Below are positions 1 to 64,000 of a stretch of 64,000 nt of DNA, piece after piece. Origin of the DNA: Ponticoccus alexandrii (GTDB lineage Bacteria; Pseudomonadota; Alphaproteobacteria; Rhodobacterales; Rhodobacteraceae); NCBI RefSeq assembly GCF_016806125.1, contig NZ_CP047170.1, positions 1 to 64,000 of the forward strand, in the 5' to 3' direction. The notes under the pieces were generated by a model. The model was given only the letters and a program-made list of their open reading frames with translations. It was not told the origin of the DNA and did no database searches. Each line of letters opens with the position of its first letter. Position 1 is the stretch's first letter. A program made the translations under genes and the position numbers.

Positions 1-460
1 CCTTGGGCGCCATGTCCAAAGACCCCTCGCAAAGCCAGGTGGTCGACACCGTTGCCTTCACCCCTCCGCCGACGCCGGTCCCCGGTTCGGGCTATGCGCA
101 TGGCTTCGCCATTGCCAGCCGCGCCAATGCGACGGAAGAGCAGAAGGCCTGTGCCGGGCTGTTCGTGGCCTGGGCCACGTCAAAGGAGCAGGAAGCGCGC
201 CGCCTGGCCAAAGGCCAACCCGGCGAGCTGACCGGACCAGCACCTATGAAAGCCCCGCCTATGTGGAAACCTTCGGCGAGAACCTGTCGGCGGCGATGGC
301 CGCGACCGGTGATAGCACCGAAGTCCTGTTCTGGCAGGATCCTGACTGGCAGGAGCTGGGCAACGCCTGGGGGATCAAGCTCGAAGAGCTGATCATCGGC
401 TCGCGCACCGATATCCAGGGGGCCCTCGACGAGCTGAGCGAGCTGGCCAACGCCATGTAA
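1..460 (+). pseudogene. Sugar/polyol ABC transporter substrate-binding protein, 3' part, frameshifted
   Basis: C-terminal part of a MalE-type periplasmic binding protein; the 5' part lies outside the window. Reading from base 3 gives a normal solute-binding C-terminal lobe (VAFTPPPTPVPGSGYAHGF, then an AWATSKEQ helix) up to about base 230. There the frame breaks and the sensible continuation (TSTYESPAYVETF ... LEELIIGSRTDIQGALDEL) lies in another frame, ending at the TAA at 458-460. Restoring one base near 230 would mend it, so this looks like a single-base deletion. It heads an operon with two permeases, a polyol dehydrogenase and an ATPase, like sorbitol/mannitol (Smo) systems. Substrate is inferred only from that context. 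Confidence 0.8.
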
Positions 461-461
461 A

Positions 462-501
462 CGCCTATGCGGGCGGGGCACCTGCTCCGCCCGCATAGGC
501 G
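462..501 (+). promoter_or_regulatory. Strong stem-loop after the binding-protein gene
   Basis: Bases 462-479 pair with 484-501 as an 18-bp stem (one G-U) closed by a 4-base loop, starting right after the stop codon. No T-run follows. In binding-protein-dependent ABC operons such hairpins commonly protect the upstream mRNA and lower expression of the permease genes; that role is inferred here. Confidence 0.6.
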
Positions 502-551
502 CCCCGCAAGGCGATACGGTCGCCGATTTCCCTACATACTCGGAGCAGACC

Positions 552-1415
552 ATGAAACTCGGGCGGTCCCTTCCCGTGGTATTTCTCGGTCCGGCATTGA
601 TCGTCCTGATCATCCTTGCCGCGGTACCCACACTCTACGCGTTCAACATTTCCCTGCAGAACCGCACCCTGAGCACCCCGGACGCAGACTATGTCTGGTT
701 CGCGAATTACATCGCGCTCTTTGGCGATGCGCGGTTCCTCAATGCGCTGTGGGTCTCGCTCAAGTGGGAGGTTCTGACCGTCTCGGCCACAATGATTGTC
801 GGCATCGGTCTGGCCATCGCGATGTTCGAAGCGGCGACGCCGCGCTGGCGCAACGTATTGACATTGCTGTTCATCATCCCGGTACTTCTGCCCCGGGTCT
901 GTGCGGCGTTCGTGTGGAAATTCTCATTCCATCCGCTTTATGGCGCGGCCACCTGGCCTGTGCGCGCGATAACTGGTGAAACGCCGGACATCCTTGCCTC
1001 GCCGCTGGGCGCGATGCTTGCCGTCGCCTTCGTGGACGTGTGGCAATGGGGTCCGGTCTTCGCCGTCATCATCCTGAAACTGATGGAAGCCCTGCCACCC
1101 CAACCCCTGGAGGCCGCACGGATCGACCGCTGCAAACGTTGGGAAATCCATGCTTTCATCACGCTGCCGATGCTGAAGCTGCCGCTGATTTCCCTCGTCT
1201 TGGTGAAGGCGATCGAGTCGCTGCGCTCTTTCGACCTGGTCTATGTGATGACCCGCGGCGGCCCCGGCATCGCGACCGAGACCCTCGACATGTACGCCTA
1301 TTCGCAAGGTTTCATCGAGGCGGGCAAGATCTCCTACGCCTCGGGTATGGCGGTGGTCATGCTGGTGCTGACCGTCGTGATGTTCACCATGATCTGGAAG
1401 AGGTTGAACCGATGA
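552..1415 (+). CDS. Sugar/polyol ABC transporter permease (MalF/SmoF-like)
   Basis: 287-residue inner-membrane permease of the MalF/UgpA class (about six hydrophobic segments), first of the two permeases of the importer. Start chosen at the ATG after the GGAGCAG-like stretch. The cytoplasmic EAA loop, which docks on the ATPase, is present around residue 190 (EAARIDRCKRWEIHAFITLP), but the glycine normally following EAAxxD is arginine here. The reading frame is intact although the genes on both sides are frameshifted. With a broken partner permease the transporter is probably non-functional, so this gene may be drifting. Overlaps the next gene by 4 bases. Confidence 0.85.
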   Translation: MKLGRSLPVVFLGPALIVLIILAAVPTLYAFNISLQNRTLSTPDADYVWFANYIALFGDARFLNALWVSLKWEVLTVSATMIVGIGLAIAMFEAATPRWRNVLTLLFIIPVLLPRVCAAFVWKFSFHPLYGAATWPVRAITGETPDILASPLGAMLAVAFVDVWQWGPVFAVIILKLMEALPPQPLEAARIDRCKRWEIHAFITLPMLKLPLISLVLVKAIESLRSFDLVYVMTRGGPGIATETLDMYAYSQGFIEAGKISYASGMAVVMLVLTVVMFTMIWKRLNR

Positions 1416-2230
1416 AACCCGTGACCCTGATCTTGCGCGGCCTGCTGGTGCTTGCGGCGCTGATGGTGCTGTTGCCGCTGGTGTGGACGCTGCTCAACGC
1501 GTTCAAGACGAATGCAGATCTTCTGGTCAGCACACCCAAGCTGATCTTTTCCCCTGTCTGGGACAATATGGACTACGTTCTGGGCCGTCGCTCCGTTTCA
1601 CGCGCGCTGATGAATTCGCTGGTTGTGTGCAGCTATGCGGTGCTGCTGGGCGCCGTGCTGGCGTGCCCGCCGCCTATGTCATCGCGCGGGTCAAGAACCG
1701 AGTCACGCAGGAAGCCCAGTTCTTCGCGCTTTCGCTGCGGTTCCTGCCGCCCGTGGCCGTGGCGATCCCGATGATGGTGATCTGGCTCGGCCTCGACATG
1801 TACGACTCCGCCCCGCGCTGATCATCACCTACATGACAATCACCGGTGTCGATCACGAATCTGGCTGTCCGTGCCGGCCTTCGAGCGGGTCCCGATCGCC
1901 ATCGAGGAGGCCGCGCGTGTCGACCGTTCTGGGACCCTATGCCGTCTTCTTTCGCCATTGCCCTGCCGGTGGCAAAGCTTCAGGTCCCTCTCGGCCATCG
2001 CATTCTCCTTCATCCTGGTCTGGAATGAAGTTCCTGCTGCGATGATGTTGACCACGTCCCGTGCCAAGACGCTGCCGATCGTCGCATCCGAGATGTCGCA
2101 ACTCGGGATGAGTGTGCCCTGGGGCATTCTGAACGCGGCCGTGGTGCTGCTGTCGTTGCCGCCGCTCATCCTTCTGGCGCTGGTCGGCACAGGCCTCAAC
2201 ACCGCTTTTTCCAAGAAGTCCCCGGAGTAG
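1412..2230 (+). pseudogene. Sugar/polyol ABC transporter permease (MalG/SmoG-like), multiply frameshifted
   Basis: The start (MKPVTLILRGLLVLAALMVL) and end (ILNAAVVLLSLPPLILLALVG) are typical of a MalG-class permease, but the protein is only recoverable by jumping among all three frames: FALSLRFLPPVAVAIPMMVIW, then LIITYMTIT, then PAFERVPIAIEEAARVD (the EAA loop), then GPYAVFFR, then AIALPVA, then LSAIAFSFILVWNE. That needs at least six small insertions or deletions between about 1665 and 2040. Full-length would be about 275 residues. Either a genuine pseudogene or a stretch of poor sequence; the clean neighbours on the 3' side favour real decay. Confidence 0.85.
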
Positions 2231-2233
2231 CCA

Positions 2234-3286
2234 ATGAAAGCTCTTGTTCTCGAACGCCAGGGAGAGCTCTCCTTGCGCGATATCGACCTGCCCAGCGACA
2301 TGGGCCCGACGGATGTCCGCATCAAGCTGCACACGGTCGGGGTCTGCGGATCGGACGTGCATTACTACACCCATGGCAAGATTGGCGATTTCGTCGTGAC
2401 CGCGCCCATGGTGCTGGGGCATGAAGCGTCGGGAACCGTGATCGAGGTCGGCGCGGCCGTCACGACCCTGAAGGCCGGTGATCGCGTCTGCATGGAGCCG
2501 GGCGTGCCGGATCTGACCTCCCGCACCTCCCGGCTCGGCCTCTACAATGTCGACCCTGCGGTCACCTTCTGGGCCACGCCGCCGGTCCATGGCGTGCTCT
2601 GCGGCGAATGCGTCCATCCCGCCGCCTTCACTTTCAAACTGCCGGACACGGTGTCCTTCGCGGAAGGCGCGATGGTGGAGCCCTTCGCCGTGGGGATGCA
2701 GGCCGCGAAACGTGCGCAGATCGCGCCGGGCGATACGGCGGTGGTTCTGGGTGCAGGCACCATCGGCATCATGACTGCGCTCGCCGCGCTGGCGGGGGGC
2801 TGCGCCCGCGTGCTGATCTCCGACCTCTCGGCGGAGAAGCTGGCCATCGCCGAACGCTACGACGGCATCACAGGCATCGACATCCGCCAGACACCCATCG
2901 TGGATGCGGTGGCCGAGGTCACCGCAGGCTGGGGCGCCGACGTGGTCTTCGAATGCTCCGGCGCACAGGCCGCGATGACGGATCTGTTCCGCATCGTGCG
3001 TCCGGGCGGCGCGATCGTCTTCGTCGGGCTGCCGCCCGATCCGGTCGCCATCGACATCTCGGCGGCGACAGCGCGTGAATGCCGGATGGAAACGGTGTTC
3101 CGCTATGCCAACGTTTTCGACCGCGCGCTGGACCTCATTGCCGCGGGCAAGGTGGATCTGACGCCGCTTCTGTCGGACACCTATCCCTTCGACGCGTCGA
3201 TCGAGGCCTTTGACCGCGCCGCCGAGGGGCGCCCTTCCGATGTGAAACTGCAGATCCGCGTCGATACCGAAAGCGAGGCCCCGTGA
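2234..3286 (+). CDS. Zinc-dependent polyol dehydrogenase (xylitol/sorbitol dehydrogenase type)
   Basis: 350 residues, medium-chain dehydrogenase/reductase family: would oxidise a polyol to the ketose with NAD+ in the cytoplasm. Catalytic zinc ligands are visible as Cys38 (GVCGSD), His63-Glu64 (GHE) and Glu149 (VEP); the Rossmann motif GAGTIG lies at about 173. The four-cysteine structural-zinc loop is replaced by [19 protein letters not shown], as in bacterial xylitol-dehydrogenase-like members. It sits 3 bases after the broken permease and overlaps the ATPase gene, so it is co-transcribed with the polyol importer. Xylitol versus sorbitol or arabitol cannot be decided from sequence. Confidence 0.85.
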
Positions 3287-4338
3287 TGGCGACCGTCGAA
3301 TGCCGCAACATCCGCAAATGCTATGGAGACGTTGAAGTCATCCGCGACTTCAATCTGTCCATACAAGATCATGAATTCGTTGTCTTTCTCGGCCCCTCCG
3401 GCTGTGGGAAATCCACGCTGCTGCGGATGGTTGCCGGGCTTGAAGACATTACCGGTGGCGATCTGCTGATCGGTGGCGCACGCATAAACGACCGTGATCC
3501 CGGCGATCGTGGCATCGCGATGGTGTTCCAGAATTATGCGCTCTATCCACATATGACGGTGCGCCAGAACATCACCTTCGGCCTTGAGCGCGCAGGCACC
3601 GACAAGGCCGAGATCGAGCGCAGGCTGGCCCCGGTGGTCGACACGCTCGGTCTTGCGATTTACCTCAACCGCAAACCGGTCGAGCTGTCCGGCGGCCAAC
3701 AGCAGCGCGTTGCCATTGCCCGCGCCATGATCAAGACTCCGGAAGTCTTCCTGTTCGACGAACCGCTGTCAAACCTTGATGCCAAGCTGCGCGGTCATTT
3801 GCGTGTCGAGATCGCCCGCCTGCACAAGGCGCTCAAGTCGACCTCGATCTATGTGACCCACGACCAGCTGGAGGCCATGACCCTTGCCGACCGGATCGTG
3901 CTGATGAACCAGGGCCGTATCGAGCAGATAGGGACGCCGGAGGAAATTTACTCTCGCCCCGCGACCCTGTTTGCCGCCGGGTTCATCGGAACGCCGAACA
4001 TGAACTTCATGCAGTTCGAGGTCGAAGAGGGGGCCCTGCGCGACGGTCTTATCCACCTGCCCGCCCCGGCAGGCGCGCAGGGCCAGGTCACGCTTGGTAT
4101 ACGTCCTGGCAGTGTCGAGGTGCTGCCCGAAGCGGCAGAGGATACGCTGCGCGCCCGTGTCGAACGCGACGAGTTTCACGGCGAAACGCGGCTCGTCTCC
4201 CTCCAGTGCGGCACGCATTCCCTGATGGCCTCCGTCCCCGCCCACATGGCGCTGCGCGAGGGGCAGGAGCTTCACATTCGTCTGCCCGAGGAAAAGCTGC
4301 ATCACTTCGATACCAAGACGGGACAGCGGCTAGACTGA
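3286..4338 (+). CDS. Sugar ABC transporter ATPase (UgpC/MalK/SmoK family)
   Basis: About 350 residues. Energises the carbohydrate importer at the inner membrane. Walker [10 protein letters not shown] near residue 36, signature [14 protein letters not shown], Walker B FLFDEP with D-loop SNLD, switch His in [13 protein letters not shown], and a C-terminal MalK/TOBE regulatory region (from about 240: [11 protein letters not shown]). ATG at 3286 overlaps the preceding TGA; a GTG three bases earlier is also possible. This gene is intact, so it could still serve another importer, as UgpC-type ATPases are often shared, but that is inference. Confidence 0.92.
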
Positions 4339-4561
4339 GCCGCCGTCCAACGCGCGGTCGGGTCCATTGCAAGTGGTATCCGCGTCTCGACGCATGACGC
4401 CGACATGTGTCGAAGACACCTGTGCCCGTGACAGAGCCAACTCCCTTGTGTTCCGGCACCTATTCAAGCTGCGGCGCAAGTATATAGGCCTCGAATCAAA
4501 TCATCGCTGCGACTTGCTCGAACGGCAGCTGGTGTCCGCGCTCGTCATGGCGGCCCGCCGT

Positions 4562-5030
4562 TCAAATCTCGAAAGCCTCTGCGATGGCCAGTGCATCTTC
4601 GAGCGCGACGCCGGGACAAAGCACCGTGCGATCCACCTGCGTATGGCCCAGCAGAAGTTGAACCGCGCGGAGGTTGCCGGCCTGGCGATATGTCTGTGCT
4701 ACCTTGGTTCGCCGCATGGAGTGGGTGCCATATGCGCTTGGCTCGAGACCGATTGAGATCACCCGGTCGCGCGCCATATGGGCACATTGCCTCGTTGAAA
4801 TATGGCGATGCTCATGAAAGCGGCCCGGCCAGGGGTGTTCCGGCACGATCATCAGGGGATCTTCGAGCCAGGTCGCGAGGGCCTTCGCGCTCCCTCTGTG
4901 ATGTCGAAGCTGACAGGTTTCCGGGGTTTGCCCTGGAAGATCGAAGCGCGATGCCTGACCTGTCCGGCCGCGTAGAGGTCAGCGACCTTCAGTTTTATCA
5001 GGTCGCAGGGCTCTGATGCTGGAACCGTTC
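4562..5030 (-). pseudogene. Tyrosine recombinase/integrase, degenerate
   Basis: The catalytic domain of a phage-type tyrosine integrase is recognisable in two frames. The upstream piece reads CDLIKLKVADLYAAGQVRHR followed by FQGKPRKPVSFDITE (about 5025-4860). The downstream piece reads YGTHSMRRTKVAQTYRQAGN and LRAVQLLLGHTQVDRTV, ending ALEDALAIAEAFEI at 4562. The HxxR box survives, but where this family has RYLGVELEDAL with the nucleophilic tyrosine, the text reads LCPGVALEDAL, so the tyrosine is gone. Frame changes near 4855 and the N-terminal half is missing. An inactive remnant of a mobile element next to the decaying polyol operon. Confidence 0.75.
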
Positions 5031-5059
5031 CCCTGCGGCAGCCGGTTCGCGCGGACGAC

Positions 5060-5230
5060 ATTCTGAGCAGCGGCGGAACCCGGGTCACGTCGGATGCGCC
5101 GCTGACCGTGCTCTTGCCGCTGCTGGCCGGGCAGAGGCCGATGCGGTGCCGGTGACCGACAGCAACCGGATCGACTGCATCGTGACGCGGACCGATGCTG
5201 CGGCGGCCCTGACCTCTCACGGGGCTTTGG
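5060..5230 (+). pseudogene. Possible CBS-domain/HPP-family C-terminal remnant
   Basis: Between the recombinase remnant and the Nudix gene one frame reads VPVTDSNRIDCIVTRTDAAAAL (about 5140-5212), which resembles the end of a CBS domain (VxDxxxRLxGIVTQTDLLAAL); a preceding segment in another frame gives SDAPLTVLLPLLAGQ. There is no start codon or continuous frame. Weak call, resting on one short motif. Confidence 0.35.
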
Positions 5231-5345
5231 CGCAGCCCGCTCGCCGGAAGCCTTGAAACCGGCCCGCGAAGCGTCATCTTTAGGTGGGCAGGGCGGCTTT
5301 TCCCGAAGCCGCCCGCTGACTTGTTGCAGTTGCGAAAGGTATTCT

Positions 5346-5834
5346 TTGAAGTCTCGGATTTTCAGTTTTTTCGCGGACTATGTGCTGCCACTGGTACGGC
5401 GGCCCGACATGATCCAGATCGCGGCCCTGTGTTACCGTGGCGAGGGCGCGGGGCGCGAGGTGCTTCTTATTACCAGCCGGGACACTGGCCGCTGGGTCAT
5501 TCCCAAGGGCGGGCTCATGCGCGGTCGGGACGCCGCCGAGGCCGCGGCGGAAGAAGCCTGGGAAGAGGCGGGCGTGCGTCCCGTCGCGATTCCCGCCGAG
5601 GCGATCGGGGAGTTCCGCTACCTGAAGACCAAGCGGTCGGGGCTGCCGGTCCCTGTCCGGGTTCTGGTTTACCCGATGGAGGTGGCCGGACTCGAAGAGA
5701 GTTTTCCCGAAGCCGGTCAGCGCCGTCTGGCATGGCATGCGCCGCGAGAGGCGGCGACAATGGTCGCGGAACCGGGCCTGCGGGAAATTTTTGAACGTTT
5801 CCATGTGGCGTCTTCCGACGTCGCCTTGTTGTAA
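5346..5834 (+). CDS. Nudix hydrolase
   Basis: 162 residues from the TTG at 5346, which has AAAGG about 8 bases upstream and includes the FFADYVLPL segment; an ATG at 5409 (MIQIAALCYR) is the alternative. The Nudix box begins at GGLMRGR and contains EEAWEEAG (the REUxEExG core with Glu for Arg). The WVIPKGG lead-in resembles diphosphoinositol-polyphosphate/diadenosine-polyphosphate hydrolases. Hydrolyses a nucleoside diphosphate linked to another moiety; substrate unknown. Precedes the phosphate transporter gene by 48 bases. Confidence 0.85.
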   Translation: MKSRIFSFFADYVLPLVRRPDMIQIAALCYRGEGAGREVLLITSRDTGRWVIPKGGLMRGRDAAEAAAEEAWEEAGVRPVAIPAEAIGEFRYLKTKRSGLPVPVRVLVYPMEVAGLEESFPEAGQRRLAWHAPREAATMVAEPGLREIFERFHVASSDVALL

Positions 5835-5836
5835 AT

Positions 5837-5854
5837 CTGTTACATTGCCGTTAC
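5837..5854 (+). promoter_or_regulatory. Pho-box-like direct repeat upstream of pit
   Basis: CTGTTAC-ATTG-CCGTTAC: two 7-base repeats separated by 4 bases (11-base period), the layout of a PhoB box (consensus CTGTCAT-N4-CTGTCAT). It lies about 30 bases before the transporter start. PhoB control of a phosphate transporter is biologically sensible, but no -10 element is clear. Confidence 0.45.
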
Positions 5855-5874
5855 CCGCAATTGCATATTGCGGG
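5854..5874 (+). promoter_or_regulatory. Hairpin covering the pit ribosome-binding region
   Basis: CCCGCAAT (5854-5861) pairs perfectly with ATTGCGGG (5867-5874) across a 5-base loop. The right arm runs into the GGGAG Shine-Dalgarno stretch at 5872-5876, eight bases before ATG 5883, so folding would hide part of the ribosome-binding site. It could instead be a DNA dyad for a regulator. Confidence 0.5.
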
Positions 5875-5882
5875 AGTGAGTG

Positions 5883-7373
5883 ATGTCGCACAACGATCTG
5901 GATCCCAGCCACCTCGAGACACTGGACCGTGACCTCGGACGGTTGTCGACGCTTGAACAGGCGACGGCCTATGTCAGCCGACCGGTCATCGGACTGGGCG
6001 TGGGGCTGGTCTTCGTGGTTTTCGCAGCGCTTCTGGCGGCGTTGATCTTCGGACAGGCGAACAACACGCTTGTCGTGGTGATCGCGGCGGCCTTCGGGGC
6101 CTACATGGCGCTGAACATCGGCGCCAACGACGTGGCCAACAACATGGGGCCTGCGGTGGGCGCCAACGCGCTGACCATGGGCGGCGCCATCGCCATCGCG
6201 GTGGTCTTCGAAAGCGCGGGCGCCCTGATCGCGGGCGGCGACGTGGTGTCGACCATCGCCAAGGGCATCATCGCGCCGGAAAGCATGGGCACGCCCGGGG
6301 CCTTCATCACCGCCATGATGGCGGCGCTGCTGGCCTCGGCGCTCTGGGTCAACCTTGCCACGTGGATCGGTGCGCCGGTCTCGACCACGCATTCGGTGGT
6401 GGGCGGCGTGATGGGCGCGGGCATTGCGGCGGCGGGCTTTGCCGCCGTCAGCTGGGGGCAGATGGGCGCGATTGCCGCAAGCTGGGTGATCTCGCCGATG
6501 CTGGGCGGGGCCATCGCCGCCGGGTTCCTGTGGTTCATCAAATCGAACATCATCTACACCGAGGACAAGATCGCCTCTGCCCGGCGCTGGGTTCCCGTTC
6601 TGGTGGGCATCATGGGCGGCGCCTTTGCCGCCTATATCGCGCTGAAGGGCCTGAAGCAGCTGGTGAAGATCGACCTAGGGGCGGCGCTGCTGATCGGTCT
6701 GGGGGCCGGGGTCATGATCTGGCTGGTGATGATCCCGGTGATCCGCCACCAGTCCGAGGGGCTGGAGAACCGCAACAAGTCGCTCAAGGTGCTGTTCGGC
6801 ATCCCCCTGATCGTCTCGGCGGCGCTGCTCAGCTTCGCCCATGGCGCCAACGACGTGGCCAATGCGGTCGGGCCTCTGGCGGCCATCGTGCAGGCCTCAA
6901 GCACCGGCGATTTCACCCATGCCTTCGGCATCCCGATCTGGGTCATGGTGATCGGCGCCATGGGGATTTCCTTCGGCCTCTTCCTCTTCGGGCCGAAGCT
7001 GATCCGCATGGTCGGCAACCAGATCACCAAGCTGAACCCGATGCGCGCCTATTGCGTGGCGCTTTCGGCGGCGATCACGGTGATCGTGGCCAGCTGGCTG
7101 GGACTGCCGGTCAGCTCGACTCATATCGCCGTGGGCGGCGTCTTCGGCGTTGGCTTCTTCCGGGAATGGGACGCAGAGCGGCGGATGCGCAAGGCCAAGG
7201 CGGCCGTGCCGAAGGAGATGCGCCTTGCCCCCGAGGAACGGCGGCGGCGCAAGCTGGTGCGGCGGTCCCATTTCATGACCATCATCGCGGCCTGGGTGAT
7301 CACGGTTCCGGCGGCGGCGCTGCTGTCGGCGGCGATCTTCACGGTGATCCGCGGCGTGCTGGAAGTCTCGTGA
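5883..7373 (+). CDS. pit: Inorganic phosphate transporter, PiT family
   Basis: 496 residues from ATG 5883 (a GTG at 5880 is also in frame; ATG is better spaced from GGGAG). Cation-coupled phosphate uptake across the inner membrane. The two signature PHO-4 repeats are present: GANDVANNMGPAVGANA near residue 80 and HGANDVANAVGPLAAI near 320, with VSTTHSVVGGV and VSSTHIAVGGV following each; a charged cytoplasmic loop lies near the C-terminus before the last membrane segment. Upstream lie a Pho-box-like repeat and a hairpin; downstream a clear terminator. Confidence 0.95.
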   Translation: MSHNDLDPSHLETLDRDLGRLSTLEQATAYVSRPVIGLGVGLVFVVFAALLAALIFGQANNTLVVVIAAAFGAYMALNIGANDVANNMGPAVGANALTMGGAIAIAVVFESAGALIAGGDVVSTIAKGIIAPESMGTPGAFITAMMAALLASALWVNLATWIGAPVSTTHSVVGGVMGAGIAAAGFAAVSWGQMGAIAASWVISPMLGGAIAAGFLWFIKSNIIYTEDKIASARRWVPVLVGIMGGAFAAYIALKGLKQLVKIDLGAALLIGLGAGVMIWLVMIPVIRHQSEGLENRNKSLKVLFGIPLIVSAALLSFAHGANDVANAVGPLAAIVQASSTGDFTHAFGIPIWVMVIGAMGISFGLFLFGPKLIRMVGNQITKLNPMRAYCVALSAAITVIVASWLGLPVSSTHIAVGGVFGVGFFREWDAERRMRKAKAAVPKEMRLAPEERRRRKLVRRSHFMTIIAAWVITVPAAALLSAAIFTVIRGVLEVS

Positions 7374-7390
7374 CCGCCTGCGGGTGGGCG

Positions 7391-7412
7391 AAAGGCCCCG
7401 CGCGGGGCCTTT
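7391..7412 (+). terminator. Rho-independent-type terminator of pit
   Basis: AAAGGCCCCG (7391-7400) pairs with CGGGGCCTTT (7403-7412): a 10-bp stem with A-tract before and short T-tract after, 17 bases past the stop codon. Confidence 0.75.
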
Positions 7413-7776
7413 CCTGGTCGCGCCGGAGGGGATGAGCTGCCTGCCTGCAAGACGCCTCGCCACGGGAGGCGGCCCTGACAGGCAAGCCGGCTGGGGTTCC
7501 GGCGTCCGGGTTTCCGGGGCGGGCAGGGCGCACCGGGGCTGAGGGCCCGCGATCTGTCGGGAACGCCCGCGCCCGGCCTCATCGCCGCCGACGGCGTCAG
7601 GAGAGTGGTCGCAACAGACGCGTCACGCAGTTCACATGTGGAGGGCGCGGCCCCTGCGGCACAGGCGCCTCGGCGCAGCCGGGTCATTCCCGAAGCCGCC
7701 CACCGATCCGCGCTTTCGTGAACCGCCACCCCTTGCGGTCCGCCCCGGGCCGGAGAGGACCGCAGAGCGACGGGCG
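7413..7776. other. Intergenic region between convergent pit and nrdF
   Basis: No gene recognised. Near the nrdF end TGCGGTCC (7734-7741) pairs with GGACCGCA (7757-7764), placed 13 bases past the nrdF stop on the minus strand; it could terminate the nrd operon although no T-run follows. Confidence 0.4.
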
Positions 7777-10879
<3,103 letters not shown>

Positions 10880-10898
<19 letters not shown>

Positions 10899-11296
10899 CG
10901 GGTTTCCCAGAAGGTTTGCAGCCCGTCACGAACACGGGCGATATCGGCGTCGGTCCCCGCGAGTTCGAACCGGTAGAGCACGGGCACGTTGCATTTTCGG
11001 GCGATGACCTGTCCGGCCATCGCGAATGTCTCTCCGAAGTTCCGGTTGCCGCTGGCGATCACGCCGCGCAGCAGGGTCCGGTTCGCTTCGATGTTCAGAA
11101 AGCGGATTACCGGCTTGGTCACCGCACCGCGCCCCGCCCCGTCCGCGTAGGTCGGACAGATCAGCACGAAGGGCGCGGGCATCAGCGGCGGCGCGGCATC
11201 GCTGCGCAGCGGCAGCCGGGTGGCGGGAAGGCCAAGCCGCTCCACGAACCGGGCCGTGTTGCCCGAGCCGCTGGAAAAATAGGCAAGCCCCCCCAT
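10880..11296 (-). CDS. nrdI: NrdI flavodoxin-like protein of class Ib ribonucleotide reductase
   Basis: 138 residues. Provides the oxidant that activates the dimanganese cofactor of NrdF. The flavin phosphate loop appears at the start ([17 protein letters not shown]), followed by [11 protein letters not shown] and [16 protein letters not shown], all typical for NrdI. Sits 16 bases after nrdH and overlaps nrdE. Confidence 0.95.
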
Positions 11297-11312
11297 GACC
11301 GACCGCCCGGCC

Positions 11313-11534
11313 TCAGGACAGGCGGCTGATCATGTCGGGACGGAAGCCGGCCCAGTGCTCGTCGCCCGCGACGACGACCGGCGCCTGCCGGTATCCAAGC
11401 CCGGTGACCAGTTCCATGGCCGCGTCGTCCTCGGTCAGGTCGACCAGGTCGAAATCGATGCCGCGCGCGGTCAGGGCGCGGGTGGTTGCGGTGCATTGCA
11501 CACAGGCGGGCTTGGAATAGACGGTGATACTCAT
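11313..11534 (-). CDS. nrdH: Glutaredoxin-like protein NrdH
   Basis: 73 residues from ATG 11534 ([14 protein letters not shown]), which has AAGGGA about 8 bases upstream. Thioredoxin fold with the redox pair CVQC at residues 11-14 and the C-terminal GFRPDMI motif of NrdH (GYRPDQL in most). Delivers electrons to the NrdE C-terminal cysteines. First gene of the operon, about 105 bases downstream of a cobalamin riboswitch. Confidence 0.95.
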
Positions 11535-11639
11535 GCGGTTGTCCCTTTGCCGGTTTGCTGCCTCTGGACGAAGGGGACACGAGGACGGGGCCAAATGACC
11601 CGCCCGCGCACCCGGGCCCTCCGCCGCGGTCGTCGTTCA

Positions 11640-11805
11640 TGCCCTGGCAGGTCTCCTGACTTGCGGCTCAAGCGTTCCCTGTCCGCCTTCCCGGTGCCGT
11701 CCGACACCAGTGGAATGGACTGAAACTCGCCGTTTACAGTTGCGGGGGCAGTGCCGGACCCTCACCGGCTTCCCTCTTAGCCGGCGAGTCACCCCGTCGG
11801 AACCA
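11640..11805 (-). promoter_or_regulatory. Cobalamin riboswitch upstream of nrdHIEF
   Basis: On the minus strand the conserved elements come in order: GGTTCC near 11803, a GACTCGCCGGCTAAGAGGGAA segment, CCCCGCAACTGTAAACGG, and the 3' B12 box AAGTCAGGAGACCTGCC near 11660-11645. The riboswitch binds adenosylcobalamin and usually shuts off the downstream gene. With nrdHIEF as target this implies the oxygen-dependent class Ib enzyme is lowered when B12 is plentiful, presumably because a B12-dependent class II enzyme exists elsewhere in the genome (not seen here). Confidence 0.9.
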
Positions 11806-11815
11806 AAGCAACTGC

Positions 11816-11853
11816 ATATTGCGATCCGGGGCAGGGGGGTGTCAATATATTGA
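11816..11853 (-). promoter_or_regulatory. nrdHIEF promoter with NrdR-box-like palindromes
   Basis: On the minus strand TTGACA (11845-11840) and CAATAT (11821-11816) with 18-base spacing form a candidate promoter just before the riboswitch. The -35 overlaps the perfect palindrome TCAATATATTGA (11842-11853), and the -10 lies in a similar GCAATATGC element about 30 bases away. Paired AT-centred palindromes three helical turns apart are the arrangement of NrdR boxes on RNR promoters. Confidence 0.5.
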
Positions 11854-12214
11854 AGGTCGTTTTCCGGTGGATAAATCGAAGTCCGGTATCGGCAGGCGCT
11901 TTGCGGGCCCGTCATCCTGACTTTCGCAGGCGCAGGAACCGGCTGGCTGACCGACAGCGGATGCCCCGTCCCGAAAGCCGGGCTGTGGCGCGCCAGGCCC
12001 TGCTTTCTGCACCCGATGGGTCTGCCGGGAACAGCGCGCATCCACTAGGCCCGCGCCACCGCGCGCCGGGCATCATGCTCCGCTGACAGGCTGCCGGGGG
12101 GGCAGTTCCGGCGCCACCGAATATCGCGATGCGCCAATGCGTTACCCAGGCGCGGCCAACGACTCGCTGCCTTTGGTGTTGCCGCGGACCGCGATCTCTG
12201 TATCTTCCGGCCTG

Positions 12215-12376
12215 CCACGGTTCCGCAACGGCGGATGAAAAGGGAACGCAGGACGGGGAGACCCAGGCTGCGGCTGCCCTCGCAACTGTAGGCGGCGAGT
12301 TCGCGATCATGCCACTGGCCCCCGGGCCGGGAAGGGATCATCGAACGTCCGAGCCGCGAGCCAGGAGACCTGCCAT
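12215..12376 (+). promoter_or_regulatory. Cobalamin riboswitch upstream of the ABC import operon
   Basis: Conserved parts in order on the plus strand: CACGGTTCC (12217-12225), GATGAAAAGGGAACGCAGG, GCCCTCGCAACTGTAGGCGG (about 12276-12295), GCCACTGG (about 12311) and the B12 box GAGCCAGGAGACCTGCC (about 12358-12374). About 140 bases before the binding-protein gene, so the import operon is predicted to be repressed by cobalamin, the usual logic for corrinoid or cobalt uptake genes. Confidence 0.92.
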
Positions 12377-12442
12377 GGCAGACGCAACCGCCGACGAGGG
12401 GCTCGGCAGGGTGGCAGCCATGGTCATGGGGCCGGACGCCGA

Positions 12443-12464
12443 AGGGCGCCGGGTCCGGCGCCCT
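12443..12464 (+). promoter_or_regulatory. Hairpin in the riboswitch expression platform
   Basis: AGGGCGCCGG (12443-12452) pairs with CCGGCGCCCT (12455-12464) as a perfect 10-bp stem between the riboswitch and the start codon. No T-run follows, so it may act on translation or as a weak terminator rather than a classic intrinsic one. Confidence 0.5.
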
Positions 12465-12513
12465 GATGCACCCCAAGAGCACCTCTGGAAACAAAACTGA
12501 TCGAGGTGATCGC

Positions 12514-13548
12514 ATGTTGTTCAAATCCACCCTCTTCGCCGCAGCTGCCGCGCTGGCGACCTCGGTACCCCTTTGGGCCGAGACCATCACCGACGATGTC
12601 GGCCGCTCGGTCGAGGTCTCGCTTCCGATCCAGCGCGCGGTGATCTTCAACCGCTACTCGGTGGAATTCGCCCGCGCCATCGGCGCCATCGATCAGGTTG
12701 TCGGCACCGGCGCCAGCACCTATCGCGACCCGGACTACTGGCCCGAGTTCACCGAGACCGACGTGGTCGGGCAGGGGCAGAACGAACCGAACTACGAGGC
12801 GATCATCGCCAAGAACCCCGATCTGGTGATCATGCCGCGCAATGGCGTCTACGAAGAGGCGGCGCGCCAGCTGGAACCCTTCGGCATCCCGGTCATGGTC
12901 ATCACCGCCTGGGACACGCTGAAGCATGTCGAGAACGTCGAGCTGATGGGCAAGCTTTTCGGCCAGGAAGAGCAGGCGGCGGATCTGGTGGATTACTACG
13001 TCGGCTACCAGACCCTGCTGGCCGAGCGGCTGGACGGTGTCCCGCCGGTGCCTGTCTACCTCGAGGAAAAGCGCCCGCTTGTGACTGTGACGCCGGGGTC
13101 CGGCTGGCATGACATGATCGCCGCTGGTGGGGGCGAAAATGTCTTTGGCGATATCGTCATCGAGGATCAGGCTGCCTCGCGCGGGAACGTCAACGCCTTC
13201 ACCATCGACCCCGAGGAAATCGTCCAGCGCCAGCCGCAGCTGATCGTCAAGCTGGAGCCCGGTTCCTACACCACGATCCCCGAGGCGCAATACAAGGCGA
13301 CATGGGCCGACCTGACCAGCCGCGAGGAAATCCTGTCCTCGCCGGCGGGGCAAAACGACAATGTCCACGTCATCAACTATTACCTCGCGGGTGGGTCCTC
13401 GAAGATCACCGGCGCCCTGCAGATCGCCAAATGGGCGCATCCCGAGCTGTTCGCCGATATCGACCCCGAAGAGGCGATGCGCCAGTGGATCGAGGACTTC
13501 CAGGGCATGCCCTACCAGCCCGGCATGACCTATCAGGCCGGGTTCTGA
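12514..13548 (+). CDS. FecB/BtuF-type ABC transporter substrate-binding protein (probable corrinoid uptake)
   Basis: 344 residues from ATG 12514 (RBS GAGGTGAT). Signal peptide at residues 1-22 (LFAAAAALATSVPLWA). Class III periplasmic binding protein with the usual DDVGRSVEV entry strand and ...NPDLVIMPRNG... lobe. First gene of a four-gene operon (permease 8 bases on, then ATGA-overlapping ATPase and FhuF-like gene) behind a cobalamin riboswitch. The fold serves siderophores, haem and cobalamin alike; the riboswitch argues for a corrinoid. BtuF assignment is inferred. Confidence 0.85.
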   Translation: MLFKSTLFAAAAALATSVPLWAETITDDVGRSVEVSLPIQRAVIFNRYSVEFARAIGAIDQVVGTGASTYRDPDYWPEFTETDVVGQGQNEPNYEAIIAKNPDLVIMPRNGVYEEAARQLEPFGIPVMVITAWDTLKHVENVELMGKLFGQEEQAADLVDYYVGYQTLLAERLDGVPPVPVYLEEKRPLVTVTPGSGWHDMIAAGGGENVFGDIVIEDQAASRGNVNAFTIDPEEIVQRQPQLIVKLEPGSYTTIPEAQYKATWADLTSREEILSSPAGQNDNVHVINYYLAGGSSKITGALQIAKWAHPELFADIDPEEAMRQWIEDFQGMPYQPGMTYQAGF

Positions 13549-13556
13549 GCGGGTCC

Positions 13557-14687
13557 ATGCGGACCCTGTCGACAGGCGGGGCGGTTCAGGCCGCCCCCAG
13601 CGCCGCCCCGGCCGTCGCCACCGCCGCCTCTGTCGGCGACCTCTATCGCGCGTCCGGCAGGCGGCGCGCCGTGATCGTGGCGCTGTCCTTCGTCTTGCTG
13701 ATCGTGGCCGCGGCGGCGGTGGCGGTGCGCGGCATCAACGAAACCGGCATCGGCACGCTGGCGCTGGTGGTGCTGGAGCGGCTGAGCTTCGGTCACCTCG
13801 ATCTGGTCGAGGACGAACAGGCCGCCCGCGTCCTTTTATTCCTGCGCCTGCCGCGCGTGGTCATGGCCATGGTTGCCGGGGCGGCGCTGTCGGTGTCGGG
13901 CGTGTTGATGCAGGCCATCACCCGCAACCCGCTGGTCAGCCCCTATACCATCGGCGTGTCCTCGGCGGCGGGCTTCGGTGCCTCTGTCGCGATCATGTTC
14001 GGCGTGGGCGTGCAGGCGGCGGGGGTCTACTTCGTGCCGCTCTCGGCCTTTGCCTGCGCGTTGCTCTGCGCGGTCTGCGTCTTCTCGCTGGCCTGGTGGC
14101 GGGGCATGGGGGCGCAGGCGATGATCCTGACGGGGATCGCGCTGATGTATCTTTTCAGTGCCATGACGGCGGCGGTGCAGTTCGTCGCCACCGAGGAACA
14201 GCTGGCCCGCGTGGTGCACTGGACCTTCGGCAGCCTGAACGGCGTGCAATGGGACGCGGTGGGGCTGTGTGCCGTGCTGCTGGCGGTGATCCTGCCGGTT
14301 ATGCAGCGCAAGGCCTGGCAGCTGAACGCGCTGACCGTGGCGGGCGACGACGTGGCGCAGTCGCTGGGCATGAACGTGCGCCGGCTGCGGGTCACGGCGA
14401 TCCTGCTGTCGGTCGTGGCGGCGGCGGGTGTCATCAGCTTCGTCGGGGTGATTGGCTTTGTCGGGCTGATCGGCCCGCATCTGGCGCGCATGATCATCGG
14501 CGGCGACCACCGCCTGCTGATCCCTTTCGCGGCGATCTGCGGTGCGGCACTGCTGCTGGTGGCCGACACCGTCGGGCGACTGGCCTTCAGCCCGACCGTT
14601 CTGCCGGTGGGGATCGTCGTGGCCTTCGTGGGCGTGCCGATGTTCCTGCACCTCGTCATTTCCCGCAAGCGGGAGACCTTCGCATGA
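13557..14687 (+). CDS. FecCD-family ABC transporter permease (BtuC-like)
   Basis: 376 residues from ATG 13557; about nine to ten hydrophobic segments, the expected topology for FecC/BtuC permeases. Family marks include LPRVVMAMVAGAALSVSGVLMQ, NPLVSPYTIGVSSAAGFGA and, before the ATPase-coupling loop, GVIGFVGLIGPHLARM. The N-terminus carries a 35-residue Ala-rich cytosolic stretch longer than in BtuC. Stop overlaps the ATPase start (ATGA). Moves the ligand across the inner membrane. Confidence 0.92.
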   Translation: MRTLSTGGAVQAAPSAAPAVATAASVGDLYRASGRRRAVIVALSFVLLIVAAAAVAVRGINETGIGTLALVVLERLSFGHLDLVEDEQAARVLLFLRLPRVVMAMVAGAALSVSGVLMQAITRNPLVSPYTIGVSSAAGFGASVAIMFGVGVQAAGVYFVPLSAFACALLCAVCVFSLAWWRGMGAQAMILTGIALMYLFSAMTAAVQFVATEEQLARVVHWTFGSLNGVQWDAVGLCAVLLAVILPVMQRKAWQLNALTVAGDDVAQSLGMNVRRLRVTAILLSVVAAAGVISFVGVIGFVGLIGPHLARMIIGGDHRLLIPFAAICGAALLLVADTVGRLAFSPTVLPVGIVVAFVGVPMFLHLVISRKRETFA

Positions 14688-15457
14688 CCACGCTTCAGGC
14701 CAGGGGCCTGTGCCAAAGCATCGGCGGGCGCACCGTTCTTGACGACGTCAGCCTCTCTGTCGGGCCGGGGGAGATCCTTGGCCTGATCGGTCCGAACGGG
14801 GCGGGCAAATCGACGCTGGTGCGCGCCCTGCTGGGACAGTCCCGCCCGGATCGCGGTGCGGTCCTGCTGGGCGGCCAGCCTGTCCGCAGCCTGTCGGCGC
14901 GCGCCTGTGCCCGGCAGATCGCCTATGTGCCGCAGCGCCCGCCGGACGGCTTTCCGGTGACGGTCTTCGACACCTGCCTGCTGGGGCGCACGCCCTACAT
15001 GGGCACGCGGCCCCGGGCCGGGGATATCGCGGTGGTGGAAAGCGTTCTCGACCGGCTTGACCTTGCCGGGCTGGCCTTCCGCACCATGGATGCGCTCAGC
15101 GGCGGCGAGCGTCAGCGGGTCATGCTGGCCCGCGCGCTGGCGCAGCAGACGCCACTGATCGTCCTCGACGAACCCACCAGTGCGCTGGACATCGGCAACC
15201 AGCTTGCGACGCTGCGCCTGCTGGCGGACGAGGTCCGCACGCGCGGGGTCGGGGTCATCGTCGCCATCCACGACCTGTCTCTGGCGGCGCGTTTCTCGAC
15301 CCGGATCGCGCTGCTGCACGAAGGCCGGCTGGTGGCCGAGGGACCGTGGAAAACCGCCCTCACCCCGCAGACCATCCGCCAGACCTACGGGGTGGAGGCC
15401 GAAATTGGTCAGCTGCGCGATGCGCCGGTGATCGCGCCCTTCGAGGTGCGGGCATGA
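14684..15457 (+). CDS. FecE/BtuD-type ABC transporter ATPase
   Basis: 257 residues. Walker A GPNGAGKST near 38, Q-loop AYVPQRPP, signature LSGGERQRVMLARAL, Walker [13 protein letters not shown], switch His in IHDLSLAARF. Energises the upstream permease. Translationally coupled on both sides (ATGA overlaps). Confidence 0.94.
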   Translation: MTTLQARGLCQSIGGRTVLDDVSLSVGPGEILGLIGPNGAGKSTLVRALLGQSRPDRGAVLLGGQPVRSLSARACARQIAYVPQRPPDGFPVTVFDTCLLGRTPYMGTRPRAGDIAVVESVLDRLDLAGLAFRTMDALSGGERQRVMLARALAQQTPLIVLDEPTSALDIGNQLATLRLLADEVRTRGVGVIVAIHDLSLAARFSTRIALLHEGRLVAEGPWKTALTPQTIRQTYGVEAEIGQLRDAPVIAPFEVRA

Positions 15458-16380
15458 GGGACGAAGGCCCCGGGTTCCAGGTCACGCCGGTGCGGGCAAT
15501 GGCAGAGGCCTTGCCCGCACCGCACTGGCGCAACCGTCCTGTCACCTTCGCAGAGACCATGAAGGTGGTCGGGCAGCTGGGAGAGCGGTTTGTCGTCAGC
15601 GGGGCAGAGCACCGCGACGGCTGGCTTGCGGCAACGGCCCTGTCTGACGCGGAGATTGCAGGCGAGGTGGCGGCGCGTGGCCGGGCTGCCGGGGTCGAGG
15701 ATGCGAAGGCCGCCGCCGTCCTGTTCCTTCAGACCTACGCCTACCGGGTAGCCGCGCCTCTGCTGGCGGCATGGGTCCTGTTCGGACGCCTGCCCGATGT
15801 TTCTGCCGGGAACGTGCTGCTGCGTTTCGGCGCGGACGGGCGTCCCTCGGCGCTGGCCCTGCGCAGACCGCGCATGACCGGGCTGCCGCACGACAGGCTG
15901 CCCGATGCCGAAGGCGTAGCCTCGAACGATCTGACAGGCGCCGCGATCCGGCTGCTGCTGGACGATCACCTGTTGCCCCTGCATGACCGCGTCCGGGCGC
16001 GGTACCGCCTTGGTAGCTTGCTGGCCAAGGGCGCGGTGACCTCGCAGATCGGGCTGATCCTGACATGGATCGACGCGCACAGCACAGCGCCTTGGCGCAG
16101 AACCGCCGGGATCGGCCTGGATTTTTTCGAACGGGCGGGCGACAGCCTTGCTGGTCAGGGCAAGGCGGGCGAGATTCTGCACCTCTCCTTGGGCGTGGCC
16201 GAAGGTATCACCTTCCGGCGCGGGACCTGTTGTCTGGCCTACAAGGCCCCGCACAAGGGCTATTGCGGCGGCTGCCCGCTGAAGAAGCCCGCCGAGATCC
16301 GCGCCTCGCAGGAAAAGAAGTTCGCCGAGCGTCCGGCGGGTGGTCTGCTGGCCGACTGGCAGCTTTCTCCGGTCCGCTAG
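15454..16380 (+). CDS. FhuF-like [2Fe-2S] siderophore/corrinoid reductase-like protein
   Basis: 308 residues; start ATG overlaps the ATPase stop. Near the C-terminus lies CC-x10-C-x2-C (RGTCCLAYKAPHKGYCGGCP), the unusual [2Fe-2S] ligand pattern of ferric-siderophore reductase FhuF. FhuF releases iron by reducing Fe(III) in the imported complex in the cytoplasm. Here it is the last gene of a cobalamin-riboswitch operon, so by analogy it might reduce the cobalt of an imported corrinoid (or the system imports a metal chelate); that is inference. Two short internal Ala-rich helices, no signal peptide. Confidence 0.8.
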   Translation: MRDEGPGFQVTPVRAMAEALPAPHWRNRPVTFAETMKVVGQLGERFVVSGAEHRDGWLAATALSDAEIAGEVAARGRAAGVEDAKAAAVLFLQTYAYRVAAPLLAAWVLFGRLPDVSAGNVLLRFGADGRPSALALRRPRMTGLPHDRLPDAEGVASNDLTGAAIRLLLDDHLLPLHDRVRARYRLGSLLAKGAVTSQIGLILTWIDAHSTAPWRRTAGIGLDFFERAGDSLAGQGKAGEILHLSLGVAEGITFRRGTCCLAYKAPHKGYCGGCPLKKPAEIRASQEKKFAERPAGGLLADWQLSPVR

Positions 16381-16389
16381 CCGGGCGGG

Positions 16390-17502
16390 TCAGTTCTCGG
16401 CCCCGGCAAGCAGGTCCGGCACGGGCGGCACGCGGTAACCTTCGAAGGCGGGCATGACCTCGGTGGCAAACAGCGTCATGGCGGCTTCTGCCTGGGGCAT
16501 CGGGATCAGCCCGTTGGCATCGAAGAAGCAGCGCAGGTTGCGGCAGCCGGTGCGGTCGATCAGCGCCTCGATCTGCTGGCGGCAGGCCTTGGGCGTCCCG
16601 GCAATGGCAAAGCCCTTCAGCATCGCGGCCCGGTCGCGGGGTGGGGCAGGGGGCTGGCCCCGCTCGGCGGCCCGCGCCGCGCGCCGGGCATTCAGCACCT
16701 CAGTCAGCCGGTCCAGCGCGGCCATGGCCGCCGCTTCGGTGGGTGCGGGCAGGACATAGCGCGACAGCGAAGAGGCCGCCATCGGCCCGGGCCCGGCGCC
16801 AAAGCGCCTTAGCGCGTCCCGGAAAACGGGAAGCTGGCGGGCCTCGTTCGGCTCGAGGCTCAGAAGCAGCGGAAAGCCATGTCGCGCGGCCACGGCCACC
16901 GTCCCTTCCGAGACACCGGCGACGAAGACAGGCGGATGCGGGCGCTGCACGGGCGGTGGCCCGACCTCGGTTTCCGCAAAGGGCCAGACGGGACCGTCCG
17001 AGGTCACGCGGGGCTCTGTCCAGGCCCGCAGCATCACCGTCAGCGCCTCATCGAACCGGTCCCGGGCCGTGCCGGGATCGATCCCGAGCCTGTCGAAGGT
17101 TGCCGGTTCCGTGCCGCGACCGATGCCGACATCGACCCGCCCGCCGCTCTGGAAATCCAGCTGCGCGATCTGTTCCGCCAGCATCAGCGGGTGGTGCAGC
17201 GGCAGCACGAGGATCGAGGTTCCGAAGCGCAGCCGCTGGGTCCGGCCAAGGATCTCTGCGCCGAGCAGCGGCAGGTGCGGATAGGGCAGGCCGGCCCGCC
17301 GGAAATGGAACTCGTTGAACCAGATCCCGCCATAGCCCTGAGCGTCGGCCCGTTCCACCAGCCGCATCAGCGCCGCGTGATCCCCCAGCGTCCCGTCCCG
17401 GGCAAAGCCCGCCAGATCGAAACGCAGCCTCTGCGCGTCATGTGCCATTGCACCCACCCCGACCGACGTGGATCTCGACTGGTCTCGCGGTGCAAGGCCC
17501 AT
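16390..17502 (-). CDS. Luciferase-like (LLM class) flavin-dependent oxidoreductase
   Basis: 370 residues; start at ATG 17502 because AAGGGAG sits about 8 bases upstream (an internal ATG at 17448 lacks a clear RBS). Bacterial luciferase TIM-barrel: RADAQGYGGIWFNEFHF, FGTSILVLPLHHPLMLAEQ and GGRVDVGIGRGTEP are the typical FMNH2-binding strands, and VFVAGVSEGTVAVAARHGFPL follows. Oxygen-dependent oxidation of an unknown substrate using reduced flavin supplied by a partner reductase that is not adjacent. Convergent with the FhuF-like gene (9-base gap). Confidence 0.88.
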   Translation of the reverse strand: MGLAPRDQSRSTSVGVGAMAHDAQRLRFDLAGFARDGTLGDHAALMRLVERADAQGYGGIWFNEFHFRRAGLPYPHLPLLGAEILGRTQRLRFGTSILVLPLHHPLMLAEQIAQLDFQSGGRVDVGIGRGTEPATFDRLGIDPGTARDRFDEALTVMLRAWTEPRVTSDGPVWPFAETEVGPPPVQRPHPPVFVAGVSEGTVAVAARHGFPLLLSLEPNEARQLPVFRDALRRFGAGPGPMAASSLSRYVLPAPTEAAAMAALDRLTEVLNARRAARAAERGQPPAPPRDRAAMLKGFAIAGTPKACRQQIEALIDRTGCRNLRCFFDANGLIPMPQAEAAMTLFATEVMPAFEGYRVPPVPDLLAGAEN

Positions 17503-17825
17503 GCCTATCGCTCCCTTAGCGGCCCCGGTCCGGCCTTCTGGTCTTGTCCCCTGGGGCGGGTCTTTCGCCGTGCGGCGCTGCTGCGTCCTGTCACTGTTTC
17601 CGGGTCAGCGATCCTGACAGGAGCCATGGCACGCAAGGGTACGACGACACCCTTGGTGTCGCCCCGGCAGCGACTCTGCCGTTGCCCGGCCCCTCCGCCC
17701 GGGCGAACCCCAAGGCCCCAAGGGTTAGACGCAGACCGGTGGTCCTGCAAGGCACATGCGGTCGCAGGCCATGGCATCACGGCGACCGGACAAGAGGCGC
17801 CTTACCCGCCCGATCAAGGGCCGCC
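17503..17825. other. 323-base leader/intergenic region between asparaginase and LLM oxidoreductase genes
   Basis: No gene supported. Several hairpins: CGACACC/GGTGTCG (17645-17651 with 17655-17661) and a CGGCAG/CTGCCG pair just beside it, in the untranslated leader of the LLM gene. No known riboswitch consensus recognised. Confidence 0.4.
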
Positions 17826-18686
17826 TTAGCCGAGCCAAAGCTCTGCCAGTGCTGTTTCCGGTGTTTCAGCGCCGCCGTTTTCGACGCCCGCCGCCCAGAG
17901 CATCGCACCCGCGGCATAGGTACCCGGGGCAAGGCCACCAAGCATGCATTGGCTGACCGCACGAAGGCGCGTCCCGGCGCGGATCGCGCGGTCGATCACG
18001 CGGTAGAACGCCAGATCGGTTGGCGCGGTACCCGCCCCGTAGAGCCGCAGGACCGCACCGTCCAGCAGGGCGAGCTGGGCCTCCAGCGCATCGGCGGACA
18101 GGCCCGGAGAGAGCGTGAGGACCGCCAGCAGGCGATTGTCAAAGCGCCGCCGCGTGGGCGCTTGGGCAGGCGCCTGCGGTATGGTTCTGAAGGCGTCCGG
18201 GCCATTGCTGTGCTGTTTCACCAGTCCGGCGGCGGGCAGGCTGCGCCCGTCGAAAACCAGCCGCACGCCGCTTTCCGGTACGCGGGAGAGCGTCAGGGCA
18301 AGATCCAGACTGCGCTCGGCCACCCCGTCCACCCCGAGAGGCGCCATCGCGCCGCACAGGATGACCGAGCGACCCGATCCCGCCAGGGCGCGGTCCAGTG
18401 CCGCGCCCGTGCAGGCCATCGTGTCGGTGCCGTGGGTCAGCAGGACGGGGCGTCCCGGGTGGGCATCGATGAGGTCGAGGATGCGATTCCAGTGCCCCGG
18501 CCCGACATCCGCACTGTCGAGAAGCGGCGCAAAACTGTGGCAGTCCAGCCTGTCGGTTGCGCCCAGCCGCGTACGGACGGCGGCTTCCAGAAGGCCGGGG
18601 CAGGGTTCCAGCCCCCGGGGGCCGGGGGCCATGGCAATGGTCCCGCCGGTATGGATCAGCAGCAGCTCCAGCGATTCAGCGACCAT
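17826..18686 (-). CDS. Asparaginase (type I, cytoplasmic-like)
   Basis: 286 residues from ATG 18686; no signal peptide. Hydrolyses L-asparagine (or a related amide) to aspartate and ammonia. Both catalytic threonine motifs are present: HTGGTIAM near residue 13 and THGTDTM near 83; the lysine region reads AGLVKQHSNGPDAF. Slightly shorter than E. coli AnsA (about 338) at the C-terminal domain. Overlaps the CapA-like gene by 11 bases, so they form one operon. Feeds aspartate to the aspartate ammonia-lyase encoded in the same island. Confidence 0.85.
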   Translation of the reverse strand: MVAESLELLLIHTGGTIAMAPGPRGLEPCPGLLEAAVRTRLGATDRLDCHSFAPLLDSADVGPGHWNRILDLIDAHPGRPVLLTHGTDTMACTGAALDRALAGSGRSVILCGAMAPLGVDGVAERSLDLALTLSRVPESGVRLVFDGRSLPAAGLVKQHSNGPDAFRTIPQAPAQAPTRRRFDNRLLAVLTLSPGLSADALEAQLALLDGAVLRLYGAGTAPTDLAFYRVIDRAIRAGTRLRAVSQCMLGGLAPGTYAAGAMLWAAGVENGGAETPETALAELWLG

Positions 18687-19767
18687 GGCGCGCCGGATCG
18701 AAGGCCGCGCGTGCGCTGGCGCCCTCCACGGTGATCTCCGTGCCGAAACCCCGTGACAACTCTTGCAGGCGGTGAAGGACGGTCCCGGCCTTGGCGCTGT
18801 CGTCGATGAGGATGGGCATCCCGTCGCGACCGCATTCCGTGGCGCGGAACTCGATACCCTCGATGCCGGATTTCGACATCTCGATCCGGCAGACGGTGGA
18901 CCAGGGGTCGATGGCGCGGAAGATCTCGGCCTGCACCGGTGTCGCGTTGTCCCAGTCCTGCTGCGCGATGTGATTGCCGAGGCTGTAGAGGATCGGTTTG
19001 CCCAGATGGGTCTCCAGCCCGGCGGGGCTGTGGGCGTGGTTCCCAAGGACCATGTCCGCGCCCGCCTCGATGATACGGTGTCCGAAGGGGCGTTGATACT
19101 CCGCCAGCGGCGATCCGGTGCCATAACCCCAGTGTACGCTGACGATCAGCACGTCCACTTGCGGTCGCAATGCGGCGATCCGGTCCATCAGCGCGTCGGC
19201 ATCCGCCGGGTCGACCCGGCTGCGCATCGGGATCGGTGCGCCGGGTTCCGTTGCCTGAAGGATGGGGTGAAGTTCCTGCCATTGATCGACCCGCACGGGT
19301 GCGATTCCGGGGCGGTCGTCGCGGGCGGCGTAATAGGGGGGCAGCAGGCACGACACGGCCAGGACTCCCAGTGTCAGCCCATCGAGATCGCGGATCACCG
19401 GGGTGTTCGCCGACGCAATATCCGGGCCGCCGCCGACCGTTGTGACACCGGCTTCTTGCAAATGTCCGAGGCTTTCGAGAAAGGCGTCGGGACCATAGTC
19501 CCAGGTGTGGTTGGTGGCCACGGTCATCAGGTCGAACCCCGCCACACCAAGGTCGCCGGCCACTTCGGGCGCGACGAGATAGGCGATAGGGGCGTCGGTC
19601 CGAAAGCCGGAGCGCGCAAACTGCACCTCGCAGGAGGCCCACCGCACGTCGCCTTCGCGCAGAAAGTCCAGCGTGCGTTCGTAGTCGGGCTGAACCGGCG
19701 CGCCGTCCTGATAAAGCCGCTGTCGAATCACGATATCCCCGGCGGCTGTCATCACCCTGGTCTTCAT
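18676..19767 (-). CDS. CapA-family metallophosphoesterase-fold protein
   Basis: 363 residues. Motifs of the PGA_cap (CapA) family in order: TAAGDIVI, ATNHTWDYG, VSVHWGYG, LGNHAHSPAG and YSLGNHI. The name comes from poly-gamma-glutamate capsule synthesis, but no capB/capC neighbours and no membrane anchor are present; many stand-alone members occur in catabolic clusters with amidase-like roles. Co-transcribed with asparaginase and divergent from the PuuE/TRAP operon, so a hydrolytic role on an imported amide is plausible (inference). Confidence 0.8.
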   Translation of the reverse strand: MKTRVMTAAGDIVIRQRLYQDGAPVQPDYERTLDFLREGDVRWASCEVQFARSGFRTDAPIAYLVAPEVAGDLGVAGFDLMTVATNHTWDYGPDAFLESLGHLQEAGVTTVGGGPDIASANTPVIRDLDGLTLGVLAVSCLLPPYYAARDDRPGIAPVRVDQWQELHPILQATEPGAPIPMRSRVDPADADALMDRIAALRPQVDVLIVSVHWGYGTGSPLAEYQRPFGHRIIEAGADMVLGNHAHSPAGLETHLGKPILYSLGNHIAQQDWDNATPVQAEIFRAIDPWSTVCRIEMSKSGIEGIEFRATECGRDGMPILIDDSAKAGTVLHRLQELSRGFGTEITVEGASARAAFDPARHGR

Positions 19768-19951
19768 GGCTTTTCCCTTCTTAATATTTTTTTAGTGTGG
19801 TTTCCCGGGTGAGCACCCTGGAACGCTCCGCCGGTTCTGGTCGATTGATGATATTTTCATCTCTCAATTAAGGGAACTAATCAATATATTAAAAAAACTT
19901 TACATGCGATGATGAGGTCGCTACGCTGAAGGCATAGACAGGAGGCGACAG
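19768..19951. promoter_or_regulatory. AT-rich divergent promoter region (capA-like / puuE-like)
   Basis: Markedly AT-rich against the GC-rich surroundings. Contains the dyad GATGA-N5-TCATC (19847-19861) and, next to it, CTCAATTAA (19863-19871), whose reverse complement recurs before the second TRAP operon (24856-24864). Candidate sites for the GntR regulator encoded downstream. Confidence 0.45.
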
Positions 19952-20896
<945 letters not shown>

Positions 20897-20943
20897 CACG
20901 GCAGACTGAACAACAAGAACGCCACAGAACAGGGAACACCGAT

Positions 20944-21996
20944 ATGACAACCGATACATACAGCCAAAGCCTCCCCGCCGCGATCCTGGCGGGCGCCCTG
21001 ACAGTGACCGCGGGACTGGCCGGGGCACAGGACGCCACGCTGAACCTGAACGTGCAGGGCGGCTGGTCCAGCGCGGGATATTACAAGGATTTCGAGGTGC
21101 CCTTCTGGACAGAACGCTTGCCCGAGGTCAGCGACGGGCGCATCGGGGCCAGCATCACCAGCCTCGATGCCTCCGGCCTGAAGGGCTCTGAAGTGTTCCG
21201 GCTGATGCGGATGGGCGTGATCGACTTCGGGACATCCGCGCTTGGCTATGTCGCCGGGGACGATCCGGTGAACGAGGGGCCCGACCTTGCCGGCGTTGCG
21301 CTGGACATCGAGACCGAGCGGAAGGTGCTCGAGGCCTACCGGCCCGAGCTCGAAAAGCTCTACACGGAGAAATACGGCATTCGCCCGCTGTTCTTCTACC
21401 CCGCCGAAGCGCAGGTCTTCTGGTGCAACGCGCCGGTCACCGGGCTGGCCGATCTGGAGGGGCTGAAGGTGCGCACCGGCAATCGCACCGTGGCGGATTT
21501 CGTGTCGGCGGCGGGGGCGACCACCGTCACCATGCCCTTCGGCGAAGTGGTGACCTCGTTGCAGCGCGGAGTGATCGACTGTGCGGTTACCGGGACCTTC
21601 TCTGGCAATGCGGCGGGATGGGCCGAGACCGCGACGCATCTGTATCCGCTCGTCATGGGCTGGAGTCCCTTCATGTACGGCGCGAACCAGCGCGTCTGGG
21701 ACGGATTGCCCGAGGAGGTCCGCGCCCTGCTGACCGAGGAATTCGACCGTTTCGAGGATGAGCTTTGGGTCGCCGCCGCCCGGCGCAACGAAGAAGGGCT
21801 GAACTGTTCGACCGGCGGGCCCTGCACCTTCGGTAAGCCCTTTGACATGACGCTTGTCCCGGTGACGCCCGAAGACGACGCGCGCCGGGGCGAGATCGTG
21901 CGCGAGGTGGTGTTGCCGGCGTTCAGGGATCGCTGCGGCGCGGCCTGCTTTGACGACTGGCAGGCCCGGGTCGGGGCCTTTGTCGATCCGTCCTGA
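20944..21996 (+). CDS. TRAP transporter substrate-binding protein (DctP family), system 1
   Basis: 350 residues with a signal peptide ending near residue 28 (AGLAGAQDA). Periplasmic ligand binding for TRAP import of an organic anion. The DctP carboxylate-binding arginine region is visible as LEGLKVRTGNRTVADFV, followed by MPFGEVVTSLQRGVIDCAVTG, the helix before the hinge. Two Cys pairs near the C-terminus (NCSTGGPC; RCGAACF) are unusual for the family. Downstream are a hairpin, then the small and large membrane subunits. Confidence 0.92.
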   Translation: MTTDTYSQSLPAAILAGALTVTAGLAGAQDATLNLNVQGGWSSAGYYKDFEVPFWTERLPEVSDGRIGASITSLDASGLKGSEVFRLMRMGVIDFGTSALGYVAGDDPVNEGPDLAGVALDIETERKVLEAYRPELEKLYTEKYGIRPLFFYPAEAQVFWCNAPVTGLADLEGLKVRTGNRTVADFVSAAGATTVTMPFGEVVTSLQRGVIDCAVTGTFSGNAAGWAETATHLYPLVMGWSPFMYGANQRVWDGLPEEVRALLTEEFDRFEDELWVAAARRNEEGLNCSTGGPCTFGKPFDMTLVPVTPEDDARRGEIVREVVLPAFRDRCGAACFDDWQARVGAFVDPS

Positions 21997-22019
21997 ACCG
22001 ACAGGACCTTGGTGCCGCG

Positions 22020-22045
22020 CCGGGATCGGTGAAACACCGACCCGG
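22020..22045 (+). promoter_or_regulatory. Intercistronic stem-loop after the TRAP binding-protein gene
   Basis: CCGGG-A-TCGGTG pairs with CACCGA-CCCGG (11 bp, one bulged A, AAA loop) between dctP-like and dctQ-like genes. Same placement as the hairpins after the three ABC binding-protein genes. Confidence 0.55.
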
Positions 22046-22072
22046 AAAACTCGAAAGCAGAGGATCGGTCCA

Positions 22073-22642
22073 ATGATTTTTCTGAGGAAACTGTCCCGGC
22101 TGTCGGTCAGGATCGCGGGGGGCTGCGTTCTGCTCTGCGCGGCAGCCATCGGGATCGAGGTCGTCATGCGCAAGCTTTTCGGCCTCTCGCTTGGCGGGGT
22201 GGACGAGATCTCGTCCTATGTCTTCGCCACCGGCGTGGCCTGGTCCCTGGCCTTCACGCTGCTGGAGCGCGCCCATATCCGCATTGACCTGCTGTATGAG
22301 CAGATGCCTGCACGGGCCCGCTTCGCGGCGGATCTTCTTGGATTGCTGTGCCTGCTTGTCGTGTCGGTGGTCCTGCTGCAACAGGCGGCCCAGGTTGCAT
22401 GGACGTCGTGGATTTTCGGCACCCGGTCCAACACGCCGCTGGGTGTGGCCCTGTGGGTGCCGCAGCTGATCTGGGTGGCGGGGCTTTTATTTTTCACCCT
22501 GTGCCAGCTGGCGCTTCTTGTCGCCCTTCTACGACTGGCACGGGCCGGGCGCATCGCGGACAGCGGCCACCTGACCGGGATCCGCACCCATTCCGAGGAA
22601 ACCGGGGACTACATGTCGCAAAGGAATACAGAATGCCCGTAG
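22073..22642 (+). CDS. TRAP transporter small permease (DctQ family), system 1
   Basis: 189 residues, four hydrophobic segments. Start ATG 22073 after AGGATCGG. DctQ features: VVMRKLFGLSLGGVDEIS early and RAHIRIDLLYEQMP in the first loop, then LWVPQLIWVAG. Scaffold subunit pairing with the large permease. Overlaps the next gene by 10 bases. Confidence 0.9.
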   Translation: MIFLRKLSRLSVRIAGGCVLLCAAAIGIEVVMRKLFGLSLGGVDEISSYVFATGVAWSLAFTLLERAHIRIDLLYEQMPARARFAADLLGLLCLLVVSVVLLQQAAQVAWTSWIFGTRSNTPLGVALWVPQLIWVAGLLFFTLCQLALLVALLRLARAGRIADSGHLTGIRTHSEETGDYMSQRNTECP

Positions 22643-23907
22643 TCGCCATCGGACTGCTTCTTCTGCTGATCCTGCTGGCAGTGCCGGTGGGCGCGGTGCT
22701 GGGCCTGCTGGGGCTGGTCCTGGACCAGGTCTTCACGCCCATGCCGATGTGGCGCGCGATCGGAGAGATCTCTTGGGGCGCCTCGACCGAGTTCACGCTC
22801 ATGGCGATCCCGCTCTACATCCTGCTGGGAGAGATCTTCCTGCGCTCGGGCATCGCCAGCGATATGTATGAGGCCCTGCGCAAGTGGCTGGTCTGGCTGC
22901 CGGGTGGTCTGATGCATGCCAATATCGCCGCCAGCACGCTGTTCGCCGCCACCTCGGGGTCAAGCGTTGCGACTGCGGCCACCATCGGCACCGTCGCGCT
23001 GCCGCAACAGAAGAAATACGGTTATGGCGAACGCATGTTTCTTGGCTCGATTGCTGCGGGCGGTACGCTTGGTATCTTGATCCCGCCCTCGATCAACATG
23101 ATCATCTACGGAGTGCTGACCAACACATCTATTCCGCAGCTTTATCTTGCGGCGCTGTTGCCCGGGCTGGTCCTGGCCACGATTTTCATGATGACCATCA
23201 TAGCCGGGGCCGGCCTGACCCGGTCGGGCCGCGTGGCCGAACGCTTCAGCTGGGCCGAGAAACGGGCGGCTCTGAGACATCTGCTGCCGCCGGGGGCGAT
23301 CTTTGTGGTCATCATGGGGTCAATCTACGCGGGCATCGCCACCCCGACAGAGGCCGCGGGTCTCGGGGTGCTGGCCGCCCTGGTGCTGGCCTGGTCGCGG
23401 CGAAAGCTGAATGCCGTGCTGCTGATGGCCGCCTTCGAGAACACGATGCGCACCACGGGCATGATCATGCTGATCGTGATGCTGGCCTACTTCCTCAATT
23501 TCGTGCTGACCGGGCTGGGCTTGTCGCAGGTGATTGCCGACCTTTTGAGTGGCGCCGATCTGTCGCCCCTGCAAACCATCCTTCTGGTGATCGCCTTCTA
23601 CCTCGTGCTGGGCTGTGTCATGGAGACCCTGTCGATGATGATCGCGACCCTGCCGATCGTTGCGCCGATCGTCTTTGCCGCGGGCTATGATCCGGTGTGG
23701 TTCGGTGTCGTGATGATGATGCTGGTCGAACTGGCGATGATCACACCGCCCATCGGGGTGAACCTTTACGTTGTGCAGGGGGTGCGGACATCGGGCAGCA
23801 TCCGCGATGTCATCCTCGGTTCAATGCCGTTTGTGCTGGCGATCCTTGCGATGATCCTGTTTCTGGTCGCCATGCCCGATGTCGTGACAATCTTCGCGGG
23901 GGGATAG
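22633..23907 (+). CDS. TRAP transporter large permease (DctM family), system 1
   Basis: 424 residues from ATG 22633 (GGAATACAGA just upstream). Catalytic membrane subunit with many hydrophobic helices; family marks ATSGSSVATAATIGTVALP, AAGGTLGILIPPSINMIIYG, GIATPTEAAGLGVLAAL and ITPPIGVNLYVVQGV are all present. Energised by a sodium gradient in known members. Confidence 0.94.
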   Translation: MPVVAIGLLLLLILLAVPVGAVLGLLGLVLDQVFTPMPMWRAIGEISWGASTEFTLMAIPLYILLGEIFLRSGIASDMYEALRKWLVWLPGGLMHANIAASTLFAATSGSSVATAATIGTVALPQQKKYGYGERMFLGSIAAGGTLGILIPPSINMIIYGVLTNTSIPQLYLAALLPGLVLATIFMMTIIAGAGLTRSGRVAERFSWAEKRAALRHLLPPGAIFVVIMGSIYAGIATPTEAAGLGVLAALVLAWSRRKLNAVLLMAAFENTMRTTGMIMLIVMLAYFLNFVLTGLGLSQVIADLLSGADLSPLQTILLVIAFYLVLGCVMETLSMMIATLPIVAPIVFAAGYDPVWFGVVMMMLVELAMITPPIGVNLYVVQGVRTSGSIRDVILGSMPFVLAILAMILFLVAMPDVVTIFAGG

Positions 23908-23908
23908 A

Positions 23909-24679
23909 ATGACGATTGTGGAAGGCAAGGCAGGAAAAGGCGTTAAGGCGATGGCAAAGATCTCGGCAGCCGGGGCGGGGGCAGAGGAGACCGGCGGCCC
24001 GATGTCTCTTGGAGAGAAGGTCTATGCCGAGATGAAGGCCGCCATCATAGTGGGCGACTTCCGGCAGGGCGCCATCTTCAACGAGGCGGATCTTGCCGCG
24101 CGGTTTTCCGTCAGCACCTCGCCTGTGAAAGAGGCGCTGTCACGGCTGCGGCAGGACGGGCTTGTCCGGGTGATCGGCCGGCGCGGTTATGCGGTCACGG
24201 AACTGACGCTTCAGGACTTCCACGACCTGATCGAGATCCGCATCGTGCTGGAATGTGCCGCCTGCGAGTTGGCGGCGCCCCGGGTCGCCGACGAGCATGT
24301 CGCGCAGATGCGCGCGCTGTCCTCGGTCGAGATCGACCTGTCGGACAGCCAGAGCCGCCGCGCTTTCACCCGGGCCAATCAGGACTTTCACGAGTTGATC
24401 CCCGCGATCGCGGGGAATGTTCGCATACTGAGAGCGATTCAGCAGAATTTCGTTGATATGCAGCGGGCGCTTTTTGTGGACATCGCCCGCGGGGATGAGG
24501 TGGGGCTTGTCCACGACCATGACGAGATCATCGGAGCGCTCGCGCGCCGTGATCCCCGTGGGGCGAGAGACGCGATGTACCGCCATATCATTCAGGCCCG
24601 GGACCGGGTGATAGACCGGATGATGCGGCGGCACAGCAGTTTGCAGCATATGTCCCTGACGCCCAAAGAGCAGAGCTGA
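23909..24679 (+). CDS. GntR-family transcriptional regulator (FadR/FCD subfamily)
   Basis: 256 residues, starting one base after the dctM-like stop (ATG 23909; a later ATG 24002, MSLGEKVYAEM, is where the domain starts). Winged helix about 35-95 (FNEADLAARFSVSTSPVKEALSRLRQDGLVRV), then an FCD all-helical ligand domain with metal-binding-type Asp/His residues (...DLIEIRIVLE..., NQDFHELI, HDEII, MYRHI). Likely the local repressor or sensor of the two TRAP operons; sits between them. Confidence 0.92.
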   Translation: MTIVEGKAGKGVKAMAKISAAGAGAEETGGPMSLGEKVYAEMKAAIIVGDFRQGAIFNEADLAARFSVSTSPVKEALSRLRQDGLVRVIGRRGYAVTELTLQDFHDLIEIRIVLECAACELAAPRVADEHVAQMRALSSVEIDLSDSQSRRAFTRANQDFHELIPAIAGNVRILRAIQQNFVDMQRALFVDIARGDEVGLVHDHDEIIGALARRDPRGARDAMYRHIIQARDRVIDRMMRRHSSLQHMSLTPKEQS

Positions 24680-24911
24680 CCCCGCCCGGACCGGATCGCG
24701 GAAATCAGGACGCACCACAGAGGCCAGAAACCCACCCTGAGAGGGGCTGGGTCTGGACTCATTTATCCAATTGATAATAAACAAAATAATTGCGCACTGC
24801 CAGCAGAAGAGACTTGCTCTCAATTCCAGTGTTTGAATAATATTTCTTATAAACATTAATTGAGCGACTCGCGTAAAGCACGCGGCCGTTCCAAACCGAC
24901 AGGAGGTCTCC
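24680..24911 (+). promoter_or_regulatory. AT-rich promoter region of the second TRAP operon
   Basis: About 130 AT-rich bases with the dyad TTATC-N5-GATAA (24763-24777) and the element TTAATTGAG (24856-24864) shared, in inverse orientation, with the first operon's promoter. Ends in a perfect AGGAGG ribosome-binding site at 24901-24906. Candidate GntR operator(s). Confidence 0.45.
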
Positions 24912-25907
24912 ATGACATTCGTATCTTCTCTGACCCGCCGCCGTTTTCTTGCCGGCCTTACCCTGGCCGCAGGTCTTTCAGCCGTGGCGCCCGCCGCCGC
25001 CGATACCCGGATGCTGATGGCCTCCGGCTATCCGGAAGACAACTTCATGACCGTCAATATCCGCATGTTCCTCGACGAGATCACCGAAACCGCAGAGATC
25101 GCCGTTGATTTGAAGCCGAACGGCGCGCTCATACCGCTCAACTCGATCAAGGGAGCGGTACAGAAGGGGCAGGTCCAGCTGGGCGAGGTGCGCCTTGGAG
25201 TCCATGCCAACGAGGAACCGATGCTGGACCTTGCAGGCGTGCCCTTTGTCGCGCCTGACTATCCGACGGTCTGGCTGCTGAAAGACATGCAGAAGGATTA
25301 CGTTTCGGACTGGTTCGACAGTCAGGGGCTGGTGCTGCTCTACCAGGCACCCTGGCCGGGGGCGGGGTTCTATACCAAAGGGCCTATGGACTCGTTGGAG
25401 GCCATTCAGGGAAAACGCCTGCGGATCCCCAACACGCCGATCCAATCCATGGGCAACCTGATGGGCTACAACGCCGTGTTGCTGCCATTTGCAGAGGTGC
25501 CACAGGCGTTTTCAACCGGGCTGATCGACGCGATGTTCACCAGCCCGCAGACCGGGATCGATATCCAGGCCTGGGATCATACCGATCACTTCACCTATGT
25601 CGGCGCCTCGCTGGCCACCAATGCCGTCTTCATGAACCGCCGGGCCTTCGACGCGCTGACGCCCGATCAGCAGACCGCTGTCCGCACCGCTGCCGCCCGT
25701 GCCGAACTGCGGGGCTGGGAGATGAGCGCCGCGGCCACCGAGGCGCAGATCGTGAGCCTGCGCGAACAGGGCATGACCATCGGCACGCTGCCCGAGGATA
25801 TTGCCGCAAAGCTGGACGAGATTGCGCCGCAGCTTGTGCAGGACTGGCTGAACATCGCCTCGCCAGAGGCGGCAGAGGTCTACCATCGCTATCAGGCGCT
25901 GCGCTGA
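24912..25907 (+). CDS. TRAP transporter substrate-binding protein (DctP family), system 2
   Basis: 331 residues. N-terminus LTRRRFLAGL is a twin-arginine (Tat) signal, so it is exported folded, unlike system 1. DctP fold: ALIPLNSIKGAVQKGQVQLGE, then LEAIQGKRLRIPNTPIQSMGNLMG (the carboxylate-arginine strand) and FAEVPQAFSTGLIDAMFTSP. Perfect RBS AGGAGG. Only 3 bases separate it from the DctQ gene, with no hairpin. Confidence 0.92.
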   Translation: MTFVSSLTRRRFLAGLTLAAGLSAVAPAAADTRMLMASGYPEDNFMTVNIRMFLDEITETAEIAVDLKPNGALIPLNSIKGAVQKGQVQLGEVRLGVHANEEPMLDLAGVPFVAPDYPTVWLLKDMQKDYVSDWFDSQGLVLLYQAPWPGAGFYTKGPMDSLEAIQGKRLRIPNTPIQSMGNLMGYNAVLLPFAEVPQAFSTGLIDAMFTSPQTGIDIQAWDHTDHFTYVGASLATNAVFMNRRAFDALTPDQQTAVRTAAARAELRGWEMSAAATEAQIVSLREQGMTIGTLPEDIAAKLDEIAPQLVQDWLNIASPEAAEVYHRYQALR

Positions 25908-25910
25908 CCC

Positions 25911-26453
25911 ATGCATCCGGAAGCAAATTCAAACCTCGCAGGGCCGGAAAGGCCGGTCCTGCGCAGAACGCTTGACCGGCTGTACGAGGCGGGCGGAACG
26001 CTCGCGGCGCTTGCCATTCTTGGGATGCTGGTGGCGATCCTGGTCCAGATGGGGTTGCGGCTGATCGCGGTGCCTTTCGATGCCACGGCGCTGTCGGGCT
26101 ACCTGCTTGCCGCAGCGACTTTCCTTGGCCTGGCACATACGCAAAGGGCAGGTGCGCACATCCGCGTGCGCATGCTGATCGACCGGCTGCCACAGGCTGC
26201 GCGCCACCCGGCGGACCGGCTGGCGCTGGCGCTGTTCCTCGGCCTTGCACTGTATGCGACATGGTGGGCGGTAGAGCTGGTGCGCTTCGCATGGATCTAC
26301 AACGAGATGAGCGAGGGGCTACTCGCGATCCCGCTCTGGCTTCCGAAGACGGCGATGGCGCTGGGGCTGGCGCTGCTGTCGGTATCGCTGGCGGATGCGC
26401 TGATCACCGGTGCACCGGACACTCAGGACAACACGGAGAGCCACGATGGCTGA
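25911..26453 (+). CDS. TRAP transporter small permease (DctQ family), system 2
   Basis: 180 residues with four hydrophobic segments: LAALAILGMLVAILVQMGLRL; SGYLLAAATFLGLAHTQRAGAHIRVRML (DctQ motif); LALALFLGLALYATWW; and LPKTAMALGLALLSVSLADAL. Overlaps the large permease gene by 8 bases. Confidence 0.9.
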   Translation: MHPEANSNLAGPERPVLRRTLDRLYEAGGTLAALAILGMLVAILVQMGLRLIAVPFDATALSGYLLAAATFLGLAHTQRAGAHIRVRMLIDRLPQAARHPADRLALALFLGLALYATWWAVELVRFAWIYNEMSEGLLAIPLWLPKTAMALGLALLSVSLADALITGAPDTQDNTESHDG

Positions 26454-27747
26454 AACGCTGATTTACGGTCTGGCGGTCTTTTCCGTCATCGTTGCCCTGC
26501 TGGCCGGAGGCCTGTGGGTCGCGCCGGCCCTGATCGCCGGAGGCTGTCTGGCGCTTTACGCGCTGACGGGCGTGCCGGTCGGTTCGCTGCTGGCGTCCAG
26601 CATCTGGGACGCCAGTCACCATTGGCCGCTGACTGCCCTGCCGCTGTTCGTCTGGATGGGCGAGATCCTGTTCCGAAGCCGACTGTCCTCGGATCTCTAT
26701 CAAGGGCTTGCGCCGATGCTGGGACGGCTGCCGGGCGGGTTGCTGCATGTCAATGTCGTGGGCTGCGGCGTGATGGCGTCGATCACGGGCTCAAGTGCCG
26801 TCACCGCCGCGACCATCGGCCGGATGAGCCTGCCAGAGCTCGACCGGCAGGGCTACGACCAACGGCTGGCCATCGGGTCGCTGGCGGGATCGGGTACGCT
26901 GGGCCTGCTCATCCCGCCATCGATCATGATGATCGTCTACGGCGTTCTGACCCAGCAGAGCATTGCGCGCCTGTTCATCGCCGGTCTGCTGCCGGGTCTG
27001 ATGCTGATGCTGCTGTTTGCCGGATACATCGCGGCGCGGGCGATCCTGTCCCCCGACACCGCGCCGCGCCTTCCGGAAAGGATGCCCCTCGCGGCGAAAC
27101 TCTGGGCGATGCGCAGGCTGGCCCCGGTCTTCGCCCTGATGGCGCTGGTGATCGGCGCGATCTACGGCGGCGTCGCCACCCCGACCGAGGCGGCAACGCT
27201 GGGCGTTCTGGGCGCACTCGGAATATCGGCGGCTTATCGCACCCTGAACTGGCAGTCCTTCCGCGACGCGCTCGGCGCGGCGGTGCGGACCTCGTGCATG
27301 ATTACCTTTATCCTGTGCAGCGCCGCTTTCCTCTCGGTCGCGCTCGGCTTTGCCGGGGTACCCTCAGCCCTGTCCGGCGCCATTGCCGGTTGGGACCTCT
27401 CGCCCTACGCGCTGCTGCTGGTTCTGACCGGGTTGTACCTGTTTCTCGGCTGCTTCCTTGAAGGCGCCTCGATGATGGTGCTGACTCTGCCCATCGTGCA
27501 GCCGCTGGTCGAGGCAGCGGGCTTCGACATGATCTGGTTCGGAATCTTCCTCATCATCTGCATCGAGATGGCCCAGATCACGCCGCCGGTCGGCATGAAC
27601 CTCTTTGTTCTGCAGGGGATGACGGGACGCGGCCTGCCGCTGATCTTCCGGTCGAGCCTGCCGTTCTTTGTCCTGATGCTGGTGGCGCTGGTACTTATTA
27701 GCCTTGTGCCGGGCATCGTGCTCTGGCCGGTCGGAGGGTTGTCATGA
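26446..27747 (+). CDS. TRAP transporter large permease (DctM family), system 2
   Basis: 433 residues from ATG 26446. Same marks as system 1: ITGSSAVTAATIGRMSLPEL, GSGTLGLLIPPSIMMIVYG, GVATPTEAATLGVLGALG and ITPPVGMNLFVLQGMTG. The two systems are divergent enough to be independent acquisitions or old duplicates. Stop overlaps the M20 gene start. Confidence 0.94.
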   Translation: MAETLIYGLAVFSVIVALLAGGLWVAPALIAGGCLALYALTGVPVGSLLASSIWDASHHWPLTALPLFVWMGEILFRSRLSSDLYQGLAPMLGRLPGGLLHVNVVGCGVMASITGSSAVTAATIGRMSLPELDRQGYDQRLAIGSLAGSGTLGLLIPPSIMMIVYGVLTQQSIARLFIAGLLPGLMLMLLFAGYIAARAILSPDTAPRLPERMPLAAKLWAMRRLAPVFALMALVIGAIYGGVATPTEAATLGVLGALGISAAYRTLNWQSFRDALGAAVRTSCMITFILCSAAFLSVALGFAGVPSALSGAIAGWDLSPYALLLVLTGLYLFLGCFLEGASMMVLTLPIVQPLVEAAGFDMIWFGIFLIICIEMAQITPPVGMNLFVLQGMTGRGLPLIFRSSLPFFVLMLVALVLISLVPGIVLWPVGGLS

Positions 27748-28955
27748 CGCTTGCGAAGTCCACACCCAGCGACGCGGCTGCGCTGCGACATCTGAAGGCG
27801 TTGGTCGCGCAGCCCTCTGTTTTCACCGCGTCCGACTACACCGGCATCACAGATTACTGCGAAACCGTGCTCCGGCAGGCCGGAGCGAGGTGCCACCGGA
27901 TCGCCAGTGCCCGGCCCGGGCGCGCCGGACTGTTCGCCAGTCTCGGGCCGGAGGGGCCAGGCGGGGTTCTGCTATCCGGGCATCTCGATGTCGTGCCGGT
28001 CGATGGGCAGCCGTGGACGGGCGACCCCTTCAGCCTGTCGCTTCGGGACGGACGCGCCTATGGTCGCGGCGCGGCGGACATGAAGGGGTTTGTCGCCTGT
28101 GCGCTGGCGGCCTTCGAGGCGGCAGCCGGAACCACGCTGGCGGCGCCGCTGAAGCTGGTCCTGTCTTTCGACGAGGAAGCGGGCTGCCTTGGAATTGCGG
28201 AGATGCTGCCGCATCTGGTTCCTTCCATCGGGCTTGCCGACCTGTGCATCGTCGGGGAACCGACGGAGATGCGGCTGGTGACAGGGCACAAGGGCAAGGC
28301 CTCCTACCGTGTCGACTGCCATGGCGGCTCGGGTCATTCCGCTCTGGCCCCGACCCTGCCGAGCGCCCTGCACATGGCGGCGGATGTCATCGGGATACTG
28401 CGGCGGATCCAAACGGAGCTGACGTCGGCAGAGCGCCCCGCACCCGGCTATGCGGTGCCCTGCTCGACACTGCATGCGGGGGTGCTCTCTGGTGGTGTGG
28501 CGCTGAACATGGTGCCCGAACGCGCAACGCTGGAATGTGAGATTCGGTATCTTCCGCAAAGCGGGCTGGACGACACGGAAGGGCGGCTGCTGGGCGGGAT
28601 CGCGGCACTGGCAGACCGCAACCGCGACGACTTCGCCCGCGACGACATCGGGATCGAGGTAACCCGGACAAGCCATTATCCCGGGCTCGATACCGTCCTG
28701 TCCGCTGCGCTGAGGGACTATCTGTTGCGTCTGGGCGCGGAGGGCGTGGCCGGTGCTGTCGATTTCGGGACGGAAGCCGGATATCTGGCCGAACTCGGGA
28801 TGCCGGTGGTGATCTGTGGGCCGGGCCGCATTGCACAGGCGCATCAGCCGGACGAATTCGTGGCGCTGGACCAGCTCTCGAAGTGCACGGCCATGCTTGA
28901 CCGGCTGGTCGACAGCCTGGCCGCCGGTCCCCCCGACATCCGCGGAGCGCCGTGA
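27744..28955 (+). CDS. M20 metallo-deacylase (acetylornithine deacetylase ArgE-like)
   Basis: 403 residues, cytoplasmic. Two-zinc amidohydrolase: SGHLDVVPVDG (first His-Asp), GRGAADMKGF (bridging Asp), SFDEEAGCLG (catalytic Glu-Glu), VGEPTE, and the C-terminal zinc His in IAQAHQPDE. The lid domain has GGSGHSALAP. Resembles ArgE/DapE deacylases that free an amino acid from an N-acyl group. Placed between a TRAP importer and aspartate ammonia-lyase, so an N-acyl-aspartate-like substrate is a reasonable guess; not arginine biosynthesis. Confidence 0.9.
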   Translation: MTLAKSTPSDAAALRHLKALVAQPSVFTASDYTGITDYCETVLRQAGARCHRIASARPGRAGLFASLGPEGPGGVLLSGHLDVVPVDGQPWTGDPFSLSLRDGRAYGRGAADMKGFVACALAAFEAAAGTTLAAPLKLVLSFDEEAGCLGIAEMLPHLVPSIGLADLCIVGEPTEMRLVTGHKGKASYRVDCHGGSGHSALAPTLPSALHMAADVIGILRRIQTELTSAERPAPGYAVPCSTLHAGVLSGGVALNMVPERATLECEIRYLPQSGLDDTEGRLLGGIAALADRNRDDFARDDIGIEVTRTSHYPGLDTVLSAALRDYLLRLGAEGVAGAVDFGTEAGYLAELGMPVVICGPGRIAQAHQPDEFVALDQLSKCTAMLDRLVDSLAAGPPDIRGAP

Positions 28956-29137
28956 TCCCGCGCGGCGCCACGGGCGGCCGCTTGTGGCCCGGCGCCGCGC
29001 GCATCCTCTGAATATCGCAAACACAGGCGGCCTGCCGGTGACACGCGGGGCCTGCGAAACACGCCCCGGCCTGACCCGGCGTTTTGCGCGATCCAGCCCA
29101 GGCCGCCGCCCACACACACACAACGGAGACCGCCCCC

Positions 29138-30559
29138 ATGGTACACAACCACCGCGACGAGACGGACAGTATCGGCACATGGGCCGTACCCGTCGATGCG
29201 CTTTACGGCATTCAGACCGCCCGGGCGCTGGACAATTTCAACCTGTCCGACGTCCGTCTGAAGGACTTTCCCGAGATCGTCGTTGCGCTGGTCATGGTCA
29301 AGAAGGCTGCGGCCCTTGCCAATGCCGATCTGGGGGCGATTTCCGCCCGGGCTTCGGCGGCAATCGTCGCCGCCTGCGACGAGATCATCGCGGGCCGCCA
29401 CCACGACGCCTTCGCGGTGGACATGATTCAGGGCGGCGCTGGCACCTCGACCAACATGAATGCCAACGAGGTGATCGCCAATCTCGCGGCGCTGATGCTG
29501 GGCCGACGCCCGGGGGATCACGGCGACATTCACCCCAACGACACCGTGAACCGCTCGCAGTCCACCAATGACGTCTATCCGACGGCCATGCGGCTTGCGG
29601 TGCTTAGCCAATGCGCGCCGCTTGTGACCGCACTTGAGGGGCTGTGCCGGTCCTTTGATCGCAAGGCCGTGGCGTTTTCCGGGATACGGAAGGTGGGGCG
29701 TACGCAGCTACAGGACGCGGTCCCGATCACGCTGGGCGAAGAGTTCGCGGCTTTTTCGGCGGCGATCCGGAACGACATGCGGCGGCTGACCCAGATTTCC
29801 GAGGTCCTGCGCGAGGTGAACCTTGGGGGCACGGCTGTCGGCACCGGCGTGAATGCGCCCCGGGGCTATCAGGCGCTGGCGGTGTCCAAGCTTGCCGCGA
29901 TCTTCGGCACGCCGCTGACTGCCCACGCAGACCTGCTGGCGGCCTCTTACGATCAAAGCGCCTTTGTCACCTATTCGGGCATCCTGAAGCGGGTTGCGGT
30001 AAAGCTATCGAAGATCAGCAACGACCTCCGGCTGCTCAGTAGCGGCCCGCTTGCGGGGATCGGCGAGATACGCCTGCCGCCCGTGCAGGCCGGATCGTCC
30101 ATCATGCCGGGCAAGGTCAACCCGGTCATTCCCGAGGCGGTGAATCAGGTCGCATACGAGGTGATCGGCCGGGATGTCACCGTGACCATGGCGGCGGAAG
30201 CCGGGCAGTTGCAGCTGAACGCCATGGAGCCGGTGATGGTTTACAGCATCCTGCAATCCACGCGGCTGCTGACGCGCGCTGCAAAGATGCTGGACGAAAA
30301 ATGCGTGGCAGGCATCGAGGCGGATCGGGGGCGCTGCGCCGAGTTGCTTGACAAGAGCATGGCGATGGCCGCATCGCTGGTTCCGGTCATCGGCTACGAC
30401 AAGGCCGCCCGAGCCGCCAAGCTTGCGCTGGCAGAGGGCATCTCGTTGCGTGAGGCAGTCTTGCGCGAGGGGTTTCTGCAAACGTCAGAGCTTGAGGAAC
30501 TCTTGTCCGCGCCGATCAGCCAGCCTGTTATGCAACCGCTGGATCAGGCGTTAGCGTGA
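29138..30559 (+). CDS. aspA: Aspartate ammonia-lyase
   Basis: 473 residues from ATG 29138 (RBS ACGGAG). Converts L-aspartate to fumarate plus ammonia. Aspartase/fumarase superfamily marks: GGAGTSTNMNANEVIAN, HPNDTVNRSQSTNDVYPT, and the flexible catalytic loop GSSIMPGKVNP near residue 322, with the catalytic Ser. GAGTSTNMNANEVIAN is typical of both aspartases and class II fumarases; context (asparaginase, deacylase) favours aspartase. Ends the island and sends carbon to the TCA cycle. Confidence 0.85.
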   Translation: MVHNHRDETDSIGTWAVPVDALYGIQTARALDNFNLSDVRLKDFPEIVVALVMVKKAAALANADLGAISARASAAIVAACDEIIAGRHHDAFAVDMIQGGAGTSTNMNANEVIANLAALMLGRRPGDHGDIHPNDTVNRSQSTNDVYPTAMRLAVLSQCAPLVTALEGLCRSFDRKAVAFSGIRKVGRTQLQDAVPITLGEEFAAFSAAIRNDMRRLTQISEVLREVNLGGTAVGTGVNAPRGYQALAVSKLAAIFGTPLTAHADLLAASYDQSAFVTYSGILKRVAVKLSKISNDLRLLSSGPLAGIGEIRLPPVQAGSSIMPGKVNPVIPEAVNQVAYEVIGRDVTVTMAAEAGQLQLNAMEPVMVYSILQSTRLLTRAAKMLDEKCVAGIEADRGRCAELLDKSMAMAASLVPVIGYDKAARAAKLALAEGISLREAVLREGFLQTSELEELLSAPISQPVMQPLDQALA

Positions 30560-30780
30560 CCGGCGCCGGATCGGTGCTGGCAAAAACCCGCTCCGGCGAC
30601 GGGAGCGCACTGCAATGACGTACGGTACCAGCTAAGCTAACCGTTCCTTAGTGCCACTAGGAAGCGATTGGCTTTGCGTGTCATTCGCGCGCGGCCCCGT
30701 TGCCTATAACGGGGGAACCCGGCGCGCAGGCCAGTGCAAACGGGTGCTGGCATGTCACTGGGTCCTGTCTCTTGGGCGGC
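30560..30780. other. Intergenic region between convergent aspA and EamA genes
   Basis: No gene. Two possible terminator hairpins: CGCTCC/GGAGCG (30589-30594 with 30602-30607) after aspA, and CCCCGTT/AACGGGG (30695-30701 with 30708-30714), which faces the EamA gene end. Neither has a good T-run. Confidence 0.4.
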
Positions 30781-31656
30781 TCAGGCCCGCATTGCCACCG
30801 GGGTGACTGCGCGCAGCTGCGCGCGCTGTGCAAACCAGACACTGGACAGGACAAGCATCATGCCGGCGGCCTGAACGATGCTCAGCGTTTCGCCAAGGAT
30901 CGCGAGGCCCAGAATCGTGGCGGCGACGGGACTGAGCAGGCCAAGCGGCGCGACGGTCGCGGGGTCCAGACGGGCAATGCCCCGGAACCACAGGAAGTAG
31001 GTGGCGGCGCCGCCGATCAGTCCCAGCCAGACGAAGCCGAATACCGCAGCGGTGTCGAGCGGCGGCAGGGCGGGCTCGATCAGGAACGCAATCGGCAGCA
31101 GGAGCGCGCCGCCAGCGGTCAGTTGCCACGCGGTGAAGGTCAGCGCGGGCACCGGCGGCTGCCATCTGCGGGTCAGCACCGTTCCGAACGCCATGGAGAG
31201 CGCCCCGCCCAGGGCCGCAAGCAGGCCGACCCAGTCGAGCGCCGCGCCCGGGGTGAGGACAAGCAGCCCGACGCCGAGGAGACCGCCGACCCCCGCGATC
31301 ACGGCGGCGGGCCGGACGCCCTGATCCAGCAGCAGTTTCGACAGATACAGCACGACCAGCGGCTGGACCGCCCCCACCGTGGCCGCGACGCCTCCGGGCA
31401 GGCGGTAGGCAGCCACGAAGAGAAGCCACCAGAAGACCGAGAAGTTCAGCGCCCCCAGCAGGAAGGACCGCGCCAGCCATATGCCGCGCGGCAGGCTGCG
31501 GGTCACGACAAGCAGCAGAAGCCCGGCGGGCAAGGCCCGCAGCATGGCCACCGTCATCGGGTAGCCATCGGGCAGAAGCTCAGTCGTGACGATATAGGTG
31601 CTGCCCCAGATCGCCGGGGCGAGCCCCGTCAGGATCAGGTCGGTTCTGCGGGCCAT
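30781..31656 (-). CDS. EamA/DMT-family transporter (probable metabolite exporter)
   Basis: 291 residues, about ten hydrophobic helices, two EamA repeats. N-terminal repeat GLAPAIWGSTYIVTTELLP and the second repeat's ...FVWLGLIGGAATYFLWFRGIARL, then LSPVAATILGLAILGETLS are typical. Substrate unknown (amino acids, sugars or drugs in relatives). Divergent from a MarR regulator with paired operators between, so likely under its control. Confidence 0.9.
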   Translation of the reverse strand: MARRTDLILTGLAPAIWGSTYIVTTELLPDGYPMTVAMLRALPAGLLLLVVTRSLPRGIWLARSFLLGALNFSVFWWLLFVAAYRLPGGVAATVGAVQPLVVLYLSKLLLDQGVRPAAVIAGVGGLLGVGLLVLTPGAALDWVGLLAALGGALSMAFGTVLTRRWQPPVPALTFTAWQLTAGGALLLPIAFLIEPALPPLDTAAVFGFVWLGLIGGAATYFLWFRGIARLDPATVAPLGLLSPVAATILGLAILGETLSIVQAAGMMLVLSSVWFAQRAQLRAVTPVAMRA

Positions 31657-31672
31657 GACGGCCTCCTCTCAT

Positions 31673-31717
31673 TTATCTCGACGTCAAGATAAACGCACAT
31701 CTCTTGATGTCAAGATA
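31673..31717. promoter_or_regulatory. Two palindromic MarR-type operators between EamA and marR genes
   Basis: TTATCTCGACGTCAAGATAA (31673-31692, one mismatched pair) and a second copy centred 26 bases on (core CTTGATGTCAAG, 31703-31714). Shared half-site TCAAGATAA. The position between divergent genes fits autoregulation by the MarR protein. Confidence 0.7.
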
Positions 31718-31735
31718 ACTCCCCGCTAACCTGCC

Positions 31736-32230
31736 ATGGTGGATGATGTGGACCGGATACTGGAGCAATGGCGGCAGGCGCGCCCCGACCTCGATGTCGG
31801 GGCCATGGGACCGCTCGGGCGCCTGTCGCGGGTCTTTCACCACTTTTCGCGCAGCATGGGAGAGACCTTTGCGCGTCACGGGCTGAACGCCGCCGGATTC
31901 GACGTGCTGGCCACGTTGCGCCGGTCGCCGCCGCCGCATGCGTTGTCACCGGGCGCGCTGATGGCCTCGATGATGATCACCTCGGGCACGATGACCAACC
32001 GGATCGAGCAACTGGCGAAGGCCGGGCTGGTCACGCGGACTTCCGACAGCGCAGACGCCCGCCGCGCAGTGGTGAAACTGACCCCGAAGGGCTTCGATCT
32101 GATCGACAAGGCGATCGCCGATCATGTTCAGACGCAAGCCGCCCTGTTGTCAGGTCTCTCCGATCAGGAAATCGCCCGGTTCGATACCCTGCTGCGCGCC
32201 CTGTTGAAGACCACCGGGGAGGGTGACTAG
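31736..32230 (+). CDS. MarR-family transcriptional regulator
   Basis: 164 residues. Winged-helix protein: helices about 30-60 (LSRVFHHFSRSMGETFARHGLNAAGFDVLATLRR), recognition helix MMITSGTMTNRIEQLAKAGLVTR, and the wing SDSADARRAVVKLTPKG. Dimerises through terminal helices. No cysteine suitable for redox sensing was noticed. Probably represses the divergent EamA gene via the operators at 31673-31717. Confidence 0.93.
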   Translation: MVDDVDRILEQWRQARPDLDVGAMGPLGRLSRVFHHFSRSMGETFARHGLNAAGFDVLATLRRSPPPHALSPGALMASMMITSGTMTNRIEQLAKAGLVTRTSDSADARRAVVKLTPKGFDLIDKAIADHVQTQAALLSGLSDQEIARFDTLLRALLKTTGEGD

Positions 32231-32588
32231 AGGGAATCCGGGAACGGGGTTTTAGCCAAGTGTAGCGCACCGGACAGAAACCCGCAGCACCGGCAGCAGG
32301 CCAGCCCCCTTGTTTCTCGCCGGGTCCTGTCTGTCCAGCCAGCCTGAAACACACAGGCCTCGCAGGATCACATGAGCGCAGCAGGCTTTTTCGCTTGTGC
32401 TTACCCTTGCGAAACGGCATTGACCCGCCCAGCGAACGATCTGCAGCACGCTATCAAGCCGGATCAATAAGCCGAAATCGACCATCCTGCGCCAATGCGA
32501 CCCGGACAACGGGCCTGCCAGGGATGTCGACACATATCGGCCAGCCAACGCCAGCTTTTCCGGAACTCGAAGAACGAGAGGACAAAGC
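32231..32588. other. Upstream region of the TonB receptor gene
   Basis: No gene supported in these 358 bases. Presumably holds the receptor promoter; I could not identify a convincing Fur, RirA or Irr box by eye. RBS GAGAGGAC precedes ATG 32589. Confidence 0.35.
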
Positions 32589-34874
32589 ATGGCATCCACG
32601 CGTGGACGGCTGGCCCGAGGGTCGGCTTTTTTCCTGATATCGACGACCCTGGCGGCCCCGCTGATCGCGCAGTCGGCACCGGAGGGGGCGTCGATGGCGC
32701 TCGGGACCATTGTTCTGACCGCCGAGGAACAGATCAAGCAGGCGCTCGGCGTCTCGACGATCACCGAAGAGGATCTGAAAGAACAGCCCGTCGTCAACGA
32801 CGTGGCCGAGATCATCCGCAAGATGCCGGGTGTGAACCTGTCGGGGACCTCGCCCTCGGGGCAGCGCGGCAACCAGCGCCAGATCGACATTCGCGGCATG
32901 GGGCCGGAGAACGTGCTGATCCTGATCGACGGCAAGCCGGTGCTGTCGCGCACCGCGGTCAAGCAAGGCCGCTCGGGCGAGCGGGACACCCGCGGTGACA
33001 CCAACTGGGTGCCGGTCGAGATGGTCGAAAGCATCGAGGTCATCCGTGGCCCGGCGGCGGCCCGCTACGGGTCGGGCGCGGCCGGTGGCGTGGTCAACAT
33101 CATCACCAAGGCCCCCGAGAACGATCTGCTGCAACTGGGCATGAAGTTCGATGTCCCCGAGAACGATCAGGAAGGGGCCACCCAGCGCTATAACCTGCTC
33201 TGGGCCAAGCGGCTGAACAGCGACGTCGCGCTGCGCTTCACCGCAAGCTACAACAGGAGCGAGGGTGACGACCCGGACATCAACGCCGAGACGGTCGAGG
33301 GCGAGGTCTGCACCGACCGCGGCGGCAACGAGGTGGCGTGCACCTACCCCGCTGGTGTCGAAGGTGTCGTGAACAAGGACGCCTCGCTGCTGTTCAGCTG
33401 GACACCGACCGACACCGACAAGGTCGATCTCGAATTCGGCTACTCCCGGCAGGGCAATATCTACGCCGGTGACGTGCTTCTGGGCAGCGGCCTGTCAGAC
33501 GGCGGCACATCCCTTGCCGATACCCTTGCCGACGACGGCGCCGAGACCAACGTGATGGAGCGCAAGACCTTCGCGCTGACCCATACCGGCGACTACGCAT
33601 GGGGCGGGCTGATGAGCTTCGTCCAGTACGAGCGCACCAACAACCGCCGCCTGTCCGAAGGGCTAAACGGCGGCGGCGAAGGCGCGATCAACAGCGACAG
33701 CGACTGGGACGAGGCGGTGCTGGATATCCTGTCGGGCAAGTCCGAGCTCTACCTCGACCGAACTGTCTTTGGCCGGCCCTCTGCCCTGACGCTGGGCATG
33801 GAGCTGCGTTATGAAAAGCTGGACCTGTCGGAGTACACCGCGAATGGCATCAGCTTCGACTACGGCAACACCAGTGCCGATCCCGACCAGAACGATCCCG
33901 TGACCGAGCAGCTGAACGTCGGTCTCTACTACGAGCACAATATCGAAGCGACCGACCGGCTGACGCTGACCCCCTCGTTGCGGCTGGATTGGGCCGACAG
34001 CTTCGGCCACAACTGGTCGGGCGGTCTGAACGCCTCTTACGCGCTGACGCCGGAATGGACGATCAACGGCGGTATCGCCAAGGCGTTCAAATCGCCGAGC
34101 CTTTACCAGATGTCCGAGCAATACGTCTACCGGACCCGCGGCAACGGCTGCCCCTATTACATCGACGGGGCGGGCAATCTGGACCGTTACAGCCAGTGCG
34201 TGGTGCTGGGGAACGACAACCTGAAGCCCGAGACCTCGATCAACAAGGAAATCGGCATCGCTTATGCCGGGACCAACGGCATCAACGCGACGCTGACCTA
34301 TTTCCACAACGGCTACCGCGACAAGATCCAGTCCAGCACGACGCGTCTGGGTTCGTACACGGACGGTGGTATCACCTACAACATGTTCCAGTGGGACAAC
34401 GTGCCCGAAGCGGTGGTCTCCGGTGTCGAGGGCAGCTTTGCCATGCCGCTGGGCGACCGCTTCGACGTGGCCATCAACGGCACCTACATGATCGAGTCCG
34501 AGCAGAAGATCCCTCTGGATGGCGGCGCGACCATCAAGGCGCCGCTGTCGCTGGTGCCAGAGTACACGATCAACGGCTCGCTGTCGTGGCAGGCGACCGA
34601 CCGGCTGACGGTCATCCCCTCCTTCACCCACTTCGGCAAGATCGACGCCTCGCCCTACAGTGCCACGACGGGCGGCGCGAACGGCGATCTGCAGGACCGC
34701 GATCCCTACACCCTGTGGAACCTCGCCATGACCTATGAATTCGATAACGGCTTCGACCTGTCGGCGGGGGCGACCAACATCTTCAACACCTCGATCAAGC
34801 GGTCGGGTGACGGGGCGAACACCTATAACGAGCCCGAGCGGGCCTTCTATGTCGGGCTGACGAAGACCTTCTGA
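32589..34874 (+). CDS. TonB-dependent catecholate siderophore receptor (FepA/PfeA-like)
   Basis: 761 residues, outer membrane. Signal peptide about 1-30 (ending APLIAQSA). TonB-box/plug region starts at MALGTIVLTAEEQ; plug motifs MPGVNLSGTSPSGQRGNQRQIDI, IRGMGPENVLILIDGKPV and IEVIRGPAAARYGSGAAGGVVNI; 22-strand barrel after about 180, finishing in ...YVGLTKTF with the terminal Phe. A loop with two Cys (NGCPYYIDG...SQCVVLGNDNLKPET) is typical of FepA relatives. Energised by TonB-ExbBD encoded elsewhere. Followed by a wrecked NRPS thioesterase. Confidence 0.92.
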   Translation: MASTRGRLARGSAFFLISTTLAAPLIAQSAPEGASMALGTIVLTAEEQIKQALGVSTITEEDLKEQPVVNDVAEIIRKMPGVNLSGTSPSGQRGNQRQIDIRGMGPENVLILIDGKPVLSRTAVKQGRSGERDTRGDTNWVPVEMVESIEVIRGPAAARYGSGAAGGVVNIITKAPENDLLQLGMKFDVPENDQEGATQRYNLLWAKRLNSDVALRFTASYNRSEGDDPDINAETVEGEVCTDRGGNEVACTYPAGVEGVVNKDASLLFSWTPTDTDKVDLEFGYSRQGNIYAGDVLLGSGLSDGGTSLADTLADDGAETNVMERKTFALTHTGDYAWGGLMSFVQYERTNNRRLSEGLNGGGEGAINSDSDWDEAVLDILSGKSELYLDRTVFGRPSALTLGMELRYEKLDLSEYTANGISFDYGNTSADPDQNDPVTEQLNVGLYYEHNIEATDRLTLTPSLRLDWADSFGHNWSGGLNASYALTPEWTINGGIAKAFKSPSLYQMSEQYVYRTRGNGCPYYIDGAGNLDRYSQCVVLGNDNLKPETSINKEIGIAYAGTNGINATLTYFHNGYRDKIQSSTTRLGSYTDGGITYNMFQWDNVPEAVVSGVEGSFAMPLGDRFDVAINGTYMIESEQKIPLDGGATIKAPLSLVPEYTINGSLSWQATDRLTVIPSFTHFGKIDASPYSATTGGANGDLQDRDPYTLWNLAMTYEFDNGFDLSAGATNIFNTSIKRSGDGANTYNEPERAFYVGLTKTF

Positions 34875-34894
34875 ACAGGACACGGACCACGACA

Positions 34895-34923
34895 GGCCGC
34901 CGTCCGGGGGACCGGGCGGCGGC
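34895..34923 (+). terminator. Stem-loop after the receptor gene
   Basis: GCCGCCGTCC-type arm (34896-34905) pairs with GGGCGGCGGC (34914-34923) 20 bases past the stop. No T-run. Confidence 0.45.
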
Positions 34924-34944
34924 ACTTCACCGAAAGACACCGCC

Positions 34945-35568
34945 ATGACCCTTCCCCCGGATCGTCTGCGTCGCTTTGACCGCCGGCTCGCACGGCTTTA
35001 CCTCGCCGGGGTGGAAAGGCTTTGCTCCGAAGGCCCTCTGTCGCTGCTGGGCTGGTCGTTTGGGGGTCTCATCGCTCATGCCATCGCGCCGAGGCCCGTG
35101 GACGCGCCGTGCAAAGGCTGGTGCTGCTGGAAGCCTCTCCCTTGGACTGCTGGCGGGCCAGGCCCGAGTCGGACGGGACCGCTGCCCTTCGGACGTTTCT
35201 GACCATGGCGGGGCACGACCCCGAAGGTCATCCCGCGCTCGTGACAGGCGCTGCGGCCTTCGGTTTCCTGCGCGACAGGTCGATCCCCTCGCACCGCCCG
35301 CGCACTCGGTTCAGGACGGCGGGATCCGGTCCGTTCGGGCAAGCAACGCCCTTGTGCGCCGCCATCGAGAGCGTCGGGTCAAGGCCCCCGCTGCAGACGT
35401 GACCACCCTGCGCGACCTTGGCACCGGCATCCGGGACTCTGGCCCGCCTGTGCCGCGCGCGTCGATGCCATGAGGCTGGACTGCCGCCACGGCAAACTGA
35501 TCCTGCCCGGGATGGCGGCGCGGACCACCGCCGAAATGACAGGTCAGTCTTGGCAGGCGTCGGGTTAG
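34945..35568 (+). pseudogene. Siderophore NRPS thioesterase domain remnant (EntF-TE-like)
   Basis: Starts as LARLYLAGVERLCSEGPLSLLGWSFGGLIAHAIA, a thioesterase with GWSFGG around the nucleophile serine. The frame then shifts (GRAVQRLVLLEASPLDCWRARPE ... LRTFLTMAGHD), and shifts again to DVTTLRDLGTGIRDSGPP and RLDCRHGKLILPGMAARTTAEM, ending at 35568. At least three frame changes and the lid region is shortened. The rest of the NRPS is missing. Its place behind a FepA-like receptor suggests a lost catecholate siderophore synthesis locus. Confidence 0.65.
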
Positions 35569-36012
35569 GGCAGCGCGCAGGACGGGCTGGGCCATCGTCA
35601 CGGTCCGCCCCATCCCCGCTGCCGCCGCAGGTTTCCCCGAGGGGGTTCCTGAGCTGGTCGCAGAACCTGTCCAGATGTCACCATGCAAGCCCCGGTTGGG
35701 CTGGTGCAATAATCGGTTCTGGGGGCGCTTTCCGGATCATCGCGCGGCCCAAACGCAGACCGGCAGAGAACCTCCAGCTTGTTCTGGCGGAACTGCCGCC
35801 GCTTCGCCCCGGCAACACGAAGCAGGCGACGAGCCGCGCCCGCCCAGGGCCCGGGCGGCTGCTTCCTGAAGCCCGGAAACCCCCGTCGCCGCATCCGGCG
35901 CGCATACTATCCGGTTGAACGGCGCGACGCAGGGCTTACAAGTCGCTGCACGGAAGAATCCGGGCCGCGCGCCAGAGAGATCCGCATCTTCGCAGAACCA
36001 GACCGGGGTATC
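35569..36012. other. Gene-free stretch between thioesterase remnant and Dabb gene
   Basis: About 440 bases with no open frame that I recognise on either strand. May hold more eroded remains of the siderophore locus, but no motif supports that. Confidence 0.35.
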
Positions 36013-36330
36013 ATGATCCGTCACATCGTCTTCTTCACCGCCCGGAACGACGGCAATATCGAGGCTATCCGCAAGGGGCTGCAAAAGCTGACGGGCATCC
36101 CGCATGCCCAGCATCTCGAAATCGCGCTGAACAAGAAGTCGGACCCGACCAGCAAGGAAATCGACGTGGTCGTCTATGGCGAATTCGCGGACGAGGCCGC
36201 GCTTGCGGCCTACAAGGCGCATGAAACCTACGCGGAGTCGATCCGCGACGTGAAACCCCTGCGCGAGTTGCGCTTCGCGGTGAACTACGACCAGACCCAA
36301 GCGATCACCCGTCCCGATGACACCGACTGA
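36013..36330 (+). CDS. Dabb-family (stress-responsive A/B barrel) protein
   Basis: 105 residues from ATG 36013. Opens MIRHIVFFTARN and has IDVVVYGEFADEAALAAYKAHETY, the strand-helix pattern of dimeric alpha-beta barrel Dabb proteins (usual length 95-110). Function in bacteria is not settled. Overlaps pabB by 14 bases, so translation is coupled; the same pairing of a Dabb protein and pabB is consistent with an accessory role, but this is inference. Confidence 0.82.
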   Translation: MIRHIVFFTARNDGNIEAIRKGLQKLTGIPHAQHLEIALNKKSDPTSKEIDVVVYGEFADEAALAAYKAHETYAESIRDVKPLRELRFAVNYDQTQAITRPDDTD

Positions 36331-37498
36331 CGCCGGTTCCCGGGACGGCATCGCCCGCATCGTGCTGCGCGACGATCTCGCGGGGACCGAGATGCGCTTT
36401 GCCGCGCCCGGCGAGGTGATCCGCGCCGATCATGCCGACGAGGTGCCGGAGGCGCTGGACCGGATCGAGCGCGCGCGGGCCGCGGGCAAGTGGTGCGCCG
36501 GTTACGTGAGCTACGAGGCGGGCTATGCGCTCGAACCCGCCTTGCAGGACCATATGCCCGACGGACGGCGCGTGCCGCTGGTGCTGATGGGTGTCTTCGA
36601 TGCGCCCGAAACCGGGCCTGTCCGCGCGCGCAGGGAAGGGGCCCCGGCGCTGACGGATTTCCGGCCCGGCTGGTCCTTCGATGACTACGCCCCCCGCTTC
36701 CAGCAGGTCCACCAGCACCTGCGCGCGGGCGATTGCTATCAGGCGAACCTGACCTTTCCGGTGACGGCGCGGTGGCAGGGGGATCCTGCGGCCCTCTTCG
36801 ATGCAATGACCCACCGGCAACCGGTGCGCTATGCCGCCCTGGTCGAGCTTGGCGGCCCGGTCATCCTGTCGCGCTCGCCCGAGCTGTTCTTCGAGGTTGG
36901 AGAGGACGGCTGGATCGAGACCCACCCGATGAAAGGCACCATCAAGCGCGGGGCCACCCCCGAGGAAGACGCGGCCCTTGCCGAATGCCTGCGCAACGAC
37001 GAGAAGAACCAGGCCGAAAATCTGATGATCGTCGACCTGCTGCGCAACGACATCTCGCGGATCTGCGAACTGGGCTCTTTGTCCGTCCCGGAGCTCTTCC
37101 GCATCGAAAGCTATCCCACCGTGCACCAGCTTGTCAGCCGCATCCGGGCGCGGCTGCGGCCGGGCCTGACGGTCACGGATATCTTCGCGGCCCTTTTCCC
37201 CTGCGGCTCGATCACCGGCGCGCCGAAGATTCGCGCGATGCAGATCCTGCGCGGGCTGGAACCGCGGCCGCGCGACATCTACTGCGGAGCGATCGGCTTT
37301 GTCTCTCCCACCGGGCGGATGCGGTTCAACGTGGCGATCCGGACGCTCAGCCTCTACGAGGACGGCGAGGCGGTCTTCAATGTGGGCGGTGGCGTCGTCT
37401 ACGATTCCGAGGTCGCCTCGGAGTATGCAGAATGTCTTCTCAAGGCGCGTTTCGCAGCCGGAAGCGCTCTGGAGCCGCAACCCTCCTCGGCGCCGTAA
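36317..37498 (+). CDS. pabB: Aminodeoxychorismate synthase component I
   Basis: 393 residues; folate pathway, makes 4-amino-4-deoxychorismate from chorismate and ammonia/glutamine. Chorismate-binding domain with PMKGTIKRG; Lys206 is the active-site lysine that separates PabB (PIKGT) from anthranilate synthase (PIAGT). Further marks ENLMIVDLLRNDISRI, SYPTVHQLVSRI and FPCGSITGAPKIRAM. Shorter N-terminal domain than E. coli PabB (453). The usual pabC-type lyase gene is not adjacent. Confidence 0.92.
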   Translation: MTPTDAGSRDGIARIVLRDDLAGTEMRFAAPGEVIRADHADEVPEALDRIERARAAGKWCAGYVSYEAGYALEPALQDHMPDGRRVPLVLMGVFDAPETGPVRARREGAPALTDFRPGWSFDDYAPRFQQVHQHLRAGDCYQANLTFPVTARWQGDPAALFDAMTHRQPVRYAALVELGGPVILSRSPELFFEVGEDGWIETHPMKGTIKRGATPEEDAALAECLRNDEKNQAENLMIVDLLRNDISRICELGSLSVPELFRIESYPTVHQLVSRIRARLRPGLTVTDIFAALFPCGSITGAPKIRAMQILRGLEPRPRDIYCGAIGFVSPTGRMRFNVAIRTLSLYEDGEAVFNVGGGVVYDSEVASEYAECLLKARFAAGSALEPQPSSAP

Positions 37499-37669
37499 GG
37501 CCGGACCGGATTGCGTAAGCTTCTGCATATGTTAGCGCATGTAGCTGAACTATTCCGCCGCCGTCAGCTTGCCCTGTGGTCACGCAGCCCGTAGACAGCC
37601 CCCAGCCCGCGCCTTCCGCGTGCGGTCGCGCCCTGTCGGGCGCAGGCCAGAACCTGAGGATACCCGCTC

Positions 37670-38722
37670 TTGCTCGACCAGATCGCGCTGCGCGCCGAAC
37701 TCGCCGATCACTACGATCTCGCCCCGTCCACCGATCTCGCCGCCGAGATGTCCGGGATCTATGCCCGCATGGACCGCGTCGTGGCGCCGCCCGACTGGGC
37801 CGTCTTCGCGCCCTATGTCGCCGCCATCAACCGGCTGAAGGCCGAGCGGAACGCGGTGATCCTGGCCCACAACTACATGACGCCCGAGATCTATCACGGG
37901 ATCGCCGACGTCGTGGGCGACAGCCTGCAACTGGCCATCGAGGCGACCAAGGTCGAGGCCGATGTGATCGTGCAATGCGGCGTGCATTTCATGGCCGAGA
38001 CCTCGAAGATCCTGAACCCGGCCAAGACGGTTCTGATCCCCGACATGGAGGCGGGCTGTTCGCTGGCCGAAAGCATCACCGCCGAGGGCATCGCCGAGAT
38101 GCGCGCCAAATATCCCGGCGCGCCGGTGGTCACCTACGTGAACACCACCGCCGAGGTGAAGGCCGCCTCGGATATCTGCTGCACCTCGTCGAATGCCGCC
38201 GAGATCGTCCGCGGGATCGAGGGCGACACGGTCATCATGACCCCGGACAAATACCTGGCGCAGAACATCGCGCAACAGGTGCCGGAAAAGCGCATCGTCT
38301 GGTGGGACGGCTCCTGCATCGTGCACGAGCAGTACACCGCGCAGGACCTGCGCGACTTCCGCTACTGGAACCCCGGCACCCGCATCATCGCCCACCCCGA
38401 GTGCCCGCCCGACGTGGTGGCCGAGGCCGATTACTCGGGCTCGACCAGCGGCATCATCGACTATGTCACCGCCGAGCGGCCCGAGAAGGCGATGCTGGTG
38501 ACCGAATGCTCGATGGCCTCGAATATCTCGGACGCGCTGCCGGATGTCGATTTCGTCGGCCCCTGCAACATGTGCCCCTACATGAAGAAGATCACGCTGG
38601 AAAAGGTGCTCTGGTCGCTGCACACGATGCAGGGCGCGGTCGAGGTCGACCCCGCCGTCGCCGACAAGGCCCGGGTTGCCGTGCAGCGCATGATAGACCT
38701 GTCGCGGAAGCTGTCCGGCTGA
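37670..38722 (+). CDS. nadA: Quinolinate synthase
   Basis: 350 residues. Condenses iminoaspartate with dihydroxyacetone phosphate to quinolinate using a [4Fe-4S] cluster. Start is TTG 37670 with GAGGA about 10 bases upstream; no nearby ATG gives the conserved N-terminus. Cluster cysteines in IVQCGVHFMAETSKI, LVTECSMASN and GPCNMCPYMKKITLEK. The 171 bases upstream (37499-37669) hold no gene. First gene of nadABC. Confidence 0.95.
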   Translation: MLDQIALRAELADHYDLAPSTDLAAEMSGIYARMDRVVAPPDWAVFAPYVAAINRLKAERNAVILAHNYMTPEIYHGIADVVGDSLQLAIEATKVEADVIVQCGVHFMAETSKILNPAKTVLIPDMEAGCSLAESITAEGIAEMRAKYPGAPVVTYVNTTAEVKAASDICCTSSNAAEIVRGIEGDTVIMTPDKYLAQNIAQQVPEKRIVWWDGSCIVHEQYTAQDLRDFRYWNPGTRIIAHPECPPDVVAEADYSGSTSGIIDYVTAERPEKAMLVTECSMASNISDALPDVDFVGPCNMCPYMKKITLEKVLWSLHTMQGAVEVDPAVADKARVAVQRMIDLSRKLSG

Positions 38723-38726
38723 TCCG

Positions 38727-40289
38727 ATGACCCCGATCGACACCCCGCGCGTCCTGATCGTGGGCGCGGGCCTTGCGGCGCAGTACGCGGCGCTGCGGCT
38801 GGCCCCGCATCCGGTGCTGATGATCTCTCCCGAACCGCTGGGCTCCGGGGCCTCGTCGGCCTGGGCGCAGGGCGGCGTGGCGGCGGCGATGGACCCGGCG
38901 GACAGCGCCGAGGCCCATGCACGCGACACGGTGCGCGCCGGCGCCGGAACCGTGGATGCGCAGGTGGCGCGGACGGTCACCGCCGAGGCGCGGGCGCATA
39001 TCCTCGACCTGACCGGGCTGGGCACGCCCTTCGACCGGACCGCAGAGGGCGGCTATGTGCTGTCGCGCGAGGCGGCGCACAGCTTTGCCCGCGTCGTGCG
39101 GGTGCGGGGCGATCAGGCCGGGGCCGAGATCATGCAGGCGCTGACCGTGCAGGTCCGCGCCGCGCCGCATGTGCAGGTGCTCGAAGGCGTCATGGCCACC
39201 GGGCTGGTCATCGAGGACGGCCGCGTGCGCGGGATCGAGGCGGCGCGCTGTGCGCAGGGGCTGACGCAATCGGTCGCGCTGCGCGGGGCAGCGGTGCTGC
39301 TGGCGGGCGGCGGCTCTGGCGGGCTTTATGCCCTGACCACCAACCCGCCGCGCATTCGCGGGCAGGTGCTGGGCATGGCGGCGCGGGCCGGGGCGGTGAT
39401 CGCCGATGCCGAGTTCGTGCAGTTCCATCCCACCGCCATCGCGGGCGGTCTGGACCCGGCGCCGCTGGCGACCGAGGCGTTGCGCGGCGAGGGGGCCGTG
39501 CTGATCGACCGCGAGGGCGCGCGCTTCATGCCTGCGGTGCATCCCGATGCCGAACTGGCGCCGCGCGACATCGTGGCCCGCGCGGTCTTTGCCCAGACGC
39601 AGGCCGGGATGGCCCCGGCGCTGGACACCCGAAGCGCCCTTGGCGCGCGCCTCCTGACCGAGTTTCCCGCCGTCGCGGCAGCCTGCCAGGCCCTTGGGAT
39701 CGATCCGGTGACGCAGCCGATCCCCGTCGCCGCCGCCGCGCATTACCACATGGGCGGCATCGCGACGGACGAAGCGGGCGCCAGCACGCTGCCGGGCCTC
39801 TGGGCCTGTGGCGAGGTTGCCTCGACCGGGTTGCACGGCGCGAACCGGCTGGCCTCGAACGGGCTGCTCGAGGCGCTGGTCTACGGGCGCCGCGCCGCGG
39901 ATGCGATTGCACAGGGGCTGGTCGCGGGCGATGCCCAGCCGGTCAGTCTGCCGGATCTCGCCCCGGTGCCGGACCCCGATCCGGCGCTGGTCGCCCGGCT
40001 GCGGCAGGCGATGACCGAGGGCGCCGGTGTCATCCGCAACGCCGCGGGCCTGCGCCACACGCTGGACACCATTGCATCGGTCGAAGAGGCGCAGCCCGAC
40101 TGCGCCGCGCTGCTGAACATGACCGCAACCGCCACGCTGATCGCCGCCGCCGCGCTGGCCCGGGAAGAGAGCCGGGGCGCGCATTTCCGCGCGGACCACC
40201 CCGAGGCCCGTGCCACCGGCGAACGCTCTTTCTTCACCCTCGCGCAGGCGCTGGAGATCCGCGCCAAGGCCCGAAAGGAACCCGCATGA
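38727..40289 (+). CDS. nadB: L-aspartate oxidase
   Basis: 520 residues. FAD enzyme oxidising L-aspartate to iminoaspartate for NadA. FAD-binding GAGLAAQYAALRLA at the start; SSAWAQGGVAAAMDPADS, FVQFHPTAI, the catalytic region ALRGEGAVLIDREGARFMP and HYHMGGIATDEAG are all typical of NadB. Four bases after nadA, overlaps nadC (ATGA). Confidence 0.95.
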   Translation: MTPIDTPRVLIVGAGLAAQYAALRLAPHPVLMISPEPLGSGASSAWAQGGVAAAMDPADSAEAHARDTVRAGAGTVDAQVARTVTAEARAHILDLTGLGTPFDRTAEGGYVLSREAAHSFARVVRVRGDQAGAEIMQALTVQVRAAPHVQVLEGVMATGLVIEDGRVRGIEAARCAQGLTQSVALRGAAVLLAGGGSGGLYALTTNPPRIRGQVLGMAARAGAVIADAEFVQFHPTAIAGGLDPAPLATEALRGEGAVLIDREGARFMPAVHPDAELAPRDIVARAVFAQTQAGMAPALDTRSALGARLLTEFPAVAAACQALGIDPVTQPIPVAAAAHYHMGGIATDEAGASTLPGLWACGEVASTGLHGANRLASNGLLEALVYGRRAADAIAQGLVAGDAQPVSLPDLAPVPDPDPALVARLRQAMTEGAGVIRNAAGLRHTLDTIASVEEAQPDCAALLNMTATATLIAAAALAREESRGAHFRADHPEARATGERSFFTLAQALEIRAKARKEPA

Positions 40290-41134
40290 CCGCCACCCCC
40301 TTGCCCGACATGATCCTTGAACCGCTGGTCCGCGCCGCCTTGCTGGAGGATCTGGGCACCTACGGTGATATCACCACCCGCACGGTGATCCCGGCTGCGA
40401 CGCGCTACACCGCGCGGCTGAACGCGCGCGAGGCGGGGGTCGTCTCGGGGTTGCAGGTCGCGGCGCTGGCCTTCCGGCTGGTCGATCCGGCGCTTGTGAT
40501 CACGGCGCACAAGGCTGACGGCGACGGCATCGCCCCCGGTGACCTGCTGATGGAGATCGAGGGCAGGGCCGCCTCGATCCTCTCGGCCGAGCGGGTCGCG
40601 CTGAACTTCGCCGGGCGGCTGTCGGGTATCGCGACAATGACCGCCGCCTTCGTGGCGCAGACGCAAGGGACCGCAACCCGCGTGACCTGCACCCGCAAGA
40701 CCACGCCCGGTCTGCGGCTGGTCGAAAAGCAGGCGGTGCTGCATGGCGGCGGGTTCAACCACCGGTTCTCGCTGTCGGATGCGATCCTGATCAAGGACAA
40801 CCACATCGCGGCGGCGGGCGGCATCCGCCCGGTGCTGCAGGCGGTCAAGGCGCAGGCCTCGCACATGATCCGCTGCGAGATCGAGGTCGACCGGCTGGAC
40901 CAGCTTGCCGAGGTGCTGGACGAGGGCGGCGCCGACGTGGTGCTGCTGGACAACATGGACACGGCCACCCTGCGCGAGGCGGTGGCCATGGCCAAGGGGC
41001 GCGTGGTGCTGGAGGCCTCGGGCAACATGCGACTGGACCGGATCGCCGAGGTCGCGGCGACCGGCGTCGACTACATCTCGTCCGGGGCGTTGACGCATTC
41101 GGCGCAGACGCTCGACCTCGGCCTCGATTTCTGA
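40286..41134 (+). CDS. nadC: Nicotinate-nucleotide pyrophosphorylase (carboxylating)
   Basis: 282 residues. Turns quinolinate and PRPP into nicotinate mononucleotide, completing the de novo branch. Substrate-binding RKTTPGLRLVEKQAVLHGGG, NHRFSLSDAILIKDNH, EIEVDRLDQ and the DNMD / LEASGNMRLDRIAEVAATGVDYISSG barrel motifs are intact. Last gene of nadABC; terminator-like hairpin downstream. Confidence 0.96.
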   Translation: MTATPLPDMILEPLVRAALLEDLGTYGDITTRTVIPAATRYTARLNAREAGVVSGLQVAALAFRLVDPALVITAHKADGDGIAPGDLLMEIEGRAASILSAERVALNFAGRLSGIATMTAAFVAQTQGTATRVTCTRKTTPGLRLVEKQAVLHGGGFNHRFSLSDAILIKDNHIAAAGGIRPVLQAVKAQASHMIRCEIEVDRLDQLAEVLDEGGADVVLLDNMDTATLREAVAMAKGRVVLEASGNMRLDRIAEVAATGVDYISSGALTHSAQTLDLGLDF

Positions 41135-41177
41135 AGCAGCCCCTGCGGCGCGGGCGTCACCCCGACGGGCTGACGTC

Positions 41178-41193
41178 GGCCCGCCTGCGGGCC
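41178..41193 (+). terminator. Terminator-like hairpin between nadC and lacI-type gene
   Basis: GGCCCGC/GCGGGCC with a 2-base spacer between the convergent genes; symmetrical, so it could act on both strands. No T-run. Confidence 0.4.
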
Positions 41194-41212
41194 TGCCACC
41201 GGCACTGGGCGC

Positions 41213-42208
41213 CTAGGCGCTTTCGCGCACCACCAGCCGCCCAAGGAAGGCCCGGTCGAGGTTCGTGGTCTCGGCACTTTCCAGAACGTCGACGAGGTAC
41301 TCGGCCATCTCCATCAGGGGCTGGCGGTAGGTGGTCAGCCGGTAATTGTGGCTGGACGCCTGCGGCACGTCGTCGAAACCGATCACCGCGATGTCGCCGG
41401 GCACAGCCAGCCCCAGACGGTGGCGGATCGTGTCGATGGCCCCAAGCGCCAGCGCGTCGTTTTCGCAGACTAGGATATCGGGCCGGTCCGCTGCCGCGCG
41501 CTGCGCGAGGGCCTCATAGACCACTTCGGCGCTGAGCTGCGGGTCGTAGGCATCGACCGCATGGCTTTCGGGTTGAAAGCCACGCTCCTCCATCCAGATC
41601 CCGGCGAAGGTCTCCTTGCGCAGCAGGTGGGCCGAGGTCGTCCGGGGCCCGGCAAGATAGAGCGGCCGCCGGTAGCCCCGGTCCAGCACGTAGCGCGCGA
41701 TCTCGCGGGTCGCTGCCACGTCGTCGACGCAGATCGAGATCGTCTCGGGGTTCTCGGAGCTGCGGGCGAAGATGATCAGCTTCTTGAAACGGCGCGCCTT
41801 GTGGGCGGCCTCCAGAACCTCGTCGTCGAATTGCAGGCCGATCAGGATCGTCGCGTCGACGCGGCGCTGGCTGGCGTTCATCAGGGCCGGGGCGGCATCG
41901 TCCGGGTCCAGCGTGTTGACCAGCAGCGTGTCCCAGCCCCGGGTGCGCAGGGCGCGGGTCAGGCGTTCCAGCATCACCAGCTTGTGCGGGTTGGCGAAGT
42001 CGTCGATCAGCAGCGCCACGAGGTTTGACCGGGTCGAGGCAAGCGCCGCCGCGTGCAGATCCGGCACGTAGTTCAGACGCTCGGCGGCCTCCAGCACCTT
42101 TGTCCGCGTGCGCGGAGAGATCGAAGCGTCCTTCTTGAAGGCCCGGTTCACCGTCCAGCGGGACACGCCTGCCGCCGCCGCCACATCGTCGGCCGTTACG
42201 TTCTGCAT
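41213..42208 (-). CDS. LacI-family transcriptional regulator of the inositol operon
   Basis: 331 residues from ATG 42208. N-terminal helix-turn-helix DDVAAAAGVSRWTVNRAFKKDASISPRTRTKVLEAAERLNYVP, then a periplasmic-binding-protein-like sensor (LVALLIDDFANPHKLVMLERL ... DILVCENDALALGAIDTIRHRLGLAVPGDIAVIGFDDVP). Divergent from iolG with a large inverted repeat between them, so it is the likely repressor of the inositol genes; the ligand (an inositol or a pathway intermediate) is inferred. Confidence 0.93.
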   Translation of the reverse strand: MQNVTADDVAAAAGVSRWTVNRAFKKDASISPRTRTKVLEAAERLNYVPDLHAAALASTRSNLVALLIDDFANPHKLVMLERLTRALRTRGWDTLLVNTLDPDDAAPALMNASQRRVDATILIGLQFDDEVLEAAHKARRFKKLIIFARSSENPETISICVDDVAATREIARYVLDRGYRRPLYLAGPRTTSAHLLRKETFAGIWMEERGFQPESHAVDAYDPQLSAEVVYEALAQRAAADRPDILVCENDALALGAIDTIRHRLGLAVPGDIAVIGFDDVPQASSHNYRLTTYRQPLMEMAEYLVDVLESAETTNLDRAFLGRLVVRESA

Positions 42209-42308
42209 GGTTCGGCCTTCGGTCACGGGTGTCCGGGTCTCCTGATTCGCGGCGGCGCGGCGCCGGTCGCTGTCGGGGGTATTCACCGTTCTATCCGTAA
42301 AATCCAGC

Positions 42309-42360
42309 GTTTGCACGCATTCTGCACCCGCGTGCAAAAAGTGTTTGCACGCGGGTGCAG
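42309..42360. promoter_or_regulatory. LacI-type operator array with 17-bp inverted repeat
   Basis: CTGCACCCGCGTGCAAA (42322-42338) and TTTGCACGCGGGTGCAG (42344-42360) are perfect inverse copies around a 5-base spacer; each arm also holds the dyad TGCA-N6-TGCA. A third, weaker copy TTTGCACGCATTCTGCA (42310-42326) overlaps the left arm. Placed between divergent lacI-type gene and iolG. Confidence 0.8.
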
Positions 42361-42419
42361 ATCGGATATCCCTACGGCACCGCGAGGCCGGATCGCCCCG
42401 CGACGTCTGGGAGGACTTC

Positions 42420-43412
42420 ATGCTCAAGGTTGGTTTGCTCGGCGCTGGCCGTATCGGTCAGGTGCACGCTGTCAATATCGCGAACAACGCCCGCTCGACG
42501 CTTGTGGCGGTGTCGGATGTCCATGAAGAGGCGGCACGGAAACTGGCCACGCAATACGGCGCAGAGGCCCGCAGCTCGGACGAGATCCTTGCCGATCCCG
42601 GCATCGACGCGGTGCTGATCGCGACCTCGACCGACACGCATTCCACCCTGATCGAGGCCGCGACGGCGGCGGGCAAGGCCGTGCTTTGCGAAAAGCCGGT
42701 CGACCTGTCGCTGGCGCGCGCGCAGCAGTGTCTGGCGGCTGTGGCCACGACGGGCCAGCCGGTCATGATCGGCTTCAACCGCCGCTTCGACCCCAACTTT
42801 GCCGCGCTGAAGGCCGCCAGCCTCGCCGGTGAGATCGGCAAGTCCGAACTGCTGTCGGTCACCTCCTTCGACCCGGCCCCGCCGCCGGTCAGCTACATCA
42901 AGGTTTCCGGCGGGCTGTTCCGCGACATGATGATCCACGACTTCGACATGGCGAATTTCATCATGGGAGAGCGCCCGGTCGCGGTGCGCGCGGTCGGCAG
43001 TGCCATCGTCGATCCCGGGATCGGCGCGGCGGGCGACGTCGACACCGCCGTGGTGACGCTGACCTATGCCGACGGACGGATCGCCGTCATCAAGAACAGC
43101 CGCCGCGCGGTCTACGGCTACGACCAGCGGGTCGAGCTTCTGGGCTCTGACGGGCTGCTACAGGCGGGTAACATGCTGGAGAACACCGTTGTGCGGTCGA
43201 CCACGGCGGGCGTCTCTGCCGCCAAGCCCACGTATTTCTTCCTCGAACGCTACATGACCGCCTATGCCGCCGAGTGGGAGGCCTTCGTCGCCGCGCTCCT
43301 GGATGGCGCGGACCTGCCGGTGACGCTGGAGGACGGCATTGCCGCGCTGGCGATGGCCGAGGCCGCCACGGAGTCCGCGAAGACCGGGCAGGCGGTGCCG
43401 CTACAGGGCTGA
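42420..43412 (+). CDS. iolG: Inositol 2-dehydrogenase
   Basis: 330 residues from ATG 42420 (RBS GGGAGGA). NAD-dependent oxidation of myo-inositol to scyllo-inosose, the first step. GLLGAGRIGQVHA Rossmann motif at the N-terminus, the catalytic EKPVDL near 95 and GGLFRDMMIHDFDMANFI (His-Asp pair) as in IolG. First gene of the inositol operon under the LacI operator. A 128-base gap follows before the binding-protein gene. Confidence 0.92.
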   Translation: MLKVGLLGAGRIGQVHAVNIANNARSTLVAVSDVHEEAARKLATQYGAEARSSDEILADPGIDAVLIATSTDTHSTLIEAATAAGKAVLCEKPVDLSLARAQQCLAAVATTGQPVMIGFNRRFDPNFAALKAASLAGEIGKSELLSVTSFDPAPPPVSYIKVSGGLFRDMMIHDFDMANFIMGERPVAVRAVGSAIVDPGIGAAGDVDTAVVTLTYADGRIAVIKNSRRAVYGYDQRVELLGSDGLLQAGNMLENTVVRSTTAGVSAAKPTYFFLERYMTAYAAEWEAFVAALLDGADLPVTLEDGIAALAMAEAATESAKTGQAVPLQG

Positions 43413-43540
43413 CATCAGACTTCCCGCTGCGGTGCCCGGGGAGGGGGGCCGCGACGGGTTCACCGCATCCGGCGCTGACGCGCCGGGTCCATGCGACGGC
43501 AAAAAAGGCCGCCGCGTATTATCCAAGGGAGGATATCCGA

Positions 43541-44464
43541 ATGAACAAGCTTCTCGCTTCGGTCGCAACCGTGGCCGCGCTGGCAGTCGCCGCCCCGGCG
43601 CTGGCAGCCGACATCATCGTCGTCGCGCACGGTCAGGCCAACGACCCCTTCTGGTCGGTCGTCAAGAACGGCGTCCAGAAGGCCGGTGAAGACACCGGCG
43701 CCAATGTCGAATTCCGCTCGCCCGAGACCTTCGACATGGTCCAGATGAGCCAGCTGATCGACGCCGCCGTGAACCAGGAGCCCGATGGCCTCGTGGTCTC
43801 GATCCCCGATGGCGACGCGCTTGGGCCGTCGATCGAGCGCGCAGTGGCCGCGGGCATCCCGGTGATCTCGATGAACTCCGGCTCTGACGTGGCCGCCGAT
43901 CTGGGCGTGCTGCTGCATGTCGGCCAGTCTGAATACGACGCGGGCGTGGCGGCGGGCCAGAAGCTGGCCGAGATGGGCGGCACCAAGGGTATCTGCGTCA
44001 ACCAGGAAGTGGGCAACGTCGCGCTCGACCTGCGTTGCGAGGGCTTCACCGAGGGCTTCGGGCAGGAGGTGACGGTCATCCCGACCCAGAACGACCCGAC
44101 AGAGGTGGAATCCAAAGTGCGCGCGGCACTGGAATCCGACCCGGATGTCGACACCGTGCTGGGTCTTGGCGCCTCGCTGGTGGGTGAGCCCGCCGTGGCC
44201 GCCGTCAAGGCGCTGGGGCGTGACGACGTGCTCATCGCCTCCTTCGACCTGTCCGCCGGTTTCCTTCAGGCGGTGGCCGACGGCGACGCGGCCTTTGCCA
44301 TCGACCAGAAGCAGTTCCTGCAGGGCTATCTGCCGGTCGCCTTCCTTGCACTGAACGCGGAATACGGCCTGATGCCGGGCGGCAACGTACCCTCTGGTCC
44401 GAACCTCGTGACGCAGGACTCGGCGGCGCAGGTCATCGACCTGTCGGCGCAGGGCATCCGCTGA
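43541..44464 (+). CDS. Ribose-type ABC substrate-binding protein, probable inositol
   Basis: 307 residues from ATG 43541, preceded by AGGGAGGAT. Signal peptide of about 22 residues ending APALA. Peripla_BP_4 fold: IIVVAHGQANDPFWSVVKNGVQKA, VNQEPDGLVVSIPD, GIPVISMNSGSDV, GICVNQEVGNVALDLRCEGF. Equivalent in position to IbpA-type inositol-binding proteins; ligand is assigned from the surrounding iol genes. Strong stem-loop directly after the gene. Confidence 0.88.
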   Translation: MNKLLASVATVAALAVAAPALAADIIVVAHGQANDPFWSVVKNGVQKAGEDTGANVEFRSPETFDMVQMSQLIDAAVNQEPDGLVVSIPDGDALGPSIERAVAAGIPVISMNSGSDVAADLGVLLHVGQSEYDAGVAAGQKLAEMGGTKGICVNQEVGNVALDLRCEGFTEGFGQEVTVIPTQNDPTEVESKVRAALESDPDVDTVLGLGASLVGEPAVAAVKALGRDDVLIASFDLSAGFLQAVADGDAAFAIDQKQFLQGYLPVAFLALNAEYGLMPGGNVPSGPNLVTQDSAAQVIDLSAQGIR

Positions 44465-44477
44465 TCCACTGACAGGC

Positions 44478-44504
44478 GGGCCGCGCGCAGGGCGCGCGCG
44501 GCCC
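44478..44504 (+). promoter_or_regulatory. Stem-loop after the inositol binding-protein gene
   Basis: GGGCCGCGCGC (44478-44488) pairs with GCGCGCGGCCC (44494-44504), an 11-bp perfect GC stem with a 5-base loop. Likely mRNA 3'-end protection and graded expression of the downstream permease. Confidence 0.6.
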
Positions 44505-44527
44505 ACGCAATCCAACGGGAGGGGACC

Positions 44528-45634
44528 ATGGCAGCCGAGACCGAGGCCCATGTGGACGAGCGCATCCGCGCGGAGTCCGTCACGACAAAACTCATGAAAC
44601 GGCCGGAACTGGGCGCCATCGGGGGCGTGATCCTCGTGACGCTGTTCTTCCTGATCACCGCCGACAGCGCCATGTTCACGCTGTCGGGCATCATGAACTT
44701 CATGACCCCTGCCGCCCAGCTTGGCATTCTGGGCATCGCGGCGGCGATGCTGATGATCGGCGGCGAATTCGACCTGTCCATCGGGTCCATGGTGGCCTTC
44801 GCGGGCATGGTCTTCGGCGTCTTCACGGTCAACATGGGGCTGCCGCTGATCGTGGCGATCCCGCTGACCATGCTCTTCGCCGCCCTGATCGGGGCGGTCA
44901 ACGGCTCCATCGTGCTGAAGACCGGGCTGCCGTCCTTCATCGTGACGCTTGCGGGGCTGTTCATCCTGCGCGGCGCCGCGCTGGTCGGGCTGAAGATCTT
45001 CACCGGTGGCTCCACCCAGTTGCGCGGCGTGCGCGACGCGGTCGAGGGCGACTGGCTGGCGCCGATCTTCTCGGGCGAGGCCTTTGGCGGCCTTTTCGCA
45101 TGGCTTGCGGACGCCGGTCTGATCGAGACCTTCAAGAATGGCACGCCCAAGGTGCCCGGCATCCCGGTTGAGATCCTGTGGTTCATCGCGCTGGCGCTGG
45201 TGGCGACCTACGTGCTGCTGCGCACCCCGGCGGGCAACTGGATCTTCGCCACCGGCGGCGACAGCAATGCTGCCACCAACTCGGGCGTGCCGGTGCGCAG
45301 GGTCAAGATCAGCCTCTTCATGCTGACCGCCTGCGCCGCCGCCCTCGTCGCCATCATCACCGTGATCGACGCCGGATCGACCGACGCGCGGCGCGGTTTC
45401 ATGAAGGAGTTCGAGGCGATCATCACGGCGGTCATCGGCGGCTGCCTTCTGACCGGCGGCTACGGCTCTGCCATCGGGGCCTTCTTCGGGGCGATCATCT
45501 TCGGCATGGTCACCATCGGCCTGACCTACACCGACTTCGATCAGGATTGGTTCCAGATCTTCCTCGGCGGCATGCTGCTGCTGGCGGTGGTCTTCAACAA
45601 CGTGATCCGCAAGCGTGTGACGGGGGAGCGCTGA
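44528..45634 (+). CDS. Ribose-type ABC permease, probable inositol importer
   Basis: 368 residues, BPD_transp_2 family with about ten membrane segments. [34 protein letters not shown] and [29 protein letters not shown] are family hallmarks; [19 protein letters not shown] is near the C-terminus. A longer periplasmic loop (residues 160-210) than RbsC. Stop is one base before the ATPase start. Confidence 0.92.
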
Positions 45635-45635
45635 G

Positions 45636-46457
45636 ATGACCGCAGACAGCACATTCCACCAAGGCGAGACCGCCAAGGGTGCCAAGCCCATCATCCACAT
45701 GGAGGGCATCAAGAAGCACTTCGGCAACGTGATCGCGCTGAACGGCGTGACCTTCGACGTGACCCCGGGCGAATGCCACTGCCTTCTGGGCGACAACGGC
45801 GCGGGCAAGTCGACCTTCATCAAGACCATGTCGGGCGTCCACAAGCCGACGGCGGGCCAGATCTTCTTCGAGGGCAAGCCGCTGTCCTTCGACAGCCCGC
45901 GCGAAGCGATGGAGGCCGGGATCGCCACAGTGTTCCAGGACCTCGCGATGATCCCGCTGATGAGCGTCACGCGCAACTTCTTCATGGGGCGCGAACCGAC
46001 GAAGGGCCGGGGGCTGGCGAAGCGCTTCGACATCGACAAGGCCAACGAGATCACCATGGAAGAGATGCGCAGGATGGGCATCAACCTGCGCGCGCCGGAT
46101 CAGGCGGTGGGCACGCTGTCGGGCGGCGAGCGCCAGACCGTCGCCATCGCCCGCGCAGTGTATTTCGGAGCCAAGGTGCTGATCCTCGACGAGCCGACCT
46201 CGGCCCTTGGCGTGCGGCAGACCTCGAACGTGCTTTCGACCATCGACCGGGTGCGCAAGCAGGGCGTCGGCGTGGTCTTCATCAGCCACAACGTGCGGCA
46301 CGCGCTGGCGGTGGGCGACCGCTTCACCGTGCTGAACCGGGGCCAGACCCTCGGAACCGCCGTGCGCGGAGAGATCGACGCCGCAGAGCTTCAGGACCTC
46401 ATGGCCGGCGGGCAGGAGATGGCCCAGCTGGAAGGCTCGCTGGGCGGCACGATCTGA
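45636..46457 (+). CDS. Ribose-type ABC ATPase (single domain), probable inositol importer
   Basis: 273 residues. Only one nucleotide-binding domain, as in FrcA-like systems, where most CUT2 ATPases have two; it must act as a homodimer. Walker [10 protein letters not shown] near 52, Q-loop TVFQDLAMI, signature [15 protein letters not shown], Walker [12 protein letters not shown] and switch His ISHNVRHA. Confidence 0.93.
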
Positions 46458-46511
46458 CGGCAGGGCGGCCCCCGCGCCGCCCGTCACGACACCCTAACTG
46501 GAAAGCTGGCC

Positions 46512-47630
46512 ATGTCTGAGACCGACAAAGCGCCCGGCGTCGCCCTGATCGGCACGGGCTTCATGGGCAAATGCCACGCGATGGCGTGGAACAATGTCGC
46601 CACCGTCTTCGGCGTGCCGCGCCCCCGGCTGGAGGTGCTGTGCGACGTGACCGACGCCTCGGCCCGGACCCATGCGGCGGCCTTCGGGTTCCGGCGGGCG
46701 ACGACCGACTGGCAGGCGGCGGTGGCCGACCCGGCGGTGGACATCATCTCGATCACCACGCCGAACGGGTTGCACCGCCCGATGGCCGAAGCGGCGCTGG
46801 AGGCGGGCAAGCACGTCTGGCTGGAAAAGCCCATGGCGCTGACGCTGGAAGATGCAGAGGCGATGGCCGCGCTCTCCGCCGCCCGGCCCGGGCAGGTGAC
46901 CATGCTGGGCTACAACTACCGCCGCAGCCCCGCCTTTCAGGCCGCGCGCGCGCTGATCGCGGCGGGCGAGATCGGAGAGCCGCGTGCCTTTCGCGGTGTC
47001 TATGACGAGGACTATTCCGCCGATCCGGCCTTGCCGTGGTCGTGGCGGCTGATCCGTGAGGGCGGCGGGCTGGGTGCATTGGGCGATCTTGGCTGCCACC
47101 TCGTCAGCCAGATGATCGCGCTGATGGGGCCGGTGGCCGAACTGACCGCCATGACGCAGATCGCCATCCCTGAACGGCCCTCGCCCGACGGCCCCAAGCC
47201 GGTCGAGAACGAGGACAGCGCGCTTGCACTGATCCGCTTCGACTCGGGTGCGCAGGGGTCCTTTGCCACCTCGCGGGTGGCGCGCGGGCGCAAGTGTCGC
47301 CTGCAGTGGGAGGTACACGGCTCTGACGGCACGCTGGTCTTCGATCAGGAGAACATGAACGAGCTCTGGCTGCATCGCGCCAACGAGGCCGGGTTCACCC
47401 GCCACCTCACGGGGCCGGAGCAGCCGGATTTCGCCGCCTTCTGCCCCGGCGCGGGGCACAACTTCGGCTTCAACGAGATGAAGGTCATCGAGGCGCGCGA
47501 CCTTCTGGCAGCTATCGACGGCGCGCCCAACACCGGCCCGGATTTCGCCGAGGGCCTCGCGATAGAGCGCATCATTCACACCATGGCGGCCTCGGAGGGT
47601 CGCCTGGTCAGACTTGGAGAAGCGACATGA
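46512..47630 (+). CDS. Gfo/Idh/MocA-family oxidoreductase (second inositol dehydrogenase)
   Basis: 372 residues. NAD(P)-binding [15 protein letters not shown] at the start, [10 protein letters not shown] near 115 with the catalytic lysine, [14 protein letters not shown] for the active-site His. A paralogue of IolG in the same operon; such enzymes (IolX/IolW, IdhA) usually use scyllo- or other inositol isomers, widening the substrate range. Exact isomer unknown. Overlaps iolC by 4 bases. Confidence 0.88.
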
Positions 47631-49537
47631 AGGATCTCGACGTCATCACCATCGGCCGCGCGGGCGTGGACCTTTACGGCGCGCAGATCGGCGGGCGGCT
47701 GGAGGATATGGGCTCCTTCGACAAATACATCGGCGGCTCGCCCACCAATATCGCCTGCGGCAGCGCGCGGCTGGGCCTGAAGACCGCGCTGATATCCCGC
47801 GTGGGCGACGAACACATGGGGCGCTTCATCCTCGAACAGCTTGCGCGCGAGGGGGTCTGCACCGATGGCGTCGTGACCGACCCCGAGCGCCTGACCGCGC
47901 TGGTGATCCTCGGCATCCGCGATCAGGAACAGTTTCCGCTGATCTTCTACCGCGAGAACTGCGCCGACATGGCGCTTTGCGAGGATGACATCGACGAGGG
48001 CTTCATCCAGCGCGCCCGCGCCGTGGTGGTGACGGGCACGCATCTGTCGCATCCGCGCACCGAGGCGGCGGTGCTCAAGGCGCTGAAGCTGGCGCGCAAG
48101 CACGGGCTGCGCACGGCGCTCGACATCGACTACCGCCCGAACCTCTGGGGTGTGGCGGGGCATGGTGACGGCGAAAGCCGCTTCGTCGAAAGCGAGACGG
48201 TGACGGCCAAGCTGCTGTCGACGCTGCATCTGTTCGACCTGATCGTCGGCACCGAAGAGGAGTTCCACATCGCCGGCGGCTCGACCGACACCCTCGCCGC
48301 CCTGCGCCGGGTGCGCGAGAATTCCGCCGCGACGCTGGTCTGCAAGCGCGGCGCTCTGGGGGCGGTGGCCTTCGAGGGCGCGGTGCCGGACAGCCTTGAC
48401 GAGGGGCAGACAGGGCAGGGCTTCCCGATCGAGGTCTTCAACGTGCTGGGCGCGGGCGACGGGTTCTTCTCGGGCCTGCTCAAGGGCTGGATGGCGGACG
48501 CCGACTGGCCGACCGCGCTGAAATACGCCAATGCCTGCGGGGCCTTCGCGGTCAGCCGCCACGGCTGCACCCCCGCCTATCCATCTCTGGAAGAGCTGGA
48601 GTTCTTCCTTGCGCGCGGCGTGCAGCGCCCCGACCTGCGCAACGATCCCGAACTGGAGCAGGTGCATTGGGCCACCAACCGGCATGGCGACTGGTCGAGC
48701 GTGAAGACCTTCGCCTTCGACCACCGCCTGCAACTGGAAGAGATGGAGGGCTATAGCCCCGCCAAGGGCGCCGCCTTCAAGGAGCTGTGTCTGGAGGCCG
48801 CGCTGAAGGTGCAGAACGGCCAGCCGGGTTACGGCATTCTCTGCGACAACCGCATCGGGCGCTCGGCTCTGCACGCGGCCAGCGGCTCTGGCCTGTGGAT
48901 CGGGCGCCCGGTGGAACTGCCCGGTTCGCGCCCCATCGCGTTCGAGCCCGACCTCGGTGCCGATTTCGGGCGCCTGCGCGAATGGGCGCGCGAGAACGTG
49001 GTCAAGCTGCTGGTCTTCTGTCACCCGGACGACGACGCCGGGATGCGGGCGGTGCAGGAAGAGCGCGTGCATCGCCTTTTCACCGCCGCCCGCCGCAACG
49101 GGCTGGAATTCCTGCTGGAAGTGATCCCGTCGAAGGTCGGCCCGGTGGATGACGACACCGCCGCCACGCTGATCCAGCAGTTCTACGACGCGGGCGTCTA
49201 CCCCGACTGGTGGAAGCTGGAACCCTTCAAAACCGAGGCCGCATGGGCCAAGGCGGCTCAGGCCATCGAGCGCAACGACCCCCGCACCCGGGGCATCGTG
49301 GTTCTGGGCCTCGACGCGCCCGAGGCCGCACTTGCGGAAAGTTTCGCGCTGGCGGCGCGGCAACCGCTGGTCAAGGGTTTCGCCGTGGGCCGGACGATCT
49401 TTGGCGATGCCGCCCGGGCGTGGCTGAAGGGCGAGATGACCAATGCCGACGCGGTCGCACAGATGGCGGCCCGCTACACCCGCCTGTGCGAGATCTGGGA
49501 TGCGGCCCGCGCCGAGGCCCGGCAGCACGCGGCCTGA
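47627..49537 (+). CDS. iolC: 5-dehydro-2-deoxygluconokinase fused to DUF2090 aldolase-like domain
   Basis: 636 residues, about twice a plain IolC. Residues 1-320: PfkB-family kinase with [16 protein letters not shown] and the ATP/anion-hole motif [17 protein letters not shown]. Residues about 340-630: DUF2090, a class I aldolase-like TIM barrel ([12 protein letters not shown] ... WWKLEPFKT ... [11 protein letters not shown]). The fusion is common in proteobacterial iol clusters and is thought to supply the aldolase step (IolJ equivalent); no separate iolJ is present here. Twelve bases before iolD. Confidence 0.93.
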
Positions 49538-49549
49538 GGAGGACAAGAG

Positions 49550-51427
49550 ATGAGCAACACGATCCGACTGACCGCCGCGCAGGCCATGGTGAAATGGCTG
49601 GCCGCGCAGATGATCGAGGACGACGCCCCCGACAGCCAAGCGGGAGGGCAGGCCAGGGCCGAGCGGTTCATCGACGGCATCTGGGGCATCTTCGGTCATG
49701 GCAACGTGGCGGGTCTGGGCGAGGCGCTGGAGAAGGCCCGTCAGGACTTCCCCACTTGGCGCGGCCAGAACGAACAGACCATGGCCCATGCCGCCATCGC
49801 CTATGCCAAGGCCAAGAAGCGCAGGCGGGCCATGGCCGTGACCTCTTCGATCGGGCCGGGGGCCACGAACCTCGTGACCGCCGCCGCGCTGGCGCATGTG
49901 AACCGCCTGCCGGTGCTGCTGATCCCCGGCGACGTCTTCGCCAACCGCCGACCCGACCCGGTGCTGCAACAGGTCGAGGATTTCGAGGACGGCACGGTTT
50001 CGGCCAACGACTGCCTGCGGCCCGTGTCGCGCTACTTCGACCGCATTAGCCGCCCCGAACACCTGCTGACCGCGCTGCCCCGCGCACTGGCCACGATGAC
50101 GGACCCGGCCACCTGCGGGCCGGTCACGCTGGCCTTTTGTCAGGACACGCAGACAGAGGCCTACGACTACCCCGCCGAGTTCTTCGAGCGCCGCGTCTGG
50201 CGTATCCGCCGCCCGCAGCCGGACCCGCGCGAGGTCGCGGACCTCGTGGCGCTGATCAAGGCGGCCAAGGCCCCGGTGATCGTCGCCGGGGGCGGGGTGA
50301 TCTACGCGCAGGCCGAGGACACCCTTGCGCGCTTTGCCGAGACCCACGGCATCCCCGTGGTCGAGACGCAGGCGGGCAAGTCCGCGCTGGCGCAAGGCCA
50401 CCCGATGAACTTCGGCGCCAGCGGTGTCGATGGCTCCGCCGCCGCCAATGCTCTGGCCGCAGAGGCGGATCTGGTGATCGGCGTCGGCACGCGCTTTCAG
50501 GACTTCACCACCGGCAGCCGGACGCTGTTCTCGAACCCCGGGCGGCGGCTCGTCTCGATCAACGTGGCGGGCTATGACGCTGTCAAACACGGCGCCCTTC
50601 CGGTCATGGGCGACGCCAAAGCCACGCTCGAGGCGCTCTCCGACGCGCTCGGCAGCCACAGCGCGGGGGCCTTCGACCCCAAGGCCCGCACCGCGTGGCT
50701 GGATGCGGTGACGCACCATTGCCGCGACCGGCAGCGCGCGGCGGGCGACCTGCCCACCGATGCCGAGGTGATCGGCGCCGTCCAGCGCGCCACCGGCGAG
50801 GATTCCGTGGCCATGTGCGCCGCCGGAACCATGCCCGGCGCGCTGAAGCTGCTGTGGCAGCCGTCTCAGGGCGGCTACCACATGGAATACGGTTTCAGCT
50901 GCATGGGGTACGAGATCGCGGGCGCCATGGGCGTCAAGCTGGCCAGCCCCGAGCGCGAGGTGATCTGTTTCGTCGGCGACGGCAGCTACATGATGGCGAA
51001 CTCGGAACTGGCGACCGCCGTGATGCGCCGGGTGCCCTTCACCGTCGTGCTGACCGACAACCGGGGATATGGCTGCATCAACCGCCTGCAGCAGGGTTGC
51101 GGCGGCGCGCCCTTCAACAACCTCTACGCCGACAGCAACGTCGAGGCGCAGCCACAGATCGACTACGTGGCCCATGCCGCGTCCATGGGCGCCCATGCGG
51201 TCAAGGTGGGCAGCATCGCGGATCTGGAAACCCGGATCGCAGAGGCGCGCGGTCGCGACATTCCCACGGTGATCGTCATCGAGACGACCCCGCACGAGGG
51301 ACCCGGTTTCGGCGAGGCGGGTCACTGGTGGGACGTGGCCGTGCCCGAGGTCGGCTCCACCGAGGCCCTGAACAAGGCCTATGCCACCTATCTCGACAAC
51401 AAGCAGCGCCAGCGGCTCGTGAACTGA
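49550..51427 (+). CDS. iolD: 3D-trihydroxycyclohexane-1,2-dione hydrolase
   Basis: 625 residues. Thiamine-diphosphate enzyme opening the inositol-derived ring. Catalytic-Glu region GQNEQTMAHAAIAYAKAK near 75; central domain VIVAGGGVIYAQAEDTL; TPP-Mg motif GDGSYMMANSELAT...NRGYGCINRLQQG. Normal length for IolD. In operon order after iolC, before iolE. Confidence 0.96.
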   Translation: MSNTIRLTAAQAMVKWLAAQMIEDDAPDSQAGGQARAERFIDGIWGIFGHGNVAGLGEALEKARQDFPTWRGQNEQTMAHAAIAYAKAKKRRRAMAVTSSIGPGATNLVTAAALAHVNRLPVLLIPGDVFANRRPDPVLQQVEDFEDGTVSANDCLRPVSRYFDRISRPEHLLTALPRALATMTDPATCGPVTLAFCQDTQTEAYDYPAEFFERRVWRIRRPQPDPREVADLVALIKAAKAPVIVAGGGVIYAQAEDTLARFAETHGIPVVETQAGKSALAQGHPMNFGASGVDGSAAANALAAEADLVIGVGTRFQDFTTGSRTLFSNPGRRLVSINVAGYDAVKHGALPVMGDAKATLEALSDALGSHSAGAFDPKARTAWLDAVTHHCRDRQRAAGDLPTDAEVIGAVQRATGEDSVAMCAAGTMPGALKLLWQPSQGGYHMEYGFSCMGYEIAGAMGVKLASPEREVICFVGDGSYMMANSELATAVMRRVPFTVVLTDNRGYGCINRLQQGCGGAPFNNLYADSNVEAQPQIDYVAHAASMGAHAVKVGSIADLETRIAEARGRDIPTVIVIETTPHEGPGFGEAGHWWDVAVPEVGSTEALNKAYATYLDNKQRQRLVN

Positions 51428-51448
51428 CGCTGCGGGCAGGAGACATCA

Positions 51449-52342
51449 ATGATCCGTTTCGGCACCAACCCCATCGCATGGGCCAATGACGACGACCAGA
51501 GCCTTGGCGCGCATATCCCGACGGCGCGTATCCTCGACGAGGCCGGGCGCCAGATCGGCTTTGACGGAATCGAGAACGGCCACCGCTGGCCCGCCGACCC
51601 CGAAGAGCTGCGGCTGATGATGGAAGAGGCCGGGCTGGCTTTCATTTCCGGCTGGCACTCGCTGAACCTGCTCGCGCATTCGGTCGAGGCAGAGAAGGCC
51701 GCGATCCAGCCGCATCTGGACCGGCTGAAGCACAACGGCTGCACCGTCTGCATCGCCTGCGAGACCTCGAACTCGGTGCAGGGGCAGGACAGGCCGCTCT
51801 CCGACCGCCCGGTGCTGGGCGAAGCGGCGATGCGGGACTTCGGCGCCAAGGTCGAAGAGATCGCGCAATACTGCGCCGATCAGGGCATCGCGCTGGTCTA
51901 TCACCACCACATGGGCACGGTCGTGCAATCGCCCGAGGACATCGACGCCTTCATGGCGGCGACCGGTCCGGCGACCAAGCTGCTCTTCGACGCGGGCCAT
52001 TGCTTTTTCGGGGGCGGGGACCCCGAGGCGGTGCTGAAGAAGCACATCGCCCGCGTGCGCCATGTCCACGCCAAGAACGTCCGCCCCGCCATCCGCGCGC
52101 GGGTCGAGGCCGAGGGTCTGTCCTTCATGGACGGCGTCCGTGCCGGTGTCTTCACCGTCCCCGGCGATCAGGAGGGCGCGGTGGATTTCGCCCCGTTGCT
52201 GAAGGTCTTGGCCGGAAACCGTTATGACGGCTGGATCGTCATCGAGGCCGAGCAGGACCCGGACCAGCGCAACCCGCTGCTTTACCAGACGCTCGGCCTT
52301 GCCACCTTGAAACGCCAAGCCGCCGAGGCCGGCCTGATCTGA
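51449..52342 (+). CDS. iolE: 2-keto-myo-inositol dehydratase (inosose dehydratase)
   Basis: 297 residues, xylose-isomerase-like TIM barrel that dehydrates scyllo-inosose. [12 protein letters not shown] opening, [32 protein letters not shown] and [11 protein letters not shown] carry the metal-binding His/Glu/Asp residues; [10 protein letters not shown] ends the barrel. Eleven bases before iolB. Confidence 0.95.
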
Positions 52343-52353
52343 AGGAGACCCCC

Positions 52354-53151
52354 ATGCCCGATCTTCTCAAACGCCCCTTCGGGACCCACGGCAAGGTCCA
52401 TCAAATCACGCCGGAAAGCGCGGGCTGGCGCTATGTCGGTTTCGACCTCTGGCGCCTGCGCGCCGGAGAGACCGTGTCGGATGTCACCGGCACCGACGAG
52501 GTGATCCTCGTCATGGTCGAGGGCAAGGCCTCCCTTCAGGGTGCCGGTCAGGATTGGGGCGAGCTGGGCGACCGGATGAGTGTCTTCGAGAAGACGCCGC
52601 CGCATTGCCTCTATCTGCCGAACGGGTCGGACTGGTCCGCCACGGCCACCACCGATTGCGTGATCGCCGTCTGCAGGGCGCCGGGGCAGGGCGGGCATCC
52701 GGCGCGGCGCATCGGCCCGGATGGCATCACCCTGACCCAGCGCGGCGAGGGCTCCAACACCCGCCACATCAACAACATCGCCATGGAGGCCGAGGACTAT
52801 TGCGATGCGCTGCTGGTGACAGAGGTCTTCACGCCCGCGGGCAACTGGTCGTCCTACCCCAGCCACCGGCACGACGAGGATGACTTTCCGCGCATCACCT
52901 ACCTCGAAGAGACCTATTATCACCGGCTCAACCCGTCTGACGGCTTCGGCATCCAGCGCGTCTACACCGACGACCTGCAGTTGAACGAGACGATGGCCGT
53001 GCACGACGGCGACGTGGTCTGCGTGCCGCGCGGCCACCACCCCTGCGGCGCCCCGCACGGCTTCGAGATGTACTACCTCAACGTCATGGCGGGGCCGCTG
53101 CGCAAGTGGCGCTTCGTCGCCGCTCCGCCCGTCGAGCACCTGATGCGCTAA
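52354..53151 (+). CDS. iolB: 5-deoxy-glucuronate isomerase
   Basis: 265 residues, bicupin. Isomerises 5-deoxyglucuronate to 2-deoxy-5-keto-gluconate, the IolC substrate. WSSYPSHRHDEDDFPRITYLEETYYHR supplies the cupin metal ligands; DGDVVCVPRGHHPCGAPHGFEMYYLNVMAGP is the C-terminal cupin mark. RBS AAGGAGA. Confidence 0.95.
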   Translation: MPDLLKRPFGTHGKVHQITPESAGWRYVGFDLWRLRAGETVSDVTGTDEVILVMVEGKASLQGAGQDWGELGDRMSVFEKTPPHCLYLPNGSDWSATATTDCVIAVCRAPGQGGHPARRIGPDGITLTQRGEGSNTRHINNIAMEAEDYCDALLVTEVFTPAGNWSSYPSHRHDEDDFPRITYLEETYYHRLNPSDGFGIQRVYTDDLQLNETMAVHDGDVVCVPRGHHPCGAPHGFEMYYLNVMAGPLRKWRFVAAPPVEHLMR

Positions 53152-53179
53152 CGAGCCGCTGCGCCCCCCGGAGAACACC

Positions 53180-53953
53180 ATGACCTTTCAGCTTGCCGCC
53201 TGCGCCGAGATGCTCTGGCGCGACAAACCGATCGCGTGGCGCGTCGCGCGTCTGACCGAACGCGGCCTTGGCGTCGGCCTGTGGAACTGGCCCGACCACG
53301 ACCTGTCCAAGCTCGAAAAGGTCGGCGCCAACTACACCATCATGAACGGCTACCTCACCGGTCGGCTGACCGATGCCGAGGGCGCCGAGAGGCTGCTGAC
53401 GTCGGCGCGCGAGACCGCCGAGGTCGGCAAGCGGCTGGGGGTGGACCGGCTGAACCTCCATGGCACGGGACTGGGAGAGGGCGGCATTCCGATCCCCCAG
53501 CACGGCGCCTTTGCGCCGGGGATGGTCCTGCGCGCGCGCGAGACCCTGCACCGCCTCTGCGACATGGCCGAGGACATGGGCGTGGTCTACACGCTGGAGA
53601 ACCTGAACCCGCTGGATCATCCCGGCTGTCCCTTCGGGTCGACCGCCGATGTGCTGTCCCTGGTCTCGGCGGTGAACCGTCCGCAGTTGCGGATCAATCT
53701 CGACCTCTATCACACGCAGATCGGCGAGGGCGACCTGATCCGCTGGTGCCGGGCCTGCCTGCCGTGGATCGGAGAGGTGCAGGTCGCCGACAATCCCGGT
53801 CGCTGCGAGCCCGGCACCGGAGAGATCAACTATGCCGGTGTCGCCCGTGCCCTGCGCGACATGGGCTATACCGGTGCAGTGGGGATGGAGGCCTACGCGG
53901 CGGGCGACAGCGACGCCGCCGTCGAGGCCTTCGTGGCGGCCTTCACGCTGTAG
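53180..53953 (+). CDS. Hydroxypyruvate-isomerase-like sugar epimerase/isomerase (TIM barrel)
   Basis: 257 residues. Xylose-isomerase-like fold of the Hyi/OtnI group: LNLHGTGLGEGG, VYTLENLNPLDHPGC, LRINLDLYHTQIGEGDL and GEVQVADNPGRCEPGTGEINY are characteristic metal-binding strands (Glu, Asp, His, Glu). Twenty-eight bases after iolB, so probably the last gene of the inositol operon, possibly an IolI-type inosose isomerase by position. The alternative is a tetrulose/ketose isomerase for the adjoining dha genes. Not resolved. Confidence 0.82.
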   Translation: MTFQLAACAEMLWRDKPIAWRVARLTERGLGVGLWNWPDHDLSKLEKVGANYTIMNGYLTGRLTDAEGAERLLTSARETAEVGKRLGVDRLNLHGTGLGEGGIPIPQHGAFAPGMVLRARETLHRLCDMAEDMGVVYTLENLNPLDHPGCPFGSTADVLSLVSAVNRPQLRINLDLYHTQIGEGDLIRWCRACLPWIGEVQVADNPGRCEPGTGEINYAGVARALRDMGYTGAVGMEAYAAGDSDAAVEAFVAAFTL

Positions 53954-53974
53954 GGCCGGCACCAGCCGGGGCCA

Positions 53975-53989
53975 GACGGCGCCGCCGTC
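53975..53989 (+). terminator. Hairpin between convergent inositol and dha operons
   Basis: GACGGC/GCCGTC with a GCC loop, 22 bases past the stop; no T-run. Weak. Confidence 0.35.
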
Positions 53990-54038
53990 CCTGCACCCGC
54001 GGTGACTCTGCTCAGGCCGAGGCGCCCTCTGCCGGACT

Positions 54039-56123
54039 TCAGCCGACGCGCAGGGCAAAGCCGTCGCAGGGGGCAAGCAGCAGCTCTTCGAGCTGTTCGT
54101 CAAGCACGATCACGGTAATCGAAGCCCCGTTCATGTCGAGCGAGGTGCAATAGGATCCGACCCATGTGCGCAAGACCTCGACCCCGCGAGCAGCCAGCCG
54201 CTGGTGAACGCGGCGGTTGAGGATGCCCAGCTCCATCATCGGCGTGCCGCCCAGCCCGTTGACCAGAAGCCCGATGCGGCTGCCCGGCCCCAGTTGCGCC
54301 TCCGCGATCAGCCCGTCCATGATGCGGTCGGCGATGTCGTCTGCGGCCATCATCGGGCCGCGCTGCACGCCCGGCTCGCCGTGGATGCCCACGCCGATCT
54401 CGATCTCGCCCTCGCCAAGCTCGAACGAGGGGCGGCGGGTTTCGGGCAGCGACCCGGCGGTGAGGCCCACGCTCATGGTAAAGGTGGCGGCGTTGGCCTT
54501 CTGAACGATGCGTTCGCAATCCTCCAGCGGCAACATCCGGTCGCAGGCAGCCCCGGCGATCTTGAAGATGAAGACGTTGCCGGCGGTGCCGCGCCGCCCG
54601 TCGCGATCCGAGGCGGGGGAATAGGCAATGTCGTCGGTGGTCACGATGGTGCGCACCTCGATGCCCTCGGCGGCGGCCAGTTCCCCGGCCATCTCGAAGT
54701 TCATGACGTCGCCCGAGTAATTGCCGAAGACATGCAGCACGCCCGCGCCGGTCGAGGCCGCCCGGCAGCAGGCAAGGATGCGGTCGGGGGGCGGGGCGGC
54801 GAAAATATTGCCCACCGCCACCGCATCGGCCAACCCCGGCCCGACATAGCCCAGAAACAGCGGCTCGTGGCCCGCGCCGCCGCCGATCACCAGCCCGACC
54901 TTTCCGGTGCGGGCCGGAGCCGCCCGGCGGATCGCCCGGCTGGAACCCCCGATGGCGGCGATGTGGCCGGGATGGGCCTTCAGCAGACCCTCCATCGCCT
55001 CGTCCACCGCGGATCGGGGATCGTTGAGGAACTTCTTGACCGGCGCGCGGGAGGTCTCGCCCGGCGGTGCGGTCTCGGTGGGCGTGGGCGACGGCGGGCG
55101 GCGTGACAGGCTTTGGCGCAGCACCGGCGCGCCGTCGGCGCGCAGGATGCCCTCGGCGGTATCGGCGTCGGTCACCAGCACGTTGATGTAACCGCCACGC
55201 AGCGCCGCCAGCAGGGCAGGGACCTTGTCGAAGCCCCCCGATACGCCGATCCGGGTGCGCACCTGTTGCAGCTGCTCCAGCGCGAGCCCGATGGTGCGCT
55301 CGTCGAGCGGACCGATCACCGGCCTGCCACTGGCGTCGATGAACCGCCCCAGCAACGACCCCACCGCGTCGCAGTAATGGTCGTGCTGTTCCAGCGCGTT
55401 CGAGAAAAAGCCGCTGGTGTGGATGGTCGAGTTCGGGCGCAGCGAAGACACGCCGAGCAGGATCGTGTCCAGTTCGGACAGTGCCTGCATCTGCTCGCGC
55501 AGGACCGGCTCTTGCAGCAGCAGGTCGCGCACCTGCGGGTGCGACACGATGCAGGGCGCCGACAGCGGCACAACCTGCGCCGACAGCGCCTCGGACAGGC
55601 GGGCGGCGACCGCCTCGGGGGTGTAGGGGATGGCGGCGGTGGTGCCGCCTGTCGCCTGCACCACGCGCAGATCGGGCAGAGCCTGCGGTTTCACCGCGGC
55701 GGCCACCGCCAGCATCGTGCGCCCCCAGCCGATGCCGACGGTCTGCGCCGGGCGCAGGTGCCAGCCCAGCGTCCGCGCCCCGGCGTCGCCCAACCGGTCT
55801 ATCAGGCTGCGCTGGCCGCCCGTCGTGGGCACCACAAGACAGTCGCGGAGGCCGAAATGATCGACCATCTGTTGCGCCAGCGAAAGGCTGCGCAGCCGGT
55901 CCACGGCAATCGAGATATTGACGATGCCGCGCTCGCGCGCCTCTGACAGGTAGGCGATGACGGTCGGTCGCGATAGGCCCATGGTGGCGGCGATGTCGCT
56001 TTGGGTCATGCCCTCTTCGTAGTAGAGCCATGCGGCCCAGAGCACCGGATCCTCGCCGAACTTCAGCGGCGGGCGGCGGGTGCCGTCGGCTGTCGCGGAC
56101 CGTTTGGCGCGGCCTTCCTTCAT
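54039..56123 (-). CDS. SorC-family transcriptional regulator fused to a dihydroxyacetone kinase DhaK domain
   Basis: 694 residues, two proteins in one. Residues about 25-335: SorC/DeoR-like sugar-responsive regulator with HTH MTQSDIAATMGLSRPTVIAYL and a sugar-binding domain (VGIGWGRTMLAVAAAVKP; CIVSHPQVRDLLLQEP; TRIGVSGGFDKVPALLAALRGGYINVLVTD). A Pro-rich linker at 342-360. Residues about 361-694: full DhaK domain, with GGGAGHEP (His419), GNYSGDVMNF (Asp472) and GVGIHGEPG (His581, the covalent hemiaminal histidine), so it looks catalytically complete. Start overlaps the dhaL stop (ATGA). Likely senses and phosphorylates the same ketose. Confidence 0.93.
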   Translation of the reverse strand: MKEGRAKRSATADGTRRPPLKFGEDPVLWAAWLYYEEGMTQSDIAATMGLSRPTVIAYLSEARERGIVNISIAVDRLRSLSLAQQMVDHFGLRDCLVVPTTGGQRSLIDRLGDAGARTLGWHLRPAQTVGIGWGRTMLAVAAAVKPQALPDLRVVQATGGTTAAIPYTPEAVAARLSEALSAQVVPLSAPCIVSHPQVRDLLLQEPVLREQMQALSELDTILLGVSSLRPNSTIHTSGFFSNALEQHDHYCDAVGSLLGRFIDASGRPVIGPLDERTIGLALEQLQQVRTRIGVSGGFDKVPALLAALRGGYINVLVTDADTAEGILRADGAPVLRQSLSRRPPSPTPTETAPPGETSRAPVKKFLNDPRSAVDEAMEGLLKAHPGHIAAIGGSSRAIRRAAPARTGKVGLVIGGGAGHEPLFLGYVGPGLADAVAVGNIFAAPPPDRILACCRAASTGAGVLHVFGNYSGDVMNFEMAGELAAAEGIEVRTIVTTDDIAYSPASDRDGRRGTAGNVFIFKIAGAACDRMLPLEDCERIVQKANAATFTMSVGLTAGSLPETRRPSFELGEGEIEIGVGIHGEPGVQRGPMMAADDIADRIMDGLIAEAQLGPGSRIGLLVNGLGGTPMMELGILNRRVHQRLAARGVEVLRTWVGSYCTSLDMNGASITVIVLDEQLEELLLAPCDGFALRVG

Positions 56124-56731
56124 GCCCGGTCCTTCCGTTGAGACAGGGTTTCGGCCAGCGCCTCAAGCACCACCAGCGCAGAGCTGGCACCGGGATCGAT
56201 GCGGCCCAGGGTGCGGCTGCCCAGCCGGGCGGCGCGACCCCGGACGGCGATCATCGCGCGCGTCGCCTCCAGCCCGGTTGTCGCGGCAGCCAGCACGCCC
56301 GCCATGTCGCCGCCCGTGGCGCTGCGCGCAGCCGGGGCCCAGACGTCCAGCATGGTGCAGTCGCCGGGCTGCGCCTTGCCGCGTCGGGCGATGCCGTCGT
56401 GGAAAGCCGCGATCAGCCTGCCCGCGCCGATGCTTTCGGGTCCGCTGCGCGCCGCGGCTTCCAGAAAGGCGGTGGCGTAGAGCGGCCCCACCGTCGCGCC
56501 GACCGCGCTGAGAAAGCGCTGGCCCGCCGCGCGCAGGGCGCCGGGTAGATCCTCGCCGTCAGAGGCAAACCTGGCGGCGGCCGCCGAGAAGCCGTCGGCC
56601 ATCGACGCGCCGTGATCGCCATCGCCGACTTCCCCATCCAGCGCGGACAGCTCGATCCTTCGGGATTCGAGCTTTTGCGCCGCGCGTTTCAGGAACGCGG
56701 CCAGCGCCGCGCGGTCGAGGTCTTCGGTCAT
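56120..56731 (-). CDS. dhaL: Dihydroxyacetone kinase subunit DhaL, second copy
   Basis: 203 residues from ATG 56731 (GGAGGAG upstream; an extended start at 56785 is less likely). Nucleotide-binding subunit of ketose kinase; the Mg-binding Asp cluster is DGEVGDGDHGASMADG near residue 30, followed by GPLYATAFLEAA and RAARLGSRTLGRIDPGASSALV. Partner of the DhaK half of the overlapping regulator fusion. Separated from the first dhaL by 108 bases of non-coding DNA. Confidence 0.9.
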   Translation of the reverse strand: MTEDLDRAALAAFLKRAAQKLESRRIELSALDGEVGDGDHGASMADGFSAAAARFASDGEDLPGALRAAGQRFLSAVGATVGPLYATAFLEAAARSGPESIGAGRLIAAFHDGIARRGKAQPGDCTMLDVWAPAARSATGGDMAGVLAAATTGLEATRAMIAVRGRAARLGSRTLGRIDPGASSALVVLEALAETLSQRKDRA

Positions 56732-56839
56732 CCATGCTCCTCCGCGTCCACCGGCCAGAGTGACGCCCGGCGAAGGAGTTTGCAATCTGGTGACGCGTCG
56801 TTGCGCACTCTGCCCCCCGACGCCCCCGGGCGGCCCGGT

Positions 56840-57472
56840 TCAGCCCAGCCGCGCCTCGATCTCGTTGGCGAGGGTGACGAGGATCAGCGCGCAAGAGGTC
56901 GCGCCCGCGTCCTGCACCCCGCGCGACCGCTCGCCCAGGCGGCTGGCGCGGCCGATCTTCGCGATCATGTCGCGGGTGGCATCGCGGCCCTCTTCGGCAG
57001 CGGCGCGGACCGCGTTCAACGTTGCGGGAAAGCCTTGCGGCGCGGTCTCTTCGGCGGCGCGGACGGCAGGGCACAGCGCGTCGAGCAGGCATTTGTCGCC
57101 GGGTTTCGCCTCTCCGATGGCCATGACGCCCTCGGCCCCGGCGGCCAGCATGGCGGCGAAGGTGGGGGCATCGATGCGATCTTTGCCCGCGACCACATCC
57201 GCCATGTCGGAAAAGAACATGCCGTAGAGCGGCCCCATGGAGCCGCCGATCTCACCCATCAGCACATCGGTGACGGTGGCAAAGGCAGCGTCCAGCGTGT
57301 CGGCGTCGTCGATGCGCTCTGCGGCGCGACCAAAGCCCTTGGCCATGTTGTTGCCATGGTCGCCATCGCCGATCTTGCCGTCGATCTCGGACAGCCAGGC
57401 GCGGTTCTCGACCACCGCCGCGGCCACCCGGCGCACCATCGCACCCGATCCTGCGTTTTCGAAACTTGCCAT
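56840..57472 (-). CDS. dhaL: Dihydroxyacetone kinase subunit DhaL, first copy
   Basis: 210 residues. DGKIGDGDHGNNMAKGF holds the Mg/nucleotide aspartates; GGSMGPLYGMFFSDMA, PGDKCLLDAL and GRASRLGERSRGVQDAGATSCALILVTL follow. Twelve bases after the stand-alone dhaK, its probable partner. No DhaM/EI-type gene nearby, so the phosphate source (ATP or PTS) cannot be decided. Confidence 0.92.
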   Translation of the reverse strand: MASFENAGSGAMVRRVAAAVVENRAWLSEIDGKIGDGDHGNNMAKGFGRAAERIDDADTLDAAFATVTDVLMGEIGGSMGPLYGMFFSDMADVVAGKDRIDAPTFAAMLAAGAEGVMAIGEAKPGDKCLLDALCPAVRAAEETAPQGFPATLNAVRAAAEEGRDATRDMIAKIGRASRLGERSRGVQDAGATSCALILVTLANEIEARLG

Positions 57473-57484
57473 TTGCGGTCCTCC

Positions 57485-58489
57485 TCAGCCCTGCACCGTC
57501 ATGCCGGGGGCGGTGGCGGGCGCGTCGATCAGCGCCGCCAGCTCGTCGTCCAGCTTCATCACGGTCAGGGTCACGCCCATCATGTCCAGCGAGGTAAAGT
57601 AGTTGCCCACGAAGGGCCGGTGGATCGAGATACCCTTGTCCTCCAGCCCCCTGGCGATGCGATCGTAGACCACGTAAAGCTCGTTGATCGGGGTGGCGCC
57701 CAGACCCGAAAGCAGCACGCAGACGCGGTCGCCGCTGTCCAGATCGTGGTCGTCCAGCACGATCTGCAGCATCCGGTTGGCCACCGCGTCGGCGGATTCA
57801 AGATCGGCGACCTCGGTGCCCGGCTCGCCGTGGTGGCCGATGCCGACCTCCATCTTGCCGGCGGGGATGTCGAAATTGGGTTTGCCATTGGCGGGCAGGG
57901 TGCAGGGCGCCAGGCCAACCCCGACCGACCGGGTCGCGTCGATCGCCTTCTGCGCGGTGGCCTGTACCTCGGCCAGGCTGGCGCCGGTGGCGGCCTTGGC
58001 GCCACCGACCTTCCACATCAGGATCTCGCCCGCGACGCCGCGCCGCTTGGCGCGTTCCTCTGCGGGGGCAGAGCAGACGTCGTCGTTGGCGACGACGGTG
58101 CGCACCTCGATGCCCTCCTTGGCCGCCATGCGGGCGGCCATCTTCACGTTCATGTTGTCGCCGGCGTAGTTGCCATAGAGCACCGCCACGCCCGCGCCGC
58201 CATCGGCGGCGCGCATCGCTTCGAGAAAGGCCTTGGCGGTGGGCGACGAGAACAGCTCGCCCACGGCGACCGCGTCCACCATGCCGGGTCCGGCGTAACC
58301 CACGAAAGCCGGTTCGTGCCCCGACCCGCCGCCAGTTACCACACCGACGCGGCCGGTTTCGCCGCAGCCGCGGGCCAGCACAACGCGGGGATTCGCGGAC
58401 GACAGGCTGACCAGATCGGCATGCGCCCGGACAAAGCCGGAGACGGTTTCATCCACGATATCGTCAGGGTCGTTGAACAGTCTTTGCAT
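57485..58489 (-). CDS. dhaK: Dihydroxyacetone kinase subunit DhaK (stand-alone)
   Basis: 334 residues from ATG 58489 (CAGGAGGAGG upstream). Ketose-binding subunit: GGGSGHEP (His58), GNYAGDNMN (Asp111) and GIGHHGEPG (His220, covalent substrate histidine) are intact. The natural substrate may be dihydroxyacetone or a four-carbon ketose (erythrulose), as DhaK homologues serve both. First gene of the minus-strand dhaK-dhaL-dhaL-regulator operon, divergent from an ABC importer. Confidence 0.94.
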   Translation of the reverse strand: MQRLFNDPDDIVDETVSGFVRAHADLVSLSSANPRVVLARGCGETGRVGVVTGGGSGHEPAFVGYAGPGMVDAVAVGELFSSPTAKAFLEAMRAADGGAGVAVLYGNYAGDNMNVKMAARMAAKEGIEVRTVVANDDVCSAPAEERAKRRGVAGEILMWKVGGAKAATGASLAEVQATAQKAIDATRSVGVGLAPCTLPANGKPNFDIPAGKMEVGIGHHGEPGTEVADLESADAVANRMLQIVLDDHDLDSGDRVCVLLSGLGATPINELYVVYDRIARGLEDKGISIHRPFVGNYFTSLDMMGVTLTVMKLDDELAALIDAPATAPGMTVQG

Positions 58490-58721
58490 GAAGCCTCCTC
58501 CTGTCGCGCCCCCGGATGGGCGCGGTTCCGGCGAGAGTCCATGCAAAGGGCCCGCCACCGTCTTCCTTTCATTTCCGAGACATGTGGCGGCTGTCAACCG
58601 AAATCCCGCAGAGAATTTTACAAAACAAATATTGCCGTTGACAAAAGTAGAGATGCGGGCTTCTTTCAGGGGCGGGAGGCCCGGCGGCTCTGAAAGCCCC
58701 GGCCTCAGTGGGAGGAATGTC
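58490..58721. promoter_or_regulatory. Divergent promoter region, dhaK operon and ABC importer
   Basis: AT-rich core at 58610-58650. On the minus strand TTGTCA (58643-58638) and TAAAAT with about 18-base spacing form a dhaK promoter candidate. TTTTGT occurs twice as a direct repeat on that strand within the same core, a candidate binding site for the SorC-type regulator. The importer start has RBS GGGAGGA. Confidence 0.45.
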
Positions 58722-59729
58722 ATGAAATCCAGACGGCTGGACCCGCAGCTCGTGTTCCTTGTCGGGATCAACGCCGCCATCGTGATCGCGGCGATGGCGC
58801 TGGTGGGCGAGCGGTTCATGTCCCTCTACAATTTCCAGTCCATGGGCACGCAGGTCCCGGAGCTGGCGCTGCTCGCGCTTGGCGTGATGCTGGCGATGGT
58901 CTCGGGCAACGGCGGCATCGATCTGTCGGGCATCGCCCTGGCGAACCTGTCGGGCGTGGTCGCCTATCTGGCGACCTCCGCCGCCTTTGACGCAAGCGTC
59001 GCACCGGTGGCTTTCTTCGCGATGTTCGCGGGGATCGCGCTGCTGACCGGCGTGGCGGGCGGTGCGCTGAACGGCGCACTCATCGGGTTCGCGGGAATGA
59101 CGCCGATCATCGCCACGCTGGGCACGCAGCTTCTGTTCACCGGGGTCGCGGTGGGGCTGACCGGCGGCTCGGCGCTGCAACTGGGCTATGTGCCGGTGAT
59201 CGACGACTTCGGCAACATGCCCTACATGGGCGTGCCCCGGACCTTCGCGATCCTGATCGTCATCGCGCTGGCACTGGCGGCACTGCTGCGGTTCTCGCGC
59301 TTCGGCATCCACCTGTTCCTGATGGGCTCGAACCCCAAGGCGGCGCGCTTCGCCGGGGTGCGGGTGCCCTTGATGCTGTTTCGTACCTATCTTCTGGCCG
59401 GGATGCTGGCCTCGATCGCGGGGATCGTCATCGCGGCGCGGACTTCTTCGATCAAATGGGACTATGGCAGCTCTTACGTGCTGGTCGCCATCCTGATCGC
59501 CGTCATGGCGGGGGTGCGCCCCGAGGGCGGCTACGGGCGGGTGATCTGCGTCCTGCTCTCGGCCATCGCGCTGCAGATCCTGTCGAGCCTGTTCAACTTC
59601 ATGCAGATCTCGAACTTCTTCCGCGACTGCGCATGGGGGCTGCTGCTGCTGGCGTTCCTTGCCAACGCGCGGCTCGACTGGGCGCGCTACACAAGTGCCC
59701 TGAGGCGCCGGCACCCCGCCGCCGCCTGA
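58722..59729 (+). CDS. Ribose-type ABC permease A of the dha-linked importer
   Basis: 335 residues from ATG 58722. BPD_transp_2 family, about ten membrane helices. VPELALLALGVMLAMVSGNGGIDLSGIA and GGALNGALIGFAGMTPIIATLGTQLLFTGVAVGL are the hallmark segments; RFSRFGIHLFLMGSNPKAARFAGV is the cytoplasmic coupling loop. Unusually the first gene of the operon, ahead of the binding protein, with a second permease at the far end. Confidence 0.92.
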   Translation: MKSRRLDPQLVFLVGINAAIVIAAMALVGERFMSLYNFQSMGTQVPELALLALGVMLAMVSGNGGIDLSGIALANLSGVVAYLATSAAFDASVAPVAFFAMFAGIALLTGVAGGALNGALIGFAGMTPIIATLGTQLLFTGVAVGLTGGSALQLGYVPVIDDFGNMPYMGVPRTFAILIVIALALAALLRFSRFGIHLFLMGSNPKAARFAGVRVPLMLFRTYLLAGMLASIAGIVIAARTSSIKWDYGSSYVLVAILIAVMAGVRPEGGYGRVICVLLSAIALQILSSLFNFMQISNFFRDCAWGLLLLAFLANARLDWARYTSALRRRHPAAA

Positions 59730-59823
59730 CAAGGGTCCTGCAACCCAATTCCGGCGTGCGCGGCCCCGACGCACGGCACCGGCAACGCCTCGGGGCAAAC
59801 GGGATTACCGGAGGAGACTGACA

Positions 59824-60825
59824 ATGCATTTCAACAAACCGACCCTGACCGCGCTGGCCGCATCCATGGCAATGCTGGGCCTTGCGGGCACCGCACAGGC
59901 GCAGGACAAGGAAATCGTCACCGTGGTCAAAGTCACGGGCGAAAACTGGTTCACCCGCATGGAAGAGGGCGTGAACGCCTACGAAGCGGACACCGACGGC
60001 ATCGCCGCCCGTCAGGTCGGACCGGGCCGGGCCGATGCGGCGCAGCAGGCCGCCATCGTGCAGGATCTCATCGCGCAGGGCGTCGACGCGCTGGCCATCG
60101 TGCCGATGGACCCCTCGACGCTGGAAGGCGTGCTGCGCCGCGCGCAGCAGCGCGGGATCACCGTGATCACCCATGAGGCCGACAATATGGTGAACACCCA
60201 GCTCGACCTGGAAGCCTTCGACAACGCAGAATTCGGCGCGCATTTCGCCGAGGACATCGCCGAGTGCATGGGCCAGTCAGGCAAGTGGACCTCCTTCGTC
60301 GGTTCGCTCGGCTCTCTGACCCATGTGCAATGGGCCGACGGCGGCGCGGACTACATGGCGCAGTTCCCCGAGATGGAGCTTGTTTCGCCCAAGAACGAGA
60401 GCTTCAACGACGCCAACCGCGCCTATGAGCTGGCCAAGGAAATCCTGCGCAGTCATCCCGACATCAAGGGCTTTCAGGGCGGCTCGGCCATCGACGTGAT
60501 CGGAATCGGCCGCGCGGTCGAGGAAGCCGGGCTCGAGGATGAAACCTGCGTCTACGGTCTTGGCCTGCCCAAGGACAGCTCTGCCTATCTGGAAAGCGGC
60601 GCGGTGGACGGCATCGCCTTCTGGGACCCGAAGGATGCGGGCTATGTCATGAACATCCTCGCCCACAAGGTGCTGAACGGCGAAGAAATCGCCACCGGCG
60701 ACGACCTTGGCGTGCCGGGTTACACCAATGTGACCGTCAGCGACGGGCCGGGTGAGGGCAAGATCGTCCGTGGCCAGGCCTGGGTCGACGTGACGGCGGA
60801 CAACTGGTCCGACTTCCCGTTCTGA
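59824..60825 (+). CDS. Ribose-type ABC substrate-binding protein (ketose/polyol?)
   Basis: 333 residues, signal peptide about 1-27 (LGLAGTAQAQD). Autoinducer-2/ribose-type periplasmic protein: IVTVVKVTGENWFTRMEEGV, DLIAQGVDALAIVPMDPSTLE, GITVITHEADN, IKGFQGGSAIDVIGIGRAVEEAG. Imports a small sugar or polyol that is the likely source of the kinases' ketose substrate. A stem-loop follows the gene. Confidence 0.9.
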   Translation: MHFNKPTLTALAASMAMLGLAGTAQAQDKEIVTVVKVTGENWFTRMEEGVNAYEADTDGIAARQVGPGRADAAQQAAIVQDLIAQGVDALAIVPMDPSTLEGVLRRAQQRGITVITHEADNMVNTQLDLEAFDNAEFGAHFAEDIAECMGQSGKWTSFVGSLGSLTHVQWADGGADYMAQFPEMELVSPKNESFNDANRAYELAKEILRSHPDIKGFQGGSAIDVIGIGRAVEEAGLEDETCVYGLGLPKDSSAYLESGAVDGIAFWDPKDAGYVMNILAHKVLNGEEIATGDDLGVPGYTNVTVSDGPGEGKIVRGQAWVDVTADNWSDFPF

Positions 60826-60842
60826 TCCGACCGCCAGAACCG

Positions 60843-60869
60843 GGGCAGGGGCGCGGCGCGTCCCTGTCC
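60843..60869 (+). promoter_or_regulatory. Stem-loop after the dha-linked binding-protein gene
   Basis: Bases 60843-60854 pair with 60858-60869 (12 bp, two G-U pairs, 3-base loop) between the binding-protein and ATPase genes. Confidence 0.55.
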
Positions 60870-60915
60870 TCTTGCGACCCTGCGCCCGCGCAACCGCCCC
60901 GACAGGAGCAAAGCC

Positions 60916-62451
60916 ATGCCCGATCCCTTTCTGGAAACCCGCGCGCTGCATAAACGCTATGGCGGTGTGCATGCGCTGAAGGGGGTCAGCCTGAGAATCG
61001 AACGCGGCAAGTTCTACCACCTGCTGGGCGAGAACGGCTGCGGCAAGTCCACGCTGATCAAGATCATCTCGGGGGCGCAGCCCGCCACCTCGGGGCAGGT
61101 CATCGTCGAGGGGCGCGACATGACCGGGCTGGACCCGATCCAGGCGCTGGATGCGGGGATCGAGACGGTCTATCAGGATCTGTCGCTGCTGCCGAACCTG
61201 ACGGTGACCGAGAACATCGGTCTGTCCGAGCAACTGGTCGAAGGGCATGGCGGGCTGTTCCGCAGGCTCGACCGGGGCCGCGTGATCCAGACCGCGCGGC
61301 GCGCGCTGGAAACCGTCGGCCTGCCCACCGACCGCGCCTTCCTGAACCGCCCCATCGACACGCTGCCGATCGCGCTGCGCCAGCGCGTGGCGATCGCCCG
61401 CGCCGTGGCGGGCGAGGCGGGGTTGGTCATCATGGACGAGCCGACAACCTCGCTGACCCGGCGCGAGGTCGACACGCTGATCCGCACGGTGCGCCGCCTT
61501 CAGCAGAATGGCGCCGCAGTGCTTTTCGTCACCCATAAGCTGGACGAGGCGCGCGAAATGGGCGGCACGGGGCTGGTGATGCGCGACGGCGAGCTGGTGC
61601 AGACCGTTGACGTGGGACAGGCCAGCAATGCCGAGATTGGCCACTGGATGACGGGCCGCGAACTGGAACAGGGGCGCTATCGCGCCGCCGCGCTGCCGCA
61701 GGGGGCGCCACCGCTCTTGCAGGTCGACGGGCTGAGCCTTGCCGGGCACTACAGCGACCTGTCGCTGAGCGTCGCGCCGGGCGAGATCCTCGGCCTGACC
61801 GGGCTGGCGGATTCGGGGCGCAACGAACTGGCCTTGTCGCTGGCTGGGCTGGCGCGACCCGACACCGGCACGGCCAGGCTGGAGGGCAGGCCGCTGGACC
61901 TGTCGGCCCCGCACCGCGCCATTGCGGCGGGGGTCGCCTATGTACCCGAGGACCGGCTGACCGAGGGTCTGTTCCTCGAAAAGCCGATTTCCGAGAACAT
62001 CACCATGTCGATCCTGGACAGGCTCAGGGGCGCGCTTGGCCTTGTGGACCGGCGCCGTGCCCAAGCGCGGGCGCAGCAGGTGCTGGAGGATCTCAGGATC
62101 GTCGCCAGCGACGTGGACGCGCCGGTCTCGTCGCTGTCGGGCGGCAACCAGCAGCGGGTCCTGATCGGGCGCTGGCTGGCGACCGAGCCACGCCTGCTGA
62201 TCCTGCACGGGCCGACCGTGGGGGTCGATGTGGGATCCAAGGACACCATCTTCCGCATCATTCAGGCGCAGGCCGAGGCGGGCATGGGCATTGTCATCGT
62301 TTCGGACGACCTGCCGGAGTTGTTGCAGAACTGCGACCGCATCGCGGTGATGCGGAACGGGCGCATCCACGACACCTTCGAGGCCGCAGATATCGACGAA
62401 GACAGGCTCTACACGGCCATCGCGGGCGCGCAGGCGCTGGATGCGGCGTAA
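60916..62451 (+). CDS. Ribose-type ABC ATPase (two domains) of the dha-linked importer
   Basis: 511 residues, RbsA-like tandem ATPase. Domain 1 (1-250): Walker A GENGCGKST, Walker B VIMDEPTTSL, switch THKLDEA intact, but its signature is LPIALRQR instead of LSGGQ. Domain 2 (265-505): signature LSGGNQQRVLIGRWL intact, but Walker A is the degenerate GLADSGRNEL and Walker B reads LILHGPTVGVDVG, lacking the catalytic Asp-Glu. Together they leave one complete ATP site (domain 1 Walker, domain 2 signature). Confidence 0.93.
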   Translation: MPDPFLETRALHKRYGGVHALKGVSLRIERGKFYHLLGENGCGKSTLIKIISGAQPATSGQVIVEGRDMTGLDPIQALDAGIETVYQDLSLLPNLTVTENIGLSEQLVEGHGGLFRRLDRGRVIQTARRALETVGLPTDRAFLNRPIDTLPIALRQRVAIARAVAGEAGLVIMDEPTTSLTRREVDTLIRTVRRLQQNGAAVLFVTHKLDEAREMGGTGLVMRDGELVQTVDVGQASNAEIGHWMTGRELEQGRYRAAALPQGAPPLLQVDGLSLAGHYSDLSLSVAPGEILGLTGLADSGRNELALSLAGLARPDTGTARLEGRPLDLSAPHRAIAAGVAYVPEDRLTEGLFLEKPISENITMSILDRLRGALGLVDRRRAQARAQQVLEDLRIVASDVDAPVSSLSGGNQQRVLIGRWLATEPRLLILHGPTVGVDVGSKDTIFRIIQAQAEAGMGIVIVSDDLPELLQNCDRIAVMRNGRIHDTFEAADIDEDRLYTAIAGAQALDAA

Positions 62452-62463
62452 GGACAGCAGACC

Positions 62464-63513
62464 ATGACCATGACACGCACCGACTCCCCCGACGTGACGC
62501 AACCTGCAACCCCGCACTCCGCCGGCTACCGCTTCTGGACCTGGTCCGCGCAGCACCCGACGGTGTTCCCGCTGGCGCTGATCGTACTGACCTGCCTTGT
62601 GGTGGGGGCGATCAACACCGACTTCTGGCAGCTGGCCAATCTGTTCGACATCCTGCGCGCCTCGGTGGTGCGGGGGCTGTTCGCACTGGGGGTGCTGGTG
62701 GTTCTGGCCTCGGGCGGGCTGGATGTGTCCTTCACCGCCGTCGCAGCGCTGGTGATGTACACGCTGACGCTATTCGTGGTGAATGTCGCGCCGGACCTCG
62801 GCATGGCGCCCATTCTGGCGCTGGCGGCGCTGACAGGCGCGGGGCTGGGTGCGATCAACGGGCTGCTGGTCAACGTGCTGAAGGCGCCGGCGCTGATCGT
62901 CACCATCGGCACGCAATACGCCTTTCGCGGCTTCCTGCTGACCTTTGTCGGCACGGCACTGTTCATGAACATTCCCGCAGCGATGGACGGGTTCGGACGG
63001 CTGACGCTGATCTCGGTCACCACCGAGCGCGGGCTGGCGGTCGAGCTTCCGGCCTATTTCCTGGTGCTTCTGGTGGCGGCGCTGGTCACCTGGTGGATGC
63101 TTAACTTCACCATGATCGGCCGGGCGATCTTTGCCGTGGGCGGCAAACCGGACATCGCCGCGCGGCTGGGCTACAGGGTTGGCCGCGTGCGGGTCTTCGC
63201 CTTTGCCTTCGCCGGGCTGCTGGCGGGTCTGGCGGGGGTGATCCACGTCACCGCGAACCGGCTGGCCAATCCCTTCGACCTTGCCGGAAGCGAGTTGCCC
63301 GTGATCGCCGCCGTTGTGCTGGGCGGCGCCCGCATCACCGGCGGTTCGGGCAGCGTTCAGGGTACCTTGCTGGGCGTTCTGCTGATCACTTTGGTCAGCA
63401 ACGTGCTGATCCTCGTCGGAATCCCCAGCAGCTGGCAGACCGCGATCCTTGGTGGCTTCATTCTTGTAGCGGGCTTGTTCTTCGCCCGTCTCGACAAGGT
63501 GCGCGCCGCCTGA
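62464..63513 (+). CDS. Ribose-type ABC permease B of the dha-linked importer
   Basis: 349 residues. BPD_transp_2: VRGLFALGVLVVLASGGLDVSFTAVAALVMY, GLGAINGLLVNVLKAPALIVTIGTQYAFRGFLLTF and the C-terminal VVLGGARITGGSGSVQGTLLGVLLITLVSN. Hydrophilic 28-residue N-terminus. With permease A it probably forms a heterodimer, whereas many RbsC permeases are homodimers. Last gene of the operon. Confidence 0.92.
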   Translation: MTMTRTDSPDVTQPATPHSAGYRFWTWSAQHPTVFPLALIVLTCLVVGAINTDFWQLANLFDILRASVVRGLFALGVLVVLASGGLDVSFTAVAALVMYTLTLFVVNVAPDLGMAPILALAALTGAGLGAINGLLVNVLKAPALIVTIGTQYAFRGFLLTFVGTALFMNIPAAMDGFGRLTLISVTTERGLAVELPAYFLVLLVAALVTWWMLNFTMIGRAIFAVGGKPDIAARLGYRVGRVRVFAFAFAGLLAGLAGVIHVTANRLANPFDLAGSELPVIAAVVLGGARITGGSGSVQGTLLGVLLITLVSNVLILVGIPSSWQTAILGGFILVAGLFFARLDKVRAA

Positions 63514-63838
63514 CGGTGACGGGCGGCCCGGGCCACAGGCACCATCCGCTGCGGAGATCCTCACCGCGGGAACCGCCAGACCCCGAATTTATTAACATAA
63601 CTATGGTTATAAGAATTTTTCCTGTAGGCGCAAAGTTAGACTGTCCCACATTTTCAAATCAGAAGTGTCACACCTTTCCTGTTGCTGACAGGATTGGAGT
63701 GGACCGTGGGATTGGTGTTGATGAGCGAACGAGATTGACCCGCGCCGAACTGACTCTGCGCGAAGGGCACCGGATCGAGGATATGCTTAGGCAAAGGACT
63801 CGACGCCGTTGATCTTCGCGGTAGCGATCAAGGAGCCA
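63514..63838. other. AT-rich gap with possible insertion-sequence debris
   Basis: No gene supported. Unusually AT-rich at 63585-63670. TGTCCCACA (63642-63650) and TGTCACACC (63667-63675) form an imperfect 9-base repeat of the kind seen at insertion-sequence ends, and a start-like ATGAGCGAACGAGAT runs straight into TGA at 63736. Suggestive of an eroded element beside the IS66 fragment. Confidence 0.35.
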
Positions 63839-64000
63839 ATGCGGACCCAGGTCGGCACCTTCTCCGGGCACGAGGTTGGGGCGGAAAGCTGGGCCATGCT
63901 CGCCAGCCTCATTGCCAACTGCAAGATGAGCGACGTCGATCCGGTCAGCTATATCACCGAGACACTGCGGGCCTTGCTCGACAGCCGCCCCAAGCGCCGC
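63839..64000 (+). mobile_element. IS66-family transposase fragment, runs off the window end
   Basis: From about 63845 one frame reads GTFSGHEVGAESWAMLASLI, then ANCKMSDVDPVSYITETLRALL, the conserved C-terminal IS66 transposase segment (FAGHEVGAExWAMLASLIATCK...). The N-terminal catalytic part (DDE domain) is absent upstream, so this is a 5'-truncated copy; the end lies beyond the window. Confidence 0.8.

Follow-up and report, generated by a model that had tools for sequence, protein, structure and literature searches.

What might a cell gain by encoding a sugar-responsive regulator and a subunit of a ketose kinase as one protein, and which half of such a protein would sense the signal? The question is raised by a gene in the 64,000-nucleotide stretch of DNA analysed here (the window), the product of which joins a SorC-type regulatory module to a DhaK domain. 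The initial annotation had described this arrangement as a single frame, and the frame, 694 aa long, was indeed found to be kept in 38 relatives. The gene and its parts are as follows:

54039-56123, minus strand: SorC-DhaK fusion gene, a single uninterrupted frame of 694 aa
55899-56054, minus strand: HTH DNA-binding domain, residues 24-75 (weak Pfam HTH matches, LsrR/SorC/DeoR alignment, structure match)
55140-55892, minus strand: SorC effector domain (Sugar-bind, PF04198), residues 78-328 (Pfam)
55044-55118, minus strand: variable linker of low model confidence, residues 336-360 (alignment, AlphaFold, dN/dS)
54063-54992, minus strand: complete DhaK domain (Dak1, PF02733), residues 378-687 (Pfam)
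54867-54869, minus strand: His419 codon, aligned to E. coli DhaK His56
54708-54710, minus strand: Asp472 codon, aligned to E. coli DhaK Asp109
54381-54383, minus strand: His581 codon, aligned to the ketose-binding His of E. coli DhaK

The numbering and roles of His56 and Asp109, as well as the ketose-binding role of the histidine aligned with His581, are those that we take to apply to the E. coli enzyme. Pfam profiles place Sugar-bind at residues 78-328 (197 bits, cut-off 27) and Dak1 at residues 378-687 (373 bits, cut-off 31.4). Seven HTH-type Pfam models match at about residues 30-78, HTH_24 exactly at its cut-off and the other six below theirs, and the N-terminal part of the protein aligns to LsrR, SorC and DeoR from residue 24-30 on. 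Foldseek comparison of the AlphaFold model (built from 38 fusions; mean pLDDT 78.8, pTM 0.75) matched one half to full-length SorC, LsrR and DeoR and the other half to the DhaK proteins of E. coli and Lactococcus. The regions modelled below 50 pLDDT are residues 1-23, residues 336-360 and several loops, one of which contains His419. Variability of the linker among the aligned fusions, together with its low model confidence, makes a tether more likely than a rigid relay.

Taken alone, the fused DhaK is a ketose-binding subunit, and a kinase is functional only together with DhaL, the gene for which lies immediately upstream. The fusion scores below the equivalog cut-offs of both DhaK (TIGR02363; 361 vs 406 bits) and DhaQ (TIGR02362; 204 vs 413 bits), and the stand-alone DhaK1 of the same locus is likewise under the former (356 bits). 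Within the effector domain, Lys300 is invariant in 39/39 aligned fusions and aligns with a lysine in LsrR, SorC and DeoR that presumably contacts phosphate in LsrR. Thr158 aligns with the lysine of the B. subtilis DeoR motif VVQLKGG, which we take to be the Schiff-base lysine of DeoR; a DeoR-like Schiff base between the fusion and its effector was accordingly discarded.

The genome scan detected at least 580 relatives of the fusion, of which the best 80 were kept; 38 of these (L003-L041 minus L039) span both halves, and the matches in L042-L082 are confined to the DhaK part or its vicinity. One ortholog is about 88-89% identical to the window fusion and the 37 others are 51-60% identical, while at least 80% of the query was covered in 110 of the 1,073 plasmid records matched. 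The three key residues singled out by the initial annotation, His419, Asp472 and His581, had been numbered correctly and are invariant in 39/39 aligned fusions; this alignment omits L015 (its DhaK part is identical to that of L014) and L039 (cut by its contig), and a second fusion alignment additionally omits L113. Loss of catalysis in the fused DhaK is thus not seen at the residues checked. Between the window fusion and its nearest ortholog, dN/dS was 0.05 for the HTH, 0.11 for the sugar domain, 0.40 for the linker and 0.09 for DhaK. Across nine close fusion pairs picked by hand, the ratio ranged from 0.006 to 0.051 in the HTH, from 0.004 to 0.109 in the sugar domain, from 0.021 to 0.090 in DhaK and from 0.039 to 0.401 in the linker. 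These ratios indicate that purifying selection acts on both halves. A frameshift or an assembly artefact is very unlikely, since the frame is kept in the 88% ortholog and 37 more relatives, with selection on both halves. A conserved internal start yielding free DhaK was also considered, and is not supported by start-codon and SD checks across 39 fusions: codon 362 is ATG in 0/39 and GTG in 8/39, an SD-like 4-mer lies ahead of it in 1/39, and any in-frame ATG within the linker occurs in just 8/39.

The fusion is the last gene in a run of four, DhaK1 - DhaL1 - DhaL2 - SorC-DhaK2. The run diverges from the genes of a sugar ABC transporter on one side and converges with inositol genes on the other:

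56120-56785, minus strand: DhaL2, which presumably binds ATP as the partner of the fused DhaK (start either TTG 56785 or 56731; ATGA overlap with the fusion)
56840-57472, minus strand: DhaL1 (start may be 57439)
57485-58489, minus strand: stand-alone DhaK1 (Dak1 match, tree)
58722-59729, plus strand: ABC sugar permease 1, in the divergent operon (family match)
59824-60825, plus strand: ABC sugar-binding protein (family match)
60916-62451, plus strand: ABC sugar ATPase (best models under their cut-offs)
62464-63513, plus strand: ABC sugar permease 2 (operon position and matches in related loci)

The genes for inositol catabolism at 47627-53953 (PfkB-DUF2090, IolD, IolE, IolB and a TIM barrel resembling a sugar isomerase) converge on the dhaK operon and leave 85 bases between their end and the fusion stop. 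Further upstream, at 37670-41134, the window also carries NAD biosynthesis genes, NadA and a quinolinate phosphoribosyltransferase.

That a DhaL gene overlaps the fusion had been stated before, and the overlap is with DhaL2, the Asp triad of which is intact. The proposed search for further SorC-DhaK architectures and their neighbourhoods returned many fusions, and a DhaL closest to the window DhaL2 adjoins the fusion in 42/42 locus rows (41 distinct records, L015 being the same as L115). A DhaL2-type neighbour was likewise present in 6/7 fusion loci fetched later, the neighbour in L153 scoring nearer to DhaL1. In the tree, the 44 DhaL2 rows form one clade (support 99) and the 38 DhaL1 rows another (support 100), and the three catalytic Asp are kept in 44/44 DhaL2 and 36/36 DhaL1 rows. 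DhaK1 is found within the locus in 36/42 fusion rows and is missing from L018, L026, L033, L034, L036 and the contig-cut L039; L018 and L026 carry a stand-alone DhaK2-like gene in its place. Fused DhaK and DhaK1 constitute separate clades and are about 41% identical, which rules out an origin of the fused domain by local duplication of DhaK1 (the DhaK tree omits L114, L115 and matches shorter than 250 aa). The gene just upstream of DhaL1-DhaL2-SorC-DhaK in L036 (Tropicimonas; 5675-6328) encodes a fructose-6-phosphate aldolase (TalC/FSA).

Profile searches detected two Dak1 and two Dak2 proteins in the window genome. DhaM (TIGR02364) was not found in that genome, the same model matching 3/14 controls, and the window kinase is for this reason presumably ATP-dependent. 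Genome G738 (estimated 100% complete, 40 contigs) possesses a single Dak1, the fused one, and the fusion is therefore its only DhaK-type protein; the single Dak1 of G948 is a stand-alone one. DhaL2 of the window and of L003 are 77% identical and the two DhaL1 proteins 91%, so that DhaL2 diverges faster. In both of these DhaL2 proteins a lysine kept in 42/44 DhaL2 and in 52/53 outside DhaL rows is replaced by cysteine, and this replacement could weaken the window's own fused kinase.

What the regulatory half might bind was approached through the intergenic regions of the fusion loci, where a recurrent palindrome was first spotted by eye. In its extended form the consensus reads TTGACAWWTGTCRA, with a second half-site, GA-TATTGTCAA, about nine bases further along. 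The exact core TGACAWWTGTC is present in 32/42 fusion loci (33 matches in 749 kb), against 0-3 matches in 20 first-order Markov simulations and one in 585 kb of 41 control loci. Of the 33 matches, 29 are no more than 500 bases away from the start of a transporter or kinase frame; the other four (L008, L011 twice, L031) lie at least 66-93 bases before the alignment-estimated start of the ATPase. A matrix was built from 32 distinct sites, none of them from the window, L003 or L140-L153, and its best site in the window falls between the two divergent operons:

58617-58652, minus strand: predicted operator, best matrix site in the 64-kb window
58615-58644, minus strand: sigma70-like promoter TTGTCA-18-TAAAAT before the dhaK operon, overlapped by the predicted operator (promoter search)

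This site scores 16.7, the next one 7.0; the maximum in 12 simulated windows was 10.2, and 0/500 simulated intergenic regions reached the window score. With a flat background the scores are 10.2 and 5.8. The promoter that it overlaps is the sole promoter-like site of the region. The initial annotation had pointed to 58490-58721 as the place to look for DNA binding, and the operator-like site does lie inside it, as far as sequence evidence goes. The window site is degenerate and lacks the exact core, as does that of L003, in which a second site scores 13.9 as against 17.4.

The predicted motif appears to track the fusion. The seven later-fetched fusion loci, L147-L153, have best sites of 18.6-51.3, located 22-135 bases upstream of where an operon gene is estimated to begin. 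In L033 and L149 the site precedes the fusion itself by 16 and 22 bases, suggesting that the fusion is autoregulated there. Among seven loci with stand-alone DhaK2-like genes, six (L140-L145) score at most 3.8 and the seventh, L146, scores 13.4. No convincing operator was found in L018 (11.0, upstream of another SorC gene), L026 (3.5) or L020 (-0.7) in a scan of the fusion loci other than L039; the promoter of L020 is likely to be off its contig, and L018 and L026 are real exceptions. Part of the motif conservation may reflect the promoter, since the motif includes a -35-like TTGACA, and the locus counts are not independent because many of the loci are related. The layout resembles that of the B. 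subtilis DeoR operator, described in the consulted part of PMC11229326 as a palindrome with a weaker second half overlapping the promoter.

The substrate can be approached from the active site and from the neighbouring genes. Position 467 of the fusion aligns with E. coli DhaK Lys104, a residue that we assume to contact the ketose; it is glycine in 41/41 fused rows, L039 included, and in 35/35 neighbouring DhaK1 rows, while 72 other DhaKs have lysine in 55 cases and glycine in 14. An SDR at least 69% identical to one in L115 occurs in 29/42 locus rows (28/41 records). The L115 gene, the one SDR tested, lies just before DhaK1 and belongs to the GolD/DthD family (409 bits, cut-off 286), and the single sugar-binding protein tested, also from L115, has as its best PDB match 4rsm, the ligand of which is presumably D-threitol. 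Together, the GolD/DthD-family SDR and the 4rsm-like binding protein suggest a route from threitol via erythrulose to erythrulose phosphate for the rhizobial clusters with the SDR; for Mycobacterium smegmatis, the portions consulted of PMC10733421 and PMC12780249 describe tetritol routes of this kind. A close DthD-like SDR is absent from the window (best match 40%), and the Sinorhizobium meliloti cluster, like that of the window, lacks the L115-type SDR and has a different type of binding protein; the C4 assignment accordingly comes from orthologous clusters. The ketose is probably a C4 sugar of the erythrulose type rather than dihydroxyacetone. Of the two substrates named in the initial annotation, erythrulose fits better, and the link to dihydroxyacetone is weak given the glycine in place of Lys104 and the scores below the DhaK and DhaQ cut-offs.

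As for the effector, the part of PMC11229326 consulted describes the SorC effector domain as a phosphosugar-binding fold, reports that DeoR responds to deoxyribose-5-phosphate, and states that CggR is freed from DNA by FBP and by DHAP, not by fructose-6-phosphate. DHAP, a CggR effector, is the product of a DhaK. By analogy, sensing of the kinase product through the SorC domain is favoured over sensing in the DhaK pocket; it is the simpler reading because the full effector domain, with its phosphosugar-binding fold, has been retained.

All full-length fusions found are from Alphaproteobacteria, each beside a DhaL gene and usually with a separate second DhaK/DhaL pair. They were counted in 5/398 genomes of a phylum sample, 10/292 of an order sample and 1/385 of a class sample; each count includes the window genome, the samples overlap and few candidates per genome were scored. 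The fusion is kept across Rhizobiales and Rhodobacterales with both halves intact. The ortholog from the laboratory strain S. meliloti 1021 (L113) is located on pSymB at 312533-314590; its locus has a divergent ABC transporter of the window's type and an exact operator core at L113:10007.

Two loci contain what may be the unfused state, which is based on this pair. In L145 a separate divergent SorC gene adjoins an ABC transporter, an SDR and single DhaK2-like and DhaL2-like genes, and in L146 a DhaK2-like gene, a DhaL2-like gene and a separate SorC gene occur together, the genome concerned (G1007) also having a fusion elsewhere. A SorC match was absent from the 15 kb fetched around the stand-alone DhaK2-like loci L140-L144 (5 of 7 such loci). 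Since L145 and L146 carry them separately yet together, the fusion probably joined a regulator to a kinase subunit already sharing its locus. Within a tree of 56 hand-picked rows, the fused L033 and L149 group with unfused DhaK2-like sisters (support 91), which would agree with two fusion events as well as with a single one that was later lost in places; L018_5228 is a stand-alone sister of the fused DhaK, not a fusion. A third transporter type (two ATPases plus permeases) adjoins the fused or unfused DhaK2/DhaL2 genes of L018, L026, L033, L146 and L149; the one L018 ATPase scanned is UgpC/MalK-like, and a PfkB kinase is present in four of these five loci.

We lean towards the view that the fusion is a repressor of the SorC/DeoR type to which a ketose-binding kinase subunit of its own is tethered on the C-terminal side, the SorC domain sensing the phosphoketose made by that kinase as CggR senses DHAP. 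The invariant catalytic residues, the co-inherited DhaL2, the single Dak1 of G738 and the operator motif support this model, as do the DeoR-like operator layout, the release of CggR by DHAP and the unfused L145 and L146. Without substrate, a fusion tetramer (a dimer of SorC dimers) would sit on the predicted operator at 58617-58652 and block the kinase promoter, and probably also that of the divergent ABC transporter. Ketose entering the cell would be bound covalently by the fused DhaK and phosphorylated from ATP by DhaL2; the SorC effector domain of the same assembly would then capture the phosphoketose, upon which the DNA would be released and the operon turned on. DhaK1/DhaL1 may be a parallel kinase pair for bulk flux or for a second ketose. 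Only tentatively do we go further and suggest a self-inducing kinase-repressor, in which the fusion and DhaL2 would make the very phosphoketose that dislodges the protein, reading flux on its own DNA-bound assembly rather than in the cytoplasmic pool, with DhaL2 setting the gain.

The signal might instead be read by the DhaK half, occupancy of His581 by ketose and docking of DhaL2 altering DNA binding directly, as DhaK and DhaL do to DhaR; this we consider unlikely. A signal of this type, covalently bound ketose or docked DhaL, had been put forward in the initial annotation; although possible, it is backed by no result, and the SorC effector domain is kept. The underlying statement that DhaK and DhaL act on the regulator DhaR is real (PMC5890353, in the part consulted, and the titles of PDB entries 4lrx, 2iu4 and 2iu6), and this precedent, the co-inheritance of DhaL2 and the presence of DhaK1 in 36/42 locus rows, leaving DhaK2 free for signalling, would all agree with a sensing DhaK. 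However, the full SorC effector domain is retained under selection, the linker varies and is modelled with low confidence, the catalytic residues are never lost, and G738 has no Dak1 other than that of the fusion. The same genome, along with His/Asp/His in 39/39 fusions and the DhaL2 Asp in 44/44 rows, renders it highly improbable that the fused DhaK is a regulatory pseudo-kinase binding ketose without turnover, with DhaK1/DhaL1 as the enzyme, even though a second kinase pair occurs in most loci and the window DhaL2 has cysteine for lysine.

It is also doubtful that the two functions are tethered without cross-talk, the fusion just fixing the dosage of an ordinary repressor and a kinase subunit and co-localising them. 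A variable linker would suit such an arrangement; in L145, SorC and DhaK2 serve a similar operon as separate proteins, and the grouping of fused L033 and L149 with unfused sisters (support 91) means that fusion may not be required. Yet a single architecture is maintained across many genera with both halves constrained, and mere tethering does not account for the choice of this DhaK over DhaK1 as the regulator's fusion partner.

The repressor reading can be set beside known systems. Like the SorC/DeoR repressors (B. subtilis DeoR, E. coli LsrR, Klebsiella SorC), the fusion has HTH and Sugar-bind domains, in residues 24-330, and its predicted operator is also, as for DeoR, a palindrome with a second half-site over the promoter, albeit degenerate in the window; unlike them it has a C-terminal DhaK domain, and Thr158 at the lysine of VVQLKGG. 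With DHA kinase subunits (DhaK of E. coli and L. lactis, the ATP-type C. freundii Dak) it shares the Dak1 fold, His/Asp/His and a DhaL partner, but it is fused behind a regulator, has glycine for Lys104, scores under the equivalog cut-off and comes from a genome in which DhaM was not found. The DhaR-DhaK-DhaL and DhaS-DhaQ circuits likewise bring a DhaK-family protein and a regulator together at a kinase operon, which is how we take DhaS-DhaQ to act; here the two are covalently fused, with SorC instead of DhaR or DhaS, and unlike in DhaQ the active-site residues are intact (DhaQ model, 204 vs 413 bits). In the trigger enzymes BirA, NadR and PutA, regulator and enzyme form one chain, and BirA makes its own corepressor. 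By its domains and their conservation the fusion resembles a trigger enzyme, although the folds are unrelated and its presumed phosphoketose signal would induce rather than repress.

The architecture itself is already known, as the initial annotation had supposed: NCBI names the same protein family 'bifunctional sugar-binding transcriptional regulator/dihydroxyacetone kinase subunit DhaK', and the records examined give the name and do not state operator, partner or mechanism. No functional study of a SorC-DhaK fusion was found in the open-licence PMC literature, outside which subscription journals mostly lie. What is new here is the operator prediction, the co-inherited DhaL2, the genome with a single Dak1, the unfused relatives and the product-sensing model. 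The SorC regulators studied so far respond to phosphosugars from their own pathways, and DhaK and DhaL partner an unrelated regulator; the fusion unites both in one chain. The predicted operator and the two unfused relatives would allow a direct test of whether fusing kinase and repressor changes how flux is read.
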